A stretch of DNA of 32,973 nucleotides from a virus. The notes below the pieces were generated by a model. The model was not told the origin of the DNA and ran no database searches. It saw only the letters and a program-made list of their open reading frames with translations. The stretch lies in the IMG/VR virus record IMGVR_UViG_3300028392_000196, positions 1 to 32,973 of that record; one strand, written 5' to 3'. Below are positions 1 to 32,973 of this stretch, in pieces (position 1 is the first letter of the stretch; each line of letters opens with the position of its first letter). Made by a program: the position numbers and the translations under genes.

Positions 1-119
1 TTAAGACTGCTGCTATTCCTGCTGGACAGGCTGTTTACGATTTGGAACTATATACAGGTAGTGAGGTTCGTAAGCTTCTGCGCGGTGATGTGACGATTGT
101 GCCTGAGGTTACTCGATGA
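1..119 (+). CDS. Phage tail/baseplate protein, 3' end only
   Basis: An open frame enters from the left edge and stops at TGA 117-119; 38 residues are visible, ending ...VTIVPEVTR. The tail (YDLELYTGSEVRKLLRGDV) resembles the C-terminal end of small phage structural proteins that contain the phrase 'xWxDxxGxPxxL...ARMxVRDxxG', placed just upstream of tail fibres. The stop overlaps the next start (ATGA at 116-119), so the two are translationally coupled. A possible paralogue lies at 17394-18008, also followed by a collagen-like gene through an ATGA overlap. Function is inferred from context and from the short similarity only. Confidence 0.6.
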   Translation, partial: KTAAIPAGQAVYDLELYTGSEVRKLLRGDVTIVPEVTR

Positions 120-502
120 GCGAAATTGTTGAAATTGGCAAGGATACGGTCAATTTGACGGTTGTTGATAATAATGTGTCCCTGAATGTCACTACATCGC
201 AAATAACCCTTGAAACGGCTTCTGTGGGCCCTCAAGGGGTTGCTGGGGTTGCTGGACCAACTGGACCCGCAGGACCTACTGGACCTGCCGGACCTACCGG
301 ACCTACAGGCGGCACTTTTACATACACACAGGGCAGCCCTGCGTCTACATGGACTATTACACACAATTTGGGTTATAGACCGCAAGTTAGTGTTATAGAT
401 TCCGCAAACAGTTTAGTTGAGGGCGACTTTGCTTATCCGACCGTTGATACAATGATATTAACTTTTTCATCTGCTTTTTCTGGTGTAGCATATTTATCTT
501 AA
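116..502 (+). CDS. Collagen-like tail fibre/adhesin protein
   Basis: 128 residues. An N-terminal beta-type segment of about 35 residues is followed by a Gly-X-Y collagen-like stretch at about residues 38-66 (GPQ, GVA, GPT, GPA triplets). A C-terminal domain of about 60 residues carries the phrase WTITHNLGYRPQV and ends in AFSGVAYLS; this domain is widespread at the C-terminus of phage tail proteins. The collagen stretch probably forms a trimeric rod presenting the terminal domain at the tail tip. A THxLG phrase recurs at the C-terminus of the next gene. Start ATG 116 overlaps the previous stop. The stop TAA (500-502) abuts the Shine-Dalgarno AAGGAG of the next gene. Confidence 0.85.
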   Translation: MSEIVEIGKDTVNLTVVDNNVSLNVTTSQITLETASVGPQGVAGVAGPTGPAGPTGPAGPTGPTGGTFTYTQGSPASTWTITHNLGYRPQVSVIDSANSLVEGDFAYPTVDTMILTFSSAFSGVAYLS

Positions 503-516
503 GGAGATAATGACTA

Positions 517-1836
517 ATGGCACGTAAATTTTTAACTAAAATTGATTTGAACGGAAATGAACTAACTAACTTTGCTGTTCAAAACTTAGGTACCCTTCCG
601 GGCTCTGCTGCATATGGTCAATTGGTCTTTTACACTTCTGACAACACCCTTAGATATAACACCAGCAGTGTGCTCGGTTCACCTAGCTGGCAGACCGTCA
701 GCAATGGTGCTGGATCCTTTATTTTGGGTTCTACCACTATTAATTTGGGCTCAACCGCTGCAACTGTTAGTGGCCTTACACTTAGTACTTCTAGTGTTTG
801 GAATGGTAACGCAATTGGCGTTGGTTATGGTGGTACTGGAACGTCTACTGGTTCTATTACAGGTACCGGCGCCCTTACTTTTACAGCCGGCGGGACAAAC
901 ACCAACATTAACTTAGTACCCCTTGGTACGGGATCTGTAGATGTTGCTAGCAAAAAAATTACAAGTGTTGCGGACCCTACTCTTGCTCAAGATGCTGCTA
1001 CTAAAGCTTACGTAGATACTCAGGTTGGTACTGTTGCTAGTGGTCTAAATGCCCATGATGCTGTGGCGTACGCTACAACTGGCGCTCTAGGTACTACAGG
1101 TAACCTTGTTGGTGGAACTATTACCACTACCCATACCACCCCATTTCTTACGCTAACTATTGCTACTTCAACTAACTGGACCTCTATTACAATTGACGGT
1201 CAGTCTCTAACCGTTGGCGATCGTGTTCTTATCAAGAATCAAGCTACTACTTCGCAAAATGGTATCTACACAGTAACTTCCGTTGGTGCTATCGGCAACA
1301 CAACCTCGTTTGTATTTACTCGTGCAGCCGATGCTGATACTGTTGGTGAACTTAGTGCAGGCGATTTCTGTTACGTTCTTAACGGCACTACCAACGGTCG
1401 TTTTACGTATGTTGAAACAGCAACCGTTTCTACTCTTGGATCTAGCGCAATTACTTACTCGGTTTTGTCTAATGGTAACTTGACCAGTATTGTTACTGCA
1501 GCGCAGGGCGGTACTGGCGCTAGCAACACTGCTACGCTAAATAACTTCCTTGTTGGTGATGGCACTAACTTTGTTGCTACTAACCCTGCTAGTGCAAGAG
1601 CTGCTCTTAGTGTTTCTGGTAAATACTCTGGTTCAGTATCTTTTAGTGCAGCTACTACTGCAACAGTTACACATGGTCTTGGAACATCTGCACTTATTGT
1701 TCAAGTATACGATAACGGTTCTCCGGCAAACTTAGTTGATTTTGATGTAAGTATTGCTGCTGCTTCGCCGTACACTATTACTTTAACTTCAGCAACAACA
1801 ATCACGGGTACGTATTCTGTTGTTGTTATTGGCTAG
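517..1836 (+). CDS. Tail fibre protein
   Basis: 439 residues, rich in Gly, Thr and Ser. The opening (MARKFLTKIDLNGNELTN) and the phrase KKITSVADPTLAQDAATKAYVD are hallmarks of phage tail fibre and minor tail proteins. A middle domain at about residues 225-305 contains VGDRVLIKNQ..NGIYTV..TRAADADT, a module common in phage fibres. The C-terminus carries TVTHGLGTSALIVQVYDN, the same kind of terminal domain as in the preceding gene. AAGGAG lies 11 bases before ATG 517; an earlier ATG at 510 opens only a five-codon frame. It probably forms part of the host-contacting fibre with its neighbours. The family call is firm; the receptor is unknown. Confidence 0.85.
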   Translation: MARKFLTKIDLNGNELTNFAVQNLGTLPGSAAYGQLVFYTSDNTLRYNTSSVLGSPSWQTVSNGAGSFILGSTTINLGSTAATVSGLTLSTSSVWNGNAIGVGYGGTGTSTGSITGTGALTFTAGGTNTNINLVPLGTGSVDVASKKITSVADPTLAQDAATKAYVDTQVGTVASGLNAHDAVAYATTGALGTTGNLVGGTITTTHTTPFLTLTIATSTNWTSITIDGQSLTVGDRVLIKNQATTSQNGIYTVTSVGAIGNTTSFVFTRAADADTVGELSAGDFCYVLNGTTNGRFTYVETATVSTLGSSAITYSVLSNGNLTSIVTAAQGGTGASNTATLNNFLVGDGTNFVATNPASARAALSVSGKYSGSVSFSAATTATVTHGLGTSALIVQVYDNGSPANLVDFDVSIAAASPYTITLTSATTITGTYSVVVIG

Positions 1837-1848
1837 TAGGGGTTTGTA

Positions 1849-3027
1849 ATGTCTAGGGTATTTAAAACAAATATCAGTGCACCAAATATTATTGCAACTA
1901 ATACGGTGTATGGTGCTGCGGTGGATGTTACTACTATAAGCTCAGGTTCATTAAATGTTCGTACAGATGGTGCAATAACTCTTACCTCAAGTACGGGTCA
2001 GCCTATGAGTGTAGATGCATCAACGGGCATAATTCAGGCTGCCACAAGTGTGATTGCAAATCTTGGTAATGTTGATGCTTGGGATAATTCCTCAACACTG
2101 CCATCAGTAACAACAGGTTATGGAAATGTTAGGGCTATCAACCAAATTATTACCAGTAGTACTGCTTCAAATTCTATTAAAACTTCTGGTGGAATTGTTA
2201 CTGGAGGTAGCCTTAATATAACTTCTAGTGCCATACCTTTAACCGTTACTACAACTGCTGGAGCAAGTTTTACGGGTGGATATTTAGCTACTTTTAGTAA
2301 TCCTTTTGATCAAACTACTAATTTAGTTACTATTGACTCTGCGGGGAATATAAATACACAAGCTGGTTTAACTGCTGGCCCTATACAGTGCAATGGTACA
2401 TTCACTCTTCCAGCAACCGGAACCCCCGGTTCAGGAGGTTACTCTGCAGGCTCTATTGGATTTGACTCCGCTAGTAATAAATTTTATGGAACTACAACTA
2501 CAACTAGTGGTAGAGGGCTTATTCCATCTATTCAAAAGCAAGTTCTTGCTGGAAATAGCTCCGCCGCTACCACTAATACTTTAGTTAACGTATTTCCAAC
2601 TACCCCTGGATTACCTATTGAAGCGGCTAAACTTTATTACTTTAAGGCAACCTATCATTTTAATACCACTTGGACTTCAGGAACGGCGGTTGCTAACGTA
2701 GCTTTCACGTTTGCTAATGCCCCAGTAGCAATTAAGTACACCATAAAAACTTACAATGCCACTACTGCAAACTCGGCTTTAGAATACAATGCCGTGCGTA
2801 CTACCGCAGCGGCCTCTCAAGCAACTGCTGCTTTTACAGCCTCTAGGAACTCAACGGCTGAAATTGAAGGTTACTTTACATCCAATGCGACAACGGGTGG
2901 AACTATGACTCCTCAATTTAGTATGTCAACCACAGGATCATCCACAGTAGTTTCACAGTTTTCTACTTTTGAGATTCAAAAAATAGGTACTACAGGTACT
3001 CAAAATATTGCTGGTGCATGGGCATAA
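1849..3027 (+). CDS. Tail fibre-like structural protein
   Basis: 392 residues with a Ser/Thr/Gly-rich, beta-rich composition like its upstream neighbour. The N-terminal half has short repeats (SSGSLNVRTDGAITLTSSTG and similar) typical of phage fibre shafts. From about residue 225 a distinct C-terminal domain begins (QVLAGNSSAATTNTLVNVF, then AAKLYYFKATYHFNTTW), which I read as a receptor-binding or tip domain. The spacing to the previous stop is 12 bases, and AGGGG precedes the start. It is the last large gene of the rightward tail block. A chaperone or spike role cannot be excluded. Confidence 0.75.
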   Translation: MSRVFKTNISAPNIIATNTVYGAAVDVTTISSGSLNVRTDGAITLTSSTGQPMSVDASTGIIQAATSVIANLGNVDAWDNSSTLPSVTTGYGNVRAINQIITSSTASNSIKTSGGIVTGGSLNITSSAIPLTVTTTAGASFTGGYLATFSNPFDQTTNLVTIDSAGNINTQAGLTAGPIQCNGTFTLPATGTPGSGGYSAGSIGFDSASNKFYGTTTTTSGRGLIPSIQKQVLAGNSSAATTNTLVNVFPTTPGLPIEAAKLYYFKATYHFNTTWTSGTAVANVAFTFANAPVAIKYTIKTYNATTANSALEYNAVRTTAAASQATAAFTASRNSTAEIEGYFTSNATTGGTMTPQFSMSTTGSSTVVSQFSTFEIQKIGTTGTQNIAGAWA

Positions 3028-3055
3028 TAATAGTTTAATTAACAAGTTGTCATAA

Positions 3056-3067
3056 CATATATGCTAG
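3056..3067 (+). promoter_or_regulatory. Putative rightward promoter element (CTAG-type)
   Basis: CATATATGCTAG lies 33 bases before ATG 3100. It matches TGTGTATGCTAG at 12175-12186 and TGTGTACACTAG at 27646-27657 (pattern YRTRTAYRCTAG), which precede two other rightward units at similar distances. No convincing -35 box is seen here. A shared phage promoter is an inference. Confidence 0.45.
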
Positions 3068-3099
3068 TATTTCCTTGACCATCTAACTAGGAGTAAAAC

Positions 3100-3327
3100 A
3101 TGGCCATCGATTACGACGCTCTGCTATCTGCTGAGCAAAAGCAAACAATCATTGAGAACCGTATTCAGCAGTTTGCTGCCGATATGTTTCAAACTGAACT
3201 AAATCGTGAGATTCATGTACGCGCAGGTAATGAAGATGCTATTACTGGTTCTGACGAATCTATTGCATTTTTGAAGATTGCTATTGATGTTCATCAGGAA
3301 GAATTGGCTAAAATTTCTGCCGAGTGA
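3100..3327 (+). CDS. Small helical phage protein, unknown function
   Basis: 75 residues, probably almost entirely alpha-helical and acidic, with the heptad-like core LLSAEQKQTIIENRIQQFA and a C-terminal helix ending in HQEELAKISAE. Small helical proteins of this kind often follow tail genes in phages, but no function is assigned. TAGGAG lies 7 bases before ATG 3100. It is the last gene of the left rightward block and is followed within 20 bases by a strong terminator. The CTAG-type motif in front suggests it may have its own promoter. Confidence 0.7.
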   Translation: MAIDYDALLSAEQKQTIIENRIQQFAADMFQTELNREIHVRAGNEDAITGSDESIAFLKIAIDVHQEELAKISAE

Positions 3328-3342
3328 CCTGTTTTTGGGCAT

Positions 3343-3385
3343 AAAAAAAAGACCAAATGGGGCGCCCCCGAAGGGGTGCCCCATT
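3343..3385 (-). terminator. Strong intrinsic terminator for leftward transcription, possibly bidirectional
   Basis: A 13-bp stem pairs 3356-3368 with 3373-3385, with one G-T wobble on the plus strand and loop CGAA. On the minus strand the loop reads TTCG, a very stable tetraloop, and a run of eight T (complement of A 3343-3350) follows the stem at a short distance. It would end the leftward accessory operon. On the plus strand it could also slow the tail transcript, although only a weak T stretch follows there. Confidence 0.88.
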
Positions 3386-3478
3386 GGCTTTATACATTGA
3401 CGTAATGCATAACGCACACACCAAATAAAACACGACTAAGGAAAATGTCTCATTGGTTTTATGCATTAGCGTAATGTA
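3383..3478 (+). repeat. Imperfect 27-bp direct repeat with internal inverted repeats
   Basis: Copies at 3383-3409 and 3452-3478 agree at 22 of 27 positions. All five differences are transitions. Each copy contains a small dyad: CATTG-ACG-TAATG in the first and CATTA-GCG-TAATG in the second. The first copy begins within the terminator stem. The dyads could be operators or RNA stems; no function is known. Confidence 0.55.
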
Positions 3479-3733
3479 GTTGCACATGTTGCGTCCGGTT
3501 TTTACCTTGCACTGTCTACCACACAAGGCTTGGTATGTGCATGCACGCAGGCCTCTGTCTATTTGCATATCAGCGAGGGGCCACTCACGTCAATGTCTTT
3601 CGGGTATTGCTACGTGCGTCGTGCGGGCGATACATCAAATAAATAGTCAGTCGACCTTAAACTACTGCCAGAACAACAGTAAGCATAGGCAGGTTGACGT
3701 TTGCTCCCTGGAAAGGAGTCAGACGCACTTTAC
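3386..3733. other. Intergenic region of about 350 bases with repeats, no gene
   Basis: No credible coding frame with a ribosome binding site was found on either strand. The stretch holds the direct repeat at 3383-3478 and a perfect 10-bp palindrome GTGCATGCAC at 3537-3546. Several short stems are visible, including CTGCC/GGCAG around 3665-3695. Since the leftward operon terminates at 3343-3385, the region is probably transcribed as a long 3' untranslated tail or contains a small leftward RNA. Confidence 0.5.
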
Positions 3734-4093
3734 TTAAGGTATCGTAACTGCGGGAGCAGTCATCTTGGGGGGTAGACCCAAGTCTTTTCCAACAGGATCA
3801 CCAATGTACAGGTCATTTTCTGTCATTCGTGTCGGTGGACGTTGTGCTGCTGGCGCACCGTTTGGCACACCAGCTTTTGCTGGAACAGGTACGGTCAAGG
3901 GTCCTTGACCTACGTGACCTTCAGCAAACCAGATTGCTACTTGCCGTACTGAATCAAATACGGTCAAGACGCGAGTGAGGATTCCTGAGAGGTTTCCAAA
4001 CTGGTTGAGTCGGTCAAGGTTTCTTGCTCCGTTAGTCTTTGCCCAGGAGAATCCAAAAATGGAGACTGCTGTTGCCACAATAAGTAAGCCCAT
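3734..4093 (-). CDS. Small membrane-anchored protein, unknown function
   Basis: 119 residues. An N-terminal hydrophobic segment (GLLIVATAVSIFGFSW, residues 2-17) should insert in the membrane. A basic/amphipathic middle and a Pro/Ala-rich tail (VPVPAKAGVPNGAPAAQRPP, about 68-87) follow. GAAGGAAG precedes ATG 4093 by about 6 bases, which supports this start. It begins inside the 3' part of the upstream gene, a 130-base overlap in another frame. It is the last gene of the leftward accessory operon. Family not recognised. Confidence 0.65.
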   Translation of the reverse strand: MGLLIVATAVSIFGFSWAKTNGARNLDRLNQFGNLSGILTRVLTVFDSVRQVAIWFAEGHVGQGPLTVPVPAKAGVPNGAPAAQRPPTRMTENDLYIGDPVGKDLGLPPKMTAPAVTIP

Positions 4094-4944
4094 CGGTTAC
4101 TTCCTTCATCTTGTAAGTCGTACACAGTTTGCCATCCTCTGTAAAAAGCATCTTGTGCTATTGACCAGATTTTGGCTGAGGTTTCAGATAGATGTTCTTC
4201 GATAACTGGTGGGTTAACATAGATTTCTTCTATCAATTGTTGTGCGTGATCTCGTGCATCGCAGTCACAGTCTTGCCTGTAATCTTTAGCATGCGAGCAC
4301 TCATCGGTGCATTCTACGAGTTCTAGTGAGCACCAACAGTCGTTAAATCCTTCTAGCTTTTTCACAATTTCTGGGCTATTAATTTCGGATTTAAAGATGC
4401 GGTAATACTCTTCTTTAAGAGGCATTACGGTCCAGATAGGAACAACACCTACAATATGAAACTTATTGTTTTCGTTTCCGACAACAATTTCGTTACCGTT
4501 TACTTCGTAATCAAAACGGTCAGCGTTAGATTCATACTGTAGGTTGTCTATAGCCCACCGGTGATTTTCAAGCGGGCTATAGACTCGTTGGATTCCTACG
4601 CAAGGGTAATCAATGTCAAAGAAATCAACTAGTTGCTGGTATGGCATGTTAGTTGATGGGTCAATGATTGAGCACCATTGCACTGCTGTTGGGTACAGGT
4701 AGGGCTGTCGCTGTTGTGTACAAACGCAGTTGTAAGCCATGCTGTGGTAATACCCGACGCAATTGTTGCATTCAAATATTTGTCCAGCGTGTATTCCAAC
4801 ACCGGATTCAGCACCGCTAAGTAGTGAATACCAGTTTGTTTTGTCACCGGAAAGCCAGCGTTCATAGCCCGCTTTCCATTCAGCGATAAAAGGTGAATAA
4901 AAGGTATCTAACGTTGGCCTTTCATCACCTCTCATGCCCCACAT
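3964..4944 (-). CDS. Cysteine-rich protein of unknown function
   Basis: 326 residues. Cysteines come in clusters: CNNC (about 59-62), CVC (about 73-75) and a dense group CWCSLELVEC...CSHAKDYRQDCDCD at about 203-231. This suggests metal binding or disulfides. There is no signal peptide. The last 43 residues (Ser/Thr/Glu/Gln-rich) lie over the start of the 3734-4093 gene in another frame and may be an extension after loss of an earlier stop. GGGGCATGAGAGGTGATG offers two close ATGs; ATG 4944 is the outer one, with the gene 3' of 4947-5924. Family not recognised. Confidence 0.6.
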   Translation of the reverse strand: MWGMRGDERPTLDTFYSPFIAEWKAGYERWLSGDKTNWYSLLSGAESGVGIHAGQIFECNNCVGYYHSMAYNCVCTQQRQPYLYPTAVQWCSIIDPSTNMPYQQLVDFFDIDYPCVGIQRVYSPLENHRWAIDNLQYESNADRFDYEVNGNEIVVGNENNKFHIVGVVPIWTVMPLKEEYYRIFKSEINSPEIVKKLEGFNDCWCSLELVECTDECSHAKDYRQDCDCDARDHAQQLIEEIYVNPPVIEEHLSETSAKIWSIAQDAFYRGWQTVYDLQDEGSNRWAYLLWQQQSPFLDSPGQRLTEQETLTDSTSLETSQESSLAS

Positions 4945-4946
4945 GG

Positions 4947-5924
4947 TTACTTACGCTTTTTGTTCGGGTTGCTCTTAGGGTAGCTGTTACGCTGTCCCGG
5001 CTTGACGTTTGGGAAGTCTTTAGCCAGCGAACGTTCAGTGTCTGCTACTTCTTGAGCAACTGCTGCATTAGCAACCATTTCTGCTTGCTCTAGAGTGATG
5101 TCACCCTCAACTTCTACAGTGGCAATGTTTGACACAATGTCAATTACCGTTGCGCTTGCTGTAATCTTGTCGATGTTTTCGCTGATTACTTCTGCTACGA
5201 TTTCGTCACGCTTGTAGAACAGGGTAAATGCTGCGCTAGCCATTGCTACGGAAACAATGAATAGGACGGTTGCGACTCCGCCTGATAGTGCTGCGGCGAT
5301 GAAATTTCCGACGAACGGAAGGCTTGAAACAAACGATACAACAGCGCCGTTTAGTAGAGCGTTAACAGCTAGTCCTGCGCCAACTGTTACAGATGCAAAA
5401 GTTGTTGAGCGGATAGTGATTGGGTTGTTGAAAGCGTGCTTCATGATTGTTCCGAGACCTGAAAGGTTACGGTATGCAAAGTTAGCAGCGTTGTAACGCA
5501 TTTCAGTGAATGTAGCGTTTGCATCATGCACAAAATCACCAGTAGGTGCGTGTACACTCTTTACCAAACTGCCGAGCAATGCACCGACCTTATCAATGCT
5601 GTTGTGCGTGATAATCGCGACTGTAGTGATGGTATTTGTTACAAAAGAAATCACTGACTGTACGATTCCTGTTAGTGTCAAATACCCTTGCTTAGTTGCA
5701 GTTAAACTAGCAACTAGTGATCCACTAACACCTGCTGGCATGGATGACCATACGCGCTTTGCAAAGTTAAGGCCTGTTGTCGTGATGCCTTTTGTTGATG
5801 ATGTTAGCTTGATTGCTAGTGCCTTAAGGAAGGCTAGCTGGTTAGTCGCTTTGGACTGTACTTTAACTAGGACTGACTTGTAGTCCAAGCCTGCGCCTAC
5901 TGGCGCTGCTGATGATGCAGACAT
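4947..5924 (-). CDS. Multi-pass membrane protein, unknown function
   Basis: 325 residues. The start is set at ATG 5924 because AAAGGG lies 8 bases upstream; an ATG 30 bases further up lacks this. Hydrophobic stretches occur near residues 85-110 (VQSVISFVTNTITTVAIIT) and 175-240, the latter containing FVGNFIAAALSGGVATVLFI and VSVAMASAAFTLFY. An acidic helical region (ITLEQAEMVANAAVAQEVAD) and a very basic C-terminus (NPNKKRK) follow. The layout suggests an inner-membrane protein with a soluble tail. It sits in the leftward accessory operon between a Cro-like regulator and a Cys-rich protein. No family is recognised. Confidence 0.65.
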   Translation of the reverse strand: MSASSAAPVGAGLDYKSVLVKVQSKATNQLAFLKALAIKLTSSTKGITTTGLNFAKRVWSSMPAGVSGSLVASLTATKQGYLTLTGIVQSVISFVTNTITTVAIITHNSIDKVGALLGSLVKSVHAPTGDFVHDANATFTEMRYNAANFAYRNLSGLGTIMKHAFNNPITIRSTTFASVTVGAGLAVNALLNGAVVSFVSSLPFVGNFIAAALSGGVATVLFIVSVAMASAAFTLFYKRDEIVAEVISENIDKITASATVIDIVSNIATVEVEGDITLEQAEMVANAAVAQEVADTERSLAKDFPNVKPGQRNSYPKSNPNKKRK

Positions 5925-5948
5925 GTCTACACCCTTTCTTTGTGTGTA

Positions 5949-5965
5949 ATTCACTTTTAGTGAAT
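5949..5965. promoter_or_regulatory. Perfect palindrome, candidate operator
   Basis: ATTCACT-TTT-AGTGAAT has 7-bp perfect arms and a 3-bp centre, 25 bp before the start of the membrane protein gene at 5924 and next to the gene for an HTH protein (6044-6286). It could be that regulator's binding site. As RNA it is too short to act as a terminator. Confidence 0.45.
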
Positions 5966-5998
5966 GGGTAAGGTACTTCTGTTTCCCTAACTCCCCTA

Positions 5999-6028
5999 GA
6001 TGCTCAACCAGATAAGTGGCTGAGCATC
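5999..6028 (-). other. Intergenic hairpin in the leftward transcript
   Basis: GATGCTCA (5999-6006) pairs with TGAGCATC (6021-6028). After one mismatch, CCA pairs with TGG inside, leaving a 6-base loop. No T run follows on either strand, so it is more likely an RNA-stability or processing element than a terminator. It lies between the HTH gene stop and the membrane protein gene. Confidence 0.5.
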
Positions 6029-6043
6029 GTAGGCAATCAGAGG

Positions 6044-6286
6044 TTAAAGTGCTTCACCTGGGCTGATTACTTCAAGGGCGCGAAGTAGCGTATTGATTTC
6101 TACGCCTAGCGCTTCGCACAGCGGGGGAAGAATGTCGATACTTGGCCTGGTTTCAAATGTGAAGTAACGGTACAAGTTACCTCGGTTGATACCAACGGCT
6201 ACTGCGACTTCTTGCAGAGACTTATACTCAAGCTCTTTCATTCGTTCGCGTAGCCATTTCATTCCGGTTGGTTGTTTCTTAGCCAT
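6044..6286 (-). CDS. Cro/CI-type helix-turn-helix regulator
   Basis: 80 residues, the usual size for a single-domain XRE-family repressor. The HTH core is at about residues 23-47 (SLQEVAVAVGINRGNLYRYF), followed by the stabilising helix IDILPPLCEALGVEINTLL seen in this family. It should bind DNA as a dimer and act on phage operons; nearby dyads at 5949-5965 and in 3383-3478 are possible sites. The start overlaps the upstream stop by 8 bases, with GGAG about 10 bases before ATG 6286. It has no second (protease-sensing) domain, so a lambda-CI-like switch is not indicated. Confidence 0.85.
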   Translation of the reverse strand: MAKKQPTGMKWLRERMKELEYKSLQEVAVAVGINRGNLYRYFTFETRPSIDILPPLCEALGVEINTLLRALEVISPGEAL

Positions 6287-6674
6287 GGTGTACTAGCTCC
6301 TTTTCTTCTGCGCATTCGATGCAACCGCAGTCGCTGCACATTTTGTCGTATTCGTTAAAGATGTGACTGAGTGTTGCTGATGTTAGGTTGCAGTTACGGT
6401 CAATGACTTTTGCTGCTTGGGTAGTTGTTTGTGCGAGTGCGTCTACAATTTCGCCGTCGATTGAATTCATGATGCTTGACGCTTGTGACGCTGCAACATC
6501 TGGCGGTAGATAGTTCTCTAGGTGGCGTGTGATTGTGGTCTCGATAGCACCTAGTAGTTCACGACCAAAGATAGTTTTAGCTTGGTCGTTAAAGTGGTCA
6601 ATCATGATACTGCGTGTTACTTCGTTTTTTTCATACTCGCGCTTGAGTATTGCTTTTTGTATTTGCTTGCACAT
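6279..6674 (-). CDS. Unknown protein with C-terminal cysteine cluster
   Basis: 131 residues from ATG 6674. This start is preferred because GGAG lies 7 bases upstream, while the ATG 15 bases earlier sits directly on the terminator T run with no Shine-Dalgarno. It is mostly helical, with a C-terminal CSDCGCIEC cluster (about residues 116-124) that could bind zinc. It is the first gene after a promoter, structured leader and terminator (6691-6895), so its expression may depend on read-through. The stop overlaps the start of the HTH gene. Family not recognised. Confidence 0.65.
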   Translation of the reverse strand: MCKQIQKAILKREYEKNEVTRSIMIDHFNDQAKTIFGRELLGAIETTITRHLENYLPPDVAASQASSIMNSIDGEIVDALAQTTTQAAKVIDRNCNLTSATLSHIFNEYDKMCSDCGCIECAEEKELVHHG

Positions 6675-6690
6675 GTTTACTCCAGACATG

Positions 6691-6722
6691 AAAAAAGCCC
6701 CGACGCTGTTTGCGTCAGAGCT
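6691..6722 (-). terminator. Intrinsic terminator / attenuator before the 6674 gene
   Basis: On the minus strand AGCTCTGACGC pairs with GCGTCGGGGCT (11 bp including two G-T wobbles) around loop AAACA and is followed by TTTTTT. It ends 16 bases before the preferred ATG 6674. It either completes a small RNA starting near 6859 or attenuates the downstream gene. Confidence 0.85.
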
Positions 6723-6859
6723 GATTGCTTTGTATTTTGTCTTAAGGTTTGTCCGGTCACATCCAAATCGTGACTGAGGTTATCCTCCGAGACTGGGAGT
6801 GATTATCAGATCAAATCGTAATAATCACTAGTTATCGGGTAAAGGTCTCCCAACCCGAT
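6691..6859 (-). ncRNA. Structured leader RNA or small RNA, class unknown
   Basis: The predicted transcript begins near 6859 below a clear sigma-70-type promoter and runs about 170 bases to an intrinsic terminator. Reading leftward the stems are: ATCGGGT/ACCCGAT (6859-6853 with 6840-6834), the 9-bp AGTGATTAT/ATAATCACT (6829-6821 with 6806-6798), GAGG/CCTC (6787-6776), GTCAC/GTGAC (6774-6756), then the terminator. No reading frame with a start and Shine-Dalgarno is apparent. This is riboswitch-like or attenuator-like architecture, but no known class is recognised. An independent regulatory sRNA is equally possible. Confidence 0.6.
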
Positions 6860-6865
6860 ACATCT

Positions 6866-6895
6866 ATTATACCACACATTTACAACGGCTTGCAA
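6866..6895 (-). promoter_or_regulatory. Leftward sigma-70-type promoter
   Basis: On the minus strand a -35 TTGCAA (6895-6890) and a -10 TATAAT (6871-6866) are separated by 18 bases. TGG directly precedes the -10, an extended -10 element. It lies just past the stop of the 6898-7086 gene and drives the structured leader at 6691-6859. The same layout occurs at 9678-9707. Confidence 0.8.
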
Positions 6896-6897
6896 CT

Positions 6898-7086
6898 TTA
6901 TTTGAAAGTTTTTTCTAACTCTCTTAAAACATCTTTTTCTTCACGAGATAGTTTGAGTTTATCTCGGTAGTAGCCAGATGTTACCGTTCGTGTAGAAAGC
7001 CAGGCGCGAACACCAGCAGTAATAGCTACTGATGAACCTAATGTAAGTAGTGCACCCATGTATTTAATGGTATCTAAATGTGTCAT
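6898..7086 (-). CDS. Small membrane protein
   Basis: 62 residues. One hydrophobic segment (MGALLTLGSSVAITAGVRAWL, about residues 10-30, interrupted in places) is followed by a basic, then mixed-charge helix (LKLSREEKDVLRELEKTF). The start ATG overlaps the stop of the upstream gene (TAATG). It pairs with the next membrane/coiled-coil gene, suggesting a two-part membrane assembly. No holin or other family can be named with confidence. Confidence 0.6.
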   Translation of the reverse strand: MTHLDTIKYMGALLTLGSSVAITAGVRAWLSTRTVTSGYYRDKLKLSREEKDVLRELEKTFK

Positions 7087-7388
7087 TATTTGTCAACCAC
7101 AGTCGGGCCTGTGTATCCGCTAATCTTTCGTGCAGCAACCTCAATGTTATTGATGTCGCCAATGTGGCTTAGTTCACACGTCTTATTCTTGTACAGTTCT
7201 CGTTCTTCGTACAAGATTTGATTCTCTGTGTCGTAGTCGTACAGAGATTTTAATAACTTTTGATTCTCAGCGTCACGTTCTACAATTTCGCTAAGAAGTT
7301 TGTGGTTTTCTTCAACGCGGTAAAAACCGCCAATAACAATGCCTGTAAATAAAATTCCAAACATTTCTACATAACTAATGGCGTTCAT
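7086..7388 (-). CDS. Membrane-anchored coiled-coil protein
   Basis: 100 residues from ATG 7388, chosen because GAAAGG lies 7 bases before it and it overlaps the upstream stop (ATGA). An N-terminal membrane segment (VEMFGILFTGIVIGGFY, about 6-22) is followed by a long polar coiled coil (EENHKLLSEIVERDAENQKL and on). The C-terminal 30 residues are soluble. The overall shape recalls phage Rz-like spanins or membrane scaffolds, but no lipobox partner is seen beside it, so no function is assigned. Confidence 0.65.
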   Translation of the reverse strand: MNAISYVEMFGILFTGIVIGGFYRVEENHKLLSEIVERDAENQKLLKSLYDYDTENQILYEERELYKNKTCELSHIGDINNIEVAARKISGYTGPTVVDK

Positions 7389-7564
7389 TTCTTGCCTTTC
7401 TCGTGCTTTTCTAAGTACGCCGTGCATAGGTTAGCAAAGCGTACATCAACGGGTTGACTTTCATCCTCTAGATGTACCAATAGTTCTTGGTTATCCATAA
7501 GAAGTTTAATTAAGTCTGCTTGCGACTTTTTTAGGGCATTTACAGCTTTTATTTTATTGAGCAT
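7385..7564 (-). CDS. Small helical protein, 59 residues
   Basis: This frame begins MLNKIKAVNALKKSQADLIK and ends LEKHEKGKK. It starts at ATG 7564, overlapping the upstream stop (7554-7556) by about 11 bases, and ends with an ATGA overlap on the next start at 7388. The tight coupling on both sides, and the fact that it exactly fills the gap between two genes, support it being real. It is mostly helical with a basic N-terminus. Function unknown. Confidence 0.65.
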   Translation of the reverse strand: MLNKIKAVNALKKSQADLIKLLMDNQELLVHLEDESQPVDVRFANLCTAYLEKHEKGKK

Positions 7565-8303
7565 TTAGCGACCTGTAGTTGATTCGAGTGTTTCCATAAG
7601 ATGATTGGTATTTAACAAATTCTTTGTCGTCACAAAAAACTTGTTGTATCAATTTTTCTTCGTTTGTGTAAGGGTTTTCTGAAACGACTATGTGATACCT
7701 ATGCTTATCGCAAAAACAAAGATTTGCTCTAATGTATTCGATAGCTGCTTTTTTAGTAAGAAACACACCCCAAAACTTTGCTTTAAACAAGCTAGAGTGT
7801 TTAGGTATGTCTAATGCTAAATAAGTTTTTGGTGGATCAATAACGTCAGACTCTAAAATGTCGTCAACAATTTTGATTGTAGGGCACGGATACTCAAGGT
7901 CGCACTCTACGCAAAAACCTTCTTCCTCTGTGTGCAGTTCATCTAACTTATCGACATGAAGTAAAACGTTATTAAACTTTTCGTTAATAGCAATTTCACG
8001 TTCAAATTTTCTTTCATTTCTTTCTTTTTGTTTTTGCCTCTTAGACTTGTGTGCAAAAGGATTGACATTGACTACTCGCTCACCGATATTATTCGGACTA
8101 CCAATAGAGTCCATGTAAGCGTTTGCAGCGTACGTACCTAATTGTTTTTCTACCGCACTGCGTAAACCTTCCGCATTACCTTCGGCTACTACCTTAGCAA
8201 TATCTGAATTTTTTTCGGCGGCTTTTGCAAGTTCGGCAGCGATTTCTTTATACTCATCTGCGGTCAACAGAGTTATCGTTCTTAGATTAGTGTTTTTAAT
8301 CAT
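7554..8303 (-). CDS. Unknown protein with Cys pairs
   Basis: 249 residues from ATG 8303 (MIKNTNLRTITLLTADEYKE). The open frame extends 75 codons further up, but that part lies over the 8296-8538 gene and is low-complexity Ser/Thr, so the shorter start is used. The N-terminal third is helical. A highly charged segment (HKSKRQKQKERNERKFEREI) is at about 84-103. The C-terminal half has CVECDLEYPC and a CFCDKHRYH motif that may bind metal. The start overlaps the upstream stop. Family not recognised. Confidence 0.65.
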   Translation of the reverse strand: MIKNTNLRTITLLTADEYKEIAAELAKAAEKNSDIAKVVAEGNAEGLRSAVEKQLGTYAANAYMDSIGSPNNIGERVVNVNPFAHKSKRQKQKERNERKFEREIAINEKFNNVLLHVDKLDELHTEEEGFCVECDLEYPCPTIKIVDDILESDVIDPPKTYLALDIPKHSSLFKAKFWGVFLTKKAAIEYIRANLCFCDKHRYHIVVSENPYTNEEKLIQQVFCDDKEFVKYQSSYGNTRINYRSLNAQ

Positions 8304-8538
8304 CAGCGTTTTTCTCACATTCGTGTTTGATGCTGTAATCAAATTGGCAGTAGTAGCACTCCATTGTTTCACCACAGTTCTTGCACTCGTAGACAAACTG
8401 TTGCTCATCGCAGTGGATGATTGTATTGTCAAGAATCCAGTAGTAAGTGTTGTGGTCGATTGCATAATCAGGCATGTTCCTGGTGTCTGCATCTTTAATG
8501 GCGTCGTGCATTGCGTCGAGAGTTCCATGGTCAGCCAT
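8296..8538 (-). CDS. Small zinc-ribbon-like protein
   Basis: 80 residues from ATG 8538; a GTG 9 bases upstream is an alternative. The C-terminal half carries CKNCGETMECYYC with further His and Cys (KHEC), a typical zinc-ribbon spacing. The N-terminal part is acidic (DAIKDADTRNMPDYAIDHN). It overlaps both neighbours by about 8 bases. It is one of a run of small Cys-pair proteins in this operon. Zinc binding is inferred from the motif; the partner is unknown. Confidence 0.65.
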   Translation of the reverse strand: MADHGTLDAMHDAIKDADTRNMPDYAIDHNTYYWILDNTIIHCDEQQFVYECKNCGETMECYYCQFDYSIKHECEKNADD

Positions 8539-8803
8539 GCTGACCACTTACTTGCTTTTGTGTGTGCAAATCCGTATCCAGTTTGGTTAAGGCTTGCTCT
8601 AACTCTCTTGCTAATTTCCTTGCTTCGTTAAACGTCAATGACGTTATCAACTTGTCAAGGTGCGCGTGGTCTTGCCAGACATTTACTGTTATGTTAACAA
8701 CACCCTCAACGTAACCGTCTGGCGTGAACATGGTGGCGGAAGTTACGTCAACCAACTTGGTGCGATCTGCTGCGCGTAGCATTTCTAATTTACGAATATT
8801 CAC
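8531..8803 (-). CDS. Small phage protein, unknown function
   Basis: 90 residues. The start is GTG 8803: AAAGGAAG lies 4-5 bases before it and GTGA overlaps the stop of the upstream gene. No upstream ATG has such a site. The middle (GYVEGVVNITVNVWQDHAHL) is likely beta, followed by a long amphipathic helix (FNEARKLARELEQALTKLDT). It has no cysteine motif or membrane segment. Family not recognised. Confidence 0.65.
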   Translation of the reverse strand: MNIRKLEMLRAADRTKLVDVTSATMFTPDGYVEGVVNITVNVWQDHAHLDKLITSLTFNEARKLARELEQALTKLDTDLHTQKQVSGQHG

Positions 8804-9351
8804 TTGACTTCCTTTCGGCTTGGGTTGCTGATAGTCACAAAGCATTCCATGCATACGTAACCTTTTGGGTGTATTAGCAGGGAGTTTTCGTAATCGTCAG
8901 CAACTAGGCACTGGCCGCTGTTCATTGCCATAACGAAGCAGCCTTGGCAAACAGGACGAGTCTCAATGTAGTAGACCTGGTACTGCTTTTCTGGCTCTTG
9001 CTTAGACAAGCTAAACAGGGCTTTGATAGAGCCTGTAACTAACTCAAACAAAAACGTAACGGCTTCGTTCACGACATCTGAATTGTGCGGTAGCGTGTGA
9101 TCAGGGCATTTGCAGCAATCAACACACAGATAGTCGCCGTCTTGAATGGTGTGCGGGCAAGCCCACTCATCAACACGCAGTACATTACATTCCTTGCACA
9201 ATGGTGGCTTAATCACTTCTTGCTCCTTTGCGGGTTCAGGCATCAATTCTTTGATGTCAGATTTAACTAGGTGGTACAGGATGACTAGCAGGACTGGCAT
9301 GAGCACTAGCAGAAATGCACGTTCTAGGAACGTGGCGATGGTCCAGCCCAT
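8800..9351 (-). CDS. Membrane-anchored protein with multiple CxxC zinc motifs
   Basis: 183 residues from ATG 9351, with GGAAGG 8 bases upstream. An N-terminal membrane segment (FLLVLMPVLLVILYHLV, about 12-28) is followed by a cytoplasmic part with several metal-binding pairs: CKEC, CPH, CVDCCKCPDH, CQGC and CMEC. The repeated CxxC pairs suggest two zinc ribbons. It overlaps the next gene by GTGA. It may recruit a partner to the membrane. No family is recognised. Confidence 0.65.
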   Translation of the reverse strand: MGWTIATFLERAFLLVLMPVLLVILYHLVKSDIKELMPEPAKEQEVIKPPLCKECNVLRVDEWACPHTIQDGDYLCVDCCKCPDHTLPHNSDVVNEAVTFLFELVTGSIKALFSLSKQEPEKQYQVYYIETRPVCQGCFVMAMNSGQCLVADDYENSLLIHPKGYVCMECFVTISNPSRKEVK

Positions 9352-9352
9352 G

Positions 9353-9592
9353 TTATTTACCTTCCTTGCATAAAGCGCAGTAACTGCTGTTGTGGCGTTG
9401 CCCGCGCATGTGAGCGATGGTTTCTTCTTCGCGAAGCTTTTGCTGAGCCTCGCCAGCAGTTCCAAGTGCTACAAGTATTGACATTGCTGTCTTTGCTGTA
9501 ACACTGGCTGCCTTTTTTGCTGCTGCTTTAGCGTCAACACTTGGGGCGTCGACCTTAGAGCTACTGGTGTTTCCGGTTTTTGCTTTTGACAT
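9353..9592 (-). CDS. Small Ala/Lys-rich protein with terminal CxxC
   Basis: 79 residues from ATG 9592, where CAGGAG lies 6 bases upstream. A longer frame upstream runs through the promoter and leader and is not used. The N-terminal half is Lys/Ala/Ser-rich and probably disordered. A short hydrophobic helix (TAMSILVALGTAGEAQQKL) follows, and a CALC pair lies near the C-terminus. It is the first gene downstream of the promoter at 9678-9707. Function unknown. Confidence 0.65.
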   Translation of the reverse strand: MSKAKTGNTSSSKVDAPSVDAKAAAKKAASVTAKTAMSILVALGTAGEAQQKLREEETIAHMRGQRHNSSYCALCKEGK

Positions 9593-9614
9593 GATTTTCT
9601 CCTGTAATGCAGAA

Positions 9615-9641
9615 ACCCCCAAAACACGGTATTTTGGGGGT
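9615..9641 (-). promoter_or_regulatory. Leader hairpin before the 9592 gene
   Basis: ACCCCCAAAA (9615-9624) pairs perfectly with TTTTGGGGGT (9632-9641), 10 bp with a 7-base loop. It lies in the 5' leader between the promoter and the CAGGAG Shine-Dalgarno. Only three T follow on the minus strand, so it is more likely a stability or translation element than a full terminator. Confidence 0.6.
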
Positions 9642-9677
9642 ATTTTCAGGCAGCACAAATGCCGCTTGAATACTTCT

Positions 9678-9707
9678 ATTATAGCACACTTTGTGACCTT
9701 TATGCAA
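9678..9707 (-). promoter_or_regulatory. Leftward sigma-70-type promoter
   Basis: On the minus strand -35 TTGCAT (9707-9702), an 18-base spacer and -10 TATAAT (9683-9678) are preceded by TGC, an extended -10. It is nearly the same design as the promoter at 6866-6895. It should drive the accessory genes from 9592 leftward. Confidence 0.8.
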
Positions 9708-9717
9708 CACATAAAGG
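9697..9717. promoter_or_regulatory. Inverted repeat over the -35 box, candidate operator
   Basis: CCTTTATG (9697-9704) and CATAAAGG (9710-9717) are perfect 8-bp arms with spacer CAACA, centred on the -35 element of the 9678-9707 promoter. A bound protein here would block RNA polymerase. The XRE-type protein at 6044-6286 is one candidate. Confidence 0.5.
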
Positions 9718-9743
9718 CAAAAAAATACCGATAGGCTAATAGA

Positions 9744-9808
9744 TACAGAAAGGCTGGTCTCTTTCTGTAGTAGGAAGGGCAGTTTTGCCGTGTTTCTGCC
9801 CTTCCTAC
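9744..9808 (-). other. Two tandem perfect hairpins after the DUF932 gene
   Basis: GTAGGAAGGGCAG/CTGCCCTTCCTAC (9770-9782 with 9796-9808) and TACAGAAAG/CTTTCTGTA (9744-9752 with 9761-9769) abut with no gap. On the minus strand a T run of seven occurs only 18 bases after the second stem, so this is not a textbook terminator. It may combine 3'-end protection with slow termination of the upstream operon. Confidence 0.5.
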
Positions 9809-9817
9809 GTCTATTTA

Positions 9818-10774
9818 TTACAGTTTAGCCAGAATAGAATGTGCTTCTTGCTTAGGGCTTTCCAAGCGAGTCAAAGTGCGCTTAATTAACGAATCAGTGG
9901 TCTTAAACTCATTAACATGATCGCACAACTCAATAGCAGCCTGCAAAATGCCCCATTTGGTACCAGAAATACCAGCACATGTAGGGCCTTCGTACAGTTT
10001 GCGTAACTGTGCACGCTTACCAGTTACATTGTCACGAATCCTTTCAGACATGTCGGTTGAGTATGGCAACCACAAATCCATAAAGTCTTCAAACATGTAA
10101 TCGCTAGCGTTCTGTGTCGCAAAATGCTCAGCCATACGTTCCCAATGCTTAAAAGCACCCAAACTAGATTGAATGTGCATTCTTGCAGCCTCAATCTTGG
10201 TAGCCCAACTGCTGGTATGGCGAATAGTAAACGATGTCTTGTTGCTATCCATTTGCCGTTCAGCGATTGCTTGAGTATTAGCACAAACAACCCGTACGGC
10301 TGTAGGGCCTAGCTTTAACCCACCCTGACCGTCGTGCCGTGAAATAAACACAAGGTAAGGGTATGTTTCTGACGGGTCATTCCGGACTTGGATTGGTTCG
10401 TCCAAGTACATTGTGGCGACAATTTGTCTTCCGCCATCTAAACTAACTAGCGTTTCAAACTTTAGATTGCTAGTTCCAGCGATGTTTCCATCCAAGACAT
10501 AATCGATAATATCGCCAAACTCAGAATTTCCAATAACAGTGTACGAATTCTTTTCAATAGAGAGAATAGAGCCTGTATCATTGCGTACAATCCGTTGCCA
10601 ACCGGGGATAACACTGTGGTCATCATCAAATAACTCCTTTGTTTCAACTTCCCAGGTTAAACCTGCTTGTTTGCGTGCTTCTTCAAACGATCCTGGCCAA
10701 TCGCCAATTACGTTGCCTAACTTGTGCCAGGCTGGTGTGCGGACAAACATTCCGCTATCAAATAAATGTGCCAT
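9818..10774 (-). CDS. DUF932 (phage/plasmid-like TIGR03299) family protein
   Basis: 318 residues, the usual length for this family. The N-terminal signature MAHLFDSGMFVRTPAWHKLG is characteristic. Later family phrases include the region around AVRVVCANTQAIAERQ (about 158-173), where VCxNT is the most conserved block. Members are found on phages and plasmids; their biochemical role is not settled. It is the last gene of a leftward run from 12125, is followed by two hairpins, and is separated from the next gene by a promoter. Family call firm; function unknown. Confidence 0.85.
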   Translation of the reverse strand: MAHLFDSGMFVRTPAWHKLGNVIGDWPGSFEEARKQAGLTWEVETKELFDDDHSVIPGWQRIVRNDTGSILSIEKNSYTVIGNSEFGDIIDYVLDGNIAGTSNLKFETLVSLDGGRQIVATMYLDEPIQVRNDPSETYPYLVFISRHDGQGGLKLGPTAVRVVCANTQAIAERQMDSNKTSFTIRHTSSWATKIEAARMHIQSSLGAFKHWERMAEHFATQNASDYMFEDFMDLWLPYSTDMSERIRDNVTGKRAQLRKLYEGPTCAGISGTKWGILQAAIELCDHVNEFKTTDSLIKRTLTRLESPKQEAHSILAKL

Positions 10775-10782
10775 GCTTTCTC

Positions 10783-11043
10783 CTACAGGCTTATTGTGTG
10801 TGTGTAGTCAAGACCTGCTTCTCGTAGCAAGTCGTTTGCGTATCTTTCGGCATCTGACCATGCGGTCTCTGTGTCAAAAGTTTTGATTTTTGTGATTTTT
10901 ATTTCTTTAGGTTTACCAGTTGTTTTTACAATAGTGTACTTTCCAGCCACTCCTTCATTTGGCTCGTAGTAAACCTCAATTAGCATATCTCCAACTAATC
11001 TAGTTGCCGCTAATGTTCTCATCGGGTTGTTGTGTTCCTTCAT
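10783..11043 (-). CDS. Small phage protein, unknown function
   Basis: 86 residues from ATG 11043, with AGAAGG 5 bases upstream. GTG 11049 and ATG 11022 are alternative starts. It overlaps the HNH gene by about 44 bases. The predicted fold is a small beta-sheet (MLIEVYYEPNEG, GKYTIVKTTGKPKEIKITKI) followed by a helix (TAWSDAERYANDLLREAGL). No cysteine or membrane segment is present. Family not recognised. Confidence 0.6.
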   Translation of the reverse strand: MKEHNNPMRTLAATRLVGDMLIEVYYEPNEGVAGKYTIVKTTGKPKEIKITKIKTFDTETAWSDAERYANDLLREAGLDYTHTISL

Positions 11044-11353
11044 ATTCACCTTCTGGGGTTAATAAAACCCACATTCTGTGGATAAGGTTAAGTGGTGTTG
11101 TGTGTGGCTCTTCCCATGAATGGACCATAAAACCATTCGCGTAAGATTTTTTGGGATTTAGATGAACGCTGTTTGTGCCTAAGTTGTGGCATTCATGGTG
11201 TAATGCTACGGCGTTCTCGATGTTGTTTGTGCCTCCTTGTGAGCGGAGTTTGCGGTGATGAGCTGCCCAACTTTCTGGTAAATCACCACCGCAATACTCG
11301 CACATGCCTTTGCAGCGCTTGTAAAGCGCTTTTCGGTCAATACCTTTAGACAC
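11000..11353 (-). CDS. HNH endonuclease
   Basis: 117 residues. A zinc-binding CxxC pair (CEYC, residues 18-21) precedes the core AHHRKLRSQGG (31-41), TNNIENAVALHHECHN (42-57), which is the McrA-like HNH beta-beta-alpha-metal fold with His32/His33, Asn47 and the H52-H53-xCH cluster. It would cut DNA with a divalent metal. The 60-residue C-terminal tail is not part of the domain. It overlaps both neighbours, so it is embedded in an operon and is not an obvious free-standing homing insertion. A second, unrelated HNH protein lies at 29060-29530. Confidence 0.85.
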   Translation of the reverse strand: MSKGIDRKALYKRCKGMCEYCGGDLPESWAAHHRKLRSQGGTNNIENAVALHHECHNLGTNSVHLNPKKSYANGFMVHSWEEPHTTPLNLIHRMWVLLTPEGEYEGTQQPDENISGN

Positions 11354-11690
11354 GCATACCGCTGTTTTTGTGGTCAGAATCGATAGCGTACGACATTGTC
11401 CTTGCTGCTTCTACATTGTTCTTAAGGATTGAAAGGTGCATTGATAGTGCTTTGGTGTTTGCTTCTGCAAGTTTGGCATACAAACGGTCATCGGCGCTTT
11501 CTAAAAATGCTTTGTTTTCTTTCTCAAAAACAGTTCCAGTTGCTGATAACCCTGCTTGAGACAGTTTTGTTCGATATTTTTGGTCAGCTAATACTTCTTC
11601 AACCAAAGCATCTTTGTAGTCTTGATATACCGCGGACTGTTCTAAAGTTACTTGCTCTAGATCATGCACGATACTGGTTTGTCGTATCAC
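11346..11690 (-). CDS. Helical protein of unknown function
   Basis: 114 residues, almost entirely alpha-helical with heptad character (HDLEQVTLEQSAVYQDYKDA, and LAEANTKALSMHLSILKNNV). It is acidic overall, with no cysteines or membrane segments. It is coupled to both neighbours by short overlaps (4-8 bases). Together with the two flanking small genes and HNH it forms a tight leftward group. Family not recognised. Confidence 0.65.
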   Translation of the reverse strand: MIRQTSIVHDLEQVTLEQSAVYQDYKDALVEEVLADQKYRTKLSQAGLSATGTVFEKENKAFLESADDRLYAKLAEANTKALSMHLSILKNNVEAARTMSYAIDSDHKNSGMRV

Positions 11691-11932
11691 TTCTTTTTTC
11701 CTAACTCTTTGGCTAGCTTAGCGATGATGGCCACAAGGTCGTCCACAATGTCTTCGTAGATAGAAGTTTTAGGGTCTTCTTGCGGGGTTGGCTTGTGAAA
11801 GTGCTCGTTTGCTTTGGCGTTACTATATGGTTTTTTTTCATTGTTATCGTGAAAAAACCAACTGGTGTCGCGCTTGCGTTCCTTTGGCACTTCGGGTAAG
11901 TTTGGTGGTGGAGTCGTGTTGTTCTCGTCCAT
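11687..11932 (-). CDS. Small Pro/Lys-rich protein, unknown function
   Basis: 81 residues. The N-terminal two thirds are Pro/Asn/Lys-rich and likely disordered. The C-terminal 25 residues form an amphipathic helix (YEDIVDDLVAIIAKLAKELG) with a basic end. AAAGGAG lies about 7 bases before ATG 11932. It follows a hairpin at 11968-11991. This looks like a linear-motif or adaptor protein, but no family is recognised. Confidence 0.6.
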   Translation of the reverse strand: MDENNTTPPPNLPEVPKERKRDTSWFFHDNNEKKPYSNAKANEHFHKPTPQEDPKTSIYEDIVDDLVAIIAKLAKELGKKK

Positions 11933-11967
11933 TGCGGTTCTTTCTCCTTTGTGTGTGTTGAGTGGAA

Positions 11968-11991
11968 GGCCCCCTAGTTCTCTAGGGGGTC
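11968..11991. terminator. GC-rich hairpin, possible terminator or attenuator
   Basis: A 10-bp stem (GGCCCCCTAG with CTAGGGGGTC, one G-T pair) has the tetraloop TTCT. The plus strand continues TTTT, but no rightward gene lies upstream. On the minus strand, between the 43-residue gene and the 11932 gene, only CCTTCC follows. It is more likely a leftward mRNA-processing or attenuation stem. Confidence 0.5.
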
Positions 11992-11993
11992 TT

Positions 11994-12125
11994 TTACATT
12001 ACTGCAGTTATCTTAATGTCTGAGCAATGATTTTCCAATTCTTGTTCGACTCTTTCAGAAGCCGTTTCAGGATCTGGAGCGTCAAGCGTTACTCGGACTA
12101 TAGCCTCTACTTCATAAGTCGGCAT
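11994..12125 (-). CDS. 43-residue protein, unknown function
   Basis: A short frame beginning MPTYEVEAIVRVTLDAPDPE and ending HCSDIKITAVM has AAAGGAG 7 bases before ATG 12125. It fills an otherwise empty gap. The pattern strand (YEVEAIVRVTLDA), helix (PETASERVEQELENH), strand (DIKITAVM) reads as a compact beta-alpha-beta fold, which argues for a real protein. It would be the first gene of the leftward run toward 9818. Function unknown. Confidence 0.65.
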   Translation of the reverse strand: MPTYEVEAIVRVTLDAPDPETASERVEQELENHCSDIKITAVM

Positions 12126-12156
12126 TAATTTCTCCTTTTATTTCCTAGTGGTGTTC

Positions 12157-12186
12157 TTGACTTGACTTCCTTACTGTGTATGCTAG
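12157..12186 (+). promoter_or_regulatory. Rightward promoter of the 12214-14075 unit
   Basis: TTGACT (12157-12162) is 16 bases from TATGCT (12179-12184), with TG upstream. The stretch TGTGTATGCTAG (12175-12186) is shared with 27646-27657 and, in part, 3056-3067. ATG 12214 lies 28 bases beyond. Confidence 0.65.
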
Positions 12187-12213
12187 TAGTACACACTGAC
12201 AGAAAGGTTACTG

Positions 12214-12438
12214 ATGGCACTCAGTCTTGACGTACCAGTTGTAAAGAAAGACAAAATCTGTTCTTTACAAAAACTTCGCAATAAATTAGATGTAGATGAT
12301 CAAGCAATACTTGATAGCTGGATTGATGGAAAGGTAACACCTTACCGCATCTACATGGCTCTTAAACGAGACGGACATGCTATCGGCAGACAAGTTGTCT
12401 ACGAACATATGAATGGATGTTGTATCTGTGGCTCTTAA
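12214..12438 (+). CDS. Small DNA-binding-like (HTH) protein
   Basis: 74 residues. The C-terminal half (DQAILDSWIDGKVTPYRIYM and VVYEHMNG) has the helix spacing of a small helix-turn-helix domain, as found in phage regulators and terminase-associated proteins, and ends in a CCIC pair. It is the first gene of a rightward unit with its own promoter. The 3' end overlaps the next gene by 26 bases. HTH assignment is by pattern only. Confidence 0.6.
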   Translation: MALSLDVPVVKKDKICSLQKLRNKLDVDDQAILDSWIDGKVTPYRIYMALKRDGHAIGRQVVYEHMNGCCICGS

Positions 12439-13615
12439 AGATTTTGTTGAAATGGGCCCTGGCAGCCCTGACCCTCGTGGCAAACACCCAAACATTCCTA
12501 AAGGGTGGGAGCCACGTTTAGAGTATGACGAAGCGCAGGGTGGTTATCTTGTCACTAAACCCCGCGAGGTCAAACAAGACGACCCAAGTTCTTTAGAAAT
12601 CTTTGACCAATTTAATGTGAATCCTGATAAATGGAAAATCACTAATTTGCGCAGATCTACATGGCAAACATTTAGTGGCGAATGGCTTGAATCTTTTAAA
12701 GCCACTTTTGTGCCGGTTACTCAGTTTAATGAGACACTTAGACTAGATGCAGACCAGTTAATTGAGGAAGTTAAGCGTCACAAACCAAGTAAGCGCACAG
12801 CCCCCTCAGGAGACTTTACAGCCGTTTTTGCTGTGGGTGACACTCAGATAGGTAAAGTAGACGGCGGTGGCTCAGAGACCATTCTGAGGAACATGCTGAC
12901 GCGTTTTGACGCCTCTAAAGACCGCCTGACTGATTATCGCAAATTAGGTTACGGTATTGGCGAAGTAGTTGCTCCGTGGTTGGGTGACTGTATTGAGGGT
13001 AATCAAAGTCAAAGCGGGAATGCTGCAGCAGCTGGTCGTATAGATTTGACAATTACAGAACAATACCGTGTGCTACGTCGAACGATGATGTATCAGATTA
13101 AAGCCTTAGCGCCTATGGTTGAAAGGCTTATTATTCCTGTTATTCCAGGTAATCATGACGAAGCTGAGCGTAGGGGTGGGATTGTTCGGTCTTACACTGA
13201 TTCTTGGGCTATCGAAGCTGGAGTTGCTGTAGCGGATGCTTGTGCGGCAAATCCAGAGGTTTACGGAAATGTATCGTTTATCTTTCCTCAGCCTGATGAG
13301 TTAACTGTCACTATGCAAACTAGCAATACTATTCTTGCTATGGCACATGGACACCAGTTTGGTAGAGATCCAATTAAATGGTGGCAAGCACAGTCGCACG
13401 GACGTCAACCTGTAGGCGAAGCGCACATTCTGTTAGGCGCTCATCTTCACCATCATAAAATGCAGGATAGTGGCCAAGACCGTGTGTTTATCCAGGTCCC
13501 TGCGCTTGATGGCGGGTCTACTTGGTTCAGGCATAGGCAAGGTGAAAGCGCTAAAGCAGGTCTGCTAACATTTGTTACATCAAACGGCGCATGGCATGAA
13601 ATGAGTATTTTGTAA
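12413..13615 (+). CDS. Calcineurin-like metallophosphoesterase
   Basis: 400 residues. All metal-binding motifs of the family are present: GDTQIGK (142-148; Gln where many members have His), GDCIEG (191-196), GNHDE (246-250), AHGHQ (311-315) and GAHLHHH (342-348). The fold hydrolyses phosphodiesters with two metals; relatives include Mre11-like nucleases and phage 3'-5' exonucleases. The N-terminal 130 residues are specific to this protein. ATG 12413 lacks a clear Shine-Dalgarno; GTG 12428 is an alternative start. It overlaps the next gene by one base (TAATG). The substrate is unknown. Confidence 0.88.
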   Translation: MDVVSVALKDFVEMGPGSPDPRGKHPNIPKGWEPRLEYDEAQGGYLVTKPREVKQDDPSSLEIFDQFNVNPDKWKITNLRRSTWQTFSGEWLESFKATFVPVTQFNETLRLDADQLIEEVKRHKPSKRTAPSGDFTAVFAVGDTQIGKVDGGGSETILRNMLTRFDASKDRLTDYRKLGYGIGEVVAPWLGDCIEGNQSQSGNAAAAGRIDLTITEQYRVLRRTMMYQIKALAPMVERLIIPVIPGNHDEAERRGGIVRSYTDSWAIEAGVAVADACAANPEVYGNVSFIFPQPDELTVTMQTSNTILAMAHGHQFGRDPIKWWQAQSHGRQPVGEAHILLGAHLHHHKMQDSGQDRVFIQVPALDGGSTWFRHRQGESAKAGLLTFVTSNGAWHEMSIL

Positions 13616-13872
13616 TGGACCAAACAATCCTTGACGAAGCATGGGAACTAGTTAATGGAGATCGTCAAAGCGACTATGGCAAAGCTAAAACTAACATGAG
13701 CAGAACAGCCAAAATTTGGTCAGGTATTTTAGACATTGATGTGACACCTGAACAAGTGGCTTTATGTATGGCTGGTGTAAAACTTGCTCGTACACAACAG
13801 GCATACAAGCGTGACAATGTTGTCGATGCTGTTGGTTATCTGCTTGTTTACGACAATGTTATTAGGTCATGA
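13615..13872 (+). CDS. DUF6378-like protein
   Basis: 85 residues. It matches my recollection of the DUF6378 pattern: a YG motif (RQSDYGKAKTNMSRTAKIWS), TPEQVALCMAGVKLARTQQA, then a conserved RDNVVDAVGYLLVYD block. Such proteins are common in phages and resemble compact all-alpha nucleotide pyrophosphohydrolases; enzymatic activity is not established. Translation is coupled to the phosphoesterase (TAATG) and to the next gene (ATGA). Confidence 0.75.
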   Translation: MDQTILDEAWELVNGDRQSDYGKAKTNMSRTAKIWSGILDIDVTPEQVALCMAGVKLARTQQAYKRDNVVDAVGYLLVYDNVIRS

Positions 13873-14075
13873 GACGCCAAATTGTCATCAAACTTTTTGG
13901 TGATGAGATTGTCAATATTCTCATTGACGAAAGTGATGATGATGTTTTAGAAGAAACAGAAGATTCTGCGGAGCATTTGGGATCTGTAGGTTCAGCAGAT
14001 GTTTCTATCTCCGGGAAGAGTTCTGTTGGTTTTGGGTCTCCGTGGTCTGTGGAGTATTGGTCTGAAGAAGATTAA
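13869..14075 (+). CDS. Small acidic protein, unknown function
   Basis: 68 residues. A basic start (MRRQIVIKLFG) is followed by an acidic run (DESDDDVLEETEDSAEH) and a Ser/Gly-rich tail. ATGA overlap with the previous gene supports translation. Its last 71 bases lie over the 3' end of the convergent gene 14005-14235, so the tails are read from both strands. The acidic run might mimic nucleic acid, but that is speculation. Family not recognised. Confidence 0.55.
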   Translation: MRRQIVIKLFGDEIVNILIDESDDDVLEETEDSAEHLGSVGSADVSISGKSSVGFGSPWSVEYWSEED

Positions 14076-14235
14076 CTCTGTGCTCTACCCATTCAACTTT
14101 TTGCACATCATAATCGTCATTAATGTTGTCGGATTTCCAACCACATCTACAACCCGCTGATTTCAGCACTGTTAAAACACCATTTATTGGTTTAATTTGT
14201 ATTGCTTGGTCGTAACGGCACTTTTTGTTAGCCAT
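14005..14235 (-). CDS. Small protein at the end of the replication/tail operon
   Basis: 76 residues. An N-terminal MANKKCRYDQAI and CRCGW (about 29-33) give three Cys that could bind metal. The C-terminal 30 residues are Gln/Asn/Thr-rich. Its start overlaps the upstream fibre gene stop by one base. Its 3' end overlaps the opposing gene by 71 bases, so the C-terminal tail may be unconstrained. Function unknown. Confidence 0.55.
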   Translation of the reverse strand: MANKKCRYDQAIQIKPINGVLTVLKSAGCRCGWKSDNINDDYDVQKVEWVEHRVNLLQTNTPQTTETQNQQNSSRR

Positions 14236-14939
14236 TATGCCGCTTCGTAGATTCCACTAAAAACAATAAGGTCACTTGTGTTACGTGTGTAGATAGCGCT
14301 TGTGATACCAGCGCGGTTAGCGTAAATAATTGATGGTGAAGCAGTTGTTGTAATGCTTAACAGCTGAGGAATAAATGTTGTTGTGCTGTTTGGCGAAATG
14401 ATAAGGGCAGCAGTTGATGCTGTGCCTGTAAGTTGTGCTCTGCCTGTGCCTGACCAGTTGGTATCTAATGCTGTTACCGGAAGACTGAGCACAAGAGACG
14501 TACTGCCGATAGTTGCTGTGGCTAGTGACCAACTACCTTTGAAATAGACTGTTTTGCCTATTTGTTTCCATTGTCCTACTGGGACAGTGGCGCCTGTGGC
14601 CCAACTAGTACCTGTGACAGTTGGGTTGTAAGTTGTCCAAGCCGTGCGATCTACAGCCAAAGTAGAGCCAGATACACCGCCGATAGTTGACGTCGAATCA
14701 ATCGTTCCGGTTATGTTAGTGGCTGTTAGTTGTGCAAGATTTAATGACGCTGTTGCAGAGTTGTAATCCGCTAAGGTATCAACTTGTAGTGGCGCTGCTA
14801 CCCATTTGTTGTCTAGGTAAACAATGGTGTCATTAAGGTTCGGGCTTCCAGCGCTGATGTCGGTAATGTCGTTCAGTTCATGGACATGCCCTGTTGCCGA
14901 GGATGTTGATGTTACTTTTCCTTGGTTTACTAAATCCAT
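14235..14939 (-). CDS. Tail fibre protein with phage receptor-binding-type C-terminus
   Basis: 234 residues. The N-terminus has HVHELNDITDISAG, a motif common near attachment regions of phage fibres. The C-terminal domain (WTTYNPTVTGTSWATGATVP, then WKQIGKTVYFKGSW) is the 'W..Y.PT...G.......Y.QIGKTV.F.G' module seen at the ends of many phage tail proteins. It probably forms the distal fibre with the three genes upstream. TAATG couplings exist on both sides. It is the last large gene of the leftward replication operon. Confidence 0.8.
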   Translation of the reverse strand: MDLVNQGKVTSTSSATGHVHELNDITDISAGSPNLNDTIVYLDNKWVAAPLQVDTLADYNSATASLNLAQLTATNITGTIDSTSTIGGVSGSTLAVDRTAWTTYNPTVTGTSWATGATVPVGQWKQIGKTVYFKGSWSLATATIGSTSLVLSLPVTALDTNWSGTGRAQLTGTASTAALIISPNSTTTFIPQLLSITTTASPSIIYANRAGITSAIYTRNTSDLIVFSGIYEAA

Positions 14940-16486
14940 TAGGTAACTGTTACTTTCATTTGCCCATTAATGTTTGTTAATCCAGAAGTTAAATCACGGT
15001 CTAATCTCATGTATCCAGTACTAGAGTTGGAATAATCATACATTTGTCCGCCAATTGTTATGCCTTTGTATGTACCTGCTTTTAGTAGCGCTACCCATTC
15101 GGATGGAATCGTTATCCATCCTGACTTTCCTTTTGTTAGCGGCACAGTAGTAAAGCGGTACCATCCTGATTTGTCTGCGGGTTTTGATGTGGCATAGTCA
15201 GTTGTGCTATTAACTGTGTTTGCAGAGGAATAAGTGGTGTACTTATGCAATGTCATTGTTACATAAGTTGTTGTTGGGCCTGGACTTACAGAACTTCGCT
15301 TAAAATATATTGCAATGTTTGACCATGTAGCGCTTGGCACATTAGCAAAAGCATTAGAGCCATAATAAAAGAACGTGTAATAAGTTCCTGCAAGGTCTGA
15401 ATAAGAGTATCCGTTGCCGTGGTAATAGTTATTTGATGTTCCTAACCAAGCTGGGGTAGCATACAAACCGCCATCAACCCATGTATAGGCTTGTTTAGGG
15501 TTAACATAATAATCACCGTTAACGTAATTATCTGTAGTAAATGTAGTTGCTAGTCCTGTTGGTGAGTTATCAGGACCTACCTTTGCTTGCAAAGCAATCG
15601 TGTATGTTGAACCTTTTGTTAAGCCTGTTATTGTGGCACCTGACGCTACCGAGCTACCACCTGTAAATGCTACGCCTGTATTAAAATCAACGATGTCAAA
15701 AGATGTTGCGCCAGAGTATGTTCCTGTCCAAGTTACAACAGCACTAACATCTGTAATACCAGTAGACGACACTGTTGGGGCAAATGTTGGTGCAGGTAGC
15801 TGGTCAAAATTTACTGTGATTGGTTGCGTTACTGATCCTGTGCTTATGGTGTTTGTTGTCGCATTGTAAATCGGGCCAAAAGCATTTAGCTTAAAGTCAA
15901 TTGGTGTCTGTGCTGTTGGTGAAGTGTAAGTGACTGTTTGCGTGCCAACTGGGCTGTTTCCACTAGCTATTGTTGTGTTGGTATCTGTGTTAAAAATAGT
16001 CCAACTTGTAGCGTTTGGTACGTTAAAAGTAAACGTTACTGTGTTGTACGAAGGTGTACTTAAAGTGTAAGTAAAAGTATCTACGTACACTGTTGTAGGG
16101 TAAACCTGCACCCATCGTGAAGTAGGAGTAGTAAAAATAATTTCGCCTTGTGTTGTTGCTGTGGCAGCAAAAGCAGTTCCTGTTGGTGTTGCAGTAAATG
16201 ATGTAGAGCTAGTAACTGTAGCTACGGTATATGTGGTGTTGATGGTGGACGGTGAAGCGCCTACTACTGTAACCAAATCACCTACTACAAATGAATGTCC
16301 TGTTACTGTAAATGTGGCTTTATTGGGTGAACTTGTAACAACAATGGCTGTCGTTTTTGCTTTGTTTAAGTTACGCCATGCTTTTTGTGCCGGAACATAT
16401 TTACCATTTTCGTCATAAACAGATAGACGCTTAGCAACGTTAAATGTGTGCTGTGCGCTATTTGCCGATGTATTTGGTGTAGTCAT
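14939..16486 (-). CDS. Fibronectin-type-III-containing tail/adhesin protein
   Basis: 515 residues from ATG 16486, which overlaps the upstream stop (TAATG); an in-frame ATG 15 bases earlier is less likely. An N-terminal module (about 40-110) includes TGHSFVVGDLVTVVGA and VTSSTSFTATPTG, matching a module in 17394-18008. A fibronectin-III-like domain lies at about 235-320 (SAVVTWTGTYSGATSFDIVD ... TYTIALQAKVG). The C-terminal 170 residues are Tyr/Ser-rich and likely bind a receptor or sugar. It probably assembles with the collagen-like protein upstream into the host-contact fibre. Confidence 0.8.
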   Translation of the reverse strand: MTTPNTSANSAQHTFNVAKRLSVYDENGKYVPAQKAWRNLNKAKTTAIVVTSSPNKATFTVTGHSFVVGDLVTVVGASPSTINTTYTVATVTSSTSFTATPTGTAFAATATTQGEIIFTTPTSRWVQVYPTTVYVDTFTYTLSTPSYNTVTFTFNVPNATSWTIFNTDTNTTIASGNSPVGTQTVTYTSPTAQTPIDFKLNAFGPIYNATTNTISTGSVTQPITVNFDQLPAPTFAPTVSSTGITDVSAVVTWTGTYSGATSFDIVDFNTGVAFTGGSSVASGATITGLTKGSTYTIALQAKVGPDNSPTGLATTFTTDNYVNGDYYVNPKQAYTWVDGGLYATPAWLGTSNNYYHGNGYSYSDLAGTYYTFFYYGSNAFANVPSATWSNIAIYFKRSSVSPGPTTTYVTMTLHKYTTYSSANTVNSTTDYATSKPADKSGWYRFTTVPLTKGKSGWITIPSEWVALLKAGTYKGITIGGQMYDYSNSSTGYMRLDRDLTSGLTNINGQMKVTVT

Positions 16487-17397
16487 TAGTATTGAACCCA
16501 CATAGATCCGTATGGATAAGTACCTGTAGTTGGGGCTGCCGAACTAGAAATATTTACCGTTGACAATACTGATGTGGTACCGGTTGTTCCGTCCCACAAA
16601 TACACATACATAGTATTTGTATCTTGTTGTAGGTAAATTGTTCCGTTAGTGATTGCACCGCCTGTGTTTGTGCTTGTGTAAAAAGCGGCAGAAGCAGCAG
16701 CAGCGTTAGCATAAGACTGAACGCCTGAAGAACCCTTTACACCCGCAAGGCTTACTTTCCAAGAAGCATAAGTTCCAGTGCCACCCCATGTGTCAACATT
16801 TACTGTGACATTTAATGAAGATACAGCAGTAATGATTCCTTCAACAAAGTTAACTGGTGCTGTAGGGTATGCAAGGCGCACACGGTTTCCTACTGCATAA
16901 GCTCCAATAGCGCTAAAAGCAAAAACTTGGTTACCTGTTGATGTTGGGATTGCGTATGAAGTAGTTGATGTAATACCATCGTATCCAGCACCAGTAGGAC
17001 CTGTTGAGCCGCCACCAAAACTACCTTGAAGTGCCCAAGAGCCAGATACCTTTAGATAAATATTTTTGTTGGTGTAGTCCATGTAAACATCACCGTTGTT
17101 ACTGGACGTTGGTGCTGGAGGTGATGATGTTGGTGCACCTGATCCTACATAAACCGATGTTCCAGTAGCACCAGTATTACCTTGCGGAATACTAAAGTTA
17201 AAAACAGCAGCTGATGAAGTTCCTGCGTTAGTTACAGTTGCGCTTGAGCCTGCGCTACCAGTTGTCACTGTTCCTACTGCAATAGTTGCTGCTGATCCCG
17301 CACTACCTGCTGCGCCTGTTGGCCCTACTCCACGTAAAACACCTGTTCGGACTTGTACTGTTCCGCCAGAGGTTAGACGGACTGTGTTGTTGCTCAT
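16486..17397 (-). CDS. Collagen-like tail fibre protein
   Basis: 303 residues. Short Gly-X-Y stretches occur at about 25-36 (GPTGAAGSAGSA) and at GNTGATG and GPTGAG further on. The phrases ATVTNAGTSSAAVFNFSIPQG and NNGDVYMDYTNKNIYLK are typical of phage collagen-like fibres. The C-terminal 100 residues have YLQQDTNTMYVYLWDG, a common fibre tip element. The start overlaps the upstream stop (ATGA), the same coupling as at 116-119. The order, baseplate-like protein then collagen-like protein, repeats the left tail block. Confidence 0.85.
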   Translation of the reverse strand: MSNNTVRLTSGGTVQVRTGVLRGVGPTGAAGSAGSAATIAVGTVTTGSAGSSATVTNAGTSSAAVFNFSIPQGNTGATGTSVYVGSGAPTSSPPAPTSSNNGDVYMDYTNKNIYLKVSGSWALQGSFGGGSTGPTGAGYDGITSTTSYAIPTSTGNQVFAFSAIGAYAVGNRVRLAYPTAPVNFVEGIITAVSSLNVTVNVDTWGGTGTYASWKVSLAGVKGSSGVQSYANAAAASAAFYTSTNTGGAITNGTIYLQQDTNTMYVYLWDGTTGTTSVLSTVNISSSAAPTTGTYPYGSMWVQY

Positions 17398-18008
17398 ACG
17401 CTCTCCATAATTGTTGTTCGGCTATTTACGGTAAAGAAGCCTGATACTAACTTTACTTGAGGATTAGCAATAGGTGAAGTTACCCCATCAACAGTCGCAT
17501 AAATATCTATTGAAAACTGTCCAGGCGTAAGGCTTTTTGTGACTGATTTTGGTGCACTTAGTTGAATGATGCCTTCTGACCCGGCAATAATAATTGATGC
17601 TTGAGTAGATGGCGTGTTAGACGATTTGAAAGAAATTATTGTGTTTCCTGAAGCATCTTTAACATCTGCTCGGCAACTTTCAAATGTTGCTGAACCATAA
17701 GGTGATACAGGCGCAGCGTTTGCGTTTGCTATTTTAAATACAGTTGATGAAGTAACGGCTGTAACAGGAAAAATACCGTTATTAACACTTTGGCTAAAAC
17801 CTGTCAGTGTTGCGTAGTCACCAACACTAAAGGAATGACCAGGTGTAGTAAGTGTTGCTATCCCACCTGAATAAGATAATGACGACACTGTTACGGTTGA
17901 AGAAGCACGAATTGGCATTACTGTTCCGTCGCTGTCACTCCACAGCAACTGACAGGCAAAGTCCTCGCCGATATCTAAACTAATATCGACATAATCTTGA
18001 GTGGCCAT
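17394..18008 (-). CDS. Baseplate/fibre-type structural protein with inserted module
   Basis: 204 residues. The outer parts (DFACQLLWSDSDGTVMPI, and RADVKDASGNTIISF) match the small phage structural family in which 'xxWxDxxGxPxxLxG...ARMxVRDxxG' runs without a break. Here about 70 residues are inserted between them, containing TTPGHSFSVGDYATLTGF and VTAVTSSTVFKIANA. A related module lies in 14939-16486. The C-terminus corresponds in position to the truncated protein at 1-119. AAGGAG lies 7 bases before ATG 18008, which overlaps the upstream stop. Confidence 0.7.
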   Translation of the reverse strand: MATQDYVDISLDIGEDFACQLLWSDSDGTVMPIRASSTVTVSSLSYSGGIATLTTPGHSFSVGDYATLTGFSQSVNNGIFPVTAVTSSTVFKIANANAAPVSPYGSATFESCRADVKDASGNTIISFKSSNTPSTQASIIIAGSEGIIQLSAPKSVTKSLTPGQFSIDIYATVDGVTSPIANPQVKLVSGFFTVNSRTTIMESV

Positions 18009-18508
18009 TAATAATCTCCTTGATCAGTAATTACTGGCAGTTCAGCAACACGACGTAGAGCAGCAACATATTCTTCAGATGTACCAGCAACAACGATAGT
18101 GTTATTAGTTATTGTACTAGTAGGCATGTTATCAAGACCCAATACTTTAGCACGCGCTTGAATAATCTTTAATGCTGTTTCTACGGCTTGCCTGTCACCA
18201 TTAATGGCGTCTTGCCATACAGCGCTTTGCAACTCATCAAGCCGGTCCACTTCCATAGCCAGTAAAGACCTTTTGTGGCCAGCGTCTACTAAGTCTGCGG
18301 CTTCTTTTAAAGCATCAGAAATCAAAGTGTTTACGTTTCGCTCTGAAATTCCTAGGTGTTCTGCTATTGACCATAAAGAGCGACCTGATCTGCGCATTTC
18401 TAGTGCTTTTCTGGCTTTTTCGTTGCGTTCGTCTTGTAAAAGCGCCGCTGAAGTAACTTTTTTGGTTCTAGCTATTTCTTTAGTAACAGCCGCTTTTTTT
18501 ACCGTCAT
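18008..18508 (-). CDS. Terminase small subunit-like HTH protein
   Basis: 166 residues. A helix-turn-helix at about 45-66 (WSIAEHLGISERNVNTLISD) is followed by a long helical region (LDELQSAVWQDAINGDRQAV, then ALKIIQARAKVLGLD). This arrangement is typical of actinophage small-terminase-like proteins that recognise packaging sites. AGAAGGAG precedes ATG 18508, which overlaps the WhiB stop (ATGA). It lies about 11 kb from the large terminase and on the other strand, so it could instead be a regulator. No other candidate small subunit is seen next to the large one. Confidence 0.65.
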   Translation of the reverse strand: MTVKKAAVTKEIARTKKVTSAALLQDERNEKARKALEMRRSGRSLWSIAEHLGISERNVNTLISDALKEAADLVDAGHKRSLLAMEVDRLDELQSAVWQDAINGDRQAVETALKIIQARAKVLGLDNMPTSTITNNTIVVAGTSEEYVAALRRVAELPVITDQGDY

Positions 18509-18936
18509 TTCTTTCTCCTTCTAGGAGCTACAAAAGCTTTGTCGTCATAATCATCCATGGTTTTTTGCACGTTACCTTTATTGCGTGCTAAAGCCGCTCT
18601 TCGTTCAAAACTTGTAAAACCGCCCCATACACCAAAAGGCTCTTGTTTTTTTAAGGCTGTAATTAAACAGTCACGCTGAACATCACATAGTTTGCAAATA
18701 GATTTAGCATAATTTATTTGCTGTGAAGACATTGGCAAATCGGAGTGTCCATAAAATATTTCTGATGGCATTCCAAAGCAATAAGAATCGTCACGCCAAT
18801 CTCTGCGTGCCGTATAGCGCCAAGCAAGTGGCGTCGATGGCGTCTTGAGGTTTTTTGAGTTGCTGGCAGGCGTCGTAATAATTGGGGTGTTTGGAAGCAA
18901 GCCATCTTGCGACAGCTTCTTTGTCCGATCTTCCAT
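18505..18936 (-). CDS. whiB: WhiB-like transcriptional regulator
   Basis: 143 residues from ATG 18936. Four cysteines have WhiB spacing (C53, C81, C84, C90 as CxxCxxxxxC), followed by GVWGG (102-106) and ERR and a basic C-terminus (RRRKK). These proteins hold a 4Fe-4S cluster, bind the primary sigma factor and redirect transcription. WhiB proteins are restricted to actinobacteria and their phages. The first 49 codons overlap the RuvC-like gene by 146 bases in another frame, and no later start keeps all four cysteines. Confidence 0.92.
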   Translation of the reverse strand: MEDRTKKLSQDGLLPNTPIITTPASNSKNLKTPSTPLAWRYTARRDWRDDSYCFGMPSEIFYGHSDLPMSSQQINYAKSICKLCDVQRDCLITALKKQEPFGVWGGFTSFERRAALARNKGNVQKTMDDYDDKAFVAPRRRKK

Positions 18937-19258
18937 TACCAACTACCGCCTTTTTCCATGATGAAGGTCCAATAAATATTACCTCTGATTCTACTCGCTG
19001 TGCTGCCACAGCCAAAGCACCGGCTACCATACCCATAGATATGCCCGTACGGATGTTGTGGCTAGCGCCCTGAATTGCTTGTTCAATAACAGTCAATTCA
19101 GGGCACGTAGCCCACATTAGGTTGGTTAACCAATCAGACAGGATTAATAGGTTTTTGACGTCATCTTTGCTGGTCAAAATGAGTTCTTCAAAAACCATGT
19201 GGCTAGGGTGTGCGAACGCAATTCGTCTTACACCATAGTCAACTCCTGCTGCATCCAT
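18791..19258 (-). CDS. RuvC-like Holliday junction resolvase
   Basis: 155 residues, close to RuvC length. Acidic catalytic residues are in place: D7 (GVDYG), E59 (TVIEQ) and D139/D142 (QDAIDATCLA). WKKAVVGNGRSDK (101-113) matches the RuvC substrate loop. It should cut four-way junctions made during replication or recombination before packaging. It follows the polymerase, Cas4-like nuclease and small genes. Its 3' end overlaps whiB by 146 bases. The Shine-Dalgarno of ATG 19258 is weak. Confidence 0.88.
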   Translation of the reverse strand: MDAAGVDYGVRRIAFAHPSHMVFEELILTSKDDVKNLLILSDWLTNLMWATCPELTVIEQAIQGASHNIRTGISMGMVAGALAVAAQRVESEVIFIGPSSWKKAVVGNGRSDKEAVARWLASKHPNYYDACQQLKKPQDAIDATCLALYGTQRLA

Positions 19259-19267
19259 GTATCATTT

Positions 19268-19348
19268 CTACCAGTTTTGTCGCTGAATGTACAACATGAC
19301 ACACAATAAGCCACTAAAGGCTATCAGTAGCATAATGTCTTTAATCAT
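19268..19348 (-). CDS. 26-residue membrane peptide
   Basis: MIKDIMLLIAFSGLLCVMLY followed by IQRQNW forms one hydrophobic helix with a basic end. ATG 19348 overlaps the upstream stop (ATGA), and the frame exactly fills the gap to the RuvC-like gene. Such tiny membrane peptides are common in phages. A coding role is likely but unproven. Confidence 0.5.
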   Translation of the reverse strand: MIKDIMLLIAFSGLLCVMLYIQRQNW

Positions 19349-19548
19349 CGCTTTTCTCCGTCTGCTGGTGGCCCCCAAGACGACCAAGGGTTTGGGCGCC
19401 AAGCAACACGACAAATCTTGTTATCAAACATGGTGATAAGTAGTTCGCCGCCTTCTGGCACGGGTATTTGGTCATTTTCATCTAGGTTTACTACAAATGT
19501 AGAAACAACCTCTTCGTTAATCATCTTTTGTAGCCTCTCATCTAACAT
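19345..19548 (-). CDS. Small phage protein, unknown function
   Basis: 67 residues. A helix-forming start (DERLQKMINEEVVSTFVVNL) is followed by a beta segment (GGELLITMFDNKICRVAWR) and a Pro/Trp-rich end (PNPWSSWGPPADGEKR). GGAG lies 9 bases before ATG 19548, which overlaps the upstream stop by about 11 bases. Function unknown. Confidence 0.6.
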   Translation of the reverse strand: MLDERLQKMINEEVVSTFVVNLDENDQIPVPEGGELLITMFDNKICRVAWRPNPWSSWGPPADGEKR

Positions 19549-19729
19549 CAGTTGATTCTCCTAACTCACTTACTTGGGTTAACGCATCGCGATATCCCAT
19601 GGCTATTACAGTGGCTATTTTTAGCCCATTTAATGTTCCGCCATAGTATTCACCTACATATGGCCCTGTTTCTTCAATGTAATCGCTAATTTCTTGAGCA
19701 ATTTTTTGACGAAACTGTTCTTCACTCAT
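19538..19729 (-). CDS. Small acidic helical protein, unknown function
   Basis: 63 residues if ATG 19729 is used, overlapping the upstream stop by 8 bases. In-frame ATGs at 19744, 19747 and 19759 are alternatives, and none has a clean Shine-Dalgarno. The content is two amphipathic helices around a Gly/Tyr loop (GPYVGEYYGGTLNG). No known family. Confidence 0.55.
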   Translation of the reverse strand: MSEEQFRQKIAQEISDYIEETGPYVGEYYGGTLNGLKIATVIAMGYRDALTQVSELGESTDVR

Positions 19730-19934
19730 CGTCTCTTGAGTCATCATTATCCATTTCATCTTCAGAAAATTCGGCGTTGCATTCCCAGCAATTTATGGGC
19801 AGTGCGCGGCCTTTTGAGTGGTGTCGTCGACAGTTAGCGTTTGCTTCATCGTCGATTATGATTTCTTGCTGATACTGAGAAGTTGTATTTACCGTTATGG
19901 TAATACTTTCGGGTTTGTTTGTTGATGTGCTCAC
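19722..19934 (-). CDS. Small Cys/His protein, unknown function
   Basis: 70 residues from GTG 19934, chosen because AAAGAG lies 5 bases upstream and GTGA overlaps the stop of the Cas4-like gene; ATG 19949 is an alternative. The beta-rich Thr/Ser start (ESITITVNTTSQYQQEIIID) precedes CRRHH and CWEC, a possible zinc site, and a very acidic tail (DEMDNDDSRDDE). No known family. Confidence 0.6.
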   Translation of the reverse strand: MSTSTNKPESITITVNTTSQYQQEIIIDDEANANCRRHHSKGRALPINCWECNAEFSEDEMDNDDSRDDE

Positions 19935-20701
19935 GCTAACTCTTTCCATTGTGCTGTTGGGCAAGATTCTTTGAAATCACAATAATTGTAATTACTGCCT
20001 TTTTTAGTTAGACATGTTTCTAGCATGACTGGCAGTTCTTTAATAGCAATGTGATTGTGTAGTGATTCCATGAGCAGTTCTAGTGTGTCATCGACCTCTT
20101 GCATTCTAGCTACTCGAAATTCTTTCCAGATAGCGTGCTCGCGGTTTTCGTACACGATAGAAAAATGGCTTAGATCAAGTGCTTTCATGTAAGCGTGCGT
20201 TTGCATAAGGTGTGGAAATAGAGGTGAGTTTTGTTTTAGTACATCTCGCCATTTGTTGCTGTTTACTGTTTTTAATTCCCACCCTGAGCCGTCACTGATT
20301 ACGCCGTCCATAGCGCCTTTTACTAGCCAAGGATTGTACTCAACTTGAACCTCTATGTCAGCCAACCAACCTTGAGATAGGCCGGCAAGTTGCCATCTGT
20401 AATGCCCCCACGTTCCAGCGTTCATTACGTCAAAACTGCCGTCTGAAGGGGTAAGTTTTTCTTCCCCTAAATACGACAATAGATGCTTACGTTGGCAGGA
20501 ATCACCGATAAGCGATGGTCTAATGCGACCTGCTCCGCTGGTTCGTGAGTTGTCAAACGAATCGTTATGCATTACTTCTTGCAAACGAGCAAATGCTTCT
20601 GGCGTTATGACTGAACCGCTTTCACGCCATTTGCTCATGCCAAATGTGACAGGCATGTCGTTATTGCCCATCACACTTTTTAGTAGGTTAACCATGTTCA
20701 T
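19931..20701 (-). CDS. Cas4/RecB-like PD-(D/E)XK exonuclease
   Basis: 256 residues. Nuclease residues: H100 (GTWGHYRW), D132 (KGAMDG), E142-x-K144 (WELKT) and the Q167/Y171 pair (QTHAYM). Four cysteines (C69 in SCQRK; C230, C241, C247 at the C-terminus) match the iron-sulfur cluster spacing of Cas4 and AddB-type nucleases. It should resect DNA ends during recombination. No Cas1/Cas2 genes or CRISPR array are present, so this is the stand-alone phage form. Coupled to dnaE by ATGA. Confidence 0.85.
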   Translation of the reverse strand: MNMVNLLKSVMGNNDMPVTFGMSKWRESGSVITPEAFARLQEVMHNDSFDNSRTSGAGRIRPSLIGDSCQRKHLLSYLGEEKLTPSDGSFDVMNAGTWGHYRWQLAGLSQGWLADIEVQVEYNPWLVKGAMDGVISDGSGWELKTVNSNKWRDVLKQNSPLFPHLMQTHAYMKALDLSHFSIVYENREHAIWKEFRVARMQEVDDTLELLMESLHNHIAIKELPVMLETCLTKKGSNYNYCDFKESCPTAQWKELA

Positions 20702-23343
20702 GATTCTTCTCTTTCTAAGCCGATTAAAGCACCGGCATCAAATAGCGCAGCGACAATACCGCCACATGCTGATGGTGTGTGACCTAGCCCAAGTGATTTT
20801 GCACCTGTGACTCTTCTTCCGCTTACTTTTCGTGCTAAATCATCAAGTGAAGTGTATGGTGCATGTCTGACAATCTCCTCTGCGGCTTTTGTGCCTACGT
20901 TCTTAATAGAGGTTAATCCTTTACGGATTGCGTTTTGTTTGATGTCAGCCGAGTAACCTTCTTGTGATCTATTTACATGTGGGGGTCTTATTTGTACTCC
21001 TGCTTCTCTAGCTGCTTTAAGGTAAAGCGGTTCTTGTTTTGCGCCTGTGTAGGAATGTAGCATTCCTGCCCAAAACGCTGCTGGGTGGTGCACTGAATAG
21101 TAACCAGTTATGTATGCTAAGACACCGTATGCTGTTGCATGTGCTTTGTTAAACCCATAGCCAGCGTATGCCTCAAGCGCTTCTTCTAGCCATGCCAAGT
21201 CATGAATGTTCATGCCTTTGGCTAATGCTAGTTCGCGTACACGCTTAAGTAGTTCTACCAATTCATCTCTTGCATCACCAACATTGGCGTTAGATGCTTT
21301 AATGACTTTGCGCATGCGTTCAATTTCTTCAGCGTCCAAACCAATATTGCGCATAACACCAATAACTTGTTCTTGGTATAAAAGCACGCCGTATGTGTCT
21401 TTGGTCTCATCAGAAATAATTGCGTGACGTTGCGGTACTGGCTCTACTCTTTGCCTACGGTAAATGAAATCGTCAGTAGCGCCTGACTCCATAGTTGCAG
21501 GTCTAAACAGCGCCATAGCAGCAATAACATCAGCAATCTTTGTAGGCTTTAACCTACGAACACCACTGCGGCTAGAACCGCCTTCCAACTGAAACATACC
21601 AACCGTATTGCCTTTAGACATAGCACTATATACAGAACGATCATTAAGCGGAATGTCTTCAGGATTTACGCCTGAATACTCACTCATAATACGCAAAGCA
21701 GTTAGTGTTTTAAGGCCTAGCAAATCAAGTTTTACTAAACCTAAACGCTCAACATCATCTTTATCAAACGATGTCACCATAGTTTTACTTGAAGCAACAT
21801 ATTGCAGCGGGACCACAGATGCGGCTTCTGCGCTAGGTGCAACAAGTAATCCAGCAGCATGGACGCCATAGCCCAAGAATGCTTTCTTGTTTGCTAAACC
21901 TTTTAGTGCATTCCATTGATACGTAGTTAAAGGTATGTCAGGGTCTGCGCCAAGTTTTCTTGCACGCATTTTCCATCGAACCATAAGGCTACCTTTTTGG
22001 TCATTTTCATCATCATCTAGACCCATTTGTAGCCAAGTGCTGATGTTAACAACGTGAAAGTTATCTCTAAGCCAGTTAACTACCTCATCTCGACGGTCAT
22101 GCTCAACATCAATATCGATATCTGGTGGCTTAGTCCGGTCTTTTGATAAAAATCGGTCAAACCTTAATCCCCAAACAATTGGATCAAAAGATGTGATGCC
22201 TAATAGCCAACAAAGTAGCGAACCAGATGCTGAACCACGAACGTTATAATTGATTTTGTTTTCGTCCATGTATCTGCAAACAGCAGCAGTAAATACTAAA
22301 TAGCCTGAAAAACCAGCATTTGTAATAACATCTAATTCTTCATAGATACGGTCTAAGTAAGCCTTTTTCTTGCTTGGCTTTAACTTTCCTGTTTCTATTT
22401 TGTAATCTAATGATTTTAAACTTACTTCTGCTAGTTCTTTTTCAGGATTTCCAGTAACTGTCGTGTCAGGTACTTTAAGCGAAAAAGTATCCAACTCTGG
22501 AATTACTACTTTTGCTTTAGACAACAAATCATCAAGCCCTTGCATTCCTGCGTTAAAAATTGCTGGGGCGTGGTGTTCTTTCATCCATTGTGTATCTACC
22601 ATGTGGTACCCATCACCAGGAAACAGCGCATCCTCTGGGTCTTCTGACCAAGATACAAGCTCTTTCATGGTGTCATGCAGTACACGATCAGACTCTTCTA
22701 CATAATGCGAGTCTTGCGTAATAATCACCGGTAGACCGTGCTTTTGTGCAATGCGCCATTGAAGGTTTGAGTGCAGGTCGCTATCTTGACCATCTAAATA
22801 GATTGCGTGGTTTTGTATTTCTACATAAAGACCTGAACCAAACCAGCCAGCCATACTCATAAGTAGGTTATCTGTAATCTTGTCGATGTCTGCATTTGGT
22901 GTTTTTAGTGTTTCAGACAAGACACCAAACCAACAGCCGGTCATTGCTGCAATGCCATCTAATCTTCCGTCTTCAGCAGCTTGTGCTAAGTCCGCAAAGT
23001 CTAGAATTGGCTTGTATTTGAACTGTTGGTGTGACTGCGTAACAAGCCCGGAAAGGTTGCGATAGCCTCTTTCACTTGTTGCAAGCATACCTAAGTGCAT
23101 AGTGTCTGGGCGTTTTTGTTCTCTGTTAACTGCGATGTATGCTTCAACACCAGGCAAAGGCAATATTCCGGCTTTTCTGCAACCTGTATAAAGTTGCACA
23201 GAGCCAGCCATTGTTCCATGATCTGTTAACCCAAGAGCAGGGTATTCTAACTCTTTGGCTTTATTGACTATTGCATCGACGGTTGGCAGAGCATCTTTAA
23301 CAGAGTAGCGACTGTGTGTGTGTGCACTCCAAAACGTGCTCAT
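20698..23343 (-). CDS. dnaE: DNA polymerase III alpha subunit (DnaE-like), short phage form
   Basis: 881 residues versus about 1,160-1,180 in bacteria. The PHP domain (1-215) keeps H8, H10, D17, H42, E67, H83, C137, D211 and H213, the full metal set of active proofreading PHP domains. The palm has NVRGSASGSL (367-376) and catalytic D408, D410 (PPDIDID) and D540 (VKLDLLGL). FNKAHATAYG (731-740) and a helix-hairpin-helix (SIKNVGTKAAEEIV) follow. The chain ends after this region, lacking the OB and tau-binding domains of host DnaE. It is the replicative polymerase of this phage. AGGAG precedes ATG 23343. Confidence 0.95.
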   Translation of the reverse strand: MSTFWSAHTHSRYSVKDALPTVDAIVNKAKELEYPALGLTDHGTMAGSVQLYTGCRKAGILPLPGVEAYIAVNREQKRPDTMHLGMLATSERGYRNLSGLVTQSHQQFKYKPILDFADLAQAAEDGRLDGIAAMTGCWFGVLSETLKTPNADIDKITDNLLMSMAGWFGSGLYVEIQNHAIYLDGQDSDLHSNLQWRIAQKHGLPVIITQDSHYVEESDRVLHDTMKELVSWSEDPEDALFPGDGYHMVDTQWMKEHHAPAIFNAGMQGLDDLLSKAKVVIPELDTFSLKVPDTTVTGNPEKELAEVSLKSLDYKIETGKLKPSKKKAYLDRIYEELDVITNAGFSGYLVFTAAVCRYMDENKINYNVRGSASGSLLCWLLGITSFDPIVWGLRFDRFLSKDRTKPPDIDIDVEHDRRDEVVNWLRDNFHVVNISTWLQMGLDDDENDQKGSLMVRWKMRARKLGADPDIPLTTYQWNALKGLANKKAFLGYGVHAAGLLVAPSAEAASVVPLQYVASSKTMVTSFDKDDVERLGLVKLDLLGLKTLTALRIMSEYSGVNPEDIPLNDRSVYSAMSKGNTVGMFQLEGGSSRSGVRRLKPTKIADVIAAMALFRPATMESGATDDFIYRRQRVEPVPQRHAIISDETKDTYGVLLYQEQVIGVMRNIGLDAEEIERMRKVIKASNANVGDARDELVELLKRVRELALAKGMNIHDLAWLEEALEAYAGYGFNKAHATAYGVLAYITGYYSVHHPAAFWAGMLHSYTGAKQEPLYLKAAREAGVQIRPPHVNRSQEGYSADIKQNAIRKGLTSIKNVGTKAAEEIVRHAPYTSLDDLARKVSGRRVTGAKSLGLGHTPSACGGIVAALFDAGALIGLEREES

Positions 23344-23370
23344 TATTTCTCCTGAAATATGTAGACAACA

Positions 23371-23400
23371 AAGGAGGCTGCCCCGCAGGACAGCCCCCTT
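23371..23400 (-). terminator. Hairpin between the SSB-like gene and dnaE
   Basis: A 10-bp stem AAGGGGGCTG/CAGCCTCCTT (minus strand) encloses a 10-base loop. One position is G-U on the minus RNA but A-C on the plus RNA, so selection acts on the leftward transcript. A weak TGTTGTC follows, so partial termination or processing is likely. Confidence 0.55.
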
Positions 23401-23411
23401 CGTAGTTATGA

Positions 23412-24314
23412 TTAAACGTTGTGCGCTTCGGCAAGTGCAATCAACGCAGAGCGTGTGGACCGTGGCGGAATAGAAACATTAGCCTTAGTCAACAGTGTCT
23501 TAAGACGCACATCAGAAATAGATGCATACTTGTTATCATCTGCAGATTCAGTCTCAATGACTGCTTCTTCGTATGATTCAACAACATCGTATTCTTCATC
23601 TGCGATAGTTGTTTCAATGTGCGTAGATGAGAGACTGCGAACAAACTCTTCAACATCCTTGCGAACGGAAGCAAATACTTCAACCAAATCGTACGGTTCA
23701 GGTAGTTCAACCGGTGGTTCGTCCTTGATTTGCTTAACGCTCAAGGTAGTGCTCAAGCCAGTTCCACTGACAGTAAGTGCCCACGGATGAGTTGTGCAAG
23801 AGAAGTTCTCGTCAACATCCTTGTATGTGTTAAAAGCCTTAAACAAGTCTCTTGCTCGCGCAGCGCTCATCTTAAGAATGACATGCTTACCTTCTTCAGT
23901 AAGAATGTTTACAGCAACCTTGTCTTGGCCTTTAACACGACCATCTGCAGGTGGGAACCTTAGTGATGGCACAACAAGTTCAAGTAGAGGGTCAGTGCCT
24001 CGTGGGGCATATTGACGAAGCCTTTCGCCTGTTTCAGGGTCTTCAACAATAACTTGGTCGTTGACTGGGAACTCTCGGCAACCTGGTGGGAGTTGGAAAC
24101 CTCCACGCAGACCGTCAAAAGCTGCAACTTCACGGTAAATGTACCATCCGTGATCTTCAGCCATTGTTTCTTTGTCTGTCAAGAAACGAACAATGGTTGT
24201 GCCCTTTTCAAGGCGGTAGATAGGACGGTAATTGCTGTTATTCTTTTGCGGCTGAGCGTATCCATCGATACCGGCCAGCAACATGTCTTCGTCGATGTTG
24301 TAATCAATCGGCAT
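23412..24314 (-). CDS. Single-stranded DNA-binding-like protein
   Basis: 300 residues from ATG 24314, with GGAG 10 bases upstream. The N-terminal 200 residues look like a phage ssDNA-binding OB-type domain (VAVNILTEEGKHVILKMSAA, and HPWALTVSGTGLSTTLSVKQ). An acidic linker follows (230-262), then a small SAP/HeH-like helical end (ISDVRLKTLLTKANVSIPPR, about 266-298). An acidic C-terminal region is typical of SSBs for partner binding. It sits between polymerase and primase/helicase. Family by context and pattern, not by a decisive motif. Confidence 0.65.
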   Translation of the reverse strand: MPIDYNIDEDMLLAGIDGYAQPQKNNSNYRPIYRLEKGTTIVRFLTDKETMAEDHGWYIYREVAAFDGLRGGFQLPPGCREFPVNDQVIVEDPETGERLRQYAPRGTDPLLELVVPSLRFPPADGRVKGQDKVAVNILTEEGKHVILKMSAARARDLFKAFNTYKDVDENFSCTTHPWALTVSGTGLSTTLSVKQIKDEPPVELPEPYDLVEVFASVRKDVEEFVRSLSSTHIETTIADEEYDVVESYEEAVIETESADDNKYASISDVRLKTLLTKANVSIPPRSTRSALIALAEAHNV

Positions 24315-24315
24315 G

Positions 24316-24603
24316 TTAACCAATCTCCTTTGCTTTCTTTGCTTGTAACGCGGCTTCACGCTTAGCGTCAATGATGGCTGCCAAGTTTTCGGCAGTTTGG
24401 AATGCAGTGCCTAGCGCAATTGATTGCGCACGATCACTGGCTTCGTCGGATGTTTCTTCTGGCAATACAGCAATACATGCTTCTGCAGTTGCCCATTGTG
24501 TCTGCCCATTCACCAAAAAGGTATGGGTAACTTTTACTGTTACTTTATCGCCGTCGCTAATGGGGATGGGCGCGTAAACATCGTCATCTTGCTCGTTACT
24601 CAT
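24316..24603 (-). CDS. Small replication-operon protein, unknown function
   Basis: 95 residues from ATG 24603, overlapping the upstream stop by 8 bases; a longer frame starting 30 bases up lies inside the upstream gene. An N-terminal beta part (DKVTVKVTHTFLVNGQTQWA) is followed by a helical C-terminus rich in Ala/Lys (AAIIDAKREAALQAKKAKE). It is placed directly before the SSB-like gene, suggesting a role in replication or recombination. No known family. Confidence 0.65.
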   Translation of the reverse strand: MSNEQDDDVYAPIPISDGDKVTVKVTHTFLVNGQTQWATAEACIAVLPEETSDEASDRAQSIALGTAFQTAENLAAIIDAKREAALQAKKAKEIG

Positions 24604-25018
24604 TTGTATCTTCTTCCGTGTTTGTGACTTCACTGATTGATAGCCACGGCTTGCGCGGTTTAATCATAATGATTTTGTTAGCCAGGTCAGACTCTAAACC
24701 ACCATTAGTTACTATACGGTTAAATGACGTTTTGTCCAACACAGACTTGGTTACTTTTGAATACAATTCTGGCGCTTCTGCTTTTAGCACCGCTAGGTCA
24801 ACGTCAAAAGTTTCACTGCGCATTACTTTTGCTTTGAATTGTCGACTATCAATCTCAAACTCAACCTTGTCAAAAGTATCGGCTAGTTGTTCTTGAATGT
24901 CTTCAATTTCATGCTCAATCTCGGCCTTGCGTGATTTGAGCTGGAGCAAGCGGTAAAGATCTGCTGTTAGTTCTTCATCCGCTTTTGCTATTTCTTCTGT
25001 GTCAATAATATTTGACAT
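24596..25018 (-). CDS. Coiled-coil protein of the replication operon
   Basis: 140 residues. A long helix with heptads at about 15-50 (LYRLLQLKSRKAEIEHEIED) is followed by a globular alpha/beta end (RQFKAKVMRSETFDVDLAVL). Similar proteins lie near SSB and nucleases in other actinophages, without a defined function. It has no catalytic motif. It is coupled to its neighbours by short overlaps or 8-base gaps. Confidence 0.65.
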   Translation of the reverse strand: MSNIIDTEEIAKADEELTADLYRLLQLKSRKAEIEHEIEDIQEQLADTFDKVEFEIDSRQFKAKVMRSETFDVDLAVLKAEAPELYSKVTKSVLDKTSFNRIVTNGGLESDLANKIIMIKPRKPWLSISEVTNTEEDTNE

Positions 25019-25026
25019 CTCTCTCC

Positions 25027-25851
25027 TTAACTGTGTTTTTTGTATGTGCTATTGGTTATTAAGCTGCGAATACTAGTGATTCTGTCACCTACTTTTATTT
25101 CGCCAGGATCGTTTCCACCTACTGTAGACCAGTGGTGTGACAAAACTGGGGAAATGTCGTTCAGTTGGTGTTTTGCTCTTTGAGCCGCACCCCAACCAGC
25201 CGTGTCATCATCAAAAGCAGCAATTACTACCTTTGGTGATAAATCTGCAATCATTTGTACTTGTGGCGCATGTAGACCAGAGCCAAAACAACCTAGTACA
25301 GTCCAGTGGTCTGGTATGCCGGATTGGTCTAAAGCCATCACATCAGCTGCTCCTTCAACAAGCACGACTACTCTTGATGGCTTGTATTCGCCATAAAAAG
25401 TTGCTGATGTACGTACACCGTATGGGTATTTGTATTTGGCTTTTTCATCCTCATGCCTAGTAACAACACCAATAAGTTCATTGTTTTGATTTCTTATTGG
25501 ATATGTTGGTGAACCATCAAGATAATTTGTTCCGCATCTGTGTTTAGTTGCAGTCTCAATACCAAACCTTTTTACCCAGTATGGGCTTGGGCTGTGTGCA
25601 TCAAATACATCAAGCCATGCTTCTGAATAGATACGTGGTGGTACATCACCTGCAAGTACGCGAATAATGTCTTCTACAGTTGGTACATAGCCTTCTGTAG
25701 TTCCGTGTGCTTTACATGCATGGCAATACCACACACCTTTGCCAACATTTACGGATGCTGATGCATTACCGTCATCGTGTACAGGGCAACAGAATGATCT
25801 CTCTAATCCTCTTCCTGTAGATAGAGCCTCATCTAGTGTTATTCGTTTCAT
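25027..25851 (-). CDS. DnaG-type primase (CHC2 zinc finger plus Toprim)
   Basis: 274 residues, shorter than bacterial DnaG. A zinc finger at C22-x2-H25...C43-x2-C46 (CPVH, CHAC) recognises template DNA. The Toprim domain has E166 (LVEGAADV), D214-D216 (AFDDDTAG) and NDPGE (247-251). It would make RNA primers for lagging-strand synthesis, working with the helicase encoded 3 bases upstream. It lacks a long C-terminal helicase-binding domain. Confidence 0.92.
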   Translation of the reverse strand: MKRITLDEALSTGRGLERSFCCPVHDDGNASASVNVGKGVWYCHACKAHGTTEGYVPTVEDIIRVLAGDVPPRIYSEAWLDVFDAHSPSPYWVKRFGIETATKHRCGTNYLDGSPTYPIRNQNNELIGVVTRHEDEKAKYKYPYGVRTSATFYGEYKPSRVVVLVEGAADVMALDQSGIPDHWTVLGCFGSGLHAPQVQMIADLSPKVVIAAFDDDTAGWGAAQRAKHQLNDISPVLSHHWSTVGGNDPGEIKVGDRITSIRSLITNSTYKKHS

Positions 25852-25854
25852 TTC

Positions 25855-27153
25855 TTACCCCATTTGCATTTCTTCAGCTTCGTCATCAGCCATTCTCATT
25901 TCTGCTGCACGTTCGGCGCTAATGTCGCCAAAGCGTCCAAAGGTTGGGTCAAACTCAGTAAACCAGCGCGAACCAGATTCACCGTGTCGATACTTAGTGA
26001 GTGAGTTAAGCAATACATGCTTAGATACTCTTTTGAGCGTCACTAACGCGTCAGCATCTTGTCCTAAAGCATCAGATTGTGCTAAATGTTCAGCGCCTGG
26101 TGTTTTGTCTGAGTTGCCTCCAGCGCGGTTTATTTGTGCCGCGGCAATGATTGGGACATTGCGATTAAGTGCTACTTCTTTAAGTTGGTTAGAAATAGCA
26201 GCCATTGCTCGCCAGTCTTCAATAGCGCGTGAGCCGGTTGTTGTGTGCATAAGGCCAACGTAGTCCACGATAACTAATGTGTTATCACCTGCAACGGCTG
26301 AGATGACTGATGCGTCACATCTGCCTTTGGATGGATCATAGACACTAATTGTTCCTGTGGCTGTTTCTGACCACTTTTCCAATAGTTTGCGGCGTGTATC
26401 AATGTCTATTTCTGTCCATGGACGTTTGTAGTCTTTGAATGCCACTCGATGAATACGATCTTGTACGGATTTAGCAGGCATTTCGAGACTGAAGTATGCA
26501 ACATCCCAGCCACCTTCTGCTGCAGCAACAGCATGTTGAATCATTTTCCATGATTTACCAATACCTAAACGCGCTGCTACAAACCACAAATCACCTGCAG
26601 CAATACCACCAGTGATTGCGCTAAGCATTCCATACGGTACTGGGCACATGTTGAGCTCTTGCTCATTCTCCAAAAGTGTTAAATCTGTAGCATCAATGCC
26701 CATACCAATGGCTGGTTGTATTTGCGATAAACCATTTTTTAGGTAATCAATAGCCTCATCGTTTGCGTCTTCTGCAAGAGATGCTGATGCTTTAGACATT
26801 GCTGAACGTAAAACTCTGTTTGTGTGTGCATCAGATAGTTGACTTGCTGCCCATACAGGGTTTATGTCTGATGTGTACGGGAACCGTGGGTACTTTTCTT
26901 GAAGTAAGTGAACTGGTGGAGCACAGTTAGCATCCTGTTGGTATTTCATACAAAACTCATGAATAGGTTTGTGGCCTGATATTTGTTCTGTCTTAACACC
27001 AAACATACCTGGGATATAGACACCGGTATCTATTAGCGCTGAAATAAACAATGCTTCTGGAGCATGATCTGCTGTAGAACCGTAGTTAACTTGTATGTGC
27101 TTATCACTGACCAGTTTCATGTAACTGTTTTTCTCTTGTTTTTGTAATCCCAT
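25855..27153 (-). CDS. DnaB-like replicative helicase
   Basis: 432 residues. The N-terminal domain (about 30-145) resembles DnaB's partner-binding helices. The RecA-type motor has Walker A ARLGIGKS (194-201), Walker B LVIVDYVGLM (293-302), motif H3 PIIAAAQINR (334-343) and SLTKYRHGESG (384-394) near the arginine finger. It should form a hexamer and unwind DNA for the primase and polymerase encoded downstream. It is the first gene of the replication operon; GGAG lies 6 bases before ATG 27153. A leader with a hairpin and a promoter precede it. Confidence 0.92.
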   Translation of the reverse strand: MGLQKQEKNSYMKLVSDKHIQVNYGSTADHAPEALFISALIDTGVYIPGMFGVKTEQISGHKPIHEFCMKYQQDANCAPPVHLLQEKYPRFPYTSDINPVWAASQLSDAHTNRVLRSAMSKASASLAEDANDEAIDYLKNGLSQIQPAIGMGIDATDLTLLENEQELNMCPVPYGMLSAITGGIAAGDLWFVAARLGIGKSWKMIQHAVAAAEGGWDVAYFSLEMPAKSVQDRIHRVAFKDYKRPWTEIDIDTRRKLLEKWSETATGTISVYDPSKGRCDASVISAVAGDNTLVIVDYVGLMHTTTGSRAIEDWRAMAAISNQLKEVALNRNVPIIAAAQINRAGGNSDKTPGAEHLAQSDALGQDADALVTLKRVSKHVLLNSLTKYRHGESGSRWFTEFDPTFGRFGDISAERAAEMRMADDEAEEMQMG

Positions 27154-27176
27154 TTTTTCTCCTGTGTGTATAAAAC

Positions 27177-27232
27177 AAAATAGCCTTAAGTCTGTATCTA
27201 GAATTACCTAGACTAAGGCTTAAAGCTATTTT
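27177..27232 (-). promoter_or_regulatory. Leader hairpin/attenuator before the helicase gene
   Basis: AGCCTTAGTCT pairs with AGACTTAAGGCT (11 bp, one bulged T). Alternatively AAAATAGC pairs with GCTATTTT, sharing the AGC bases, so the two pairings compete in part. The minus strand continues ATTTTGTTTT, a terminator-like tract. It lies about 50 bases downstream of the operon promoter and 24 before ATG 27153. Confidence 0.55.
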
Positions 27233-27289
27233 TGGGAAGTCAAAAGTTAAAATCTTTTAGGCATACTGCCCCCTCCCCGTGTAAGAGCA

Positions 27290-27298
27290 ATTATACCA
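27290..27298 (-). promoter_or_regulatory. Leftward promoter of the replication operon (extended -10)
   Basis: The minus strand reads TGGTATAAT (27298-27290), a perfect -10 with an extended TGn. No good -35 hexamer lies 17-18 bases upstream, as allowed for extended -10 promoters. It is the only clear promoter in front of the 13-kb leftward operon. Confidence 0.7.
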
Positions 27299-27392
27299 GA
27301 TAAATCTGAATAGGAATACCTAACAGGAAGCCATAGCAGGTAATACTTTGTAACAATCTGATAACAAGAACTTATGGGTAATCAAAGTGGGG

Positions 27393-27419
27393 TTGCGATT
27401 AGAAAGCATATGATACAAT
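27393..27419 (+). promoter_or_regulatory. Rightward promoter of the 27426-27645 RNA
   Basis: TTGCGA (27393-27398) and TACAAT (27414-27419) are 15 bases apart, with TGA directly before the -10 (extended -10). Start is predicted near 27426. It is divergent from the replication promoter 100 bases away. Confidence 0.6.
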
Positions 27420-27425
27420 AAAGGC

Positions 27426-27645
27426 TGAGTACGTAGTGTTCAGAAAGCAGATTAAATAACATTCACAATAACACTCCATTAAAAGTGTTAAAGTGAAAGA
27501 AGCGAAAGCAAAAAATCTGAGTACTTAACTGAGCATAGCTGTTAAAGCGAAGCGCCACTACGGTACGGAAGCCTAAACATATAGCGATAACCACTGTAAA
27601 AAATAGGCAAGGAATAACCCTTGTTAACGCAGGGGTTTTTTCTTT
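27426..27645 (+). ncRNA. Structured small RNA of about 220 bases, class unknown
   Basis: The stretch has a promoter in front, an intrinsic terminator at its end and no coding frame with a ribosome binding site. Nested pairing is clear: CAGATT/AATCTG closes a domain that contains TTCAC/GTGAA stacked on AACACT/AGTGTT and a small AGC-GAA-AGC hairpin. A second domain has CTTAAC/GTTAAAG. CTGAGTAC occurs twice (near 27424 and 27520). No match to RNase P, 6S or tmRNA core motifs was recognised. It precedes the lysis genes. Confidence 0.6.
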
Positions 27646-27646
27646 T
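27616..27646 (+). terminator. Intrinsic terminator of the small RNA
   Basis: AACCCTTG (27616-27623) pairs with CAGGGGTT (27630-27637), 8 bp with one G-T pair and the 6-base loop TTAACG, followed by a run of T through 27641. Canonical shape. Confidence 0.85.
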
Positions 27647-27657
27647 GTGTACACTAG
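27646..27657 (+). promoter_or_regulatory. Putative rightward promoter element before endolysin
   Basis: TGTGTACACTAG follows directly after the terminator and lies 27 bases before ATG 27685. It is the same element as 12175-12186 and similar to 3056-3067. Its place between a terminator and a gene supports promoter function. Confidence 0.6.
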
Positions 27658-27684
27658 ACACATAACTACAATCAAGGAGCAATA

Positions 27685-28101
27685 ATGGCAATATCACGTA
27701 TTACAGGCACTCAAGCATTTTCACACATGAATGTTTGGCGTCTTAATGAAAAAAATGGTTTTCTTGGCTACTGCCACAGAACATGTCAGAATGCTTGGGG
27801 ACTACCTCCTAAGTATGAATCAGCTATTGATGCATGGAATCATGTACCTAAGCAGCATCGTCATACAGATCCAACTAAGGCTCCTATAGGAAGTCCCCAT
27901 TTTTGGGAAGGTGGCTTGTATGGGCATGTGGCGCTTCAGTCAGATAAGAAAGATGTTGTTATTACTACTGATGCCCCTCGCCCTAATTACATTGGTTTAG
28001 AGCACATGGATTTCTTTACTAAGAACTGGGGTAAGAAGTATCTTGGTTGGGCTTCCCAGTACAACGATGTTGATTTGCAGTTGGGTAAGATGCCTTCATG
28101 A
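27685..28101 (+). CDS. Endolysin, CHAP/NlpC-like peptidoglycan hydrolase
   Basis: 138 residues. The pattern C30-HRTCQNAWGLPPKY, SAIDAWN (46-52), PIGSPHFWEGG (67-77), GHVAL with H81, STD-like ITTD and WGKKYLGW (115-122) matches the cysteine-type CHAP/NlpC endolysins of actinophages, in which a Cys near the first block and the His of GHVAL form the active site. It would cut peptidoglycan at lysis. There is no signal peptide, so it needs a holin; the overlapping 47-residue gene is a candidate. AAGGAG lies 5 bases before ATG 27685. Confidence 0.8.
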   Translation: MAISRITGTQAFSHMNVWRLNEKNGFLGYCHRTCQNAWGLPPKYESAIDAWNHVPKQHRHTDPTKAPIGSPHFWEGGLYGHVALQSDKKDVVITTDAPRPNYIGLEHMDFFTKNWGKKYLGWASQYNDVDLQLGKMPS

Positions 28102-28241
28102 TTAAATGGCTCAAGAGTTTAGATTGGGAACTTGTATTGTTCAGGTTCATTATTCTTATGACCGGCGCTTGGGCATTATTCAATGCTTTCTTACTAGCTG
28201 ATTTGTTTTATTGGTACAAGACAGGTCACAATTTCTGGTAA
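28098..28241 (+). CDS. 47-residue membrane protein, candidate holin
   Basis: The frame starts at ATG 28098, overlapping the endolysin stop (ATGA). It reads MIKWLKSLDWELVLFRFIIL, then a hydrophobic stretch (MTGAWALFNAFLLADLFYW) and a polar end (YKTGHNFW). One or two membrane segments in such a short protein, coupled to an endolysin, suggest a holin or lysis regulator. Function is inferred from position and topology only. Confidence 0.65.
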   Translation: MIKWLKSLDWELVLFRFIILMTGAWALFNAFLLADLFYWYKTGHNFW

Positions 28242-28390
28242 TATTTTGCTTAGTGTGGGCTTCCTAGGACGTGCCTTTACTAGCCGCAGTATTGTGGCTC
28301 CGTATGGAGTACCAATACCGCCTTGCCAAGACCCTCGTGCACCACATTCTTTCAGTGTTTGTGGGAGCGGGGGTTTTGTGCTACATTTAA

Positions 28391-28462
28391 GGTACTGTAG
28401 TCCAATAGAGCAGAGACGGCCAGAAAATGGAGGGATTGCAGGTTCAAATCCTGCCAGTACCA
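28391..28462 (+). ncRNA. tRNA-like element lacking a normal anticodon arm
   Basis: A perfect 7-bp acceptor (GGTACTG/CAGTACC, A73) and a perfect T arm (GCAGG-TTCAAAT-CCTGC) are present. The D region keeps only three pairs (GTC/GAC). The segment between D and T arms (20 bases) cannot form a 5-bp stem with a 7-base loop or place U33; only CCA-GAAAA-TGG pairs. CCA is not encoded. A decoding tRNA is unlikely; a tRNA mimic or a domain of the larger RNA is more likely. Confidence 0.65.
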
Positions 28463-28768
28463 CTTCGCTAGTCTATGCACCATGACGTCTGGGAGTATGG
28501 GCCTCCATTAAATTGGGCGGCGGAGTCTTTTATGGAATAAGAGTTTGTTTATTCCAAGTTATATGATAAGTTTTCTTTTAACAGCACGGATTGCAACTGT
28601 GTTGGTGAGTGGCTGAAAAAAGTCTCCTGTTTAGGTGGGATGATAAAGCACAACGTGGGTTTAGCGGCCTGGACTTAGCGGTCTAAAGCGTTGGTAGGAA
28701 CAAGGCGGTACATAGGATACCTAAACTTCTCCTTGGTGGTAACAGACAATCCACCCTTACAACCTTAA

Positions 28769-28816
28769 GGCCCCGTATGCGGACATGATCTGATTGTGAC
28801 CGGTACGGGGTCTTTT
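28769..28816 (+). terminator. Intrinsic terminator ending the large RNA
   Basis: GGCCCCGTA pairs with TACGGGGTC (one G-T), continued after a small internal loop by CGG/CCG, and is followed by TCTTTTG. It terminates rightward transcription before the tRNA-like 80-base element. Confidence 0.75.
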
Positions 28817-28852
28817 GTGATTTTAGTAGTGTAGAACCTGTGAAATTGGTAG

Positions 28853-28881
28853 TGTTATATTGTTTACATTGAAATATAACA
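28853..28881 (+). repeat. Perfect AT-rich hairpin
   Basis: TGTTATATT (28853-28861) and AATATAACA (28873-28881) pair over 9 bp with an 11-base loop. AAAA follows, so it is not a rightward terminator. It may be an operator or part of the upstream structure of the next RNA. Confidence 0.5.
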
Positions 28882-28902
28882 AAACCACGCTAAGTGTTAC
28901 AT

Positions 28903-28953
28903 TGTTGCATCTTAGTGCAACACTTTGCTTGGTTATGTTGCACCACAATGCAA
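28903..28953 (+). repeat. Alternating TGTTGCA/TGCAACA inverted repeats
   Basis: TGTTGCA (28903-28909) pairs with TGCAACA (28916-28922); a second TGTTGCA (28936-28942) pairs with TGCAA (28949-28953), ending exactly at the first base of the tmRNA-like element. The four half-sites could be two hairpins, a pseudoknot or two protein-binding sites. Confidence 0.55.
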
Positions 28954-29033
28954 GGGGCAGGAAGGTTTCGACTAGACATTAAAACCGCATGTCGGTAGTG
29001 TTTAGGACCAGAGTTCAATTCTCTGCTGCTCCA
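28954..29033 (+). ncRNA. tmRNA tRNA-like domain without message domain (mini-tmRNA)
   Basis: 80 bases. The 7-bp acceptor GGGGCAG/CTGCTCC has a G3-U70 wobble and A73, the alanine identity elements used by tmRNA. The 5' side continues GAAGGTTTCGACT, nearly the same as actinobacterial tmRNA starts as I remember them. TTTAGGACC precedes the T arm CAGAG-TTCAATT-CTCTG, again as in tmRNA. In place of the message domain is one arm: TAGACAT/GTGTTTA (7 bp, two wobbles) then ACCG/CGGT with loop CATGT. No tag reading frame is present and no standard anticodon loop forms. CCA is not encoded. Confidence 0.7.
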
Positions 29034-29059
29034 CACGCGGCCAAACAAAGGAGATAAGT

Positions 29060-29530
29060 GTGACAACGCAAACATTAGAGAAGACACTTGATAGGTTTTA
29101 TTCAAAAACTCAAGTATCTGCAGGTACTGATTGCTTGAAGTGGGTTGGTGCTATTAATAGCCAAGGTTATGGAAACTTTTGGTATGAAGGTAAGACTGTT
29201 TCAGCACATAGGTTTATTTTTGTTATGCGCAAGAATGATGGTGAATGGCTAGATAGAAAACTAGTTGTTAGACACACATGTGATACTAGAGATTGCACAA
29301 ACATTGATCACCTTATTTCTGGTACTTACGGCGACAACTTGCAAGATGCTTGGGATAGGAATCGTCGTAGTCGCACGTTAAAGAAAAAGTCTTCTGCAGT
29401 TGCTAAAAAATGGAGTGAACACGCTCACGATGTGGGACTAGATGATTTGGAAACCCCTACGTTAGAGCAGATACGTACTGCTCAAAAGTTAGCTCGTGAA
29501 GTTCTTAGGGAACAAAAAGCGCGTGGCTAG
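29060..29530 (+). CDS. HNH endonuclease next to the large terminase
   Basis: 156 residues from GTG 29060, with AAGGAG 7 bases upstream. The core AHRFIFV (49-55), H72-TCDTRDC, TNIDHL (80-85) and GTYGDNLQDAWDR (88-100) matches the 'HxCDxxxCxNxxHLxxGTxxDN' HNH family. The C-terminal tail is basic then acidic. HNH proteins beside terL often help terminase cut DNA in long-tailed phages, so a packaging role is plausible; a homing enzyme is the alternative. It is unrelated in motif to the HNH at 11000-11353. Confidence 0.85.
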   Translation: MTTQTLEKTLDRFYSKTQVSAGTDCLKWVGAINSQGYGNFWYEGKTVSAHRFIFVMRKNDGEWLDRKLVVRHTCDTRDCTNIDHLISGTYGDNLQDAWDRNRRSRTLKKKSSAVAKKWSEHAHDVGLDDLETPTLEQIRTAQKLAREVLREQKARG

Positions 29531-29591
29531 TTATGTGTTGACAGTCTTGCTACTGCTATGGTGGGTTGCATCATCGTACTCAGGAAAGTAA
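29523..29591 (+). CDS. 22-residue membrane peptide
   Basis: A frame starting GTG 29523 inside the HNH gene end encodes a peptide of which VLTVLLLLWWVASSYSGK is the hydrophobic part. Its TAA (29589-29591) abuts ATG 29592 of terL. The exact fit between two genes and the membrane helix suggest a real peptide or a coupling cistron, but the evidence is limited. Confidence 0.4.
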   Translation: MASYVLTVLLLLWWVASSYSGK

Positions 29592-31097
29592 ATGACTGAA
29601 TCACCTATTTTTAGCCTTGTCAGGCCACCAACCAATAAAGAAGAGTTGTGGTGGACTGTTAAAGCGCTGTGGGGTGTTGAACTTCCAAGAGTGCAAGTGT
29701 GTCCGGATCACACAGCGCCTTTTGATGCTTTTGCAGAGGCGTATTTTGGTAATGATTACAACTGGGTGCTTTGGTATGGTTCGCGTGGTACAGGCAAGTC
29801 TTACATGCTTGCTTTGCTTGCTTTAACTAAGGCTGCTTTGCTTGAGATTAACGTAACGCTTCTTGGTGGGTCTATGGCTCAGTCACAAAACATTCATGAG
29901 CATGTGGAGTTTTTGACGCAATTTCGTAATGCGCCAGTGCACGCTATTGAATCAATTATCAAGACACAAATTACTTTTACTGGTGGTAACTGGATTCGTC
30001 CTCTACCAGCTTCTCAAAAGACTGTTCGTGGTCCTCACCCTCAAATGACTCTGCTTGATGAGATTGACGAAATGGAGCGTAAGATTTATGACGCTGCTAT
30101 GGGTCAGGCTATGACTAAACCTAACGTGCGTGGCGTTGAGATTCCTGAAATGGTTGTTGCTTCTTCTACTTGGCAAAACCCTGTTGGCACGTTTCAGTCT
30201 GTTATGGATGAAGCTTTGGCTAAGGGTATGCCTGTTCGTACGTGGTGTTATCGTGAGCAGTTGAAACCTAATGGGTGGATGGATCCTGATTTTATTGAAC
30301 GTAAACGTATGTCTGTTCCAGCAGAAATGTTTCGTGTTGAGTATGAACTTGGTGAACCTGCTGGTGGGTCTCGTGCGTTTGATTTGGAAAAGTTAAATAA
30401 GGCTTTTGTTGAATTGCAGATTGTTGATGAGCGTCATTCTGCTAATGATGATGAGTGGATTTTTGAGCATCCAGTGCCTACTGCTACTTATTCTGCTGGG
30501 GCTGATTGGGCAAAAGAGCAAGATAAGACTGTTATTGCTGTGTTTAGGTTAGATGAGGGTAAGCGCACTCTTGTTTATTATCGCCGGTTTAATCGTATGG
30601 ATTGGCCTACGATGATTGGTGTTTTTAACAAGGTAACTACTGACTATCAGGCTATGGCAGCGCATGATGCTACTGGTATTGGCAATGTTGTTCATGACAT
30701 GGTTGATGAGCGTGTGATTAAGTTTACGATGTCTTCTCAGAAGCGTACTGAGATGCTTACTAATTACATTACTGCTGTTGAGCAGGGGCGTTATCGTTTG
30801 CCTCGCAATACGCCTGCTTACAATGAGCATAAGTCCACTACTGTTGAGGAAGTTTTTGGTGGTGGTGGTTGGAACTCTCATTTGTCTGATGATGTGTGTG
30901 CTTTTGCTTTGGCTCATCATGCTGCTGAACGTATGGCTCCTCCTGCTTCTGGTGAGGGTGTTAAGAAAACTGAATTTGCTCCGGCTAAGTTTAAAGAGAT
31001 TACTCCTGTCTATGAGGATGATGGGCGTTACGTTACGCAGGTTGGTTCAGTGACTGTTAAGGATGACAGTGGTGTTGGAGTTTTTAACCTTTTCTGA
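29592..31097 (+). CDS. terL: Terminase large subunit
   Basis: 501 residues, standard length. The ATPase domain has Walker A GSRGTGKS (63-70), Walker B MTLLDEID (152-159; D156, E157) and a coupling TW motif (SSTWQNP, 191-197). The RNase H-like nuclease has D305 (AGADWA), D359 (AAHDATGIG) and D434 (LSDDVCAFALAH). It cuts concatemeric DNA and pumps it into the procapsid. Next to it is an HNH gene. No small subunit lies adjacent; the best candidate is at 18008-18508. The stop is followed after 63 bases by a membrane protein gene. Confidence 0.95.
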   Translation: MTESPIFSLVRPPTNKEELWWTVKALWGVELPRVQVCPDHTAPFDAFAEAYFGNDYNWVLWYGSRGTGKSYMLALLALTKAALLEINVTLLGGSMAQSQNIHEHVEFLTQFRNAPVHAIESIIKTQITFTGGNWIRPLPASQKTVRGPHPQMTLLDEIDEMERKIYDAAMGQAMTKPNVRGVEIPEMVVASSTWQNPVGTFQSVMDEALAKGMPVRTWCYREQLKPNGWMDPDFIERKRMSVPAEMFRVEYELGEPAGGSRAFDLEKLNKAFVELQIVDERHSANDDEWIFEHPVPTATYSAGADWAKEQDKTVIAVFRLDEGKRTLVYYRRFNRMDWPTMIGVFNKVTTDYQAMAAHDATGIGNVVHDMVDERVIKFTMSSQKRTEMLTNYITAVEQGRYRLPRNTPAYNEHKSTTVEEVFGGGGWNSHLSDDVCAFALAHHAAERMAPPASGEGVKKTEFAPAKFKEITPVYEDDGRYVTQVGSVTVKDDSGVGVFNLF

Positions 31098-31160
31098 TTG
31101 CAATCGTTTGTTTGTGGGCTTAGGCTTGTAACGTCTGTTTTCTCAGTTTGCGAGGTTCTT

Positions 31161-31445
31161 ATGAACACTTTTCTTAAATGGTTTGGTACTAGTCCTGTTG
31201 CGGCTGTGCTAAAGATTGCTGTTAGTGGCTTGTTGGTTATTGTGTTTGATTCGATTAATTCTTATCATTTGCCTGCAGGTGTAGCTTTGGTTATTACTGC
31301 TTTTATTCCTGTTGTTGTGGACTATCTAAATCCGCATGATGCTCGTTTTGGTAAGGGCGCTGCGCCTAGCCTTGTGGATTTTTTGCAGGCTTACACTAAG
31401 GTTATTAATGCTGAGTCTGCTAATAGTGAGACGCCACAATCATGA
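31161..31445 (+). CDS. Two-segment membrane protein, holin-like
   Basis: 94 residues from ATG 31161, with GAGG 7-8 bases upstream; the frame extends 21 codons further up without a site. Two membrane segments (VAAVLKIAVSGLLVIVFDSI and LPAGVALVITAFIPVVVDYL) are separated by a short loop, and a soluble tail ends in NSETPQS. Size and topology fit holins of actinophages. The next gene overlaps by ATGA. A capsid-associated membrane role cannot be excluded. Confidence 0.6.
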   Translation: MNTFLKWFGTSPVAAVLKIAVSGLLVIVFDSINSYHLPAGVALVITAFIPVVVDYLNPHDARFGKGAAPSLVDFLQAYTKVINAESANSETPQS

Positions 31446-31681
31446 GTGAAAAAATCGTTTCGTTAGGCCAGTTAGCGTTTGCTATCGCTTCTATCTTGTC
31501 TTTGGCCGGGATTCTTGTTCGTTGGGGAATTGTTAAACCTTTGAAGCGTTTTATTGCTGACCAAACGTACCCTATTCAGCCTCATGCTAATGGGGGCGAT
31601 TCTTTGCCTGATGTTATTAAGACTATTAAACGTATTGAAAATAAGTTGGACCAGCACCTTGAAGTAGATCACGGACGCTAA
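31442..31681 (+). CDS. Single-pass membrane protein with C-terminal coiled coil
   Basis: 79 residues. One membrane segment (LAFAIASILSLAGILVRWGI, about 9-28) is followed by a polar part and a terminal helix (VIKTIKRIENKLDQHLEVDH). This resembles DUF2746-type small membrane proteins near actinophage lysis genes. Its ATG overlaps the previous stop. With the upstream protein it may form a holin/antiholin-like pair; inferred only. Confidence 0.6.
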   Translation: MSEKIVSLGQLAFAIASILSLAGILVRWGIVKPLKRFIADQTYPIQPHANGGDSLPDVIKTIKRIENKLDQHLEVDHGR

Positions 31682-31723
31682 AAAAGCCATAGTGTATGGT
31701 TATCTCATACCTTCGGAGGATTT

Positions 31724-32152
31724 ATGGAACTTATTGCGTCTTTGCGTAAAACATTGGCTAATGTTGTTACTGAGTATTTTCATGCTCATGGGTTTCATTG
31801 GAATGTTGTTGGCCCTGAGTTTGCGCAGTTGCATGAGTTTTTTGAGTCTGTGTATGAAGACATTTATTCTTCGATTGACCCTATTGCTGAGATTTTGCGT
31901 AAGTTGAATGCTAAGTCTCCTTTTCGTTTGTCTGAGTTTATGGCTGATTCTACGATTACTGAGGCTAATCCTGTTGAGGCTTTAGATATGGTTCATGCTT
32001 TGAGCATGATGAATACTAAGGTTATTGAGTCTTTGAATGAGACTTATGGTTTGGCTAATGATGCTAATGAGCAGGGTGTGTGTAATTTTATTGCTGAACG
32101 TATTGATATGCATAAGAAGTGGGCGTGGCAGATGCGCTCATTGTTGAGTTAG
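31724..32152 (+). CDS. Dps/ferritin-like protein
   Basis: 142 residues. The Dps ferroxidase ligands are in place: H25 (FHWNVVGPEF), H37 (QLHEFF), E41 (Asp in many homologues), D52 and E56 (SSIDPIAE). The HWNVxGP..xxLH phrase is the family signature. Dps forms a 12-subunit shell that oxidises and stores iron and can bind DNA. The N-terminus is short, without the Lys-rich DNA-binding tail of E. coli Dps. CGGAGGA lies 5 bases before ATG 31724. It lies in the packaging/structural block, an unusual place. Confidence 0.88.
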   Translation: MELIASLRKTLANVVTEYFHAHGFHWNVVGPEFAQLHEFFESVYEDIYSSIDPIAEILRKLNAKSPFRLSEFMADSTITEANPVEALDMVHALSMMNTKVIESLNETYGLANDANEQGVCNFIAERIDMHKKWAWQMRSLLS

Positions 32153-32154
32153 TT

Positions 32155-32973
32155 ATGTATGTTCGTAAGAGTCAGTTAGAGATTCCTGGCATTGGTGATG
32201 TGTTTCATGAGACTGCTAAGCGTAAATTACCTAACTATGCTTGGTGGAAGCACATGAATGGTAAAACTTCTAAAGTGCAAGTTATTGGTCCGCATCCAAC
32301 GCTTAAAGACCATTTTCATGTTATTGATCATCAAGATGTTAAGCGTGCTTTACATCGTGACCAAATTTCGTTTATTAAGTCAAAACCTATTTCAAAGTCG
32401 TTGGAGTATAGTGTAGTTATGGATTCTGTAAATAAAAAATATGACGGTCGTGACTTGTCGCATTTGTCCACCAAAGACAGAATCAAAAATAATCCTCAAG
32501 TTATAGCACCTATTGCCGGCGGAACTGCTCTTACCGGTATGGCGATACGAAATTATCATAAAGCCAATGTTGCTTTTTTAGACAGCCGCAAAAATTTGTT
32601 TGGTTATGGGGAGAATGCTTTATCAGCACACCATAATCCAAATAACGAAATTGCCGCTTCTGCTTCTAAAGATCAAGAAATTGCTGCGTGGAAGCACGGG
32701 AAAAAATTAGTAAAAAGAGGCAATAAATATCTCGCTGGTTCTGCTGCGCTGATGACTGCTGGTATGGCAAATAATGTTAGAGTTGCAAACAAACGACATA
32801 AACTTTATGAGCAAAAAAATGGACATCCACCAGAAATCAAAAAATCTATGAATCAGTCGCGTTTTGGTGGAGCAAGTGCTGTTGCTAAGGGTCACGCAGG
32901 GGATAAGTATGACAAAGAGCTTGCTGAAAATCGTGCAAAGATTAGCACTACTCACACTATTAATCGCAATGCT
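32155..32973 (+). CDS. Unknown phage protein, truncated by the window edge
   Basis: An open frame from ATG 32155 (2 bases after the Dps stop) runs 273 codons to the window end without a stop. It begins MYVRKSQLEIPGIGDVFHET. It is basic and polar, with many His and Lys (GPHPTLKDHFHVIDHQDVK). Two Ala/Gly-rich hydrophobic stretches near residues 120-135 (VIAPIAGGTALTGMAI) and 195-215 (YLAGSAALMTAGMA) may be membrane-active. By position it could be an internal capsid, portal-associated or ejected protein. No family is recognised. Confidence 0.6.
   Translation, partial: MYVRKSQLEIPGIGDVFHETAKRKLPNYAWWKHMNGKTSKVQVIGPHPTLKDHFHVIDHQDVKRALHRDQISFIKSKPISKSLEYSVVMDSVNKKYDGRDLSHLSTKDRIKNNPQVIAPIAGGTALTGMAIRNYHKANVAFLDSRKNLFGYGENALSAHHNPNNEIAASASKDQEIAAWKHGKKLVKRGNKYLAGSAALMTAGMANNVRVANKRHKLYEQKNGHPPEIKKSMNQSRFGGASAVAKGHAGDKYDKELAENRAKISTTHTINRNA

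Follow-up and report, generated by a model that had tools for sequence, protein, structure and literature searches.

The phage RNA closest to the one described here is the 'TLD only' tmRNA of mycobacteriophage DS6A, an actinobacterial phage, which also consists of little more than a tRNA-like domain (PMC4131195, PMC11915505; these and the other papers cited by PMC number were available as excerpts). In these excerpts a 2014 survey (PMC4131195) and a 2025 one (PMC11915505) name DS6A as their one phage example, and the tmRNA database of the latter has nine unique entries classed as 'standard, no CDS'. PMC4131195 reports strong inhibition of tmRNA by a molecule resembling the DS6A TLD, irrespective of its ability to be charged and perhaps through titration of SmpB; according to PMC11915505, the endogenous tmRNA of E. 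coli is inhibited by the DS6A form. The CDS-less tmRNAs of mitochondria and plastids have no tag frame either, and the two plastid sequences are about 65 bp long, but these are organelle-encoded and the mitochondrial form is usually permuted (excerpt of PMC11915505). A truncated tmRNA has been crystallised with SmpB, EF-Tu and the ribosome (excerpts of PMC8363625 and PMC3968760); it too is without the pseudoknot ring and the message domain, but it is a laboratory construct. Full-length tmRNAs such as those of Mycobacterium phage Bxz1 and OM43 phage Melnitz, the latter a two-piece form, are also phage-encoded, but they keep the message domain.

In the open-licence literature of PubMed Central, represented mostly by titles and the starts of abstracts, we found no description of a widespread phage family of message-less tmRNAs. 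The kind of RNA that we report is already known from DS6A; what is new is its breadth, its covariation and its unbroken alanine-charging signature. Where the excerpts give DS6A as one named phage, the present count is at least 119 stretches from viruses, backed by covariation, along with cultured phages of other hosts.

An 80-nt RNA made of the tRNA-like domain and helix H2

The window, which is the whole stretch of DNA that was analysed, is an IMG/VR virus record of 32,973 bases, and it contains an 80-nt RNA gene on the plus strand at 28954–29033. This RNA is a tmRNA reduced to the tRNA-like domain and helix H2, with a short hairpin as the cap. The first-pass annotation had read the locus as a tmRNA tRNA-like domain without its message domain, and the Rfam tmRNA model (RF00023) bears this out: it matches 28954–29036 at 61.4 bits (E 7.4e-22; gathering score 47) in an alignment that spans the first to the last model column, matches both ends and skips 288 columns, the pseudoknot and message region, with 0 nt.

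The 7-bp acceptor stem pairs GGGGCAG (28954–28960) with CTGCTCC, which together with the discriminator A73 occupies 29026–29033. Its G3-U70 pair and A73, the alanine identity of tmRNA, are both present; CCA is absent from the gene, in which A73 is followed by CAC. The tmRNA-type D-loop motif GGTTTCGAC (28964–28972) corresponds to a region that contacts SmpB in tmRNA. Helix H2 has its 5' strand at 28973–28980 and its 3' strand at 28997–29004, and GGAC (29005–29008) forms the junction ahead of the T arm, CAGAG-TTCAATT-CTCTG (29009–29025), with 5 bp and the loop TTCAATT. The acceptor 5' strand is identified from the sequence, the RF00023 alignment and the fold; the D-loop motif, GGAC and the acceptor 3' strand from sequence and alignment; the T arm from alignment and fold; and the two H2 strands, which covary, from alignment and folds. 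All of the elements listed by the first reading (the 7-bp acceptor with G3-U70, A73, the 5' motif, GGAC and the tmRNA-type T arm) are there in the sequence.

Where pseudoknots and tag frame would stand, the folds show an A bulge of 3 nt within H2 (28981–28983) and an apical hairpin, ACCG-CATGT-CGGT (28984–28996), that caps the helix. Folded alone, the arm has 8 bp below the A bulge and 4 bp above it, closed by a 5-nt loop; the single interrupted arm of the first-pass annotation therefore stands, while the length of 11 bp given for it has to be corrected to 12 bp (8 + 4). The RF00023 model likewise has a 3-column interruption in H2. The minimum free energy (MFE) of the whole RNA is −27.8 kcal/mol (z −3.1), with 1 of 200 shuffles equally stable; the MFE fold has a few extra pairs in the D region, and the centroid fold is close to the layout given here.

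Set against bacterial tmRNA (ssrA, RF00023), the window RNA shares G3-U70, A73, GGNTTCGAC, GGAC, the T arm and the interrupted H2, but it has no pseudoknots, resume codon, tag frame or H5, and it measures about 80 nt as opposed to 230–400 nt (excerpt of PMC3968760). The RF00023 alignment, ARAGORN and the fold agree on the absence of pseudoknots, resume codon and tag frame, and in this respect it is not a functional ssrA. Judged by what marks the DS6A type, a tRNA-like domain is present and tag frame and pseudoknots are absent, a likeness that rests on description and not on sequence comparison. The phage RNA looks like the natural counterpart of the crystallised truncated tmRNA.

ARAGORN, run on the whole window, predicted no tRNA and no tmRNA. 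A canonical tRNA, which the first-pass annotation had named as an opposing outcome, was rejected on this ground and because an arm of 8 + 4 bp with a 5-nt loop is not an anticodon arm with a 7-nt loop. RF00023 matches nowhere else in the window, a record that is possibly a fragment. The sole other Rfam match above threshold is tRNA-like (28391–28462, plus strand, 36.6 bits), an odd or decayed tRNA that ARAGORN does not call. Slightly below its gathering score of 55.2, the manA RNA motif (RF01745) matches 28583–28765 on the plus strand at 52.1 bits (E 2.9e-12), about 190 bases upstream of the 80-nt RNA. No promoter-like site was found upstream on the plus strand; a weak terminator-like hairpin (28903–28922) lies directly before the RNA, of a sort that occurs at a rate barely different from that in shuffles, and nothing in the promoter and terminator scans clearly exceeded shuffles. 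BLAST of the RNA and its flanks against 'phages' returned zero matches.

Census of the layout and covariation of its helices

A single strict pattern for this layout, which we call mini-tmRNA, matched at least 119 IMG/VR viral stretches; extrapolated very roughly, from a sample that is possibly unrepresentative, the total would be about 340. The pattern imposes TTCGAC, GGAC, G53, most of the T loop, Y69, U70, C71 and C72, positions that are not countable as conserved, and leaves the acceptor 5' strand free. We examined 120 sequences, the 119 matches listed and the window. Among these, 117 have a complete 7-bp acceptor partner (best of 14 offsets), 118 form all five pairs of the T stem, and 108 form at least five of the first six H2 pairs; the acceptor and T-arm pairing, whose loss in related phages would have told against the first reading, is kept. 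The arm is 30 nt long in 21 of the 120. Restricting the pattern to arms of 30 nt gave a complete list of 60 stretches, the basis of the extrapolated total; 59 of them have the full acceptor, every one of these with G3. When U70 was swapped for any other base in a comparable pattern, 0 viral stretches matched, and the same was true when A73 was swapped. These zeros are both a chance control and a biological result, and they rule out chance occurrence of the layout.

ARAGORN labelled none of 116 loci as a gene of about 80 nt, which may be why the family has been missed. Three loci were swallowed into apparent tmRNAs of more than 320 nt (L008, L047 and L093); at the first of these, in record G004, Rfam matches an 85-nt form only, and at L093 the covariance model R1 (see below) detects the short form at 70.9 bits. 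ARAGORN also found a tRNA elsewhere on 20 of the 116 loci. The base following A73 is C in 109 of the 116, despite a full CCA being encoded in just 36.

From the matches listed we collected 100 distinct sequences with a complete acceptor, of which 91 are viral (the window included) and 9 come from bacterial genome records. Three loci (L014, L080 and L084) were dropped for having fewer than seven acceptor pairs, and L115 was removed for its 47-nt arm, although R1 later scored it at 51.9 bits and it may be genuine; 99 sequences were counted. Pair 3-70 is G-U in all 99. The pattern imposes U70 but leaves G3 free, so that A-U was possible at this pair; it was never seen. In the same 99 sequences, again from the matches listed, the T-arm pairs are standard throughout (99/99), the counts of standard pairs at H2 pairs one to six are 97, 95, 89, 91, 83 and 82, pairs 5-68 and 6-67 show at least four pair types each, and GG, which the pattern does not impose, stands immediately 5' of N-TTCGAC in at least 71. 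For acceptor pairs 4–7, T-arm pairs 49–52 and the six H2 pairs, the observed count was reached by 0 of 2000 shuffles. Acceptor pairing of 100%, here and in the 16-sequence set below, is partly by construction because a complete acceptor was a condition for inclusion; the 120 sequences above give the figures free of this selection.

We further aligned sequences of equal length without gaps, using 16 of 17 (L052 was omitted as near-identical to L044). In this alignment 95.2% of cells are paired, compared with 71.1% after shuffling and at most 50.6% in slid controls, and the covariation score is 0.674, compared with 0.179 shuffled and at most 0.146 slid. Two-sided changes occur at 16 of the 22 pairs and in every helix. 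Selection for a full acceptor inflates the acceptor statistics and leaves H2 and the T arm unaffected; in H2 alone, two-sided changes are present at 7 of 7 pairs, with 90.2% of cells paired. R1, built from these 16 sequences with the window excluded, scores the window RNA at 81.4 bits. On the window and 20 chosen loci, the lowest-scoring RNA taken as a mini-tmRNA reaches 41.7 bits (L010), and all other matches stay at or below 30.0 bits. Compensatory changes preserve the mini-tmRNA in many phages, in a form that has no pseudoknots, resume codon or tag.

Positions 21783–32973 of the window recur at 99.7% identity within the 136-kb record G001 (L250); an assembly artefact is ruled out by this second record and by the presence of the type in cultured phage genomes. 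G001 (135,953 bases) contains at least the window's right third at 99.7% and, elsewhere, a version at about 81%, each with a mini-tmRNA, which would be either two related phages on one contig or an assembly joining. In more distant relatives the RNA is 94% (L251), 91% (L253) and 94% (L059) identical to that of the window, against about 81%, about 73% and 68–69% for the aligned backbone, and in four further viral contigs (L110, L105, L069 and L098) blastn aligns just the RNA and a few bases, at 77–89% identity. With flanks of up to 500 nt, the alignments to these seven relatives start and stop at the RNA or a few bases from it, except in L253, where the alignment runs 18 bases further upstream to the contig start; further matches in the downstream flank cover 22 nt in L251 and 121 nt, at 70%, in L059. 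The apical hairpin holds three of the five changes in L251 and four of the five in L059, and in both its pairs are left intact by two-sided changes. In the window, L251, L253 and L059 the RNA lies 5' of the terL region and shares its strand.

Phages and bacterial records that carry the RNA

The window probably comes from an actinobacterial phage, judging by a gene for a WhiB protein and by a DnaE-type polymerase most similar to those of Gordonia phages (34% identity); its terL gives only weak matches, to Thermus and Tunturiibacter phages. The phage WhiB-like protein (18505–18942, minus strand) adjoins a sigma-70 region 4 protein (18008–18508, minus strand), suggesting an actinobacterial host, and a ferritin-like protein is encoded downstream of the terminase (31724–32152, plus strand).

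Among cultured phages, RF00023 matches above its cutoff in the Streptomyces phages LuckySocke, BRock, pSt2308 and Shaeky and in Stenotrophomonas virus Jojan60, and GiJojo gave a BLAST match to the RNA of L057 at 97% identity over the full RNA length. In all six, a tmRNA annotation is missing at this place. The mini-tmRNA of LuckySocke occupies 17977–18054 of OR725497.1. The Streptomyces phages Alone3 and Riptide have a pairable acceptor with G3-U70 and changed letters in the D loop, GGAC or the T arm; Alone3 scores 53.9 bits with R1 and 36.8 bits, below the cutoff, with RF00023. The divergent mini-tmRNA of Riptide (L247:1472-1548) retains G3-U70, has lost TTCGAC and GGAC, and scores 55.1 bits with R1 with no RF00023 match. 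Two other BLAST matches were set aside: that in Pseudomonas phage SM1 (L248:1422-1813) is not a mini-tmRNA but a permuted full tmRNA (RF04321, 118.6 bits) that is unannotated in its record, and that in Mycobacterium phage Shandong1 covers the 3' end only, with no RF00023 match.

For genome context, 37 viral records were hand-picked among the pattern carriers with a preference for length and diversity, so that the sample is not random. The Rfam cutoff was passed in 35 of them, the two below it being G005 (from L014) and G021, whose RNA lies at the contig edge and scores 80 bits with R1 (as measured on L253). SmpB (PF01668) was found in 0 of 36 viral records, an absence that is weak for each single record because many are fragments. 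One of the records, G006 (123.6 kb), carries a full 392-nt tmRNA (L249, G006:77588-77979; 94.2 bits, with a doubtful tag call) in addition to its mini-tmRNA (L016).

The strict pattern also matched at least 119 times in bacterial genomes; among the matches listed, a 7-bp acceptor precedes the motif in 9, and many of the remaining 110 resemble, at a glance, the 3' ends of ordinary tmRNA. The nine are labelled Mycobacterium, Acidimicrobiales, Prochlorococcus, two cyanobacteria, Sinomicrobium and Bacillota (three contigs, two of them from one genome), most of them in metagenome bins whose labels can be wrong. Head or terminase genes are present at two of the seven bacterial loci whose proteins were scanned (L168 and L170). 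A full-length tmRNA of 351–398 nt is found on a separate contig in seven of the eight bacterial genomes or bins with a mini-tmRNA. The mini-tmRNA contig of the Prochlorococcus record also bears a Pistol ribozyme (L179:1621-1716, 54.8 bits).

A probable charged competitor of tmRNA and its alternatives

We infer a competitor of host tmRNA from the retention of the parts for charging, SmpB and EF-Tu together with the absence of the parts for resuming translation. The window RNA is probably a functional TLD-only tmRNA that, charged with alanine and carrying no message, would block trans-translation during infection. Host enzymes would mature the mini-tmRNA and add CCA, host AlaRS would attach alanine to it, and the host's SmpB and EF-Tu would bring it to ribosomes stalled at mRNA ends, where it would occupy the place of host tmRNA. 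The nascent chain may pass to its alanine, and a resume codon could not then be offered. Tagging and degradation via trans-translation would be suppressed in infection by SmpB capture, by abortive A-site occupancy, or by both.

That G3-U70 and A73 are never broken suggests selection for the charged form, and points to delivery to stalled ribosomes rather than SmpB capture alone. As inhibition is independent of charging in the excerpt of PMC4131195, SmpB titration alone fails to explain the strictness of G3-U70. A charged decoy acting on SmpB and EF-Tu fits the conserved G3-U70 and A73, the lack of SmpB in 36 carriers and the published statements on DS6A-type molecules. G006, with a full tmRNA beside its mini-tmRNA, fits poorly with a pure inhibitor.

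That record is better accommodated by the main rival, an unlikely one in our judgement, in which the RNA performs a tag-less rescue for the benefit of the phage: the charged mini-tmRNA with SmpB would take the nascent chain, drop off and free the ribosome untagged. The strict G3-U70 and A73 imply that the charged form matters and so agree with this reading, and a CDS-less mitochondrial tmRNA has been suggested to help with incomplete mRNAs (excerpt of PMC11915505). The effect reported for a TLD-only molecule, however, is inhibition of tmRNA (excerpts of PMC4131195 and PMC11915505). Moreover, a dedicated release partner was not recognised among the window proteins scanned, a subset of its ORFs.

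It is a good deal less probable that the RNA is a decoy mainly for AlaRS or EF-Tu, and not for SmpB or stalled ribosomes. Such a target would agree with position 3 being G in 99/99 of the sequences from the matches listed and with zero viral matches departing from U70 or A73. An AlaRS decoy should, however, need little beyond the acceptor stem, and H2 is conserved too, with its inner bulge and closed apical hairpin.

The first-pass annotation had also offered a reduced tmRNA left by recombination at host ssrA, and on this point, as distinct from the identification itself, it did not hold up. Phages do integrate at tmRNA genes (excerpt of PMC10654092), a 32-base T-arm match in Shandong1 lies just upstream of a tyrosine integrase, and in Shaeky a serine integrase lies about 1.5 kb upstream of the mini-tmRNA, separated from it by a row of tRNA genes. 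Even so, a remnant of integration at, or recombination with, ssrA, whether an attP-type fragment or a pseudogene, is very improbable: the RNA, which has a 5' half covarying with its 3' half, is better conserved than the backbone, and the two-sided changes in every helix, found across many phages, contradict it as a general explanation. A search confined to tyrosine integrases (PF00589) gave matches in five of the 36 viral records, none closer to a mini-tmRNA than about 3.3 kb (G024), and no match in the window. An attP fragment consisting of the 3' end of ssrA next to an integrase was rejected for the window by its 5' half and the same lack of PF00589. Least probable of all is one half of a split tmRNA with its message domain elsewhere in the phage, for although two-piece forms exist and 50 of 53 suggested in phages come from marine or aquatic samples (excerpt of PMC9004378), the permuted or two-piece model RF04321 reaches only 22.5 bits here against a cutoff of 47, RF00023 matches once in the window (possibly a fragment), and H2, closed by a hairpin with two-sided changes, leaves no strand free for a partner RNA.

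Beyond the window RNA, for which a charged competitor is the preferred reading, we tentatively suggest, with a little less than even confidence, that tmRNAs lacking a message form a widespread class of RNA, missed by ARAGORN, in viruses of several bacterial phyla; they would redirect or stop host ribosome rescue and act in the alanine-charged state, not just by soaking up SmpB. The G3-U70 pair in 99 of 99 otherwise divergent sequences, from the matches listed, would be the signature of such charged-state action, that is, of abortive alanine donation. If phages do possess a large, covarying, alanine-marked RNA family of this kind, then blocking or rerouting trans-translation would be a common phage strategy. 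The cultured Streptomyces carriers make it testable whether a phage gains from halting rescue and whether the RNA acts charged or uncharged.
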